Shown here piece by piece: positions 1 to 64,000 of a DNA stretch of 64,000 nt; within the stretch, counting starts at the first letter, position 1, and the number at the start of each line of letters is the position of its first letter. The position numbers were made by a program, and so were the translations under genes. Source of the DNA: Rhizophlyctis rosea (Eukaryota > Chytridiomycota > Chytridiomycetes > Rhizophlyctidales > Rhizophlyctidaceae). The notes under the pieces were generated by a model, which searched no databases, was not told the origin of the DNA, and worked only from the letters and a program-made list of their open reading frames with translations. Location of the stretch: contig JADGJC010000100.1 in the NCBI GenBank assembly GCA_027596075.1, forward strand, positions 60,080 through 124,079, in the 5' to 3' direction.

Positions 1-772
1 GACCAGACCATCCAAGTCGAACGGCAAGAGCCCCAATAGATCCTCGCAACTGGCGCGTTTAAACTATCATGAAGCATGTTCTGTGTGTGGTGGTAGTACT
101 TCGTCCGGACCTCTTTGTTTACGCCGGATGGTACTTGTACTGCCTTGCTGGCGCAATTATCAACTAGACCTTTTTGGCCTAGAACCGTAAAGATGAGAAG
201 GTGTGCCGTTCACCGAAGACTGGAGACATGGTCCAAACGTCGGATTGCTGTTCTATGGGTATTCGGGGGGTGTAGTGTGTGGGCAGTGTGGTATGGGTTG
301 CGGGTGACAACCTTCTTCACTGTTTAGAATTCTGACCTCTTCTCCTCTTCATTCACATATTCGGACTTGCCCTCCCTTCTTCCTCGCTACCATCTGCGGG
401 CAAACTTTTGTGGGGATCGGATTCGGCGAGTTGGACGGGGGGTTGAAGTGGGGGCCAACAGTTCTTGTAGGATTTTGGATTGACGCCTTTAGTTCATGCT
501 ACCAATAGGAGTTCCGGTAGCTGACTCCTCATGACTATTACAGTCCCGCGCTCTCCACTTCAAAGCACATACCCTTTGCAGTGCAAGGGGGAAAAGGCGG
601 ATGTGTTGGGAACGGCTAATCCGATGGACGGGAAATAGCGTAGTCCATGGGTACTAGGTAGTGAATTATGCGGACCAGGTCATCAGTGGTTGGAGCTGGT
701 GATGCTGGATGGCGTGGGAAATGAGAGCGAACGGCGGTTGGGGCTGCTCCTGTTGGTAGGAAAGACCAGCTG
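1..772. other. Non-coding stretch, nothing recognised
   Basis: Only short ORFs without any recognisable domain or splice pattern are present. I see no repeat array or promoter element that I can defend. Confidence 0.5.
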
Positions 773-848
773 GCTCCGGTTCTTTGGGGAATCACATTGG
801 TGTTGGAGATGCACCGATGTGAGGAGGGTTCGAATCCCTCCCGGAGTC
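773..848 (+). tRNA. tRNA-like element, probably a degenerate tRNA
   Basis: The 3' half looks like a tRNA. A perfect 5-bp T stem (GAGGG/CCCTC, 824-828 and 836-840) encloses the canonical loop TTCGAAT and gives an exact Pol III B-box. It is followed by CCGGAGT (841-847), which pairs with GCTCCGG at 773-779 to make a 7-bp acceptor with one G-U pair. An ATTGG/CCGAT stem lies where the anticodon stem should be, but its loop is 13 bases and no normal D arm can be folded. I therefore read it as a tRNA pseudogene or tRNA-derived fragment and cannot assign an anticodon. The B-box match is hard to explain by chance; the rest of the fold is weak. Confidence 0.3.
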
Positions 849-1424
849 ATTGTCATTGCTTCATTGAGGTTGCGCTGGTGTTCATTATCCATTCATGACA
901 GCCGATAACAATCATATTTGACCTCAAACCAGCCATTGGGCCACGAGGTCCACATTGGCATCTCGTGGCCACTATTTTTACTCCCACCCATTCACTGGTC
1001 AGGCCACGGCCCCTTATGGGAAGAAAAACGAAAGGGTGGCCACTACCCGTTCCTTCACACACGATGATTGCACGCACGATGTCAGAATCATAAATTCAAA
1101 GTCAAACGTCACTCCTATGGCCCAATAGACCTACATCATGCCCCATGCAGCGTTTACGTGCGTAGTATATCGCTTTCGAGCGTTCGTCTGGCATTCATGT
1201 GGCAAACGCCTTCTTCATATGGCACTCTCAATAGATTTTTATCCCATTGCGAATCTCCCCAGCAGGTTCACGTCAATCTCATTGACAATCCTTGCACGTC
1301 CACATCTTCGATTTTCTGATCATCTGACTGCCAACACAAGTCAATCGCTCTGCGGTCATCACAAAATAGCACCACGTCCCTTATGACCCGCTTTGCTCCT
1401 TATCACTCTAATTCTTTTTCCATC
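849..1424. other. Non-coding stretch upstream of the KCTD-type gene
   Basis: No convincing coding sequence. The last part presumably holds the promoter and 5' UTR of the BTB gene that starts at 1425. Confidence 0.4.
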
Positions 1425-2435
1425 ATGTCTGTAATGGACATGCCCAATGCAATCATCCCAACCTCCCGGTCGTCCTCACCATCCCCCTCCACAACACCCT
1501 CGACAACCCCCAATTGCACTCTCCCATCCACCATGACAGCCCTCTACAATCAGACCATCCACTTTACACGCACAGCGGACGAAACCCACGCAGCCCTCAA
1601 AAACACCCTTGAAGCCCTGAACGACTTTCAAAACAACACCGTCAACGCCCTAACCCAACTCCAAGCCATCACATCTGCCCGTATCAATCATGCTACTGTT
1701 ACATGCAAGCAAAGCTTCGGGGATGCTGTTCAGACAAGTGAGGAGATTGCGGAAGCAGCCAAGAGGGTGGAGAAGGAGAGGAAGGCGTTGGAGCGGGAGA
1801 GTGGGGAGTTTGATCAGATGAGGCAAGAATGGCAGGAAGAGTTTGAAAAGAAGATGCATGAAGCCGACAGGCTGGAGAGAGTTCAGGCTTCCAAGGTACA
1901 ATAGCATGAAGCCATTACTGTCCTCCTAAACATCAATTTAACAAACTACATTTTCAACCCATAGATCAAACTCGACATAGGCGGCAAACTCTTCCACACA
2001 AGCATCGACACCCTCCTCACCGAATCAAACACCTTCTTCCAAAGCCTCTTCAGCGGCCGCTGGAACATCACCCCCACCCCAGACGGAACAATCTTCATCG
2101 ACCGCGACAGCGACCTCTACACCTACATCTTCGATTACCTCCGTAACGGCCCTAAATCCGTTCTTCCCCATAATGCCTAAATCCGCGCTCGACTGCTGAA
2201 CGAAGCGGAGTATTTAGGTATTGAGGGGTTGAAAGCTAGGTTACAAGAACAGGTGGTGGAGAAAACGACGATTGTAAAGCCGTGGGAAGGTCGCATGGTA
2301 ACGCATTGTCCGTGGTGTGTGGCGACGGCGCCGCATTTGGCGGCTTTGGCGTTTGAGGCGGATTGGGTGGTGGAGAAGAAGGGGTACAAGTGTCGGAATT
2401 GTATGAGGTGTTTTAATATCATGCCTGTCCCCTGA
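1425..2435 (+). pseudogene. KCTD-type BTB (T1) protein with zinc-ribbon tail, broken by an in-frame stop
   Basis: Exon 1 (1425-1895) encodes a Ser/Thr/Pro-rich start and then a coiled coil. A GT-AG intron (1896-1964) follows, and exon 2 (1965-2435) opens with the K+-channel-tetramerisation (T1/BTB_2) signature: IKLDIGGKLFHTS, then FFQSLFSGRW, DRDSDLYTYIFDYLRNG. This fold normally makes oligomers and often acts as a cullin-3 adaptor. A TAA at 2178-2180 stops the frame at codon 229, near the end of the T1 domain, but the same frame continues for 85 more codons to a CPWC...CRNC zinc-ribbon-like end and a TGA at 2433. In the paralogue at 13111-14122 the stop position is Glu, so one base change explains it. 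The start at 1425 was chosen because its ATG context (CCATCATGTC) matches the paralogue. Alternatives: a truncated but used protein, or stop read-through. Confidence 0.75.
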
Positions 2436-2841
2436 TTGTGCGCTGTGCAGCATTGACTACCCGTTGATAGTTAGATGATTACTGCTACGTTGCGTTTGCC
2501 TAAGGATTGATGGTGGATATATCATAAGTTTTCCATGCTTTCGCTAGAGGATGTGAATTGGTAATTTGGTAGAAGGCCGCAAATAGCATTTCGTATTCTC
2601 ATACCCCTGTGGATAGTCCCATCAAATGCGTCGCTCACGGCCCCCAAAAAGTCCCATTTCTATCCCATTAAACTATGTTATTCTACACACCCAAAGGCTG
2701 CATTTGGTCCCACTGAAAAGGGCCCTACTGAAAGGTGACAAGCAAACCTCTCTACCGAGATCCTTCTGAGCTATCGGACCAGTATCGCCACAGAGTTACC
2801 CAGCCCATCACGTGAAAACTATTACTGAATGGGTTGGCACT

Positions 2842-8622
<5,781 letters not shown>

Positions 8623-10001
8623 CAGTCCTGCGCATACATTTCTTTACGCGACATTGGGCGGGTGCCGCCCTTGCCAAGTTGTCAAGGCCACAACCGAATG
8701 TGACGTGCTGTTGCTCGTTTCCTCAACCCTCTTGCTTCACGACACCTTTTTCCGCGTTTACAGAATGAGCAAACCTGTCAAACCGTTGCTACAACGTTGT
8801 GATCATTGGTTGAAATGGATGTGCGGTGGACTGACCACCGCGTGCTATTTTTGCAAACACGTTTCATGCATTGTTTGGGAATGATCCTTTATCTCATCCC
8901 GGAGGGCTGTGATCGGCGGGGGCATTCATGGCTGGAAGCCTGGAATTATGATTTAGAACCCTCAATCGGTGGAAGTACATGCAGAGGGCCCGGAAAGCAA
9001 GCACACCAAATGATTCCACTACCAAAACAAAGCTGTTCAATACCGAAGGAACGTTATGGAAAGGGGTTGGTTTGGAGTTTTTGTTGACCTGAAATGTGAT
9101 TGACGATGATGTCGCGAGGACCGTTCGCTCTATATACATTTCTGTTGGAGATTTCATTAGGACACTGCCGGACTTGCCGACATCCTGTCAATCATACCTA
9201 ATCAAGCAAGGTCTTTCCCAAATCAGCCATGAACAGTAGAAATAAGCAAAACCTGTGATTGGATTTACGTGATGGAAATGTGGCAGCTTACTTTTTTATG
9301 GAAGGTCCAACTCGACCACTCCTACCCATACGTTGAAATTGGATGGACATGTTCGAACTCGATACGAAGTCTGCCAGATGACGCCAGGGTCCTAGTCCAG
9401 ATTCGTCGGGAGGACAAGTAGGACATCAGGGCCATTGAATAGGTGAAATAAAAAAGAGATGGGAAACGAGCTGGATATCAGTGCTGGTTAGGAGGGGATT
9501 GAACTTCCGATCTTTTCACTGAGTTACTAGGCCGAAGTCCTACGCACTTACCAGCCCCGACAGACACTTGGCAGTTTCCAACAATCAACCATAACAGAAT
9601 GAAGCCATCATGCAACGAGGACTGTGACTGTGCCCCTTGTTCTGGATGTCCATCGCTCATCTCATCATCCATCAAAACAAGTGGCTTTGTTCCGGCCTGG
9701 ATTGCTGAGTCATGGCCATGGCGTTCTGGCCCAAACATTTCAGCCTCAGGCCTGGCCACTCTTCATCAGCCCTCCAGGAGTGTGCCACCCCATATTGGGT
9801 GCCCCGCTTTTCCCACCCTGGGCTGGCCAGCCCGACACTGCACATCCAAGACCTTCGAGAAGGACAAGAAGCATCTTCCAACAACCCATTCCCACCATCT
9901 GAAAAGGATCTTGCCAATCATCTACGTCGGACATATATTCGCCAGTCTCAACCGACCTCGCTCTACCAATACCACCCCCACACTACCCATATACCTGAAC
10001 C
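8623..10001. other. Intergenic region between the kinase gene and profilin
   Basis: A divergent promoter region of about 1.4 kb. The short ORFs here have no domain or homologue I recognise. A weak tRNA-like B-box on the minus strand near 9480-9560 is discussed under rejected items. Confidence 0.5.
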
Positions 10002-10859
10002 ATGTCTTGGCAATCATACGTCGACACCAACTTGATTGGTACTGGCAAGATTAAGGAGGCCGCCATCCACGGTCTTGATGGCAGCTTGTGGGCTACTGCC
10101 AGGGGCTTCAACGTAAGTGTATCTGCTGTGCCATGTTGCTCATCTGATGTTCCATGTGCTTGTGGCGAGTTGACGCGCAAAGGGTGCCTGGACGCGATGG
10201 GCACGATGGCTGAGATGAGCCGGACTGTCGGCTGGGAAATCGCCACTTGAGAGCGAATTTTTTTGCGGCGTAGGAATTCTCAGTATCGGCGAAGCGCAGG
10301 TGTAAGCAATGAACGCGTTGTGATAACCTATATGCTGGTGCAAAGCGTTGTGGACCCACTTTCATGCTTTAACTTCTCATGGTTTATGACGAGACAATCA
10401 ACAAACTAAGTATTGATGCTAACGACGCGTCTTCCCATGCAGATTACTCCTACCGAAATCAAGACACTGGTTGGTGCCTTCACAAATGCCGAAACCATCC
10501 GTGCCAACGGTCTCCACATCAACAACGTCAAGTATTTCACTCTCCGAGCTGACGACCGCAGTGTGTACGGCAAGAAGGTTTGTAGATGCTGTCTTTGTGG
10601 GACGGAGTTCCTATTTACCCAGCGCTTCTTGCACACAAGTATTGATGATGTTTACTCGTTCAGGGATCTGGCGGTGTTGTGTGTGTAAAGACTAAGCAAG
10701 CGGTCCTCGTCGGGACGTACGTTGAGCCCGTTCAGCCCGGAGAAGCGACCAAGGTTGTTGAGGCTTTGGCTGACTACCTCATCGGTGTCAACTACGTAAG
10801 TACATTGAAAAGGGTCTTGGAATACTTGGAGGCATGTGGCTCACCTGTCATTGCAGTGA
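10002..10859 (+). CDS. Profilin
   Basis: Small actin-monomer-binding protein that also binds poly-proline and phosphoinositides, acting at the cell cortex. Four exons: 10002-10112, 10443-10577, 10664-10795 and a last exon contributing only the stop codon (TGA, 10857-10859). The product is 126 residues, the usual profilin length. It starts [17 protein letters not shown], has LWATARGF and [11 protein letters not shown], the conserved [12 protein letters not shown], then [17 protein letters not shown] and ends [19 protein letters not shown]. Profilins usually end in a Tyr exactly here, so reading through the donor after codon 126 is unlikely, and a good donor (GTAAGT) and acceptor (TTGCAG) bracket the last intron. 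Intron phases are all zero. Confidence 0.97.
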
Positions 10860-11158
10860 TCGGATTTTGGGGAATTGGTGTGGCATTTTTCGAGTTTTTT
10901 TTTTGCGGAAGCGGAGTGACGTTGGGTCGTAGTATGTAAAGGCGTTTTACCCCGGTACCATGTTGAAATATATCAGTTGCTCAAATGCATACATAACGTA
11001 TTTTTGGACGATCATCTTGGGTGTTCGCGGCGTTTGTGGTTTGTTGGATGGACCAGGGCATTGTGGCTTGGATGGCTTGGGAAGTACTGTGCCACCATAG
11101 TGGACCATGTAATGGTGCTGATCTATTTTCGAAATTTCCCACACCCCAACCTGCATAT

Positions 11159-12861
11159 ATGCTAGACGACAACCAGCCGAACAAGCACGTCACCGTAATA
11201 GGCGCTGGCGTCCAAGGTCTAACCGTTGCTTGGTCAGTACGAATAGTACGGCTCATTGTGGATTGCTAATTGACTCTTTGAACGTGTGCAGTTTACTACA
11301 ATCTCGCGGATACCAGACGACAGTCGTTGGTCACAGCACACCCTCCGAACCGGGCGCCGACAAACACTACACCTCTCCAAAAGCCGGGGCAAACTGGTTC
11401 AGTTTCGCCGAAAAGGATGACGTAAGGTTGCAAGGTGCGCCTTTGCAGGTCTGGCGATGGCAGCTCAGATGGCTCATCATGAAGACTACTTGAACAGAGT
11501 GGGACGCGTTGACGCTACGTACGCTTGAACGATTGGCGGATGATAAAGATGCGGGCATATGGCAACTGCCCTGTAACCAGTATTGGGGGAATGTTGACGA
11601 TTTTGAAGAGCCTTGGTATGCAAGGACTGTTGAAGGTGTACGTGTAAGGGGGAAGGAAATATGGCACATATCGGTTCATCACCATTGACGGCTTCTCCCA
11701 TCAAGTACTCTCACATATTACCCACCTCTCTACCTCCGCACTTTAAAGCAGGCGTTCAATTTAACACTGGTACTGCACACTATACATGTTATCATCGCCA
11801 GACACAGTGTCCCCTGACCATATTCAATCCAGTAACAATCAATGTTCCGAAATACCTAACCTACCTTACAACGACTTTCCTATCCCTCGGCGGCAAATTC
11901 AGCACAAACACGCAGCTAGCACACATAAAAGACGCGTTCTGCCTTTCCAATCTACCCACCGTCCTAGTGGTCAACTGCACTGGTTTGGGAGCAAGGCCGT
12001 TAGGCGGGGTGGAGGACGCGGACGTGTATCCGACACGAGGACAAACAATCCTAGTTAGTGCTCCGCAGGTGAAAAGGACGGTGATGGATGTTGGAGGCGG
12101 GCTGGGTGGGTCGGGTAAGTTCAACTGAATCATCAGCAATGAGAGATAGAATAATGGACAGCTGAAGAGACATGTCCATCAAGATGTAACATACGTCATT
12201 CCACGTGGAGACGGAACGGTCATTTTGGGCGGAACGTATCAACCGAATGAGTGGTATGTATGTCTTTCCCAAGGTTTCCCTTTCAAGTGTGGTTCTTGTG
12301 AGTAGCCACATCCACTCATCTTTGTTTATTTACATTCCAGGAACCTAGTTCCAGACCCACCCACCGCGGAACAAATCATGCAACGGTGCATCGTCATATG
12401 TCCGGAACTTGTTGAGGAGGGAGGGCGTCCACGCGTTTTGCGGCATGATGTAGGGTTGAGACCGTCTAGGAAGGGTGGGGTGCGGTTGGAGGTTGAGTTG
12501 TTTGGTGAGTTCTCTATGGTGGAATGTTCTGTCAACCGGAACCGTAACCGATTTGAAACGACAATGTTATTGATCTTTATTTTTCAGGTGTAGAGGATGG
12601 AAAGGTCATGCCGGTGGTGCATGATTACGGCCATGGAGGTTATGGTATGTTTTCCTCTGCTAGATTTCTTTCATGTTTTGCGTTTCTTTATGACGCCATC
12701 ATTTGATAGGCTATCAAAGTAGCTGGGGCTGTGCAGCGAGTGTTTTTGAGCTTGTAGACAGACAGTTGAGTGATTCGAAGGAGGTTAGGAGGGAAAGGAA
12801 GTCCAGGGAGGAGTTTTTGAGAGAGTTTGTAGATGGTGTTTTTGAGAAGAATAAGACATGA
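11159..12861 (+). CDS. D-amino-acid oxidase (FAD-dependent)
   Basis: Peroxisomal-type flavoenzyme oxidising D-amino acids to 2-oxo acids, ammonia and hydrogen peroxide. Nine exons with consistent phases: 11159-11232, 11292-11434, 11498-11637, 11706-11769, 11833-12068, 12162-12253, 12341-12504, 12588-12644, 12710-12861; 373 residues. The N-terminal FAD-binding motif is [12 protein letters not shown]. Family landmarks follow: [81 protein letters not shown] and the C-terminal [11 protein letters not shown](Y)QSSWGCA that carries the substrate-binding region. The C-terminus ends FEKNKT, without a clear SKL-type peroxisomal signal. D-aspartate oxidase is a close alternative within the same family. 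Confidence 0.93.
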
Positions 12862-13110
12862 GTTTAATGAACGCAGCGTGTGCCGTACTCAGAAGAAGCC
12901 GGATGAATGCAGTTTTGACAGCAAGTGGTAACTTTACGAATGCTGGAAGAGAAATCATTCTTCATTCGACACCGTCTCTGTTCGCAATGTGCATTGGCGA
13001 TTGCTATATTGCAGTGCAACATGTTGCTTTTGGATTCACTAGACGAGCAATGCTAATCCCATGCTATGCCTACCTGGGGCAACCGACCTCTGATGGAAAA
13101 CCAAGCTAAT

Positions 13111-14122
13111 CTAACTAACTAGAGAGATGTTGAAGTTTTTCTCACACACGCGGCAGGTATAGTAACTCTTCGCCTCCACCCAATCCGCTGGATAATTATA
13201 AGGATAAGTGCTCGAGTTCTTCACACGCACGACGGACAATACACAACTCCGCCCCCCTTCCATTGAGTTTCCTTCTTTTCCAATTTAGCCTTTAACCCCT
13301 CCATGCCCAAATACTCCGTCTCATTAATGAGCCGTTGGCGGAGTTCTTGGTCTTTCGGAAGGACGGCTTTGTCACCGTTACGGAGGTAGTCGAATATGTA
13401 GTGGTATATCTCGCCGTCGCGGTCAATGAAGATTGTTCCGTCCTTTTCGGTGGGTTTGACGTGCCAGCGGCCGGCGAACATGCTGGTGAAGAATGTGTTG
13501 GGTTCTTGGAGGAGGGTGTCGATGCTTATGTGGTGGATTTTGCCGCCGATGTCTAGTTTGATCTGTTTGATGTGTTGAGGTTACTTTTGTGATTGGCAGG
13601 ACTCATTCTAAAAAACAAGCGAGTAAAACAAGAAAGACAGACCTTCGACACCTGAACCCTCTTCAACTGATCCGCCTTCTCCACCTTCTTCTCATACTCC
13701 TCCTCCCATCCCTTCTTCATCTCCAAAACATCCTCCAGCTCACTTTCCACCTGCCTCTCAAGCCTCACCACCCCATCATGCTCTTTCTCAACAAGCTTTG
13801 CGGCGTCCGCAATCTTCTTATTAGCACATGACGCCTTTTGGAAACACTGCGCGCTCGCGGTGGTTGCGTGGGCGAGACGTGCGGATGCAAGGGTGTGGGC
13901 ATGGCCTAGGGCGTTGAGCATGGTGGTGTGGAAGTCGTTTAGGGCGTCGGTGGTTGTTGTGAGGGCTTTGACGGTTTCGGTTGAGGTGTGGGTGAGGAGG
14001 GATGTGCTGGTGGCGATTGCGGCGGTTGCGTCGGTTAGGGTTGAGGACAGGGTGGTGGATGGGGTGGTGGGTGGGTGGGATGTGTCGGAGGTAGTGGAAG
14101 ATGTGTCGGGGTTGTTGGACAT
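13111..14122 (-). pseudogene. Second KCTD-type BTB (T1) gene, frameshifted in the zinc-ribbon tail
   Basis: Same plan as the gene at 1425-2435. Exon 1 (13643-14122) has a Ser/Thr-rich start and a coiled coil ending VQVSK. The intron is 13563-13642. Exon 2 (from 13562) has IKLDIGGKIHHIS, FFTSMFAGRWHV, DRDGEIYHYIFDYLRNG and the intact stretch corresponding to the other copy's stop. After YCPSC (about 13230) the frame ends at TGA, but shifting by one base restores a sequence homologous to the other copy: NYPADWVEAKSYYTCRVCEKNFN, here split as NYPADWVEAK and SYYTCRVCEKNFN, ending at TAG 13111-13113. The paired Cys-x-x-Cys motifs of the tail therefore lie in two frames. It is either a one-base lesion or a sequence error; the T1 domain itself is intact, so a shortened product could still work. 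Confidence 0.7.
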
Positions 14123-14765
14123 GATGGTTGGGATGTTGGTGTGATGTTGTTGAATTGATAAAGTAGGAAAGTGAGATGGAGACTGTTGTCGCTTGAGCAG
14201 TTGCGCTCTTCAATAACTCGTACGAAGACTGTGTTTGGGGCAGGGGGATGAAGTATAAAGAAAGACCGTCGTTCTTAATGACCTGAAACATCTTGGCATG
14301 TGATGTTGTATGGACAGATCACATGGCCAGGAAACACATCATAGGACGTAAGGTCTCAGACATATGTGTCACAATAGAATTACACGCGTTGCCCCTCAAT
14401 TGCATGGCGTTCCTTAAGCACATGCTTGCTTATGCATTTCACGTCCCGTAACATTGCATATATGGCCGGAACGCTGCAGCTTAGAAGTTGCACTGGGAGG
14501 AAGTGTCTATGGAGAACCAGGCACGTTTTGGCAGTGATGATGGCTACACCCGCCTCCTCCTCATTCAGGGCCGATCTACTCCAGTTTCCGGATGCAGGGG
14601 CCTCCTGCGTCCAAGTGATGGCCGGAAAATCCACTGTTCAGAGTGTACGACGCAAGCATCAAAAGTTCACTTCAGAGCTCACAATTGAAACAATCAAAAG
14701 GTCTTCAATTTCGTTCAATCAAGCCCTCCCATCCTCAAATCGTCAAAACAGCCCCAACACCCCCC
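14123..14765. other. Intergenic region between two leftward genes
   Basis: Upstream region of the KCTD-type copy and 3' flank of the HET gene. The C-rich end (about 14755-14880) belongs to the G-rich 3' end of the HET gene. No other gene seen. Confidence 0.5.
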
Positions 14766-16775
14766 CTAAAATGACCCCCCACCCCCCCCACCCAACAAAA
14801 CACCAAAACCCCCACCCCAAAACACCCAAACAAACCCCCCCCCACCCCCACCACCCGCCTCCACCGCCCCCCCACCCCTCTCCACATCCTCCTCCCGCTC
14901 AAACACAATCCACCTTCTCACACCCGCAAAAGCCGTCACGCTCCCCAAATCAAATACCCACCACTCTACCGCTTTACTGTTATCGTTCATTCCCATGATA
15001 CCGTAGAAGGGTTTTGGGGCGTGGGAAGGGGAAAGGGAGAGAGGGAGGCATTGGATGAGGGAGACGGGGTTGTTGGAGGCGAGGGCGAGGTGGTTGGCTG
15101 TTATGCCTCCGAAGGCGTGGAATTCTTCTGGGGTTGGGTAAGTGGTGTCTTTCCTCAAGGTTCTATCAATGAAGGAGACGAAGTGGGTGTAGTGGGGGTG
15201 AGTTGGGCGGAGACAGGTGGTGGCTATTTCCGTGGGTGTGGCGCCAAAGTACGTAAAGTACTGGACGAGTTGGTAAAAAAAGACATGCATGTCTTGTTGG
15301 GTTGTGCCTATTCGAAGCGGGTTGGTAGATTTGTGAACTCGTCCGATGATTTTGCCGTGGAGGGACATGTTGAAGGTTGGTGTTAGGGTTGGGGGGATAG
15401 TGAGTGGTGTGGCGGGTATGCCGCTCCAGTTGGCGCTGCCGTAGAGGGGGCACCAGCCCTTTTTCAAGGGGTTTTTGTGTTCGTCCTCTAGGTTGTAGGC
15501 GGTTTGGCCGTTGAAGAGGAGGACGGTCACGTCTCCAGATTTGAGAGATTCAAAGACGAAGTCTGCAAAGGCGGTCATTACGCTGGTGACAGTTGTGGTG
15601 TCCATGATTTTGCCGGCTTCAGGGTTGATCTGGGTTCCGGCATAATGGACTGGGACTGAGAAGGGGACGAGACCCAGGACCCCAAAGATGCGATCTTCTG
15701 GGAAGGAGCAGTCGCGGGTGAAACTGTGTTGGAGGACAGATCCGATGGTCATGCCACCCATATTACTTTTGAGGTAGGTGTCCATGAGTCCCGAGGGGTC
15801 CGTAAGGCATTCGAGGAAACCGGGCGGTGTGTTAGTGTACCGCATTCTCCCATCCTGGGATGTGATGTTGGTGCCGAGGATATGGGTGAAGGTTTTGCCC
15901 ATATTTTCAAGAACCAGAGACTTGATGTCACCGCCCGATGTTTCCGCAGCAATGACGAAGATCAGCTTCTCGGGTAACACGGCCTCCTGGAATGTCCAGA
16001 GGCGTTTGAACCATGGATCCTTTGCAAGAGCTTTGATAGCGTTTCGCTCCTCCTCCGTCAAATCCTCATCCCACATTCCCATTGACCCACCCCCGCAACT
16101 CTCCACCCTGTTCAAAACACCTTCCAAATGCCCAATCTGTTCCCACCCCAAACTCTCAATTACAACCACGCAATTCCTCGCATTTCGGTAATAGTCTCCC
16201 ATCAGATTCACCTGTGCGTGAACATCTTCAAGATCATCTTGGTTCATACATAGGACGTCCATCCACACCCGCTCAGCACATACACCCTCTTTCAGAAGTT
16301 CCCAAACCCGACACTTCCAGTGATGATCATTGACTGGGATTCGCCATTTGATGCCTTCCACCACTTGCCCATCAAATACGTCTGTGACGGGTTTGCGAGA
16401 TATGGGACCCCAACAATGCGATACGATGGTGTAGGGTGTGTTTTGCGGGGTGGGTGTGACACTGTTGGTGGGAATGTCAAAGGTCCAAGTGGGTACAGCT
16501 TTGGAGGTATGTATGCGAGGATTGAGGAAGACTTTGAAGAACGGATGGACCAGTATCTCTTGCGCGGTTTGGCGGAGCGAAGGGGCAGAAAGGGGGTTGC
16601 AAAGAGTGTGGAGGGCGAACACGCTAATAGCTTTGACAAAAGTGCTTTTGAGAACGCGGCCGTCTGTGTGGGCATCTTTCAGTTTGACCTTTTCGAGAAT
16701 TTTTACCAATTCCAGAGTTGGCTTTAGCTGTCGACTATACAGCGTCTTGTTGCCGCCACTTCTGTTAGTGACCAT
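14766..16775 (-). CDS. HET (heterokaryon incompatibility) domain protein
   Basis: Single exon, 669 residues. The HET domain spans roughly residues 113-275: PYTIVSHCWGP, then RVWELLKEGVCAERVWMDVLCMNQDD, here in pieces RVWELLKEGV and RVWMDVLCMNQDD, then MGDYYRNARNCVVVIE and DPWFKRLWTFQEAVL. HET domains trigger non-self recognition cell death in filamentous fungi and are related to TIR folds. The role in a zoosporic fungus is unknown. The middle half is unassigned. The C-terminal 35 residues are nearly all Gly with Val/Trp/Phe, encoded by long G runs. Residues 66-80 contain LRQTAQEILVHPFF, which resembles the end of a Ser/Thr protein kinase C-lobe. Confidence 0.88.
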   Translation of the reverse strand: MVTNRSGGNKTLYSRQLKPTLELVKILEKVKLKDAHTDGRVLKSTFVKAISVFALHTLCNPLSAPSLRQTAQEILVHPFFKVFLNPRIHTSKAVPTWTFDIPTNSVTPTPQNTPYTIVSHCWGPISRKPVTDVFDGQVVEGIKWRIPVNDHHWKCRVWELLKEGVCAERVWMDVLCMNQDDLEDVHAQVNLMGDYYRNARNCVVVIESLGWEQIGHLEGVLNRVESCGGGSMGMWDEDLTEEERNAIKALAKDPWFKRLWTFQEAVLPEKLIFVIAAETSGGDIKSLVLENMGKTFTHILGTNITSQDGRMRYTNTPPGFLECLTDPSGLMDTYLKSNMGGMTIGSVLQHSFTRDCSFPEDRIFGVLGLVPFSVPVHYAGTQINPEAGKIMDTTTVTSVMTAFADFVFESLKSGDVTVLLFNGQTAYNLEDEHKNPLKKGWCPLYGSANWSGIPATPLTIPPTLTPTFNMSLHGKIIGRVHKSTNPLRIGTTQQDMHVFFYQLVQYFTYFGATPTEIATTCLRPTHPHYTHFVSFIDRTLRKDTTYPTPEEFHAFGGITANHLALASNNPVSLIQCLPLSLSPSHAPKPFYGIMGMNDNSKAVEWWVFDLGSVTAFAGVRRWIVFEREEDVERGGGAVEAGGGGGGGFVWVFWGGGFGVLLGGGGGGSF

Positions 16776-17473
16776 CTTGTGTGCACTGGCACTCAGACGT
16801 CAAGGATGCAGTCTTGACGCCAGTCTTGACGCGATGGGAGAATGAAAGAGGCCGCCAGAAGCCAGAAGAGACGCTCCTTGACCATTCTTGATAATTGTTA
16901 CAGCACCACATTTGAGGTTTGACAGGAGTGCACAAAGAAGATGGGAGGAAATAAATGCCGGGTTTAGGAGTTGTGCAGTTGCCCAACCTTGTGGCTCCAC
17001 TGCGCCCTTTTGTGGCCGGTCCACCACATTGACCACCAAGTTTTGCTTACCTAATCTGAACTTTTCAAAGTTGACATCCTGTTTTTACCAAGCGATACGG
17101 GTGAATACAATTCACTAAATGTATGCATTGGTGATGTATGCTCCTTTCATCACATTGATCTACAGTTGTCTGAGCAACCTGAATGCATACCTTCTTCGGT
17201 TTGATATGCCAATTGGCAATAGTGTCTGGCTTGCAAGGATGATTGTCGGTGTGGAAATCGCTCCATCTGCCTTTGATGATGAAAATGAAGCAAAATAGGT
17301 AGAGCTTGGAAACTGGGACTGCAGACTTCCAAAGGGATTCAAGAAATTCAGGGAGGGTTTTCTTATTCCCTGCCTCATTCTACAAAATCATCTGTACAAG
17401 TATAAATACACTAATGCTACATATATCCCAACTTTGGGGATTCTTCAATCCCTCATCACATCGCTTCCCCTCC
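16776..17473. other. Intergenic region between HET and dynein genes
   Basis: HET promoter and dynein 3' flank. I see no coding sequence or RNA gene here. Confidence 0.5.
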
Positions 17474-20400
17474 TCAACTCGTTGCACACCTGGAAAAGTT
17501 CAGAAATCAGTTAATGATCAGAGAAAGCATCCATTCCATGTAGACTGAAGAAATACTCACAACAACGCCACAGCTCTCAAAATCCAATAGTCCGGATTCG
17601 CCGTCGTTTTGAGATCCACATCAAAGATATAGTTCTGGTCCGTCCTTCTTGGTCTCCTGTACACGGGACATCTGTACATTCTCGGGTCACCTTCGTCGGT
17701 TGAGTTCGTGGCGCTAACGAGGATGACGGGCATGGAGGTGTAGATGACTTTTGGTTGGGATTCTGTCAGACGGATGTTTTTCCGATCCCATGCTGCGCCT
17801 TCGATGAAAAGACCATGGATGTAGAGGCCTTCGGCGGGTTGGGAGGTGATGTCTTCCTTCACCTGTTTCATCACTTCTGGGGCCAGCTGTTGGAGATGAT
17901 AGTCATCGATTAAAGGAGGTTCCAAACTGCACAAGGAACAATCGCGAAGCCCATACCTTAACGCTATCCAAAGCCCACCCAGCATGGACTCTCGTGATTT
18001 CCTGCCTGATTGCGGTCAAGAAACCTTGAGGGTTGAAGAACCCACTCAACCAGAACACCAAGGGCCGCCCATCATACAGCCATGTCTGGTACTGTGCAAT
18101 CCTGGTCAACAGCTCACTATACCAAATACCCAACGTGCTCCCCTGCCAACTGATCTTCACCCACGCATTCGGCACGCGGGCATCATACAATGCATCTAAT
18201 GCGTCTTGCAACTGAGCCGCCATGATGATCGTTCCGTCAATTGCGAGTTTGAGATCGGATAGGGTGGACCGGACGGCGGAAATGACTGCTTGCATGCGGT
18301 CGATCTCTTGCCCGAGGAAGATGTTAAGAGGTTTCATGCCACCCTGTTTTTGGATCATGACTTTGGTTTTGTTGCGGTCGAAGTCTTCGGGGAGTTTGGA
18401 GAGGAGGTCGGATGCGAGGCGTTTTACGACGTCTTCGCGGGTTTCGCCTGATCCACCGCTGCTGTCTTTCGGTTGGATGGACATGATGGTTTCTGGTTTT
18501 TGCGGTGAGATAAGGGGGAACTTTAGAATTCTGTTGCTTCATGTGTGCTGCGCTGCTGTTGAAACTTACCTAGCATCTTTGCGGACTCCTTGGTTTGACA
18601 TGAAATGTCCGCGTTGGGATGGAGACCGAACACATCGGGCGTGTCGATGAGCGGAAGGGACTCGATGGAGCTGCGGTACTCCTCCACCGTTTTGAGGTGC
18701 GGAATGGTGTAACCCTTGTAGAAAGCGAAGTTGTCGGCGAACATGTGATCACCAAACCATACTTTGCCGTAGGTGGTAAGGAGACGGCTATAGGCAAGAT
18801 TTGATTAGCTCCGTATCAAACCAGGGCACACACAAACTCCGAATAGAAACTCACCGATCATAATCATCCGTAACACGCCCACCGTAATGCACCTCACAAA
18901 ACATATACCGCGCCGTAGTCCACGAAATCCCCGCCTTAGGCGCCAACTCATCCACATGATTCTGCACAAACTGCACACTAGCCGCCAAATCACTCTGATT
19001 AAACTCATACGGAATATTCCACCCAAGCGGCCCAAACTTCCTCCGTTCCTGCACAACAGAATGCAAGAACGCCAATCCATACAACAAAGGCTTGTACTGC
19101 GGCCGCGCGCTCATGTCCAGCATGTCCTGCGTCAACCACGCGTACGTGCGTTTCAGACCGGCTTTAATGCCTTGTGGAGGTTCGTTGGTGAACTTGATGG
19201 CCATTTGGAGGAAGGTGATGGGGAATTTGGGACTGATGTCGGTTGTGATCCAGAGACGGAACTTTTCGTGGATGGTTTCGGTCTCGAGGATGAGGCCGAG
19301 GAGTTCGTCCATGAAGGGGATGCCCAAGTGACAGTTTTGGAGGAGTGCCCATCCACCGTTTGTCATGAATGCTGAGAGGAGTTTGCGGGCATGGACTTCT
19401 TGTCCTTGTCCCATGGAAATGGCCTTAATGTCGATCTTGTACTTCTTGCTCAGGTTCTCGATATCAGCGGACGGATCCGAACCGGTGGAGAGGAGACAAA
19501 TCATCGGAGTCCGATTATCAGACTCCCCAAGCAAAGCATCCAAATCCAAAATCTGCGACTCCGCAAACCTCGTACTCATCGAACTAGCTATATACTGCTT
19601 CGACATCATGATCGTCCGATCAAGCGTCCAAGACCTCACCAACAACAACCTCCTAAACGCATCCAGCGAATTCTGATACCCGGAAGGCAACAACTCATTC
19701 TCCGGCGCGTCTCTCTCATACCACGACTTCCATGCCTTCTCATTCTTCCCCACCTGATTCAAGACATCCGTAAAACCGGGCATCTTGCTAAGAGCAACTA
19801 AATTCAACCACGTCATATCCGGAATCCAATTAAAGGGTTTCTTCACAACAGCATTGATATCCAGCGCCGCACCACCCTTAATGAAACACCGGAACTCTTC
19901 ATGCGTGATTTTCCCACCTTGGATGTCGATTTTCATCGCTAGGAGGAGGACGAACATTACTTTGTGGATTTCGTAGAGGCCCCGCGTGACGTATTGGAAG
20001 GACCGGAACGTGCAGTATTCGATGATGTTTTGGATGCGTTTGCTGGGGATTGGGGATGGTTGACCCTTTTCCATTGATTCGTCGAAGAGCTGAAGGAATT
20101 GGCGGAGGGAGGTTTGGTACATGACGTTTACCATGCTCATTTCTGCGATGAGGAAGTAGATGATAGAACCTCGTGTGGCGACTGGACGGTACTCTTCACG
20201 CGCGACACCGATTTTCTTTTGAGTTTCTGCGGCTACGACGAGTTTTTCTGTTACTTCTTCTGCGGTGGTTTTCGTTACTGCTAATACTTCGATGAGGGAT
20301 TCGTCGTCGACTAGGGAGCCTTTGGTGGATGTTAGACGTTCGAGTAAGTTGTCTTCGAGTTGCTTCATTTTGCGTTTGTTGGAGTTGACTTCTTCCATCA

Positions 20401-23400
20401 ATTTTGCGCGCTCGGTTTCGAGTTCTTGCTTTTCGCGCATGATGACGCGACCGAGGAGTTGTTCTTCTAGACCTTTGGTGGTGACGGTGAAGTCGATGAT
20501 GGAGCATTTGGCGTAGACTTCGGGGTTGTAGTTGGGGTTGGGAAGCTTGGTGGTGATGAAGAGGTAGAAGCCGTCTCCCCAGTCGATTTCTTTGTCTCCG
20601 AATATCACTTTGTATGACCGACCGGCTTTGATCAGGTTTCGTTCTAGGATGTTGTCGAGGGTAGGATCAAGTGCTTCCTCAACATCTTCGATGAGGAGCG
20701 GCCGGCCTTGACTAACACAGTCTTCTACATGGTTTCGGAAGTACTTATTGGTCAAGGTTGTGACTTGAAGCTTGTTCTTCTCCTCCTTATTCTTAATCCA
20801 CACTTTCGCTTGGGTCTGAGGATCAATGAGAAGCGGGTACCGAGTTCCCTTAGTAACTAGAATACCGTTCTGTGTTGACAGCTCATCCGTAGGAAGACCC
20901 TGAATGTTCCATTCACCAATAGTCGTAGGCTCCACCAGCAATCCGATAATATCCAAGTCATCACTATGAGGAATCTTCCGCTTCACCAACTCCTTCTTCC
21001 AATCCAACAACAACTGACTACGGAACGCTTGGTTGAACGGACCACTATACGACAAGAATGCACAAGCCAAAATAACATCCCCGACCAACCGACCGATCCG
21101 ATCCGCAAACTCCTTACTCTGAATCGTCCACCGGTCCTTTTCACCCTTCAACCCGGAAATAAGCGTAGTGGCAGCATTCATTTTACGTTTACACCCATCG
21201 GCGTCCGCCTGCAAAGCCTGTTTCGCCCCAATGGCCGCATTATACTTCTCTTTGAACACGTCCAACTCAGCCTGCTTCTCATCAAGCGTTGCTTGGGCTT
21301 CCGCCAAATCCTTCATGGCGAGGGCGAGCTTGTGTTCTTGTACAATCAAGTTCGCCTTGAGTGGGATGACCTTTTTGTTGATCCCGTAGTAAAAAGCCAT
21401 GGCTCGTACCCATGAAGCCAACCCGGCAACATCGGCTGACACCTTCTTTGCACCTTCCAACGTGAAGTCCGGCATTTCAATAAGCGGCTCCAGTAGCTCT
21501 ACCGTCTCTTCGTTAATTTCATCTTTACCGAACGTCATGAGTGAGTTCAAGAAATCGGGAGATGACATGAGTTTCAGGGATTCACTCCAGGATGGCTTAG
21601 CGCATGGTCTGTCCGGATCCTGCGTCACCGCGTCGATCTTCCTTTTCTGCAGCAGCAACACTCCGTCCATAATACGCATAATCAAATGCGGTGGTTTGGC
21701 CAATTTACGGACGGTGGCGATGTGGGCAGGCTGGATAGAGTTGAGTGCCGATTCTGCTTCAGCCAGAGCAGGCTTGGCAGCTTCAAGTTGGGATTCGGCG
21801 TATTCCTTATCGGCTTTGATAGTATTGGCAATGCCTTCAGACTTGTTCTTCACCTTCAACACGGATTCTTTAACTTTTTCAGCGGACTGGGTGGAAGCTG
21901 TCACCTCAGCAAGCACCACGTCCGCTTCCTTCGAGGCAACCGCCAACTCCTTCTCCTTTACTACCAACTCCTCCTGCAACACGGCCACGGACTTGGAAGC
22001 TTCGACCAGCTTGGCTAGACCCATATTCATACGATCCGCCATTCCTCCCACTTCCCCACGCTTTGCTGTGTACAGTCCCTTGTAAGACGACAGGAAGGAA
22101 AGATACGATTTAGGTGTCACGTGTGTCCGCCGACGGAATTGTATGAAGTAGTTGTTGCATGCTTCCGCAACAAGGTCGTGGACGAACGCCATATGATTGA
22201 CTACCTCCTTCTTAACCTGCTCCGTAGCTGAAATGTCCATCTCCCCTAGGAACTTCTCCGCCACGGCACGCAATGCTTCATTTGGCCAGCGCGTGAACCA
22301 GTCCATCGTACAACCTGATACTAGACCCGGGAACTTCAGGGCGCGGTTTCGGAATTTGTCTCCGACTGGGGAGAAGCACAGAACAACGTGGAGATTGGCT
22401 TTTACGCGATCAATGAAGAATTGCCAAAGGTTTTCGATGCTGTCCATTACTGTCGGACGAGCTTTCTTCAAGGCGCCTCGAAGGTCAGACGAGATGCTGA
22501 TGACTTCGTCCTTGGGGAACAGGTTTGTGATTTCACCCGAGGTCAAGATGTTGTTGATGTATCCCAAGAACCCTTCCTCCTTAATCTCATTATCCGTAAA
22601 GATGAACGTTACCGATTTCCCCTGTGCTCCCGCAATCTTGTACATGAACTTCAAGTCTTCCATCAAGTTCGAAGTACCGTAACTCTTCGAAATAGCAATC
22701 TGGAACACTTGACTCTTTGCAATGAACGCCGCCAACCGAGTCAAGGACTGTTTTCCGGAACCTCCCACACCGACAAGCAATGCATTCCCACGAGGTGTCC
22801 GAATGATACGGGAAATCCTCACAATGTGCCGCATGGCGTCTTCGAAAAGTACCAGATCCATCTTTGAGCCGCGGATGTTTTCGTTGTATTGCTTCATGTA
22901 GTCCGTAAGCTTATCCCGAAGACCTTCGAAAGACGGAATCTTCTCGTAAACTTTTATGGCTTCCAAGTCAATCTCCACTTCTGGATCATCGATTTCCGGT
23001 GGCTCACGCAGGAAGTCTACCCAGTAACTTCTCTGTTGGACGGGAGCTGCAAGATCGTCGCCGAGTTCCTTTTGAACAAGGTTGTACAGGGCTTTGTTGA
23101 ACCAATCCACATCCTCCGATGTGATGAACCGATCCGGTATGACTCGAGAACATTCATGCTCCCACAAATTCATCAGAATCTTGTTGTTGTTGACCACCTC
23201 AGCATTGGTGTTAAGCATTCCCTCCACAATACGAGACAAGTCACGCAAGTTGAAGATGTAGTGGAACTTAGCAGGAGTTGGAAGCATTTTGGATTTCGTC
23301 ATTTGCCACAAGCGACGGGTGAGAGCGGGCAAGCGAGCGGCGAGGGCGATGACGTCTTCGGGGAACTTGCGACCTTCGGAAAAGTGACCTTCCAACATGG

Positions 23401-26400
23401 TTCCAAAGATCTTGTCGACTGATACGTCGGATGGGAGGGTGCAGTTGACGACGACAAATTGGCGCTTGAGACGGCTAGGGATGTCGTTACGTCCACCACC
23501 GGGGTGCATCATAGCGGCGAGGTATTGCAAGTCAACAATACCAGTCCAGTCACCTAAGCATTATATGTCAGATAATAATCTTTTTCGCGGAGCAATCGAT
23601 TGACGCTTACCTGGCCTATCCAAAGAGTAGAAACCTTGATACTCCATCAACTGCCTTACAATCTCTCCCGTCACTTGGTCACCCCATTCATTGATTTCAG
23701 GCATGTTGATATCATCAACGAACAGAATCATCTTCTTCCCAGCCGGCGGACCATACGTAGAACCCATCCGCTTGTCCAAGTAACTTTCTACAGTCCTCTG
23801 GAAGATCATCGGCGTGGTCGCAGATGAGAAACTCAAATTCTTGAATAGGTGGGTTTCCGGATTCAATTTAGCAAGGTACTTCCGCATGGTCACGGTTTTG
23901 GCCGTGCCGGGTTCACCGATGAGAAGGACGGGACGTTGTTGCTTCATTGCCGTTTCCATGAGGAATTCCGTGCGGACGTTATCGACGGTCGGGATGATGA
24001 TGCTGGAGAACTCTGGAGTAGTATCTTGAGGGTAGTCCCAGTTCGGAACCCGTTCCTTCCAATGTTCCCATTGTCCATTCTCATTGACGTAGAATTCAAA
24101 GAAGGTGTCCTGGGAGTTGGGGTCGAGAGGAGGGTATTTGAGATCCGGCGCCTTTTCGAGCAGGAAGGTTTGCAGCTTCTTCCGCTCATCAAGCTCCAAC
24201 AGAGCACCCAAAGCCCAGAACATGGAGAACACGTAGATACGCTCGAGCTGGTCGGAGGGGATTTGGGATTTGTTGGCTTCTGCCTTGGGAATGAGACCGG
24301 ACAGGAAGATGGTGCAGTTGACTACGTAGCTGGTGCGAGCGATAAGCATCTTGGGGTGCAAGTCGGTGGACAGGTAGTTCAGAGCTGGCCCGAAACTGAC
24401 TTGGAAAAGCGGATCCAGTACGGCTACTTCACCAGGAGATCGCGACTTGAACCATGATTGGAGCACAATGTCCCATGTCAGGGCAGTCACACCGATGTAG
24501 ATCATACCACAACGAGACACGGTGGCGGGACTGGCGTTGCGAAGTGAGTGTACTTCGAAAGTAAGCTTACAAGCCGGCGACATGGGAATACGGTCACCGT
24601 TCGCCAAGGTCAAACACTTGTTATCATCCAACACGGAGTTCAGGTTCTCAATCCATACAGCATCTACCGGCCCATCAAGGACAATCCAAATCGTTTGCCC
24701 TTTGTTCTTCAACGTCTTTCTCCATAAGGATGAGAAGATACCGTCCGTCCAGTCATTCGTGGCGACATCCAACCGACCGAACATTTGGTAATCCGTAATG
24801 GCCTTCGGATTCATGCGCAACTCCTTGTGCGGGTCCCCACACGCCGTCATCGCCTTCAACAAAGCGTTGATACACTTGGTCTTCCCCGTCCCCGTTGGCC
24901 CAAGTACCATGATCCCGTGCCGCACCTTCGCCGTTTCGTACAACTGAATGACCTTGAGCGTCCACGGTGGATGATTGATCAAGTTCACATCCTGAAGCTG
25001 CTGATCTACCGCCTGCTCCACATTGGGATAACTACCCTTCTTAGCCGTCAACCCCGGGAACAAGTCGTTCACCAAACTCAAGAAGAGTGCCTCGTCCTCG
25101 TCTACTAACTTCGACAAGTTCATATCACGCAAGACACGCATGATAATAAGGTTTTCACTATCTTCCGGACTTCCACGCTTGACAGCACCGCACGTACGCA
25201 AGACGGACAGAATGTTCCGGAGACCGAAATCGTAGTGGACTTGTTTAGACAATTGCTGTTCGCAAAGACCGTAAAGGACGAAGAACTTCTTTGCGAGTAT
25301 CAAGTTGTTGATGAAACCGCATCCAGCCAGCTTGACACGAATGATAATCTGCCGATCAGGCACCATCATGGCTACGTAACGGAAGTGCACCTTCAAGTTT
25401 TCTGGCAATTCTACACGACCGGCGTAACCAGGGTTCATGGTAATGAACATACTAACTTCCGGGTTCAACTCCACCGTATCACCGTCCGTAAACACAAACG
25501 TCGACTTCCTTTCCTTCCGTGCTGAAAAGACACACCCAATCTGTTGCGCCGCCACAGAAAGCACAGGCAGTTCAATACGGTTGAACTCATCGAAACAACC
25601 CCAACATCCACTTTGCGCCAATCCCTTGTAAATCCTACCCAACCCACGGTAGTCCATCTGGTCAGAGCAATTAAACACGACAACCCACTTCCCCAAGTTC
25701 TTTCCTAAATCTTTCACTGACTCCGTCTTTCCCGTCCCAGCCGGTCCAGCCGGCGATCCACCAAGCGACATCCCGATAGCTTGCGCAAGGGTGATGTACA
25801 CACGGTCCGTAAGTGGAGTGATGACGAGACGATCCGTACAACCGAGATATTCGCATTGGTACCGGAACTCAAAGTTCGTGATGGACACCACACAACAGTC
25901 CTTCGTCTCATGCCAGTAGAACCGCGCCTGCTTCAACCACTCGAAGTCCTCCGGACTCTTCACATGTTGCTTATACAGCTTCTCGAACACATCACGGTGG
26001 TGCACCTGGATAGTAATGAACGTCTCATACTTCACACGGTCCATCTTCGAGAGATCCTTGGTGGTAATATCAATGAGCGCGTTCAACACTTCCGTAATAC
26101 GTTGGTTGGTAGCCGCCATTTTCTTCTTGTCGGCTTTGGAGTTTGTGAGAGCTTCTTCGGACATTTGCGTCCACTGAATTTGCAAGCAAAGAAGACCGAT
26201 CTGAGCAGGGTACTCATCGAGGAACTTCTGCATGGGCATATCGTTCATGCGACTGGCGGCCTCGCGAATGATGTCGTTGATGCTGGCTTGCATGGATTTG
26301 AGGAGGGTGCCTAACCATACTTCGACGTTGCCAGTGGCGAGCATAGGACGAGATAGAGCTACTCGTTCACCTTCTGAGGATTCCATGGCGAGGATTTTGT

Positions 26401-29400
26401 CGTATTCTTTGTCGTGGAAGATGGCGTTTTGGATGTTTTCGAACACACTCTTCAAGTGTGCTTGGATGGTGTGAGAGTCTGATGCTTGACCGAGGATTTC
26501 CAGTAGGGCAGGATCGGAAACGAAGTAGAACCGAGGGAAGATGGCACGCTTGGATTCGAGGTAGCCGGAAAGAGACTTCTGACAGAGCTCCAATTGCTCG
26601 GTCAAGTGCGGGAGAAGGTTGGCAATCGTCTCGTCCGCCACACAGCACTGAATAACATTCGGGTGCTCATTCGCCAATCCCATAATCTTACACCAACTCT
26701 TATCAATATTGCTAAACCGCTTCGCCTCCTTCGGCATCTGTTTCGCGATGTCACCGCCGACGAAAACCGCCTCCAAGTAAATCCACAAGTTCTGCACCGC
26801 CAACCAATTCTCAATCACCTCTGACGCAGTACTAAGGTTGTGCACCCACGTTTGAATAGTCGGTTTGAAGGGCGCATTATACCGGTTGGACATCAAACTC
26901 GCCAACGTCATCAAACTGTCCTCCATCTGCGAAATGATTTCACTCGTACCCGACGGCTTCAAGATCAAGTTACCCCTATTCTTGAACTGAGCTAATGTAA
27001 ACACCTTCTCCTCCCATTCCGCCACCACCTGCTTCAACTTGATCTCAATATCCGCTTCCTTCGTTGCCGCCGTGCAGATATCTTCAATATCCTCCCGGTT
27101 TTCAACCAATGGTGCGTCCAAGAGATTCCTCAATGTGAACATCTCCGGATCAAGATTGAACGTACTCTTCGTGGTCTCCTGAATGCGATCCCAGTGCCGC
27201 TTCTGCATCCCCTTATTAGTCATCATCTCCAACAAAGGCAACACGCCCGTCAAGTTGTCTACAATTTTCTTCAACTCGAGGAACGCGTCCCATTCCTTGA
27301 TCGCCTTGGGCAACTTCTTGATTTTGTTTTGGAAGTCGTTCATGTCGGTGTTCATGACTTCGAGGTTGAGATCCGTCCAGAGGGTGTCGTTGTAGATGTT
27401 CTTCTTTTCGAGGACGTCGTTGTAGAGACTGTACAGGTTTTGAAGGAGCTTGAGTTCCTTTTTGATCTTTACGAGCGTGGGGAATGGTGTCACGGGGAGG
27501 GAGAAGAGCTCTTCACCGGCGCTGTAAGTTTCCCACTTCCGGTTTAACTCATCGAAGCTGCGTTGGAATACGTTCAACCGTTCGCTTGCTGTCTTCGGAG
27601 GAATGCTGCCAACCATAGGTCCGTTCTGGGTGTATTCCAACGTGAAGTCCGTGACATCTTGGGTGAACTTCTGAACGCTGGTCATCAAGTCAGCTTTGAA
27701 CACCGGTTGGATCTTGCTGAGATGTGCTTGGGTGTCAATGACGAGCTGTTTGAGCTTCTTCCAGCTATACCGGAGGGAATCAACCATTTCGGTCTCCTCC
27801 TTAGTGACGGTGACATTGTGTTTCGTCAGAAGCAGGTACGCCTCTTCAATAGGCTGAACCTTCATGTCGATATCGACTTCCGCCTCCCGAATCTCACTCA
27901 ACGTTTGGACCGCCAACCGCAAATCATCAATATCCGAAATCTTCCTACCTAACCGAACGGTCTTATCCCCCATGTACTCAATGAGCTGCTCCATATCCGT
28001 CTTCACCTTCCTGTTCAAGTTCAGGCCATACTGCTGCTTCCATTCCTTTGTTTCGGACAAGAGAGCAAGCTTCAATGGCTCGGACGAGATGAGGAGGAGT
28101 CCGATCTGCGTCTGTGGCGGGATATCGGTGATCTCACGTTCAATGACCTCGTACCGGTTGATTTCGGATTCGAAGTCGGCGATGGTGGGAGTGTTGTTGA
28201 GGAACGCGGTGATGGTTTCGGCCTTGTCGTCCTTCCAAAGGAAATCATATTTGCTGTACTGTTCCCTATGGTTCTCAACCTCTTTCCGCATGGAGTTCAC
28301 CGTCGAACCCAGCGTCAAAATGACTTTCAGCACATCCTTGTTGTTGGCGACTTGTGCTGTGTCCTCCGGGTAATGGGGAGCGTGGTTCTCAATTTCACCC
28401 GCCGTCAAGAAGACTTTCCAGTTGAGACTGAGCTTCTTGCTGACTTCAACGATCATACCGCTGGCACGGTTGAGGGCCGTCTGGATGTCTTCCAGTTTGG
28501 GTTGAAGGACCACGTTGGGGATGAGGAGGACGAGTTCCGCGCGGAAGAACGGTTTTTGGGCGAGGGCTTTATTGTATTGTGTTGAGGCGTAGTTGCCGAG
28601 CCGGGAGCGAAGGAGGTCGAGGGATCCCTTGGTGCACTGAACCAAGGCTTCGAAGTTTTGGTAGTTGAAGTGATAATAAACACTCTCATACGCAATCTTC
28701 AACTCCGGATTCAACGGTACCGCCACCCCTTTAGAAAGCTCACTAAGGATATCCCTCGTAGCACTTTCAATCAAATTACTCCGGTTATTGATAGTCTGCA
28801 ACACCGCCGCACATCGCGTCTCCGTCCTTTCCAAAAACGTGTCCACACTCCACTGCTCCACCTCCGCCGGAACCTCACAAAGACTCAACTCCGCAATTCT
28901 CCTGACCCCATTCTCAATCCGGCACTCAATAATATCAAGGATCTTATCAACAAGCTCCTCCAACTTAGCCAACTGCAAATGATTGGCCGCAAGGTAATCA
29001 TCAACATTCAAACTAGTCCACGTCAAAGCCGTCAACCCAGGTTGCAGAGCCCTATCAAGTTCCTCAATATGCGGCGTCATAGCCCTCCTAATGATATTCG
29101 ACACCCTCTCCAACACCTTCTTCTTCTGTGCCGGGATGCGCAAAAGGTTGTTGTACAAGCTCTTGTAGTACATCTCCTTTAAGCACAAATTCCTAACCGA
29201 CTCCGGAACCTCCAATCCTAGACGTTGCATCCACTTTGTCTCCTTGATCAACTGCACGATTTGGGAGTCGAAGTTGACGTACAGCTGGCCTTCAGCATCC
29301 GCAACAAGGAGTGTAGCCTGGAGACCCGTTTTGGCTTGGTCGACGACACCATACCAAGCACGGTACCACAACATCTCATACTCAATCAACGCCCGCGCGA

Positions 29401-31788
29401 GCTTATTGTAGTTCCGGATGTGTTTCTTTGCCTCCACGCTTTCCAAGACGCTGGTGTTGGTCTTGAAATGTCTCATCGGGTTCTCAATCCTCCGGTAGAG
29501 TTGCCTTGCCCAGGCGATGGCACCGGAGACGGGAGGCGTGTTGCGTGGGGTTGGTGGGCCATCCTTGTATTTTTGGTAAAGTTTACGGACGCCTTCGAGG
29601 TCGCGGCGGGTGTAGTGGACAAAGACATTGTGGTACTTGGATTCGAGGTCCAGTTGCATGTCTTCGATTTGGGAGAATTTGGATAGGAGGGAGAGGGATT
29701 GCTCGGTGCTGGAGATGCGTTCGAAGGAGGCGTCGATGAATTGTTGGAGGTTGGCTTCCAGATCTGAGATCTGCTTCTTGAATGTGTTGTAATCCGAATC
29801 ATATTCCTTTATACGATACTTCAATTAATATGTATTCCCAATGAGAAACCACAGAGGACCTCTTTAACTCACCATCTTCCTATGATCCAAAATATCATAC
29901 GGCTTCCTCTGCATCTGCATCATGATGTTCGTAAACCTCTTGATCAAAAAGTCCATCCCCTCAATCCCCAGCTCCTCCAACTTGGAGAACTTCCCGATGA
30001 CATTGAACATATCAATGACTTTCTGGATCCGTTTGCAGAACGCATCGAATTTGCCAAAAATATACATTTCGGAGAAATCGAATTGTTTTTCGTCGGGGGT
30101 TTCTTGGAGTTTGCGCTGTTTTCGAGGGGTCAGAAATCAGAACAAACCAATTACTTTACAATAAAAACTGACTCAGCCCAAAACACCAACCTTCGTCTCA
30201 TGAAAACACAACTGATACCCCTCATTCAACTTCATACAATCCATCAACTTCTTCAATAACACATGCCGGTCTTGATCCCACAGCTTCGACCCTCCATCTT
30301 TATATATATACTCCTTGCAACTCGTGATCATCTGATTCGTAATCTTCACGAACAGCGACGTCATGCGCTCAGAGGTGTTGTAGTATCGGGAGATCGAGTA
30401 AATCATCTTAATGGCGTTGATCAACCCGGGGATAGCGGGAACCATGCCGACGGGGTCGGAGCGGTAGAGTGGGTCGCAGAAACGTTCGAGGGTGTAGAGG
30501 TATTTGACGTTGTCCTGGAAGGACGGAGTGTCTTAGTCATGGGGGGCGGTTGATCACAATAAGACGCAGGAAAGCCTCACCTTGCTCTCATTAGCAGCAT
30601 CCGTAACCCGATTATCCAAATCCTTCCAGGTCTTCAACAACGCCTTACTCTTAACCGCATGCAAAATCCCAATAACCTTCTTACAAACCGGACTTTTCAA
30701 CTGATCCGTTATACTATTAAACTTCACCATCCGTGCTTTCCAGTGCGCAAGTTCCGCATTCGGCCCAATATCGTCCGCCTCTTTTCGCATCTGCTCGCTC
30801 TCGGCGAGGACTTGCTCGATTTGCTTGCACCATTCTGTGACAAGGGTTTCGAGCGCGTTGATGAGTTCGGGGGAGTGGGCGGCGTTGGCGTAGTCGGAGG
30901 GTTTTTTGTAGGGGTCTAGGTCGACGGTGCAGGGATGGAGTTGTACGGAGTCGTGGAGGTTGATCATGGCGACGTCGAGGTCGTTTACGAATTTTTCGAG
31001 GACTTCCATGAAGTTTTTGACGGAGGTGTCTTTGTGGTGTTGGAGGACACCCCAGTTTTCCTACAATTGATTTAATGACAGATTAAGAAGATGGTTATGG
31101 AACATATCGGCTCATCACACGGGCTACGCGACCATACCTGAGATTTCAAAGCGGGCATAACGACATGCTTGACCATGTCAGTCAAACTAGGTAGAATTTG
31201 AGCCCGGATAACGCCGAAGTACACATCAGTGTAGACATTCGCAGCAGTAATGGCTTTCGACGTCGGTCTCACGAAGAAACATCCAACACCAGCAACAATC
31301 TCCTTTGAGCCATTCGTTACAATCAATTGATTTTGCTTAGTGGCAGGGTTGATTGGCAAGCCGGGTATTTGCTTTGGCGCATCATCCTATTGGAAAAGCG
31401 TTAATAAACTTGGAAACCTCAAAGGGCCACTCACTCAAACCCTCACCTTCCCCCCACTCCCAACACTCTGCCAAAAAAACAAACACCTCCTCCCCCCACC
31501 CTCCGCAAAGAAATCATTCACAACATCCAGCTTATTTCCCAACAAAAGCGAGTTCTCCAACGTCAATGGCTTCTCATCCACAACCGTAGCAAACTTCTCC
31601 AACAGATACCGATGACGCCCATCGAGCGAAGCGCGTTTCTTCTCGACAAGATTCACGGCGCCAGCGCGCGCTTTCTTGCCAGTGTCCATAGCGGCGGTTG
31701 ACGTTTCGCCATAGAGGTTGGCGTTTGACCGGTGCTGAACACCGCCGGGCCCGCTGAGGTTGGCCGTGCTAATGCGGGTGTCGGCCAT
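17474..31788 (-). CDS. Axonemal outer-arm dynein heavy chain, gamma (DNAH5/DNAH8) class
   Basis: Motor subunit of the ciliary outer dynein arm, about 4,546 residues. Eleven exons fit exactly: 31447-31788, 31138-31386, 30581-31060, 30191-30514, 29873-30115, 23611-29818, 18855-23553, 18570-18787, 17957-18492, 17561-17886 and a 16-base last exon 17474-17489 encoding (L)CATS and stop. N-terminal tail (DHC_N1/N2) fills residues 1 to about 1,850. P-loops: AAA1 GPAGTGKTE (about 1,905), AAA2 GPTGTGKTK (about 2,187), AAA3 GEPGTAKTV (about 2,517), AAA4 GVGGSGKQS (about 2,876). A coiled-coil stalk around the microtubule-binding domain follows, then AAA5/6 and a C-terminal domain ([11 protein letters not shown] ... 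[13 protein letters not shown]). The AAA1-AAA2 region ([27 protein letters not shown]) is closest, from memory, to DNAH5/DNAH8 rather than inner-arm chains. No frame disruption in 13.6 kb of coding sequence. Confidence 0.97.
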
Positions 31789-32639
31789 GATTAGGTGGTA
31801 TTGGATGGCCTGGAGAGGGGTGAGACTCTCTCTGCGTGGGAGGCACTTCTGCGCGCTCTCTTTTGTGGTAAGGCTCCTACTGTACGAAAGGACGGATTAT
31901 GTATATACAAAAGTACAGTGGAAGGATAGACATCTAAGAGGACAAGAGGTGAACATGGGAACAGATGAGACCCTGTTTTTTGGGGGTCGTGCTGAGCGGG
32001 AGCGTGACAATGGGGTTGGGTGTGCGATTAGGTAATCAGTTCAGGGTCTATGAATGGCTGGTGAATTGCGGTGACTTTGCATCCTGGTGACTTTGCCACA
32101 TTTCATCAATCATCCGGTGAATCTTCTTACCCATTCCGAAAGGCCCAACACCGCACAGAAACCTAAAGCGTACGTAGCTGAACCAACATCTGGACGAAAC
32201 TTGCCGGTAAAGCAATGATATCGATAATGGATGAGACAGATGTTCGCAACAGGCGTAACAATTCAAGATATTATCCTTGTGGCGGAACCACCTCAGCTAG
32301 GAATTCATCAAAAGAATCTCCTAAGTTGGCCCTCGCTAGGAAAAGGCAGTGGTTCATCAACACTCGTCTAATACGAACAAAAACAAAAGAGAGATAAATG
32401 CGAAACCTGCTGATCCAACCATCGCCAAAATCCAAAGCAGATCATTTGCAGATTTCATCGAAAATCCGCATCCACCCACTGCCATATCTTGCCCACCAAA
32501 TCAACCCTCCAGAAAGCGCCCATATTGATGCCCCATCCTTCGACCTTTTCACAAGTGGTTTAAAGCGGCGTTCTCCGCTTCACCACCATCCCCGAAGGGA
32601 ACGACCATGAAGTGGCCGCTTTGGAACGTCCAAAGTACC
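31789..32639. other. Non-coding region upstream of the dynein gene
   Basis: Probable dynein promoter and spacer. No gene recognised on either strand. Confidence 0.45.
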
Positions 32640-32830
32640 GGGTGCTGGGCTGATCCACAATCCATAATATTTACTTCATATGTCCATAGTCCACAAATTC
32701 AAACATCCACTTCATCAACCATCTACGATCCACAGGTCCACAAACTCCACCACTCCACCACTCCTCTCACTCCACGCTCCACAAATTCCAAAAAGTCCAC
32801 AGCATCCAAAACTCCACCTGCCCAAGATGT
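32640..32830 (+). repeat. Degenerate short repeat rich in TCCACAA / CTCCAC motifs
   Basis: The motifs TCCACAA, CTCCACCA and similar recur many times with irregular spacing (for example CCACAAACTCCACCACTCC). It looks like an imperfect microsatellite-type tract on one strand. No coding sense is apparent. Confidence 0.5.
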
Positions 32831-32858
32831 CACCCCCGTTCCCCAACCTTGTCCCAAA

Positions 32859-32942
32859 TGACGGTGCCGGTCCGGTGGGGAAGGGTTACAGCTGTAACCG
32901 GACCGGGTGCGCGTTTCCGCAAATAGCGCCGTGCACCGTCAC
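32859..32942. repeat. Nested inverted repeat able to form one long hairpin
   Basis: Three nested complementary pairs share one centre: TGACGGTGC with GCACCGTCA at the outside, CCGGTCCGGT with ACCGGACCGG inside, and a perfect 16-base palindrome GGTTACAGCTGTAACC (32884-32899) near the middle. The arrangement could form a cruciform in DNA or a branched hairpin in RNA. A smaller pair, ACAGT/ACTGT, follows at about 32955-32970. Confidence 0.6.
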
Positions 32943-34445
32943 CTCCGAGGAGGACAGTCGACACGTACTGTGGGGACTGCTTTGGGACCGTACGGGTAAT
33001 TGGGGCAAGGGTTCGTAACAAACCAGGGGATTGGTTGATACGATGACTGTGGACGCTACAGGCATATATTAGAACGGTTCGTATGAGCGCGCAGTTTCAA
33101 TCATATATAGACGTACAATTAACGCTTCAAGGGGAGAGTGTCGCTTATGTATGCAATATGGGCCGCAAAGTTCGGAATGTCGATGTTGGTACTGCAGCGC
33201 CGACTCTAACAGTAACAAAAACAATCAGTATTCGTCCATCACTGTTCCTCGTGATAACGACCAATGCTCACCAAAGAATGAATATGCACTTATTCCATCG
33301 ATGCGATGCAGAGAGTGCAGACAGAGTTGTCATCCCAAAGGCGTCGTCGACAATGAGCTTATTTGGAGGTGCTGTCTCCTTCACAGGGGCGAGAGCATGA
33401 TCTTCGTGGTAAAGTTGAGGGAGTGGACGTCGAATGCTACGGTTTGTGGGAAGTTGATATCAGTACTGATATCCATCAGAATTCAGTGAAAGTTTCCAGC
33501 CGAGCGCTTCACGACGTCGGGAATTCATGACTGGCAAATTTACATGCTGGTTTCGCAAGATTTCGATTCGTGTCGGAGTACCGTATTGAAGTATACAATC
33601 AGCACTAGAGCACTCCTCGTCCTCTCTCACTACCGCCTAGACCCTCTGTGGGCGTAGGTTCAGAGGGAAAGGATGTCGGACTGTGGAGTGGGATGGTGTG
33701 AGAACAATGCAGCTAAGAAAAAACGCAACTCCCAACCAACTCCCAACCTGCGACTTGGATATCAGAGACGTTCACCACACCACATCTCCAACTGCGTAAG
33801 GCAAAGTCGCAACTGGGACCGCAGCCAATAATTGAGACGCCATCCGCCACCAACACAGTTGGGGACTTGCGTAAGTTTTCAGCTGCATGTTCACACACCT
33901 ACGACCATCTATGCTATCATCTGCGGGGGTTTACAGGGTGTTAGATGTGGCACGGCACGTCGAGATCATCTTCACAACGTTTTCGAAAAATAGTCCCCAA
34001 TGACACATACCTAGCACATAGCAAGGATATGCGATTGGCTTCTGTCTTGAGAGGGCAATGATCAATAATGATCGCTTTACATTCACATGAGTGACTGGGA
34101 TGAACAAGTCTTTCAACGCACTCGACAAGCTGGTCGACCATCCTCCAAGATGCCGCAAGACCATCGCAGCAAACAAAAGAAAGGATTTATTCAAACGCAT
34201 AAGTAGCACCAACATGAAACATGAACACACGACCAAAAATCCGCCTAAGCGGATACAGGGTCGGCGCCTATCTCCAAAAAAAAAGGAAAGCCAAAGATAT
34301 ACAGGAAGCACTAGCTAAATATGCAGGTACTATCACTAATTCGGCAAACTGCTTCACAAGCACCCAACAAATCACCAATAACACACAAATCAAACTGCGA
34401 ACTACACACAAAGCGCCTAGCAATACGCACATCCCCACCAACACT
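32943..34445. other. Non-coding stretch
   Basis: Short ORFs only, none recognised. A CCCTCTG...CAGAGGG hairpin lies near 33640-33672 (GACCCTCTGTGGGCG through GTTCAGAGGG). No tRNA or known RNA family seen. Confidence 0.4.
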
Positions 34446-36061
34446 CTACTTCTCCTCCACAACCTCCTCAGAAAACAACTTGAGCTTCTTCGCGAAAGCC
34501 GCGCGCAACTCTTTGTTTTGTGCCTTCAAAGCCTGTGCAATAGCCTCCTCCTGCTCCTTCCTCATCCGCTCCTCCAGCTCCACCAAAGCCTTCTTCAACT
34601 CCTTATCACTCTCCGTACGCAACTGGGTCTCCATCTTTCTCAATTCCCCCGCATGTTGCTCCGACAACTCATTCCTCAATCTTTCGGACACCTCAGCCCT
34701 TTCCGTCCTCCACTCCTCATCCAACTTCTCCGCCCGTTCCAATCCCATGACTTTGCTTCGTAAACTGTCTCCCCGCCCCTCCGAGATTCATCACACCGTG
34801 CCTGGATGTCCTCCCGCAAGTGCTTCTCTTCTTCATACCGCTTAACAAACTCCACTTGCTGTTTCTTCGCGCCTTCAAACCGCGTCTCCCACTCCGCCGC
34901 CGACGCCCTCTCGAACTTCAGGTCCTCCTGAAGGCTACGCAAATTGGAACGCAGTACTTCGACCATCACAACGGCCTCGTCCCGCTCCTTCGTCATGCGG
35001 ATCAACTTATCATCGGCACCAACAACACCACCGACAACCGCCACTTCCTCCCCCCCACCCGCACCACTCGGCCCAGCTCCACGCTCCAACAAACTGGCAT
35101 TCTGCCTCAAAAATGCCTCCTTCTCCTCCATCATGCGTGCGATGACTTCATCCTTTCCACGCAATTCACCGACTTTCTTCAATAACTCCTCATTATCCTT
35201 CCTCAACTGCAACTTCATCCCAACCCCATCAACCGAGGACCTTAGCAACCCATACGCTTGCTCGAAATTCCCCAAACGAACATGACTCTGTAACATCATC
35301 TCTTGCATGTAGAGATCAATGACACCGTTCTTTGCCCATTCCTCGACGTGGTGGATAACAGCGTCGAATTGCTTGTAGTTGTACAAGTTGGTGATGAGAG
35401 AGCGTTGGATGGTGATTACGGCGGGGTGGTCACGGGGGAGAGCGAGAATAGCGTTCAGGTACGCGTCTTGTGCTTCGTCAAATCGGAGTTGGAGCATGTG
35501 GTCCGTCCCGAGGGATTGGAGGCGGGAGGCCTGGGAGAGTTTCTCCGCAATGTTGTCTGTGCTGCTGTACTGAGACTCCGAAGTCGACACCGGGTGGATG
35601 AACGTCTTCATTTTGTCTTTCACGGTTTGAGGAGTGAGTTCGTCCACTTCAAGGAAATCGGCGATCTGCTGTTCGTTTGTCGTCATTGAGAGTGAGGTGT
35701 TGCGGAGGTCTGCATGGGCCTTTCTCAAATCCTGGAGCTCGAGCTTCTGTCTAATGATCTCGTCCTGCAACTCTGCAACCTTCCTTCCCTCAGCCTTATC
35801 CCAAGATTTCAAGATATCCGACTGGGGAGACGGTGTTCGCGACCACTCTTCCAACTTCGTCACAAGCTTTCTCTGACTAGCACGAACACCACGGCGAGTG
35901 GTGAAGTTGATATGTTTTTTATTCGCGAGATAAAACGCGTTAATGTGTTCGTGACAACCAGAAGTATACTGTTGGAAGAATTCAATCATGACGGCGTTTT
36001 CTTCACCAGTCGTCCACGGTTGTTCCGGCGTAGGAGTGCGCTCCGGCTTTGATATCGACAT
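34446..36061 (-). CDS. Gene J: TPR-like/coiled-coil protein, founder-like copy of a three-member local family
   Basis: Unknown family. It starts MSISKPERTPTPEQPW and continues with a helical segment (IEFFQQYTSGCHEHINAFY), an acidic/Lys-rich coil, then TPR-like helix pairs (LQLRFDEAQDAYLNAILALP, NYKQFDAVIHHVEEWAKNG, RLGNFEQAYGLLRSSV) at about residues 190-300, then a long coiled coil. The first frame ends at 34676; the continuing coiled coil (MGLERAEKLDEEWRTERAE ... FAKKLKLFSEEVVEEK) is in another frame from about 34748, so a single shift lies near the GGGGCGGGG run at about 34770-34780. A 32-base GT-AG segment spans it, but other introns here are at least about 50 bases, so I think it is a real or sequencing indel. 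Paralogues are at 42133-43934 and 47486-49182 on the same strand. RNA cluster 1 lies just to its right, divergently oriented. Confidence 0.65.
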
Positions 36062-37163
36062 GATGGTGACAAGTCAAAAAGGGGTCGGAACAATGTGGAT
36101 GAAGGGTATTTTATGATCTGTATGCATTCAATTTGATGCAAGGATGTCAATATGGCGTATCACGATGCTTGGATGTGCTCATACCAAATGGCTGGCCCTC
36201 GTCAAGGTTGATTGAAAGACCCCCGCATACCTCTCGAACTATTCGACAATAACGACACGGAGCCAATCACGGAGCTGGTGCTTCTTCAAGAACTTCTGAA
36301 AAACAGGAGTTGGCATATTGCGCATACGAAGCAAAGCAAGGTACACAGAACTCACCATTTACGACCAGGGACAGCCCGCAAACGGCTGTAGCGAAACTTC
36401 GCGAGCACTGGTCTCACGATACAAACGGTCAGAGTGCGAAGGAGCGCGCAACGCGCAAGAACAGGGAAAAGCTATTGACTTACCTTTGCCAGTTGAGGGT
36501 CAGCGCAGCAAGTGCTATGTGTCGGTTGTCAACAGCTTTGTGGGATAGACGAGGTGGTCTTCGAGTTCGGCGATAATGACGATAAACACGAAATGCAACA
36601 AGGAGGGAAGATGCACGACCAGGGTGTTTGTGATATTTCAAGCTGGTAGTAAGGGTTCCCGTGACGTTGAGCATGCCACCATCCACCCTCGCCACTGTTG
36701 TTTCAGCACTGATATTGGTACCACATCATAACTGCTATTCACTTCTCCCGCTTGTTTACCACCTATGACTCCTGTGGATTGGAATGCATTCAACGGACCC
36801 TCGCGGTCTGATGTGAAACCCAATTCAATTGTCGCCGAAAATGGTCAAATTGTCCTCGGAGCCTTCAACAGGTGCAACGATGGACATCATGGCAGTTGAC
36901 TTCAAATCCAGGCTCCAGCCAAAAATCAAATTGCTACCCATCCCAATATCCGATTTCCACTTTCCCACACTTTTTGTGCCTTTTTCGCCCCTTCTTCTGG
37001 CTACGCTGCGCTTCCTCATCCGCACGAAGCTCATAGACTCAATCGAAGGCAACCACGGAGTAAACTCCTCGACACATACTTCATCAGTCTCCCGCAATTA
37101 TTCTTCTAAGAACGTCCGTCAATTCGCGGCTTGGTCTTCATGTCGGTACAACAACGTTTTGGG
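36062..37163 (+). other. Divergent spacer / presumed 5' leader of RNA cluster 1
   Basis: Lies between the start of gene J (leftward) and the first structured RNA unit (rightward). It contains no convincing coding sequence. By position it should hold promoters of both; cassettes 2 and 3 have corresponding spacers of about 600 bases. Confidence 0.4.
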
Positions 37164-37604
37164 TACGTGCTAACAACCTCTGTGACAACACCCCACGTCC
37201 CGTCAGTTGGACCGAGATAGAGTCTTATGCTCGATCTTAGTGGGCAGGGCATCCTGGAATCCGGGATCGCCTCGGTTGTATGGAGTTGTTGGCATAAAAG
37301 CTGGATCCATTCGCAGGCCGTGTGTGGAGCAATCAAGGTTGACACTCTACTTCTCTCCACTTTTGGGGAGGTAGACCGCATGGGCTGCTGCGGTCCAGAG
37401 TAGGGAGCACTCCTGGAATCCGGGAGTGCGCTGTCGTCTGAGATTGTTTCGCGCGGGAGTGCACGAACCATTGCCTGGTATGGGGATAGCCATACCGTAA
37501 GCGCATGTAGTACTGCCTCTCAAGCACTGTCGGTGAATGGTGTGGAAACACTGGGCCTTCCGTTCACCGGGGGCATGGAGTACACCAGCTTTGTAGTACT
37601 CCCC
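37164..37604 (+). ncRNA. Structured RNA unit A1 (cluster 1)
   Basis: First unit of cluster 1, type A. Shared features in order: GTACGTGCT start, outer stem CCCCAC/GTGGGC, a small hairpin with loop AGTTG, a third hairpin ending CTCGATC, variable hairpin hp1 (CATCC-TGGAATCC-GGAT), the motif GCATAAAAGCTGG, a GACCGCA/TGCGGTC hairpin, variable hairpin hp2 (GCACTCC/GGAGTGC) with the same loop TGGAATCC as hp1, a type A-specific hairpin GGTATGG/CCATACC with loop GGATAG, and the closing box CACCAGCTTTGTAGT, which can pair with the AGCTGG motif. No reading frame is conserved with A2 and A3, while helices are. Not a match to any RNA family I know. Confidence 0.75.
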
Positions 37605-38015
37605 AGGACGTCTTATCCTTTCATAAATAGCCATACCTGGTACATATTTCCGCTGTTGGCAGCAAGTGACTTTGGCGCTAATCTCTACAACCTTCACCAG
37701 CTCGCACGCACCTCAAACTCATCCCTCAACCTTGCGCGGAGCTCATCCAAACCTATAAAATGGTGGCCGCAATGCTTTCCCTATATCGACTTCCGGCGCA
37801 CCCGACGTTGCCATCATTCATATCACTGTGCGCACCGCAATCACGCCTTCCTCTCATCAAAGCAAGGTGAGATAATTAAATTCACGGCAGAGTCATTGAA
37901 TCGAACTGGAAAGTTCAATCGCACTAAATATTGCTTTTCGTTACAGCTCGGCCAAACTAGGCGACGCATCAAGCACTCTGCCGCAACCCCACTTTCGTCC
38001 GATTCGCAATATTTT

Positions 38016-38435
38016 GAACGTGTCGATACTATTGTGGCAAGAACCCCACGTCCTCTCGGTTGGAGGGAATTTGAGCCTCGCGCTTCAATTAGTGGGGTAG
38101 GCAATGCTGGAATCCGGCAGCGCCTCATTTGCGCAATAGCGTTGGCATAAAGGCTGGTCCATCGACCTGGTTGTGTGTGAGGCAGCTCTGGGTAACACTT
38201 TGGTATCCCCTCTTTGGGGAGAAGGACCTTCGGGTCTGGTTTCAGGGAGCACTCGTGGAATCCGGGAGTGCGTTGTTACTTGGGGCTGTTTCGCCGGGGA
38301 GCTTTGAGAACCATCGCTTGGTTGTGTTCGCACGCCTCGCATGTAGTAACTTAGTGGCCCAGCATAATCAGTGACGTGGAAGGGAAATGTGTCCTCCTTC
38401 GGGAAGGCATGGAGTACACCAGCTTTGTAGTTCTG
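38016..38435 (+). ncRNA. Structured RNA unit B1 (cluster 1)
   Basis: Type B unit: GAACGTGTCGATAC start, box GTGGCAAGAACCCCACGTCC, stem CCCCAC/GTGGGG, hp1 with loop TGGAATCC, GGCATAAAGGCTGG motif, TCCCC-TCTTT-GGGGA hairpin, GACC-TTCG-GGTC tetraloop hairpin, hp2 GCACTC/GAGTGC with loop TGGAATCC, and end box ACACCAGCTTTGTAGTTCT. It is followed by a consensus intron 38473-38536 (GTATGC ... CCGCAG). Type B lacks the GGATAG hairpin of type A. Confidence 0.75.
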
Positions 38436-38567
38436 CTGAAGGACGTTCTCTCTTTTTCTGGAAGGCATATCAGGTATGCACCACGGCATCGTCTGGCAAG
38501 AACTTCGTTGAATTATCACTAATCCTCGCTCCGCAGATTTACACATATCCCTTCCCCAACCTCTGCC

Positions 38568-38952
38568 GAACGTGTCGGTGCTTCCGTGGCAAAAACTCCA
38601 CGTCCCCTCAGTTGGAGGGAGATCAAGCAAAACCGCTTGATCTTTGTGGAGTAGGCGAAGTCTGGGGACCCGGGTGACGCCTCACTTGCGCGATCGCATC
38701 GACATAAGAGCTGGTTCCATCCTTTTTGGTCATGTGTAGAACAACATCGGGCGACACTCTGGTATCCTCTATTTGAGGAGAAGGGCTCTTAGGGCCTGGT
38801 TTCAGGGAGCATTTCTGGGGACCCGGGAATGCGTTGTCGTTCGACGTGGTTTTGCGGGAGAGTTTTCGGACCTTCCAGCATGGCCAGAGAGGTGGAAAGG
38901 AAAGACGCGTCTTCTTTTGAAGTCGCAGGGAGTACACCAGCTTTGTAGTTCA
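38568..38952 (+). ncRNA. Structured RNA unit B2 (cluster 1)
   Basis: Type B. The outer stem is CTCCAC/GTGGAG where other units have CCCCAC/GTGGGG, a two-sided compensating change. The third hairpin is the perfect GATCAAGC/GCTTGATC, and the T-loop hairpin is TCCTC-TATTT-GAGGA. hp1 and hp2 share loop TGGGGACCCG; hp2 stem is GCATTTC/GGAATGC. It ends with ACACCAGCTTTGTAGTTC. A GT-AG intron 38990-39053 (GTATGT ... TACAG) follows. Confidence 0.75.
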
Positions 38953-39131
38953 AGCAGACAACCTCAAACTTTCTGAAGGACGGTGATGGGTATGTATCGC
39001 GGATGGTATTAGACATCTTCCCCTTCGATCATCGCTAATCTCATCCAATACAGATCTAAATCTCTTCCGTTCGAACAAAAAAGCTTATCTCTCGAACGAC
39101 CATCAACCTCCTTCAATTTGCATCATCCCTC

Positions 39132-39565
39132 GAACGTGCTTGCGCTTTCGTGGCAAGAACCCCACGTCCCCTTATAAGGGAGATTGAGCAAAACCGCTTG
39201 ATCTTAGTGGCGGTAGGTGATGCTGGGTTTATACGGCGTCACCTCGGTTGCGCGATCGCGTCGGCATAAGAGCTGGTTCCATTTCTCTTTGTTCGCGTGT
39301 GGGGCAACATCGGGCAACACTCTGGTATCCCCTTCTTTGGGGAGAAGGACCTTTCGGGGTCTGGTTTCAGGGAGTACCTCTGGGCTTATACGGGGGTACG
39401 TTGTTGCTTGGTGTTGTTTCGCCGGAGGGTTTTGAGGAACCATCGCTCGGTGTGTCTATCCGCACGCCTTGCATGTAGTACTTGAGCTACTCCAGCATGG
39501 CTAAGAGGTGGATAGGAAATGTGCGCCTCTTTGGAGGGCATGGAGTACACCGGCTTTGTAGTTCT
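39132..39565 (+). ncRNA. Structured RNA unit B3 (cluster 1)
   Basis: Type B. The AGTTG hairpin is replaced by the palindrome CCCTTATAAGGG. hp1 is GGTGATG/CGTCACC with loop containing GGGTTTATACGG, and hp2 is GTACCTC/GGGGTAC with the near-identical GGGCTTATACGG. It has GGCATAAGAGCTGG and ends ACACCGGCTTTGTAGTTCT. It is the last long unit before terminal element T1; no clear intron donor follows it directly. Confidence 0.72.
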
Positions 39566-39873
39566 GATTGGTTTACGAATCTTGTGAACCATTACTTGAT
39601 GCACCAACCCCCGCCAAACATCCTCGGTACCACCTTCGATCACCATCAACCAACTGCCACCTCGATTGTCGCAAGTGCTGCTTGGAATCTTGAGTGGGAT
39701 GACTGCGAGCGGGTTTTAGAAGATGCCAACGTCAGCGATGGGTATTCTGCAACATTGACTAATAAACTACCATCATCGTTCTTCCCGCAACGTCGACGAT
39801 TGACAACACCCGCGTCTTCAGCTCGCGAAAGTTACCTTCCCCACTCTTCCCCCCTTCCCAACCATCCCTCCGA

Positions 39874-39949
39874 GCTTTGGTCTTTTGAGAATCGCCCTTG
39901 TCGACCTTGGTCGTCTTGGTGCGAGAAGGGTTCGTAGCCCTTACAAAGC
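39874..39949 (+). ncRNA. Terminal RNA element T1 (cluster 1)
   Basis: A compact three-stem element closes each cluster. The outer stem GCTTTG/CAAAGC encloses the invariant TCTTTTGAGAA, a TCGC...GCGA helix with a variable apical part, and the hairpin AAGGG-TTCGTAG-CCCTT. It ends the series A1-B1-B2-B3 and is a good candidate 3' end domain of the RNA. Confidence 0.75.
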
Positions 39950-40192
39950 ATGAAAAGGATATTGGGAGCGGTGAAGGTACTCAATATGCTCGTACATGTG
40001 TGATTGACAGGTTCACGAAAGTGATTCGTACACCACCTCATTGCATCACATCAGCTTCTTGTGGCCGTGTTATAACCCATTGTATCAAAATCAGAAGATA
40101 CTTTTGTGGGGAATACTTATTGGGTTTCAATCATACTAGACATTGTACATGCGAAAACAACCTGACCATCTCCGTCACCCCAAGCTCGCCCC

Positions 40193-41094
40193 TCAAGTTC
40201 GATAATAAGCCATCGAATCCTCCGAAACAAACAGCACCGTTTCACCAAGCGCATCCGTACCCACCAGGGCAATATACCTATCCTTGAAAATATAACCGTA
40301 CTTCCACGGGAATTCCAGCAGCGTCTTGTCCAGCCACACAATCTTGGCAGAATTCGGTTCACTACTATTACTCAGCAAGCCATGCGGGCCTCCATCCGGC
40401 GCATCCGCGACGACCGTCGGGTTTTGCAACACCCGCATGCGCGGATGGGGTTTACGTCGAAGATCAACATCATCCGGAACTTCTCCATCAGCTTCTTCGT
40501 CCAAAAAGGTGTTGGAGAAAATGCTCATGCGAGCTAGCGTGATTGATTTCGTTTCGGATGGCGAGAGGACGAACTTCGGTTTCAACAAGTGCTCAAGATG
40601 GAGAACTATCGAGAAGGGTTTGAGTTCGTCGTCCTTTGCGTATTGGAGGGCACGGAGGAGAGGAAATGGGTCGAATGAAGGGTTTTTGAAGATGCTGGTA
40701 GACTTCTTCAGCCAGACGTTGCGAGTTTCGGTGCGGTTTCCTATTTGCATATTCAGGTAGTGGAAGAAATTTTCGAATTGCCTGATGTTGGTGTTCGTGT
40801 TGTGCCAATTAGTTGGTATGTTTTTTTTTGTGTGTATGCTAAGACGACTTTGACAATTGGTATGGGCTGAGTTTATGCAACATACCCATAAGACTCCACC
40901 ACAAGCTTCGCTTGAGCTTGCCGGACTTCCACACATAGCGGTTCCGTGACTCGGTAGAAGAACTTGTTCATCAACAACGGACTCTTGACATCTACCGGCC
41001 CGCCAGTCGTCCGCGCGCGAGAGACGAGCGGTTCGAGAACGTATGAAAAGATTTGGATTAGGAGTTCGTCTGGCAGAGACTCGAAACGCGCCAT
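40193..41094 (-). CDS. F-box-like protein 1
   Basis: Two exons (40886-41094 and 40193-40781), 265 residues. The first exon starts MARFESLPDELLIQIFSYVL, an F-box-like helix pattern, which would bind Skp1 in SCF ubiquitin ligases. The second exon has family-specific blocks: SIFKNPSFDPFPLLRALQYA, RKPHPRMRVLQNPTVV and FPWKYGYIFKDRYIALV. The intron splits a Gly codon (phase 2) at the same place in the two paralogues at 61954-62813 and 63404-63867. The start at 41094 was preferred over an upstream ATG because it places the F-box at the N-terminus as in the paralogues. Substrate unknown. Confidence 0.75.
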
Positions 41095-42132
41095 TTTGTG
41101 AGGCTTTTGCTTTTGGAAAGGGGAAGGCAAGGTTGTTGAGGTATGTTTCGTCGTTGTTTTTATCCTGTGCGGTGGAAGAACCTTTAGCAAGCTGCAGGTT
41201 GGAACGTGCACGGGTAGGATCGTCAGTTCTCGAATTTGCGCGTTGAAGAGTGCCATATACCTTCCAATGAGAAGGAAACGCTGATAGTAAGGTGTTACGA
41301 GTTCGCACTACAGCCTATATTTGGAGCAATAGCGGCGCTACACAGTGGCTCTATGTCAAAGTCCTACGCGTCTGTGCTGGGCGATGGGAAGATGGGTGGA
41401 AATGATCTGTGGGAAAAGCGATGGATCATGAAGCGCCGTGAGTCGTGACGCAACCCACCTATGAAATTCCCATCGAAATGTGAATCACTGCGCCACCCAA
41501 GCCATATAGTACCGGTCCCCATCAATTCCAATTTCCGGCCACACGAAATTGATAAAACAATTCCATCAGTCCCAAAATCACGAGAAATGGCTTCTCTCGT
41601 TAACGAGGAACACGCCCCGAGTTCTTCCGCTTCACCAAATGCTTTCACCATCGACTTTTCAAGTCTGTTGGTAGGAGCTGATAGCTACATGGTGAATAAC
41701 AGGGAAAGGATTATGTCAAGGTTGCGTAAATTTTTAAACAGAAGTTATAGCAAGCGAAAAGTAAAAAGTGTATTTCACAAAGTGTAAATCATACGGTGTA
41801 TACATCAAAGAGGAAAATCGTACCCCTACAGCTACTGTGCAATCAAATTTGTAAAGAATATGTACCAACGGCGTTTTCGCTACCGCCGCGTAATCCCCAA
41901 CCAATGCAAGTGCAATAATGTAACAAACCCCTACATGCTGCTAACAATCCCCTACACATCATCCCTACTACATGCGTCCCATCAATTCCATTATCCCATC
42001 ATGAATAAAAAAGCATCCCAACCCTATGCTACATCCAATAGAAAAGATTTAATCATGCCGTGCAGACAACTCTACTCAAAGAACTCTCCGCCTCATACAC
42101 CCACCCCTCTCATCCCCACCCCACAAAACACT
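41095..42132. other. Intergenic region with one doubtful small ORF
   Basis: A 108-codon plus-strand ORF (41461-41787) ending RKFLNRSYSKRKVKSVFHKV overlaps this stretch; it has no recognisable domain and I do not call it a gene. The right part is the 3' flank of gene K. Confidence 0.35.
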
Positions 42133-43934
42133 TCACGACCTCGCCCCACCCGCACCCGCACTCCCGCTCGAACCGCCGGAAAACAATGATTTGGCAAAGG
42201 CATCAAACCCGACCCTCAATTGCGCCTCCTTCTGCTTCAACGCATCCTCATACTCAACCTTCTGTGCATCAATCTGACTCTTCAACTCCCGTTCCCTAGC
42301 ACGCAACTCCTTCTCCTTCTCGGCCAATGCATCCTTCAGCTGAGCATCAAACTGCGTCTCCAACCGGGCTTGCAACAAGTTCGTAGTGGCCGCCAGATCC
42401 CTGACGCCTCCTCCCGCCCCACCACACGTCCCATTTGTCGCCCTCGCTCCGTAGCACGTTCCCGGATCTTGCTTTCCCCAAGTCGAGCCAGTGCGAGTTG
42501 TTTTGACAGCGTGTGGACTTGAGCCGCGAGCGAGACCCGCTCCTGCCGTGCCCGTTCCTCCGTTTCGCGTTTCTCCTGTTCCTACCGCCTACGCTCCGAA
42601 GCCAGTTCCTTCCTCTCGCCTTCTCGCATCCAAGAAGCAGCAAGCTGCGACGACAAGGAGTGGATCTGAGATGCTAGCATAACCCTTTCCCGGCGCGCAT
42701 CTTCAAGCATCTGAACCTTCTCTTCATCCCTTACATCGCGCTGAATCCTCCACTCAAGCTGCTTGCGCATATTGGCATGCGTTTGCGTATTCTTTTCCTC
42801 CACCGTTCGAGCCCATTTTGCCCTCCACGCGTCCCGCTCCCCTCTAAGACGTTCCATAGTCACTTCAGCCGCCCTCAAATTCTGACACAATTCATTCACA
42901 TCCTTCACCCAACTCTTCTCCCTTGCTTCAAACGTCAGAATCTGACTCGCATCCGTCTCCCAACTCGCCTTCATCTCCTTCAATTCCTTCTTCAACCGAT
43001 CAATATCCGCCTTCGATGTGGCCGCCATTTCATCCAACGCAACCTTCAACGCCCCAACATTCTCACAAGCCTCCACAAACAACGTTTGCCACCCTCCCCT
43101 CACACCAGCAACATCCCAAAGTTCTGACAAGATCGGGAACGCCTCCTCATACAGTCCCTGCTTTCCTAGCAACAGTGCGCGCATATGGAGGACAGCGGCC
43201 GTCAAAGGAGCGTGATACGCGACGTCGTACGTGAATTTTATGGCACGATCAATAAGGCCGATCTTGTCGTACTTGCCGATATGGAGGAGGATGAAGGCGG
43301 TTTGGTTTGCGTGTCCGGCGGGGAGAGACTTGACGGCATTGATAAGGGATGCGTCAGAATCGTCGTATTTTTGTGCTTCGAAGAACGATGTTGCAGCTTG
43401 GAAGTTAGCGTCGGAGAGTTGACTTTGATCTGGGGTGCGCGTGATGGGATGTGGGCTGTTACGGATGATGTCGACGCGGTCTTTGACAGCTTTCAAGGTC
43501 AGCTCCGGAACCTTCAACAATCCCGCAATCTTCTCCTGCAACGCCAACCACTCGTTCTTTGACTTTTCGACCTCTTCGACGCGCGCCCTCGACGTTGCGA
43601 CCTGCTGCTTCGCCTTATCCAGCTGTTTCTGGATCTGCGATCCCGGTTGCCCCGACGGTGTGTATGACGCTTTCAGTGTCCGATCACTATCCCTGACGAT
43701 CGTAGACTGCTTCTTGAGAAGCGCATCCACTTTCCGGCGGATAGAGCCGACGCCGTGGGTTTCGGAAACGTCACCCCAGTAGAGAATGTCTGACGTGTCG
43801 TTCAGAAACGTCAAGAGGGTCTCGAAGTGCGTGATGGTGTATTGACGGTAGAATTGTTGCAACAACTTATGAGTTTCTGACTCAGTGTATGGACGCTCGG
43901 CACGGTCATTGGCCGGGGTTGCGGAGGCGAGCAT
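42133..43934 (-). pseudogene. Gene K: second TPR-like/coiled-coil family member, disrupted
   Basis: Homologous to genes J and L. It starts MLASATPANDRAERPYTESE, then QFYRQYTITHFETLLTFLND, a coil with LKVPELTLKAVKDRV (J has VDELTPQTVKDKM), TPR-like helices (AATSFFEAQKYDDSDASLIN) and a long coiled coil. The first frame stops at TAG 42582-42584 after ELASERRR, where continued reading gives EQEKRETEERARQERVSLAA. About 190 bases later one base is missing (after GREEA), and the correct frame resumes as RDLAATTNLLQARLETQFDA to the end GGSSGSAGAGGARS (stop at 42133). Around the stop a 36-residue stretch is tandemly duplicated (RVMLASQIHSLSSQLA / RVSLAAQVHTLSKQLA). Two separate lesions make pseudogene status likely unless they are sequence errors. 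Confidence 0.7.
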
Positions 43935-44547
43935 GGTGGAGTACGTTTGGGATTATGTATGTCCGCGTTTATTTTGGGTGGTGTTCGCGAATGGTCGACG
44001 AGGATGACTTCGTGGGCTGGGTCTGTGGAGATCAAAAGGTGTTCACAAAGCCGTTTGCATGATATAAGTGTTTTTCTATAATGGGTATGGTTGTGCGAGC
44101 CCCTCCCCCGTGTCCCCTCCATCCATTCTCAAAGTCTCTGATTGCACCCGCGCGATTTCGACAGGGTCCAGCCTCTCCACTTCAATCAACAACCCAAAAT
44201 GGAAAAACTGATTTGGATTGAACCGGGTGATACGAGCATGTCACATGATTCTGATCTCGCATCTCAGCCCTCACCTTCTCCAAGGAAATCTCCACCGAGT
44301 AGACTAGATAACCCTTTCCTTGTCGGGCAGTTCTGGCAACCACCACCACACCGTTCAAATAACCGTTTACCTCCACAGATACCCTCGCCACCCAATTTCC
44401 AGCAATCTCGGAACTTGATTTCCGGTCGCTTCATACACTCTTGGCATCAACTTTGACGAATACGACGAAAGATCCTCACAAATATCGTCCACCTTACTCC
44501 ATCCGCAACACCACGTTCTCCTCCACGACGGACAATATAGCGACCTG
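43935..44547 (+). other. Divergent spacer / presumed 5' leader of RNA cluster 2
   Basis: Between the start of gene K and unit A2. No conserved ORF. Presumed to contain both promoters. Confidence 0.4.
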
Positions 44548-44992
44548 GGAACGTGTTGGCAACCTCTGTGACAACACCCACGTTCCGCCAGTTGGGCGGG
44601 AATCGGGCTTCTCGCTTGATTCCAGTGGGCAGAGCAAGTGCTGTAGTCAGGGTTTGCTCCGGTTGTGCAGAGTTTTTGGCATAAGAGCTGGATCCGTTGC
44701 TGGCGGTGTGTATAGCAATCAAAGGCAACGCTCTACGTACCTCCTTTTTGAGGGAAGGAACCACGTGTGCTGCTGTGGTTCGGAGTAGGGAGCAACTGGT
44801 AGCAGTCTAGCGGTTGCGCCGTTGCTTGAGGTTGTTATGCGCGAGAGCACCACAACCATCGCCTTGTGTGGGGATAGCCACACTGTAAGTGCATGTAGTA
44901 CTGGGGCTCTCAGCACTGTCAGTATATGCGATTGGGAAACACTTGTGCCTTCATATCGAAGGCATGTAAAGTACACCAGCTTTGTAGTGCTT
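44548..44992 (+). ncRNA. Structured RNA unit A2 (cluster 2)
   Basis: Type A. The AGTTG hairpin stem is CCGCC/GGCGG (A3: CCGTC/GACGG; type B: CCCTC/GAGGG). The next hairpin GAATCGGGC/GCTTGATTC uses two G-U pairs on this strand, which would be C-A mismatches on the other. The hairpin AACCAC/GTGGTT corresponds to GACCAC/GTGGTC in A3. hp1 loop is TGTAGTCAG, hp2 GCAACTG/CGGTTGC with GTAGCAGTCTAG. The type A hairpin GTGTGG/CCACAC keeps loop GGATAG. Intron 45030-45088 (GTATGT ... GACAG) follows. Confidence 0.75.
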
Positions 44993-45261
44993 CCCATGGC
45001 GCTTTCGAAGTTTTTGAATCATAATATCGGTATGTCTTTATGCCTTTCCTCAATCGACTTGTATCCGAACTAATCCGTTGCCAGACAGGTGAAACCAATC
45101 ACGATTGCGTTCGTGTGAACGGCTATTGCCCCTGACGGGGATTGGGTTGGAGTAAGGTGAGCGGGTTGTTCATAAAGTAGATCACCGCAACCGATACTGA
45201 TACTTTCCTTCTCTAGCGGCATACGTCACGTATATCTCGGTCAACACCTTCGCATCACCAT

Positions 45262-45668
45262 CGAACGTGTTAGCGCATTCGTGGCATGAGCCCCACGTCC
45301 CCTCAGTTGGAGGGAGATTGAGCTCCCACGCTCGATCTTAGTGGGGTAGGGCAGGTGCTGTAGTCAGGGCTTGTCTCGGAGTGTGCAAATGCGCTAGCAT
45401 AAAAGCTGGGTCCATGTCTGGTTCTTGTGGGACAATTGATTGATAGCACCCCACGCACCTCCTATTTGGGGGAAATGGTCATTTATGGCCGGAGTGGGGA
45501 GTACTGGTAGCAGTCTAGCGGTGCGTTGCTATTGAGAGGTTGTCCTGTGCGGAGTCTTGGGTTATGTCTATCCGCATAATCTGGGCTTCGCGACACGGCC
45601 AGGATGTTGGATCGGGAAAAGTGCCTCTAGAATCTAGAGTGCATGGAGTACAACAGCTTTGTAGTTCT
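45262..45668 (+). ncRNA. Structured RNA unit B4 (cluster 2)
   Basis: Type B: start GAACGTGTTAGCGC, CCCCAC/GTGGGG outer stem, CCCTC-AGTTG-GAGGG, GATTGAGC/GCTCGATC, hp1 loop TGTAGTCAG and hp2 loop GTAGCAGTCTAG as in A2. It ends AACAGCTTTGTAGTTCT, preceded by an inverted repeat CTCTAGAATCTAGAG also seen in B5. Intron 45737-45802 (GTTTGT ... GACAG) follows. Confidence 0.75.
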
Positions 45669-46327
45669 TTTTCTGGTTTGAACCCATGCGAGATGCGAGA
45701 GTTTTTTTCGGTTAGCTATGCACGATATATATTATGGTTTGTACATCTCAGGTGTTCGTTTCGTTTGTGTTGAAGGCGAACTGACAGTTTTCTTCATGAC
45801 AGATATCCATTATTGATTTCCACGCAACTACGTCTGCGTTCTATCGCGATCGGCACGATCACGGCGACATCAGTTTCAAGCGCTTCATTGGGAGTCCCAT
45901 CTTCCCACGCCATCATCCTCCGCTCCATCATCCCCCGCTCCCTCATCTCCCGCACCATCCTCCCGCTCCATCCATCCACCGCCCGATCTCCAAATTCAAC
46001 CCAATGGTCCACCTCTTCTAACTACTATCTTCCCGCAACTCACCTCTCCTCCCTCTTCGCCGCCCATCCCGAAAACTCTCAGCCCACAACCGCCATCAGC
46101 AACATCACCCCCCACAGCACCCGACCTCCTCGCACTCTGCAAGTAAATCACCCGCAGGAACAATCACTCTCTTTGGCATTTCTGCTGAGGCCGGCGCGGC
46201 ATATCAGTCTTTGTCGAAGCTGAGAAACCGGTGCTTTTCGAATTTTGCCACCCATGCCGCATGCATCATCATTCGACAGTCTCGTCTTACGTATCTCTTC
46301 CCTCCCCCTACCTCATCCTACCTCCAA

Positions 46328-46413
46328 GCTTTGGTCTTTTGAGAATCGCCCCGGACGACACAAAAAACTTTGCGTCGTCTGGGTGCGAGAAGGGTTCATA
46401 GCCCTTACAAAGC
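46328..46413 (+). ncRNA. Terminal RNA element T2 (cluster 2)
   Basis: Same layout as T1: GCTTTG/CAAAGC, TCTTTTGAGAA, TCGC/GCGA, AAGGG-TTCATAG-CCCTT. The variable helix is here a 10-bp stem CCCGGACGAC/GTCGTCTGGG, different in sequence from T1 and T3 but in the same place. Confidence 0.78.
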
Positions 46414-47485
46414 GTAACTGGGATGTGTATCGGGAGTTACTGGAAAGGTTTGTTTGGTCTGAGGAGCTATGACGTGATGTCTTGACACTTCTTCCCTTTT
46501 ATCTTTTTGTGAAAATTAAAGAAAAAATCACCCTATCTTGTCCGCAAAGCCTCCGACACAAAATTCAGAATCGCCAAAAATCAGTGCAGGAAATGGCCGA
46601 GCTTCGCGTTAGGAATGTCCGAACTTCCCAAGAGACAATGTGACCTTTCCAGCACCTCATAAGTCTGGCTATTTGCAGCTAGTTGCAAAATACCCCGGCT
46701 TAATGAAATTTCACCCAATACACTAATTACATTTCCATTCCGCCGTTGTACCAGCCTATAGTGGTCCGGTTTTCCCCAACGAATCCATATCAGGAGAAAT
46801 GTAGAGTCGCATGCTTTACCGGCGACTGTAAGTCGCGTGGGGCAAAAGTCTAGGGTGCGCAATTTCTTGTGTTCGAAGTCGTCTAATTGTGAAGTATCGG
46901 CACAGTCGGCACTAACCTTCAAGTAAACAAAGCAGGATATTGTATTTGAACCTTTAGTTGGTGCCAGTTGATTGTATTTCCGTTGCGTTCATCATGCAGT
47001 AATCTGCGGTGGCGGTTCATGGCTTTGTATGGTACTCTGTATCAGAAACACGAACCAGACATCTCCCTAACACTAATCAATCAACCCCTCCCGTCGCATA
47101 ACGCGATCATGATTTCGCAATAAAAAGAAAAACAAAGGAAATATATTGGTACCCCACCAAACGACATGAAATTTTACAAAACATGAAGTGAGACATCGTC
47201 TCTCCAACAGCAACAAGCAAAAAAAAAAACTGATATGTACTGCTAATACTAACCCACCCAACCCGCCACACAAAAGCCGTTCCAACCCACGCAAAGTAAA
47301 AGAAAGAAAAGTACAGAAAGATGCATCCATAACCATGAGAAACTTATTCCGCAAGTTTCCCACCAAACCCACCACATCATATCCACTCGCCAAGTTTGCA
47401 ACCCCGAATCCCCATATCACTAGAAGGCGCTCCATAACCGAAATCCTCCACCCACTCCTCACCATCTCATCCATCGACTAACTCA
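46414..47485 (-). other. Intergenic region with a possible small leftward ORF
   Basis: A minus-strand ORF at 46581-46922 (113 codons, containing LTVAGKACDSTFLLIWIRW and RRNGNVISVLGEISLSRG) has protein-like composition but no homologue or splice partner I recognise. The right end, with A- and T-rich runs, is the 3' flank of gene L. Confidence 0.3.
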
Positions 47486-49182
47486 CTACATCGCCCCGGT
47501 CGTGCCCAACCCCGCACTACCACTACCTCCACCCGCACCCCCCACAAACATCCCCCTCAGCAACCTCTCAACCCCCTCCCGAACCTCCTTCTCCTTCGCC
47601 GCCACCGACGCCTCGTATTCGGCCTTCTGCGCCAGCAACCGCTCCTGGAACTCCGCATCCATCGCAGAAATCGCATCCTTCAACTCCTTCTCCTTCCCAT
47701 CCATAGCCTCCTTCATCTGCGCACCATGCTGTCCTCCAATCGCGCCTGCAAAAGGTTGGTCGTCAATGCCATGTCCCTGAACGCTTCATCACGACCGAGC
47801 ACCCGTCCCGCTTGCTTCCCCTTCGCGAACGCACGTTCTTTGACTTTGGATTCACCCAACCTCAATGATGCGACCTGGCGCGAGAGGATGTGAACCTGAT
47901 CGGCGAGTGCAACACGATCGGCCTGTGCCTGCTTTTCCATCACAGCTCGCTTCGCCTGCCACGCCCCCTCCAAAGCATCCCTCTCAATCCTCCAATTCAA
48001 ACGGTCCAACTTCATCGCCTGACGGAAACCCTTCTCAACTTCTGCCCAGAGTCGCCGTTGCTCGTCAAGTTCTTCGACGGCTTCCGCGTGATTCTGCTGA
48101 AACAAGTTGCGGTGGGCTCGCAGGTCGACAAGTTTGTCTAGAGCCTGGTCGAGCTTCTCCTCAAGATCCGTCACCACCTTGGCTCTCTGGTCGAGATCGG
48201 CGCAGGCATTGACGTACGCTTTTTTGAGCTCACCGTCCATGAGTACGCGCTCCGTGAATTCCTTGGACAACGAGACATATTCAGCAGTCCTGGTCGCCAA
48301 TTGCTCTTTCAAGACCCCGATTTGCTCAATGGCCTCGGCGTATTTGTGCTCCCATCCACCAACAACACCACCGACTTCCCACAACGTGAACAGGATTTTC
48401 ACGGCCTCATCGTCCCGGCCCATCCGATGCAACATCCAGGCCCGCTTGTGATTGAGAGTAGGGCTGAACGGCATGAACTGCTCCACCTCGTAACTCCATC
48501 TCAAAGCTTGCTCAACCATTCCCAAGCCGACGTAGTCATCAATGTAGTCGATTGCGATCGACGTTTGGTCATCATGTCCACTTGGGAGGGTTTTGATGGC
48601 GGCGATGGTGGCCTTGTCGGATTGTGAGTACTTCTGTTCGGCGAAATGAGTTTTGGCTTCTTCGAGGAAGGTTTTGGAGGACGAGAATTCGCTGGGTGTT
48701 GCAATGACGATGTTCATTCCGGGGTCGGGACGGCGAAAAGGAAGGAGAGGCTTTCTTCGATTTGTTGTCCGCCACAGCCTTGATTGCTTTCACCGTCAAC
48801 TCCTTGACACCCAGTAGCTCTTGTATCCTCTCCCGCTCGGCACAGACTTCCTTCCGGAGAGCCTCGTATTTCGCTTGACTTTCTTTTGCCGCTGCGATCG
48901 ATTCTGCGTTTTGGGAGCTGACAGCTTTCAACTGCTCGGCGTTGACGCCTGCCTCCTTCAGCCAAGACTGTAGAGCCTTAGCGACCCGCCTCCTGGTGGT
49001 GTTTTGGTTCTGTTCTTGGGCACGGGGGCCAAAGTCCAAGAAACTCCGAGTCGCCTCCAGAAAATCCAGCATGTCGTCGTTGTAAGCGACTGCGTATTGT
49101 TTGAAGACGGTAAGAAGAATGTCATCAAACGCGGCGTCAGAGGCAGCGGACGAGGAGAGCTGTGTGGATTCCGGGTCAGCAT
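47486..49182 (-). pseudogene. Gene L: third TPR-like/coiled-coil family member, frameshifted
   Basis: Homologous to J and K. The start at 49182 (MLT, compare MLAS in K) is out of frame with the next conserved part (LTVFKQYAVAYNDDMLDFLE). Another shift lies near 48715-48760 between VKELTVKAIKAVADN and TPSEFSSSKTFLEEAKTHFA, and a third near 47728, after TNLLQARLED, before AQMKEAMDGKEKELKDAIS. The TPR-like part (KTHFAEQKYSQSDKATIAAI, GMVEQALRWSYEVEQF) and the Gly-rich C-terminus (GGAGGGSGSAGLGTTGAM) match the other copies. All lesions are single-base size. RNA cluster 3 lies to the right. Confidence 0.7.
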
Positions 49183-49827
49183 CGTGGGAAAGGATGCAAG
49201 ATGAGAAGCGTGAGATGGGGTACGTATGGTTGAACGGTTTTGTGACCGTCTATGCTATGACGCTTGCCAAGGGCTTTTGATATCTAGTCGGCGGCCAGGA
49301 CGGTTTATGGATACTGGTAGACTAAGTGGTACGGATGGTATGCAATGTAGTAAGACAAGTCTGATAGCAGTCCGGCCACCAGTAGTCAAGCGCCAAGAGC
49401 AGATAGGTACTTGCATATGGGGAGTGAGGATTGCAGATGGGCGGCCTGGCCTGGGACTTGTGTGAGAGTTTGAGTTGCGGATGAGTCACGGAGGAGAGTT
49501 TTGAATGATCCAAATCGCGATGTGATCAGCGGCTGATGCATCGTGACTCACAAAACAATCTGGGACTGGACCCTGATGCGAGTAGGTAGCATGACCCACA
49601 GCATCAGATAGGAATCAGGTGTACCAACTTTCTGCTTTTCCGTTTCAATTCAACTTTCTTCCCGGCAACTTTGGGACCGACTCGGGTGTAAGAAGCCCTT
49701 CCGTCACAGTACATCGTCTATTCGCACCTCTTGCACCTTCGTTCGCCTCCTTATATTCGATATCGCTCTCGATCTCCACTCTCACCCTCAAATCAAGACC
49801 AAGCGCGACAGTCGATGCTGCGGCCTG
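49183..49827 (+). other. Divergent spacer / presumed 5' leader of RNA cluster 3
   Basis: Between gene L and unit A3, about the same length as in cassette 2. No conserved ORF. Confidence 0.4.
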
Positions 49828-50257
49828 GAAACGTGCTGGCAGTCTCTGTGATAATGCCCACGTCCCGTCAGTTGGACGGAGATTGAGCCTTTCGCTCAGT
49901 TTTAGTGGGTCAGGCACGCGTAGTACTACGGTGTCTCGTTTATGCGGAACTGTTGGCATAAGAGCTGGGTCCAGAGCTGGCAGTGTGTAGGGCAAACGAG
50001 GGCAGCACTCTGCGTACCCCTTTTTGGGGCAAGGGACCACGTGTGCTGCTGTGGTCCGGAGTAGGGAGTATCGCGTAGTACTACGGATGCGCTGTTGCTT
50101 GAGGTTGTCCTGCGGAGAGTACCACAACCATCGCCGTGTGTGGGGATAGCCACACTGTAAGTGCATGTAGTACTGGGCTCTCAGCACCGCCAGTGATGGA
50201 TTGGGAAACACTGTGCCTTCAACAAAGGCATGTAAAGTACACCAGCTTTGTAGTTCT
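49828..50257 (+). ncRNA. Structured RNA unit A3 (cluster 3)
   Basis: Type A. CCGTC-AGTTG-GACGG hairpin, GATTGAGC/GCTCAGTT, GACCAC/GTGGTC, CCCC-TTTTT-GGGG, and the GGATAG-loop hairpin. Both hp1 and hp2 carry the exact 10-base palindrome GTAGTACTAC as loop. It ends ACACCAGCTTTGTAGTTCT; intron 50295-50355 (GTATGT ... AGCAG) follows. Confidence 0.75.
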
Positions 50258-50637
50258 CCCCAGGGCGCTTTTGCGACTTGAAATAATATTCATGGTATGT
50301 TTCACTATCCACACTCTACTCGAGCTACATCATTCTTATAAAATGTGTCAAGCAGGCTCTACAATTCCCCATTTTCCCCCGCACAATACTCGGGATGCGG
50401 TGCGCCATCGGATCCCCCGAATTCATGGTGACATTAACGGCGATGACTTTGCTCCGGCTCCAATGGCAGAAGATGTAGATGACAAGGTCGTGGGGTTAGT
50501 TGATGTCCTTCATTTGTCAGCTCAAAGCGCTCGCTAAACATACAGTCCAGTCTACCTGCAACATTTCGAAGACACCTTCGACTACAGCAATCAGCGGAAA
50601 TGGGCAGCATTCTTCAAGACAGCAGCCGCATCATTTC

Positions 50638-51037
50638 CGAACGTGCTGGCGCATCTTGTGGCAAGGCCCCACGTCCCCTCAGTTGGAGGGAGATTGAGTT
50701 CGGATGCTCGGTCTTAGTGGGGTAAGTACGCGTAGGACTACGGTGCTTCGGTTGTGCAAATGCGTCAGTATAAGAGCTGGATTCAAGCCTGGTTCGTGTG
50801 TGTGGCAATCAATTGGTAGCACTCCATCAAACCTCCTGTTTGGGGGGAGGGCCGTTTTGGTCAGACTGGGGAGTATCGCGTAGTACTACGGATGCGTTGC
50901 TACTGAGAGGTTGTCACGGGTGGGAGTCTTCACTTGTGTCTATCCGCACAACGGGCTCTCCGGCACGACCAGAATCTTGGATTGGGAAAAGTGCCTTTAG
51001 AATCTAGAGGCATGGAGTACAACAGCTCTGTAGTTCT
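50638..51037 (+). ncRNA. Structured RNA unit B5 (cluster 3)
   Basis: Type B. CCCCAC/GTGGGG, CCCTC-AGTTG-GAGGG, GATTGAGT/GCTCGGTC (three U-G pairs on this strand), CCTCC-TGTTT-GGGGG. hp1 loop is GTAGGACTAC, hp2 loop GTAGTACTAC. It ends AACAGCTCTGTAGTTCT; intron 51091-51140 (GTATGT ... ACGAG) follows. Confidence 0.75.
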
Positions 51038-51513
51038 TGCGATTAAGCCCGTTTCGTTGCGACATTCATCAACTTTTCATGACGTCTTTGGTATGTACTT
51101 GCAAATTGGTTTCTTTGTCGCACACTCTTTGACTGACGAGTCTTCCTCTTCGTGATGGATCTCGAATGTGTTCTTGAATCAGCCAGTCTCGAATCAAATT
51201 ACGACGAGAAGTCATTCGGATACGTCTGCAGACACCCTTCTCTCCATCACCTTTTTACCTCCCAACACTCTTCCCCGCCCATTTCCGCCTTCAATCCCGT
51301 CCATAAAGAACCAAGCCATCTCCATCTGCACCCGTGCATATGCGCGTAACTTCACCACCAGCAACTTGCTCTTCCATTTAAAGACCCGGAAACAATATGG
51401 CGACTCAACCTCACTTGCACCTAATCATCCCGGAGATACCCACCTGACATTAGTCCTCTATACTCTGCGATCTTATTGCCATTCTTTCTTTCCACCCTCC
51501 CACCTCACCTCGC

Positions 51514-51586
51514 GCTCTGGTCTTTTGAGAATCGCATGGATGACTTTTGTCTCCATCGCGAGAAGGGTTCATAGCCCTTACAGAGC
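51514..51586 (+). ncRNA. Terminal RNA element T3 (cluster 3)
   Basis: As T1 and T2, but the outer stem is GCTCTG/CAGAGC: both partners changed relative to GCTTTG/CAAAGC. The variable helix is ATGGA/TCCAT plus GAC-TTTT-GTC. TCTTTTGAGAA and AAGGG-TTCATAG-CCCTT are unchanged. Confidence 0.78.
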
Positions 51587-51775
51587 AATCGTCACCGGGG
51601 AGGAAAATACTTTTCGGTTTGCCAAATGTGGCTTAGCTGACGCGACTTGCCACATTGCACTTCTAACCCTGCCTGGCCTGAGTTCCACTTTCATCTTCCC
51701 ACCCTGCTCATCGTCATTTCCTCTTTCCAAAGGACAACCTCCCATACCAGAATACGGTGACGCTGCATAGCAAAA

Positions 51776-52599
51776 ATGCCAACCATTGGTAAGGTGCCGT
51801 ATTATAGGGCGTCACCGACAGCGACTGACATATTTTTGGACTCAGAAATCCAAACCAACGTCGCCATTCCAGATGTAAACAAACAGGTAGAGTGCAAGCT
51901 TTATGGCAGCAGGACGTCCACTCTCCTCGGCGCAAACCCTGGAACGACTGTATTCAAAACTCTACCTGAACAGCAAGAAATCGTCAAACAAATCTCCGCG
52001 ACCGCCGCTTCCGCACTTGGCAAGCCGGAATCGGTATGGAGTGTCTCCCACAGAAGTGCACCAGCAGCTATTTGAGAAGAAGTTTTGACGGTTGCTTCTC
52101 TCTTGACTATGTAGTACGTCTGCGTCGTCCTCAACGACAAAGTAACGATGAGCTTCGGAGGAAGTTTTGACCCAGCAGGTAGCCTGGAATGCTTACCTTT
52201 TACGAACAACAAAGGCACCGCCTGGAAACGTAATCCGATATCTCACTGAGCCATACTTCCCTACAATCAACAGCATTCGTCCGCGTGGGATCCATCGGCG
52301 CCATCGGCAAGTCCGAAAACAAGGTCTGATCCTCATAGTGATCTTCGCGAATCAGAAAGTCCGCCGTGCTCAAACTATGTGATGAATACCAACGCAGAAA
52401 ACAAGCGCCGCCATTTCCGAAGTCCTCGGCACAACCTTGGGCGTCCAGAGCGACCGCATGTACATCTTCTTCCAGGATTGGCCCCGCGAGGTTTGGATAT
52501 CAATCATGCGTTGCTGCGAAATTGGAAGCGGGCCAGTGTTTACTGACGTTTTCCTACAGAACACCGGCTGGAAAGGAGCTACTTTCGCCACGCTTTGAG
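51776..52599 (+). CDS. MIF-family tautomerase
   Basis: Macrophage migration inhibitory factor superfamily; members keep an N-terminal catalytic proline exposed after Met removal and tautomerise phenylpyruvate or D-dopachrome. Seven exons with consistent phases: 51776-51788, 51846-51886, 51974-52033, 52115-52178, 52274-52323, 52398-52490, 52561-52599; 119 residues. The protein begins MPTIEIQTNVAIPD, so Pro-2 is present but encoded on a 13-base first exon. Then ALGKPESYVCVVLNDKVTMS and FGGSFDPA, VGSIGAIGKSENK, SDRMYIFFQDWPRENTGWKG and the end ATFATL follow, all in family positions. Intron 2 (51887-51973) has no in-frame stop, so reading it as coding is possible, but it would insert 29 residues in a conserved helix. 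Confidence 0.93.
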
Positions 52600-53262
52600 T
52601 CTATGCGTGTGTGCGTGTCTGGTAAAGAGCCGACGTGCTTGCGGTGAGATTCATGTAAATTTGTATATAGTGCACATTCGTGTTGTCTTTTTTGGAGAAG
52701 GATTTTGTCGCTTCTAGGCCACACCATATCACTCATTTCGGAACACCATGATGCCACCGCATAATCTGTTCGCAGCTTTCCCGCACAGCAAGATTTAGAG
52801 GGTAAATCAAACACAGAACAATTACGTGATGCCAATTGGGTCGCTGGTGCTACCACATGGTGCCATGAGCAAAAGCTTGGCGGCTTGCACCATTCCGAGG
52901 AACTGACATGAAACACCTCCCTGGTCCCCGTCAAATCATAACATTCCTTCCGTTCACAAACAATCAACACTCGGTTCTGTCACAGAAGTGCAATTCCACC
53001 CTGCCAATATTGGCAGGGTGACCCTAACTCGCCCTTCATCCGACACCCTTCAGACCCCAATCACAGTATTCTACGATATTTTCATTCGCAAGACAAGGGT
53101 GCATCGCTCAACCGGAGTATGTACAGAGATTATTAAGTTATTCGGAGGGAAAGGGTCGGAGTTCGCAGGATGGAAGCGTTCGCTAGTCAGCTCAAAAGCG
53201 GCACGAGCCATTCGTTAAGATTTTCAGGAGTTTTTGCCCAGCTCGCAGAGAGTTTGTTGGGC
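52600..53262. other. Convergent intergenic region
   Basis: 3' flanks of the MIF and ERH genes. A short inverted repeat CCTGCCAATATTGGCAGG (CCTGCCAA/TTGGCAGG) at about 53004-53021 is a possible terminator-like or recombination-neutral hairpin. No gene seen. Confidence 0.45.
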
Positions 53263-53917
53263 TTAGTAGCCGTTAGCCGACATCTTTTTCAGATGTAGTT
53301 CCACCTGTTTTAAAAGGAGGTGTTTAGAGGGTGTTTACGTGTTGCCGGGGACCACACGTCCAAGTGCAATTGATCCGACCCAAAATGTACCCACCTTGTT
53401 CTTCACCCAATCCGTCGGATGCGGGTTGTATGTTCCGAGTCGTGGATCTAGCCTGTTTTTGCGTAATTGGAAAAGCGTTGTCGTCAGTCGAAGAATGAAA
53501 TAACAGGACCCCTCCCACGCATATAGTATGGCGAGAACCCCCCTTGAAACACCCCTACATACACCATGAAGCACACATCACACGAATCGATGTACGTCTT
53601 GAGTTCGGAGATGTCGTAGGAGATTTGCCGGAGGTGGGGGTTGAGTTGTTTGAGGCGGGTTTCGTATCTCTCGATCAGGCCTGGTGAAAGTTTCGAATTT
53701 ATTCAAATTATCGAGTTCCGGGTCAGATTTGCCGTAGCAGACATCTAGTATACCTTCAATAGCCATCGACGTAGTCTCGTGCTCGCTCCATGTCTTCGCG
53801 GCTCCTTGTCTTTGCCCGGAGGCGTCTGTGTAGAGGGAGATCGTGTGGGACTACAGGGAAGGACTTCGGGGTAAGCGTCTGAGAGGATCGGTTTTTTGTT
53901 TATTCGCGACGTACCAT
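53263..53917 (-). CDS. Enhancer of rudimentary homologue (ERH)
   Basis: Small conserved nuclear protein acting with RNA-processing partners (in fission yeast, Erh1-Mmi1 meiotic mRNA elimination). Exons: 53915-53917 (start codon only), 53754-53850, 53539-53680, 53395-53452, 53263-53304; 113 residues. The sequence begins MSHTISLYTDASGQRQGAAK, then TWSEHETTSMAIEG, IERYETRLKQLNPHLRQISY, DISELKTYIDS, CFMVY and GTYNPHPTDWVKNKVELHLK, matching ERH in order and spacing. The donor of exon 3 is uncertain: the better site (GTAGGG after CFMVY) leaves the frame out by one base, while the weaker GTTCTC donor 20 bases on keeps frame and adds about 8 residues. Identification is firm; that junction is not. Confidence 0.88.
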
Positions 53918-54334
53918 GTGCGATTTGCGTCAGACGGATTTCAGAGAGATTGGTGTAAAGCAGATTTTTAGGGTATGATTAAATCGTTGCGCAAAGCAGA
54001 AAGTTGTGGAAACGTGAGGCGGAAAGGAGAGGAAGCACAGCAGGAAGTGGCCAGGCTGGAAGTTGACGGATTAATGAGTCAGGCTGAGTGGATGTATTGT
54101 CCGAACCTCTCGACAACTGCGCATGTGGCGTAGAAATGTGTTCCGAGCTTCATTCGCATCCTTCAAGACCAGACTGCTTCACTGACCGAACCTGCTATAC
54201 CCACACTGCGCTTCCCCTCTGAAACCTTGATTTGGATGCCCGATCGCCGAATCCGTCACGTCAGGGCCAACGGACAGGACAAGTACGTTGAACGGGAGGG
54301 GGTTCCATCATGAGCTTTGACAAGATGGAAAAGA
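53918..54334. other. Region upstream of ERH
   Basis: ERH promoter and spacer. Confidence 0.35.
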
Positions 54335-54920
54335 TGGTGCAGTGAACCTGGGTGCAATCTTTGGTGCAGTATCGACCGGTCTCGATTTCTGATAGATCTG
54401 AGTAAGAGCATGTCTGTTGGGGCTCCAAAGATGGTGACCTATGCGTAAATAGGGTGAAGCCAGAGGAAACTTTGGTGGAGGCTCCTCGCAATTCTGACGT
54501 GCCAATCCATCGTCAAATTTGGGTCTAGGAGGGAAAGACTAATCGAACCATCTAGTAGCTGGTTCCCTCGAGAGATTCCTTCAAGATAGCAGAAGCTCAT
54601 ATCAGTTTTGTGAGATGAGCCTAAGATTAGAGGCCCTGGGGCTGAAAAAGCCTTAAACTATTCTCAAACTTTGAATATGTAAGACATCCCGGTTACTTTA
54701 TTGAACCTGGACATCGAATAAGAGCTTCTGGTGGGCCATTTTTGGGAAGCAGAACTGGGGATGCTGGATGAAGCGGAGGTCCAGTTAAGGTGCCGGAATG
54801 CATACTTATTCAGAAACCACAAAAGGTGTTAGTTCATCCAGACAGCAGGAGGGTGGCCATGGCAGTCCGACTCTACTGAGTGTAACAAGTAACCTGCGGA
54901 ATGAACTAGCCTCCTTGATA
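54335..54920 (+). pseudogene. Fragment of large-subunit (28S) rRNA, diverged
   Basis: Collinear with a stretch of eukaryotic LSU rRNA. Recognisable universal blocks, in order: AGAGCATGTCTGTTGGG, ATAGGGTGAAGCCAGAGG, GACTAATCGAACCATCTAG, TAGCTGGTTCCCTC, GGTGGGCCATTTTTGG, GTTAAGGTGCCGGAATGC, CACAAAAGGTGTTAGTTC and GAATGAACTAGCC. Many substitutions and small gaps fall in positions that are normally invariant, and no rDNA neighbours (18S, 5.8S, ITS) are present. It is therefore a dispersed rDNA fragment, not a working gene. Confidence 0.88.
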
Positions 54921-55851
54921 ATCTTTGTGACGACCAACAGAATGATATAAAACCTGCTGGATTTATGCGTATGCACACATATGGAAGACAGAGGTAAGAG
55001 CAAAATCCCTTGCAAAATTCCAGATATACCAAACCTACCCTTACTTACCCTTGATGGAACCTGCCCTTCATAATGACGATTGACGAGAAGTACTACTTCT
55101 ACATCAGAAATTCACGTGCAACCGCTAGTATTGGCGGCACATTTCGAATGGCATTTTCTACTCATGCGTTCCGAGGCTCAAAGTTGGCGTTGCATTTACA
55201 TCATTTCAGGGTCTTGATGAATGTTATCATTGGATGCTCCGAATTCATGAACAGCCCATGGCTGTGCCGCTGAATGGCTGGTAGAGGCGCAGCCATGCAC
55301 CGCAAGCATTCCTTCCCAGGTCCCTGGCTCACCCAACCCCTTTTCCCACCCTTCATCTTCATCTTCCCACGCAGTGTCTCCATCGTCCGAGCCGTCAATT
55401 CATTCCTCGCACTCTTGTGTCTACACCGGCACTGTTATCTCAGCGATATAAGCAACACCGCTCAGACTTGGCTACACGTTAGTGGAAGCACCGCTTTGAA
55501 AGACGGAAGGCTACTTCGGACCAAAGTAGCGTGGTAAGCATCGCGTGGCCTGTGAATGAGCGGACTGACTGTATAAAATGGTACCGTGTAAAGGAGTCCA
55601 AAGCCTGAACAAAACGATAGAAGCTCGTTGCTGTCACAACGCTCGCCATTGGCTGTATTTTGGAGTAGTGGACAAAAAATTGACGGCCAATGATAAAGGA
55701 CAATTATTAACTTCCAACTCTACCTAGATAATAAAACATGTACAATCTGACTTTGCGGTAGACCGGTAATGATTACTTACTGTCAGCCCGCATTCAAACC
55801 ACATACACATACTAATTCTTCCTTCCGGTCATCCGCGCAGCACAAGTCATC
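54921..55851. other. Non-coding region upstream of the Sel1-repeat gene
   Basis: Contains promoter and 5' UTR sequence for the gene starting at 55852. No other gene or RNA recognised. Confidence 0.4.
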
Positions 55852-57876
55852 ATGAATGCTCGCTCGGACTCACCCACTGGCTCCGAACATTCTCACACCT
55901 CAAATCCGGCCGCTGTCAGTACATCCCCTCGGAAATACTCTGATCATGGACAGCTGACTCGGAGTAGCAGTGCGGCAGGGTCTGGTAGACGTGTTCGTAG
56001 GATCGGGGTGGAGAACAGAAGTCATGGTGATATATTAGATGGACATAGCCGGATGGGCTCAGATGGCGTCAAATCCATCAGAAGCTTTTCGTCATCGTTC
56101 CGGAAAAGTAGCTTTGCAGAGACCTCGGCAGGATCGGCGTCATATTCAAGATCTACCGCACCATCTCGTGCCCGATCCAGATCGTTGGTGAATCCACCCT
56201 CACGCGGCAATAGTATAGGGTCGATGCTACATCGTCTACGCGAAGGGGCTGACAGAGTGGAGAAGAGGCCATCGGTCTTATCGTGCTCATCACCTGAAGC
56301 TCTTGGTACTGAACTGAACAGAGACCGGACCAATATCGCCTCTCCGTCCGAATACCCGCCGCCTTTGCCTACCGCTTTGGAAAGTCCACACTCCAATCAA
56401 TTTTCTCCCTTGACTCCCCTAAGCGCTTATTACTCGTCAGAATCAACCATTCGGCAACGGTTTGCAACCCTATCGCCCGAAGTTCTGGATTTACTACAGA
56501 ATGAGATGGGCTCGGAACTAGATGTTCGTGAGCTGTTCCAAAGATTGTGTGATACGGAATCAAATCTGGCATCCGGTGTCCGTTTCCACAGCTCCAGGGC
56601 TGACTTTTCCATTCCATTAGCAGTCAATGATCATGCGGGATTCATTCGAATTATACCTGGTTGTTTCCGGAAGATCTTTGGGAGGAGCACGAGAAAAAGC
56701 ACTTCACCGGAGAGCGGTGGAACGAGGCCCAAATCTGCCATTCTGCCATCCCGTGAAGTTCATCCCTACCCTGACACACCAGTAACACACAACAGCGTTA
56801 GCCGACCATCAGATTTGCCCATGCCACCGTCAAACATAGACCCAAAGGACCATCTATCACTGGCAATCCACTACCACGAAAACGACCGACTGCCATTTTC
56901 CGTCTACCACTTGGAGCTCTCGGCTGCGGAGGGCAACCCATTGGGTCTTTTTCTGTTAGGAATGTGCCTTCGTCATGGCCTCGGAATAGCAGTAGATCAA
57001 CGCAGAGCTTTCCGGTGTTTGATAAGAGCAGCAGAAGCAGCCGTCGTGAATCTGCCTTCCGTTCTCCTCCGGACCCGTCACCAGCGCACCTTATCCAGAA
57101 ATCCCTCCATGGCGCATCCATCCGCCTCGCGCCAATTTGCTCAAATCACATCCGACATCACCCTTCCCCGTGCTGCGAGTCCCGCTGCCCCAGCCACATC
57201 AGCAAGACCCCGCCCACCATCTCCGCAACCTTCCATACGCTCCTTCAGCATGTCCCTCATTGAATCCAAGCGCAGTCCATCGATCGTAGGCAAGGTTCCT
57301 CCGGCAGCAGGCGAATCGAGAAGAGTATCAGGGACAGGCCGTATAACACCACTTACAGGAACCGTCGACCGACAAGGGTCGTATTACCAATCTCCATATA
57401 CCTCCAACCCACGTCCATCCACACCAATATTCCGTACAAATACAACAACAAATATCTTCGCCATCCACCCTTCCTCCATCCATTCGGATCTAAGCGTCGC
57501 CAAATCCCTCCTACCCATGCCCTTACACGAACTAGGCGTATCCTTCCGCCACGGATGGGGCGTGCCGAAATCTAAACCAGCATCTGCATACTTCTTCTCG
57601 TGTGCGGCTAAGAGTGGAGATCCGGATAGTATGGTTGAGTGGGGGTACTGTTTGCTGAATGGGTGGGGGATTGGGAAGGATAAGAGGGAGGCGGGGAAGT
57701 GGTTTAGAAGGGCGTGTTTGGAGGGTGGGGCTGAGATTATTGGTGAGAGTTGGATTTGGAAGGAGAAGTGGGGTTGGAAGGGTGAGGTGGTGCATGGGGA
57801 TGGTGTGAGTCAGGTCGTGGAGGCTGGGCCTGTGGGTGAGGTGGTGGGTGTGGGGAGCACATTGGAAGCTGCGTAA
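55852..57876 (+). CDS. Sel1-repeat protein
   Basis: Single exon, 674 residues. The N-terminal half is Ser-rich and low complexity (phosphorylation-prone, probably disordered). Sel1-like repeats (helical, TPR-like scaffolds) appear at about residues 340-395 (NPLGLFLLGMCLRHGLGIAV, DQRRAFRCLIRAAE) and 555-640 (PMPLHELGVSFRHGWGVPKS, AYFFSCAAKSGDPDSMVEWG, LLNGWGIGKDKREAGKWFRR). A Ser/Pro-rich linker separates them. This layout resembles fungal Sel1 proteins linked to cell wall, chitin synthase activation or morphogenesis (Skt5/Chs4 and Dsf2 types), but nothing in the sequence fixes the partner. No signal peptide or membrane segment is visible. Confidence 0.85.
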   Translation: MNARSDSPTGSEHSHTSNPAAVSTSPRKYSDHGQLTRSSSAAGSGRRVRRIGVENRSHGDILDGHSRMGSDGVKSIRSFSSSFRKSSFAETSAGSASYSRSTAPSRARSRSLVNPPSRGNSIGSMLHRLREGADRVEKRPSVLSCSSPEALGTELNRDRTNIASPSEYPPPLPTALESPHSNQFSPLTPLSAYYSSESTIRQRFATLSPEVLDLLQNEMGSELDVRELFQRLCDTESNLASGVRFHSSRADFSIPLAVNDHAGFIRIIPGCFRKIFGRSTRKSTSPESGGTRPKSAILPSREVHPYPDTPVTHNSVSRPSDLPMPPSNIDPKDHLSLAIHYHENDRLPFSVYHLELSAAEGNPLGLFLLGMCLRHGLGIAVDQRRAFRCLIRAAEAAVVNLPSVLLRTRHQRTLSRNPSMAHPSASRQFAQITSDITLPRAASPAAPATSARPRPPSPQPSIRSFSMSLIESKRSPSIVGKVPPAAGESRRVSGTGRITPLTGTVDRQGSYYQSPYTSNPRPSTPIFRTNTTTNIFAIHPSSIHSDLSVAKSLLPMPLHELGVSFRHGWGVPKSKPASAYFFSCAAKSGDPDSMVEWGYCLLNGWGIGKDKREAGKWFRRACLEGGAEIIGESWIWKEKWGWKGEVVHGDGVSQVVEAGPVGEVVGVGSTLEAA

Positions 57877-58208
57877 TGATTATACGAGTGTGTGATCCTT
57901 TGAGTGCCAGATATTTCACGCATCATGTATATTGTCCTTTTTTTTATTGCTTTTTGATTATTTAGTGGGATCTTCAGCTCAAGCTGTCCAAACTTCATCC
58001 CATCAGCAAATGAATCAAGCGCGTGGATTTGAGTTTTACTTGAACTTGCATTTGCTACGTATTATTGTACAATTGCTCCCTTTCCCTTCCCTTTTCACTT
58101 CCTAACCCCACAAAACTGCACATGTGAAAAGATGAACCGGTCCTTCTTTTCAGAACCCGTTACCAAAAAGCACGATGTTCGGAAAGTTCCTTCTCCCCAA
58201 CCCAAAAA
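57877..58208. other. Short convergent intergenic region
   Basis: 3' flanks of two convergent genes. Nothing else seen. Confidence 0.5.
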
Positions 58209-60804
58209 TCACTTTGGCTCTTCCTCCTTCCCCTTCCCTTCCGTTTCAATCAACCTGCAAATATTGGCAGGAACCATCCCCAGCTTCTTGTTCTTGTCCG
58301 TGACCATCATCCACCCGTCCGCGTACCTCCTCTTCTCCTCCAAGATGTCACCCGGGAAGACTTCGAGTTCATCACTTTGTTGCGGATTGTGGGACCAGAG
58401 GACGCGGTATTTCTTGGATTCGTGGGACGTCGTCGTGCCAGCTGCTGTGCTTGTGCCGGCGGCACCCGTGGCTGCGGCAGCTCCGGCGCCGAGGGATGGA
58501 GAGCGGGAGGGAGCTTTGGGGCGGGCCGGTTGGGATGAGGTCGTGCCGGAGGTACTGGTGGGGGACGGCGCACCTGCGGCCGCGGCGGTAGCTTCAGCTC
58601 CTGTTGAAGGGCGTGGCTGGGATTTGGGGACTGGAGACGTGAGAGCTGTTGCAATGCCTGTTGACAGGGCGCCCGCGAGGCCTCCTGCTGCTGCCGCTGC
58701 TCCTGGTTGTGTGCCGGAGGCGGACCCCAACTGTGTTGGTTGTTGTCCCGTTCGTGGTGTTTGACTCATTTCCCTACCACCAGCGCCCACCCCCAACCCA
58801 GTTCGGCCCGGAGCACCCGCACCCGCTGCCCTGGAACCCGCAGCACCAGCACCCGCGGCACCTACAGCATACGGTGCGGCCGCTCCCGGCAAATTTCCAC
58901 TGGATCCCAGCCTGACACCCCGGTGATTCCTCTTGGCGTCACGGTAGAACTTGATTGCGACGCACCAAGCACAGAGGAGGAAGGCCGCCAGCAAGGCGCC
59001 AACAATTGCGGCGGCGACTTTCGAGACGCTGATGTTATTATCTTGGTCTGGGCTGGGAGAAGGAGATGGCGATGGCGATGGAGTGGCCGAAGGGGAGGGA
59101 CCGCTGGCACCGGCTGCAGCTGGAAGGACTCCACCTGCGGCGGCGAGTTCGGGGTCTTGTTGGTCTGGCACGATTGCAGGTGCCAGGGCTGCGCCTGCCG
59201 GAAGTGTTGGTGTGGTGGGAAGCCAGGAGCCATTTGTTGCGGAGTAGAAGTGGAAGGTTGGGTCCGCTGCCACGTAATCTCTTAGAGTGGAGTTGTATGT
59301 GGTTTCGCCGCCGAAGAGAAGGATGTAGGGTGGAAGGGCAGCGAGGACTGGGTATGCACGAGGCGATGGAGCAGAAGAGCTGGATGAGCCTCCTTGGCGA
59401 CGGAGAAGGTTACGTCGGAGGCGGCGAGAGTTCGAGGAGGAGGAGGATGCTTCCTTTGTCATGGCAAAGGTCGTGGTGTTGAATGAGTACAAATCTAATT
59501 ATAAAAAGAGTAGGGTCAATCATTTCTGCAAAGTATCTCAACACGTGTACATACCCGCCAGCAAGTTTCCTTTGTTGTCGAATCCACCAAACATCCACAC
59601 AGCGCCATCCATCCAAACACACATTCTTGAATTTGCTTGCAGTCCGCTGGTGTCGCCTGTCACATTGTTTGTGACATCCATCCACTGAGACGAAATGGTA
59701 TCGAACACCCACGCGTCCGAGAGAGCACCGCCTTTTGTGGTCATGCCACCGATGATTATGAAGGATGTTCCATTCAGTGGAGATGCGCAGTGCCATGCTC
59801 GCGGTGAAGGAGAGGAGGACGATGACGAGTTGGATTGGAGAAGGGTGGTGTTTTGGTCGGGGAGGTGGATGGAGTACAGGTCGGAAGTGACGTTCTTGGC
59901 GACGGAGTCTAGGGACATATCACCTAATGTTCAAAAACAGCTGATTAATGTCTGTTGCAATTTGCGGCGGTGAAGAAGTCAAGGTACCATTGAAACTTAC
60001 CACCAAAGACGTACGACGTATTCCCCAAAGTGACCATTGAATGTCCCCACCGTCCAGTCAGGCTCGTTTTGACATCACTCTCCCACTGCAACTGGGAGGG
60101 ATTGAGAACGCCGATACCCGATGCAAAGATGCGGGAGCCGCTATGGGAGCTGTCATTGTCGTTGTACTTGCCACCTGCAACCCATGGAAAGTGGAAGTCA
60201 GTTAACAGGTCGTATGAATCGGAATGCAGCGTAATCCATTCCTGCCACCTACCAACGCAATAGACTTTCGCTGTAACGTTATCAGCGGCACAGGTTTGCC
60301 CACGAAGAAGCATCCGGTTTTCGGTGTTGCTACCGGTGGGAGCGGAGACATCGTTCTCAGTTGCTTTCAGGGTAGACAAATTCACAGATGTTATGGTGGA
60401 TTGGACCGCGCTTGTACCGTTCGCGAAGTGTGTGTCTAAAACAGCGTTTGGTATGATGCAATATGGCTGGCTAGTTAGAGCCTCCAACACTCACCGTTTT
60501 TCCCGTACTGCGTCCTCACATCTCCACCAAAAACAAGCAAAGAGCCATTGATAGTCACCACCGCAGGTGCGATCCGTCCCCACGTCGCGTTCAATTGCTG
60601 GCCTTGCTGTCCGCCATTGACATCGATGCTCGACGTATTGTTCTGCGGGCTCGAGTTACCGCTGCTGTTGGACGTACTGTTCCGCGAGGGACGAGTTTGT
60701 CTGGAATGAAGGTGATGGATGGGTGCCGGCACCGAGTATGTGGACTGGGTGAGCAGAAGGAGGAGAGGGACGATGAGGAAGATGATTTGCGTGTTGAGAC
60801 GCAT
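58209..60804 (-). CDS. Kelch-repeat membrane protein with cytoplasmic SH3 domain
   Basis: Five exons (60495-60804, 60253-60435, 60001-60174, 59555-59923, 58209-59494), 773 residues, phases consistent. A signal peptide (MRLNTQIIFLIVPLLLLL, cleaved near TYSVPAP) leads into an ectodomain of kelch-type blades, for example INGSLLVFGGD, WGHSMVTLGNTSYVFGG, FIIIGGMTTKGGALSDAWVF and GAVWMFGGFDNKGN, with many Asn-X-Ser/Thr sites. One membrane helix (VAAAIVGALLAAFLLCAWCV) is followed by a basic stop-transfer, a long Ala/Gly/Pro-rich region and a C-terminal SH3 domain (KYRVLWSHNPQQSDELEVFP, GWMMVTDKNKKLGMVPANIC). The order suggests a surface receptor or polarity protein that recruits proline-rich partners inside. 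The start at 60804 was chosen because the signal peptide follows it directly. Confidence 0.88.
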
Positions 60805-61953
60805 ATTCTGGAGTATGTTGGTTTGCGGCTCTGAGTTTATGGTCAGTTGTTTTGGACTTATTGACGGAAGGTGATTCAATACGAGACTGTGGTATGTTGA
60901 TATGTCAGTACGGGATCACAAAGATACAATAGAGTATCTGTGTGATGGTGAAGGGAGTATGAGAACCACAAAAATATTCAAACACGAAACGTGATGGAAC
61001 TACTACTGTTTATATACGCAGTGTATGCTCTCCCATGTATGTCGTCATGCGTATCAGGTCCATTCGGGCCGTGTTGCTGCGACTCCTTGACCAATAACTA
61101 ACAAGTGATCGGATTTCAGGGTCCTAGTGGCTTGTAAACACGCCTCCTCATGGCTGAATCCATCCCTTGAGCCCCACAGGGCCTCAATAAAGGGGTCGAA
61201 AGGTGGGAAGTGAGGGATGCAATGCGCGGATTTCAAATCGGAAGTGTGCAGGAAAATCTGGCTCATCCCACGGTTGGCGAAAAGATGGGGGATGAGCTTC
61301 ACGATTGGAAGTTGTGCCCGCCTGCTCCACCATAATATCTTCTTCGCAGATATGGCGAATGGATTGGCGTCCGTAACAAAGTCCGTTCCATATGGAACAC
61401 TTACAAAAATCCACTGTAGAGTGGGACACAGTTTTCTTAGAGGATTTGCGTCAACGTCATCTACTTGCTGTGTTCGTAGGGATAGTCCCTCTATCAACTC
61501 TATCAAGTTCATCACACCATCAGTGGGCAACTGGTGGCACAGTCATCAAGCGGATCTTGTTGCGGTCATTTGTCCAAAACTGACCATACGTTTGATACAC
61601 CCAAATTTGGACATATGAAACCTGCGCACCATACACCAGCGTTTCTGGCCCTTTCCTCCACCGGCATCTGTTTTCACTGTTCACTATTCCCTGAGGCCTG
61701 AACTTGCATCGCCCACCACTGCGCAACACATAGGTACTCTTTGGGCCGAACACATATCGTCCAACATTGCTGCATCACGTTGATAGTACGAGCATTGTTT
61801 CGCTGGCGGCATATCGTGTTCACAACTTAGGTCCAGTAGGTAGGTGTCCATTTCATTTCCAAAATTCATCCCTGCCGTTGCAGGCTAAGCTCTTCTCAGT
61901 GCACAGGATACATTTTGGAGTATACTTGAAAACAATACGTCTTCCTCCAAACA
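60805..61953 (-). other. Intergenic region with one possible leftward ORF (61054-61530)
   Basis: A 158-codon minus-strand ORF (61054-61530), starting MPTDGVMNLIELIEGLSLRT and containing WIFVSVPYGTDFVTDANPFA, has protein-like composition but no domain, family or splice partner I can name. It may be a real small gene or a decayed exon. The right end holds the promoter of the next F-box-like gene. Confidence 0.3.
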
Positions 61954-62813
61954 ATGTCGAAACGATTTCTTCAAAAGAACTCTCTATCCTCTCTTCCGCC
62001 TGAGCTCATCACTATAATTTTCGAATATGTGTTCTCCTCACTCGTCTTGCTCGCTCGAACGACTGGAGCCACAGGAAACACGTTGGGGCTGCTTTCATTG
62101 AACAAGGTCTGTAAGCCTTTGACGAAGGAGCTCTCCAAGAAAGTCGCGAAAGCCCAAGCAGCACATATGACGGAGTTTTTGGGGTCAGTGTCGGAATGCT
62201 TTTTTTTTTTTTTTTTTTTTTTTTCCGACTGCGCTTGCAGACTAAACCAAAACGGCAATCCCAAAACAGGAAATTCAAAAGACGCGAAGACGCTTATGGC
62301 GCCTGGAAGTCTGCAGAACGCTACTGGTTCCGCGACATCATGCTCATCGGAAAGGACCGCATCTTCGCAAACCCTTCTTTTGATCCGTTGCCGCACTTTC
62401 GCGCCCTTCACTACCTAATGGAACACGAAGGCTGCCATCCTTCCGTTGTATCACGTCTACAGCACCTGCTCAAATTCCGCGCCGCGTCTCCGGCCGTGAA
62501 GTCGATCGCCACCAGAAGCATGAAAGTCACATCTCATTTATACTACGACGAAGATGGCGCACAACCCGCACCGGATGACATAAATCTTGCACTTGCACAG
62601 TACACGCGCATGAGGGTGTTGAAACGCCCAGTGGTGTACATGATTCCACCGAGCGACAGGTTGATGCAGGGAGGGAGTCTTGATGATCGGCATGAGAAAC
62701 AAATGATAGAAGTCTGGCCTTGGGAATTTGCGTACATTTATGGGGACAGGTCTATTGCTTTAGTGAGAAATGGTCGGGACGGGCAGGTCGTCAAGAACGT
62801 TTCGAAAGACTAG
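61954..62813 (+). CDS. F-box-like protein 2
   Basis: Two exons (61954-62183 and 62270-62813), 257 residues. F-box-like start LSSLPPELITIIFEYVFSSL, then LARTTGATGNTLGLLSLNKV. Exon 2 has RIFANPSFDPLPHFRALHYL, TRMRVLKRPVVYMIPP and WPWEFAYIYGDRSIALVRNG, aligned with paralogue 1. The intron contains a run of 25 T (62200-62224) upstream of two candidate acceptors; only the second (CAAAACAG before 62270) keeps frame and matches the paralogue's phase-2 Gly codon. Probable Skp1-binding adaptor; substrate unknown. Confidence 0.75.
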
Positions 62814-63403
62814 CTTGTGCAGGACTAAAGTTGTGAGGCACCGATGACGAATAATTTGACTGTTATTACCCCGTCAAATAGCATTCATTCACGGGTTGCT
62901 CAGGTTGATTGATTTGAATAACAGAATGGAGATTTTCGGACGTTTTGGAATGTCTAAAACCATGACGAATTGTTGCCAAACGATGAAGCAATCCGTTTGG
63001 AGGTGTGGAGGGTGACTGGGTCATGTCCGGGCGGCAGGACTACTTAATGTCAAATTTGGTTACATGGTTCAGGGCACCCACCCTCAAAATGATTCCCCAT
63101 CATCTTTTCCCACACCCATTCCCACACTACCTCACCGAGGTCATCTCCACAGTGACCATACCCTATACCCGAGCTCTTGTATCACCAGTACGGTCTAATC
63201 ACCTTCACCGTTCTTCACGCACAATAGCAGCTCCGTTAACTCGTCCTCCCCACGCTTCAGTCTCTTCGAAGGAAGCCCACTCCACGATGCCAAGCAATGT
63301 GTATCGAACTGAGCAGTTGCCGGAGATGGTTGCAGCCGATTGAGATTTCCTAATCTCCGATCGCCTCTAATAACTTTCCATTGCATAGAATCACTGGGAG
63401 CTA
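62814..63403. other. Intergenic region between two F-box-like paralogues
   Basis: No gene recognised. Confidence 0.4.
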
Positions 63404-63867
63404 ATGACCCCAATCCGTCCGCACTGTTTGCTAGAGGTCCTTCCCAACGAAATCCTGCATTATACATTGAAGCACTATATCCTTCCCGATCTTGTCTCGA
63501 CCGCTCGCCAATTCGGAGGCACGGGAAACTTCCTGAGCCTGCTCCTACTCAACAAGTTCTTCCTTCCTTTCGCCAAGAAGCTACGAGAAGCAATTGCAAA
63601 AGCTCAGACGGAGGACGTGTGCGAGTTTTTGAGGTCAGAAGAACCCGTTTGCAGAATAGTGAAAGCGGCGAGGCAGACTTCCATCTCAACCCAACCTTTG
63701 ATAGACAGTTCAGAATGTTTAGACAAGCATATGACAAGATGTTCACCAAAACCGCAAACGAAGCATATCGGAACGACGAGCTCCTGAGGTCCCGCCGAAT
63801 CTGCAAGAACCCTTCCTTCAATCCCATGGCGTGTCTCCGCCAGCTTCACTACGTTGTTGTGATGTGA
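63404..63867 (+). pseudogene. F-box-like protein 3, C-terminally truncated
   Basis: Exon 1 (63404 to about 63634) starts MTPIRPHCLLEVLPNEILHY and has FLSLLLLNKFFLPFAKKL, aligned with paralogues 1 and 2. The intron ends at ATAG before 63705. Exon 2 has RQFRMFRQAYDKMF and RICKNPSFNPMACLRQLHYV, then stops at TGA 63865-63867, where the paralogues continue for about 130 more residues including the WPWEFAYIYGDRS block. I cannot find a splice that continues the frame in the last 130 bases of the window. It is either truncated or continues through a further exon outside. Confidence 0.6.
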
Positions 63868-64000
63868 GGTAACATTACGCGTTATGTTTCAAATATGTAG
63901 TGTTAGAATCGGAGGCACGGCCGATGAGGTAAACGTGGCGGAAGTACAGCGACGCCACAGAAAAGCCACTTTTGACACCGCCACCGCCGTGATTGGTGAA

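Follow-up and report, generated by a model that had tools for sequence, protein, structure and literature searches.

In the chytrid fungus Rhizophlyctis rosea, a large, elaborately folded RNA sequence without a match among the families of the RNA catalogue searched is present in at least ten copies. Eight of these copies are units of 385-443 nt, all found on the plus strand of the window, i.e. the whole stretch of 64,000 nucleotides that was analysed, as had been claimed in a preliminary description of this DNA. A signature search of the R. rosea genome returned ten copies, namely these eight units and two further ones, C2 and C84. New relative to the preliminary description are the two further genomic copies, an internal duplication, synchronised tip hairpins, loop complementarity between the unit types A and B, splice signals, and a third element termed X. 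The best reading, to which we give about as much credence as doubt, is a spliced modular scaffold RNA in which A and B modules would dock and matching tips would be presented to a common partner.

The units form multi-branched folds with long-range closing helices. In the units, 90.8% of cells pair compared to 40-44% in slid controls, and when a structure is derived from some members of the family, most of it is retained in the others. For the eight units and the two further copies, RNAalifold gave -215, and alignments with shuffled columns gave -100.6 ± 5.8 (z -19.6); the signal of the minus strand is clearly weaker, though still significant (-147, z -15.5). Taken singly, the plus strand is more stable than the minus strand in ten of ten units, with shuffle z-values from -2.7 to -7.2 and from -0.8 to -4.9, respectively. 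Both sides have changed in 56 of 130 pairs, amounting to 126 cells versus 49.9 ± 5.9 in shuffles (reached in 0 of 500) and 18-35 in slid controls. Under a tree-simulated null, 120 double-changed cells compare to 28.7 ± 6.0 with a maximum of 45 in 60 simulations. Compensatory changes are present within each half of the family. The paired-cell and double-change counts and RNAalifold thereby support the earlier claim of a family of structured plus-strand RNAs in which compensatory changes have occurred, and the stem pairs given for it were recovered where they were sought as exact strings, except that A1 reads CCGTC/GACCG, with one mismatch. Covariation is supported in aggregate but not pair by pair: a single column pair, 273/292 in the hp2 stem, reached E <= 0.05 in the per-pair test, and among the ten pairs at E <= 5 the structure contains just 273/292 and 203/301. 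Because there are only ten sequences, per-pair power is low and support therefore rests on the aggregate. Outside their core machinery, eukaryotes rarely have large RNAs with dense compensatory change, and as the R. rosea genome contains ten copies that have diverged, the structure can be compared within one organism.

The eight units are organized in three loci as arrays of one A unit followed by one or more B units, and each array is followed by an X element. Locus 1 consists of A1 (37162-37599), B1 (38015-38433), B2 (38567-38951), and B3 (39131-39564), locus 2 of A2 (44548-44990) and B4 (45262-45667), and locus 3 of A3 (49828-50256) and B5 (50638-51036). The X elements X1 (39871-39955), X2 (46325-46415), and X3 (51511-51590) are also on the plus strand. 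They fold as a four-way junction, but the second loop has 4 nt, and identification as tRNA or tmRNA was rejected, as ARAGORN reported 0 genes in the window. C2 and C84 are dispersed single copies outside the three arrays.

Each unit appears to be composed of two domains related to each other, D1 and D2, which in A1 extend over 37162-37303 and about 37318-37473, respectively. A profile-profile comparison of D1 with D2 from which the tips had been removed gave a z of 5.4. This relation is near the detection limit, since the D2 model finds no D1 with default filters; with the D1 model, C2 and C84 fail. As an apparent internal duplication, the module shows how a complex RNA can grow.

The tip hairpins of the two domains, hp1 and hp2, resemble each other within most units, with a D1-D2 match of 10.7 versus 5.1 that was reached in 0 of 200,000 permutations. 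In A1, the tips at 37252-37266 and 37411-37425 are identical to each other, and B1 carries the same tips, TGGAATCCGG, at 38108 and 38256. A3 has CGCGTAGTACTACGG at 49917 and 50072, which recurs in B5 at 50877 and, with one base different, at 50729. B2 has its own tips, TCTGGGGACCCGGG, at 38661 and 38814, as has B3, and both are unlike those of A1. In A2 and B4, hp1 and hp2 are unlike within the unit and each hairpin of A2 matches its counterpart in B4; the within-unit match of C2 is weak. The tips of each A unit thus match one B unit of the same locus, and A-B tip match follows the locus (11-22 versus 3-7). For A2 and B4, tips were scored by local alignment (15 and 20), as the column identity of only 0.28 reflects an alignment that sets these tips out of register. 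In each of the nine combinations, the bodies of A and B are 57-62% identical, i.e. the bodies do not follow the locus. This matching within loci suggests that the modules may recognise one common partner or each other, and the joint change of tips across hairpins, in bodies that otherwise have another history, is a sign of intermolecular recognition that can be tested.

Tips of a structured RNA family could also have become alike merely by copying of DNA tracts between neighbouring hairpins through gene conversion or template switching, with no function involved. Quasi-palindromic sequences are prone to template switching, and the tips are quasi-palindromic and follow the physical locus, as such copying would predict. 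However, the tract shared by identical tips stops at the tip edge, the bodies have no same-locus excess, and three other parts of D1 and D2 have no same-unit excess, so that we regard tract copying as an unlikely explanation that still deserves some weight. Direct pairing between tips was rejected as the cause of matching, as non-identical tips pair no better than strangers. Same-unit tip duplexes are stronger overall (-13.6 versus -9.6 kcal/mol, with 75 of 50,000 permutations as low) because identical quasi-palindromes must give such duplexes, and this advantage is absent for A2, B4, C2, and C84. A role of the tips as guides to genomic targets was likewise rejected. Exact copies of the 15-base A3 tip are confined to A3 and B5, and allowing one mismatch adds the second tip of B5 and a single unrelated site, compared to seven matches for a backwards control; the 13-base A1 tip occurs only in A1.

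A second correspondence between A and B concerns the loop of the K hairpin, which reads GGATAG in every A unit (37484-37489 in A1, 44872-44877 in A2, and 50144-50149 in A3) and CTATCC in one B unit per locus (39456-39461 in B3, 45568-45573 in B4, and 50940-50945 in B5). This complementarity was reached in 0 of 5,000 shuffles, and a kissing loop between A and B is predicted from it; if real, it would constitute a hetero-association between modules of one RNA. B1 and B2 are without K-loop, the hairpin being deleted in B2, and C2 and C84 carry CCGTCC. Counted by hand, five of six positions of the B-type K-loops, or six of six in B3, also match a segment within the same unit. A search for a conserved intramolecular loop-loop contact among the ten units found none, the best candidate being present in three, compared to null maxima with a mean of 2.4 and values up to 5.

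A divergent paralogous gene on the minus strand accompanies each array, so that the arrangement of A, B, and X with a divergent protein gene is present three times. These genes comprise an ORF of 461 aa at 34676-36061, HDV00_000265 at 42582-43934, and two overlapping ORFs at 47713-49072. The AlphaFold model of HDV00_000265 is all-helical at low confidence (pLDDT 56.6, poor), and the neighbour proteins had no Pfam or NCBIfam match above cut-off. The RNA is better conserved than its setting, with nucleotide identities of 81% for A2/A3 and 77% for B4/B5, and 32% amino-acid identity for the two neighbouring proteins. Since the arrays begin 614-1101 bases from the starts of the divergent ORFs, the units might be cis-acting regulators of these genes or folds within a precursor that is cut into small RNAs. 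This is rather improbable, as a one-query search detected no paralogue of the neighbour protein near C2 or C84, and multi-branched folds with long-range closing helices differ from simple small-RNA hairpins. The dispersed position of C2 and C84 would also fit a low-copy mobile element, a satellite RNA remnant, or a SINE-like repeat with a fold serving its own spread. Against this, which we judge improbable, stand the ten copies found by signature, flanks without clear target-site duplication (longest match 3-7 nt), and a Pfam analysis of 14 of the 122 ORFs of at least 100 aa, which gave neither a reverse transcriptase nor a transposase, as well as compensatory changes in each family half and the threefold arrangement with a protein gene.

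The splice-donor-like motif GGTATGY is found 38-54 nt downstream of five of the eight units, compared to 0.08 expected. Introns are predicted on the plus strand between B1 and B2 (38474-38536, GTATGC..CACTAATC..CCGCAG), B2 and B3 (38990-39053, GTATGT..CGCTAATC..ATACAG), and A2 and B4 (45030-45084, GTATGT..AACTAATC..GCCAG). Between A3 and B5 (50295-50545), the GTATGT donor comes from the scan and the acceptor, CTAAAC..ATACAG, was assigned by eye outside the scan output. The scan of the A1-B1 gap found no intron; a possible one at 37640-37946, with a weak GTACAT donor at a similar offset and CACTAAAT..TTACAG, was noted by eye. In minimum-energy folds of the predicted spliced RNAs, A2, B4, A3, and B5 keep 61-89% of their consensus pairs; for A1 and B1-B3 of locus 1, the share is 58-78%.

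At gathering level, Rfam had no match for the units in the whole window, in line with the earlier statement that no RNA family of this layout is known. At E <= 5, the region 36500-52000 gave only two sub-threshold snoRNA matches, one between A3 and B5 and one antisense at the start of A2, which were rejected at 22.8 and 19.9 bits, below the gathering scores of 45 and 50. Rfam models, which we assume to recognise the respective cores, gave no match to group I or group II introns and, up to E 5 in the same region, none to RNase P/MRP, SRP RNA, telomerase RNA, snRNA, or U3. ROOL, GOLLD, and OLE, for which Rfam presumably also holds models, had no match in the window at gathering level or in 36500-52000 at E <= 5. 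Size and multi-domain fold lie within the range of known ribozymes and would be compatible with an unrecognised class of ribozyme or self-splicing intron. With only the two snoRNA matches up to E 5 and with spliceosomal-type signals sitting outside the units, this is very unlikely. IMG/VR pattern scans gave 0 matches in one scan and one in another, which was rejected (11.4 bits, over part of the covariance model). A scan of prokaryote genomes found six stretches with an 18-base motif, with about seven expected by chance in 257 billion bases, and none was listed by the covariance model at E <= 1. Among the open-licence PMC papers listed by literature searches, no description of the R. rosea RNA family was recognised.

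Protein-coding exons with codons mimicking structure can practically be dismissed: A3 has one open frame of 151 codons on its minus strand, but the changes are compensatory, two overlapping ORFs had no protein homologues at E <= 0.1, and a reading frame conserved across units, which the preliminary description had held to be incompatible with its RNA family, is lacking, as every frame is interrupted in at least one of the ten units and the mean fraction of columns in one relative phase is 0.49. With splice-like signals and no shared frame, the units may be parts of a spliced long noncoding RNA.

With fold, strand, copy number, domain relation, tip synchrony, and loop complementarity supported by computation, we infer transcription, splicing, docking, a partner, and a scaffold role as follows. 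The plus strand would encode a family of large structured noncoding RNAs, each unit folding alone into a two-armed body of D1 and D2 with one tip hairpin each. Units would lie in exons joined via ordinary introns into one spliced RNA with A, at least one B, and possibly X. Inside this RNA, A would dock with one B via the kissing loop of 6 nt, GGATAG with CTATCC, and the assembly would show arms with matching tips to be bound by a single multivalent partner common to them. This partner could be the fast-evolving, presumably helical protein encoded divergently beside each array or another RNA copy, and the role would be that of an architectural RNA. A more speculative proposal, which is probably not correct, is that the tips are an identity code, i.e. 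a sequence specific to each locus that its cognate partner (the locus's own divergent helical protein or other RNA copies) would read, with code and reader co-diverging and only parts of the same locus assembling. If true, it would amount to self-recognition in a eukaryote, encoded in RNA hairpins.

Type III toxin-antitoxin RNAs are bacterial tandem structured repeats beside a protein gene, with short pseudoknots and a nuclease toxin. The tandem R. rosea units likewise adjoin a protein gene, but the neighbour protein has no nuclease match above cut-off in Pfam or NCBIfam, although it might be a nuclease of an unknown type. In phage phi29 pRNA and retroviral dimer-initiation hairpins, loop-loop contacts are made by changeable matching sequences, similar to the predicted contact in R. 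rosea; however, these are single RNAs without the two-domain duplication or the A/B module pair. Conserved structural RNAs of fungi have been discovered comparatively in intergenic, intronic, and UTR positions (PMC8216456, PMC5640933), and PMC8216456 describes its structures as having, for the most part, one copy in each genome. The word "chytrid" is absent from the main texts of both papers, and no repeated, multi-module RNA such as that of R. rosea is described in their cited portions. According to the cited portion of PMC12286853, GOLLD, ROOL, and OLE are large, elaborate RNAs of bacteria and phages with poorly understood function, which form homo-oligomers via kissing loops and further contacts between RNAs; the intermolecular contacts are supported by covariation. 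The R. rosea RNA is similarly large and elaborate, with a candidate A:B kissing loop proposed solely from its sequence. In contrast to the RNAs described there, it is eukaryotic and predicted to be a spliced multi-module RNA in which each module has two related arms and the loop pair is of the hetero (A:B) type.

The eight plus-strand units A1-A3 and B1-B5 are a new structured RNA family, known here from one genome; the family is rated new because no tested RNA family fits and literature searches found no counterpart of the behaviour of the unit tips. The eight-unit plus-strand family claimed in the preliminary description was recovered by alignment, repeat search and border definition, with eight units within 37162-51036. 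Two further copies, C2:156043-156446(-) and C84:23735-24142(-), bring the genome total to ten, a count that rests on DNA and signature searches, which more diverged copies could escape. The searched genome comprises 44.1 Mb in 634 contigs (the window being C3:60080-124079), and queries were the DNA of B4, A1 and the C84 copy as well as a 22-base 3' signature with at most 3 mismatches. This signature gave 10 matches in the genome and none in the backwards control, and a 5' signature recovered 7 of the 10 copies and no additional sites. Just upstream of the C84 unit, two direct repeats (ATCAACCAGAGCC...) were seen by eye at about 5330-5560 of L015.

RNAalifold of all ten units yielded -215 for the plus strand (z -19.6 relative to column-shuffled alignments, which gave -100.6 +/- 5.8) and -147 for the minus strand (z -15.5). 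The strings searched for among the compensatory pairs quoted earlier do occur in the sequence, one quoted type being imperfect in A1. In the ten-unit consensus, 90.8% of 1276 cells (one pair position in one unit) are paired versus 40-44% with a displaced structure, and two-sided changes occur at 56 of 130 pairs, all counted on the alignment from which the consensus was derived. Because consensus and counts came from one alignment, the structure was also derived on one group of units and tested on others in four ways, a test that is not fully independent, as the sequence alignment was built on all ten units. In the held-out units, 79-84% of cells were paired versus 33-47% with a displaced structure, with 67, 20, 60, and 23 double changes versus shuffle means of 33.5, 11.9, 27.2, and 9.5; the second split only ties the shuffle maximum, and the other three lie above it. 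The proposed covariation check was borne out in aggregate, with 120 double-changed cells versus 28.7 simulated under a tree-based null, but not pair by pair, as 2 of the 10 column pairs with E <= 5 belong to the structure. Single-sequence folds recovered 74-103 of 109-124 consensus pairs. A conserved reading frame, which had been set against the RNA reading, was looked for across the units and no common one was found; two unit-overlapping ORFs have no homologues at E <= 0.1.

Most units are closed by GAAC...GTTC and contain two domains. D1 is borne on helix 18-38/134-153 and consists of a three-way element, CCCCAC...GTGGGG enclosing two hairpins, and the tip hairpin hp1, while D2 is borne on a second long stem with its parts in D1 order and the tip hairpin hp2. 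A D1 model (R1) detected D2 in B4, A1, and A2 (E 1.7e-4, 9.7e-4, and 2.7e-3), reached E 1.2, 2.3, and 4.0 in B1, A3, and B2 amid equally strong chance matches, and found no D2 match in B3, B5, C2 or C84. Conversely, a D2 model (R2) found D1 in register in five of eight units at E 0.21-1.3 amid other weak matches, and in no unit with default filters. Profile-profile alignment of the domains without tips scored 25.7 versus 14.8 +/- 2.0 (150 shuffles, maximum 20.2). This likeness is read as a putative old internal duplication.

The tips hp1 and hp2 match within most units: their mean score is 10.7 when both come from one unit and 5.1 when they come from different ones, a result reached in 0 of 200000 permutations. 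No same-unit excess was seen for three other parts of D1 and D2, and a fourth control was uninformative. Strong matches (11-15) occur in A1, A3, B1, B2, B3, and B5, and a moderate one (9) in C84. The C2 match is weak (7), scoring no higher than against A2 or B4 tips, and A2 (6) and B4 (5) show none. Between classes, the same-locus pairs A1-B1 (B1 having been picked to represent locus 1), A2-B4, and A3-B5 reach hp1 scores of 11-15 and hp2 scores of 20-22, versus 3-7 for other A-B pairs, and the observed arrangement is the best of six possible for the three loci (101 versus 28-56). B2 and B3 have tips of their own (A1 versus B2, 6 and 10; A1 versus B3, 4 and 6). A-B bodies are 57-62% identical in all nine combinations; A-A bodies are 72-83% identical, yet their tips are unlike. 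Thus, bodies track the A/B class and tips track the locus. One common partner for the tips would fit all loci. Short-tract conversion between tips would also explain their likeness and remains a rival. Direct tip-tip pairing would suit loci 1 and 3 and is unsupported where tips differ.

A further hairpin (columns 347-364) has a loop that reads GGATAG in A1-A3 and CTATCC in B3, B4, and B5, the only 6-nt loop-loop complement kept in three loci. None of 5000 column shuffles yielded such a complement, with locus 1 free to use any of B1-B3, and reversed or complemented controls gave no conserved 6-mer whatever. B1 is without this loop, B2 is without the hairpin, and C2 and C84 carry CCGTCC there. 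Alternatively, the B loops may pair with a partially matching segment of their own unit; no intramolecular loop-loop contact is conserved across units. An A:B kissing loop is the likely prediction from these sequences.

Candidate splice signals flank several units. GGTATGY lies 38-54 nt past the end of B1, B2, A2, A3, and B5 (0.08 expected), and an intron scan placed CTAATC and CAG ends upstream of B2, B3, and B4. The scan reported no intron ahead of B1 or B5; similar ends were seen there by eye, as were comparable signals in introns of the dynein gene. B3 has no splice donor, and the sole candidate for B4 is GTTTGT at a distance of about 70 nt. In minimum-energy folds of the predicted spliced RNAs, pairs kept were 79/115 (A1), 67/115 (B1), 91/116 (B2), and 83/124 (B3) for locus 1, 87/118 (A2) and 87/119 (B4) for locus 2, and 100/112 (A3) and 67/110 (B5) for locus 3. 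The family RNA is predicted to be spliced, modular, and two-armed with locus-matched tips, and it may serve as a scaffold.

Every array is followed on the plus strand by an element with a four-way-junction RNA fold (X1, 39871-39955; X2, 46325-46415; X3, 51511-51590; shuffle z -2.3, -5.8, and -3.6), present in three copies in the genome and showing a compensated change from GCTTTG/CAAAGC to GCTCTG/CAGAGC. These elements carry a T-arm-like hairpin, AAGGG TTCRTAG CCCTT; ARAGORN called no tRNA. Upstream of each array lies one divergent minus-strand gene (34676-36061, 42582-43934, and 47713-49072), the three encoding paralogous proteins 21-32% identical to one another. The window ORF at locus 2 matches the Rhizophlyctis rosea protein HDV00_000265 with 100% identity, which bears out the chytrid origin assumed in the preliminary description. 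A genome search with one paralogue returned these three genes only, and among 7999 scored proteins its sole match was itself. One model suggests, with low confidence, that the proteins are helical. Comparison of locus 2 with locus 3 shows much stronger conservation of the RNA units (77-81% nucleotide identity) than of the neighbour proteins (32% amino acid identity); likewise, A1 and A2 are 74% identical versus 21% for their neighbour proteins.

Elsewhere in the window, a diverged eukaryotic LSU rRNA fragment at 54267-54971 (+) gives a two-piece match to Rfam RF02543 (model positions 675-1383); it is probably a pseudogene, and no other rRNA match in the window was listed by Rfam. Segments 1963-2238 and 13286-13564 form an inverted similar pair (75.6% identity over 279 bases), and 14766-16775 (-) holds a chytrid HET-domain (heterokaryon incompatibility) protein gene (PF06985, E 6.8e-18).
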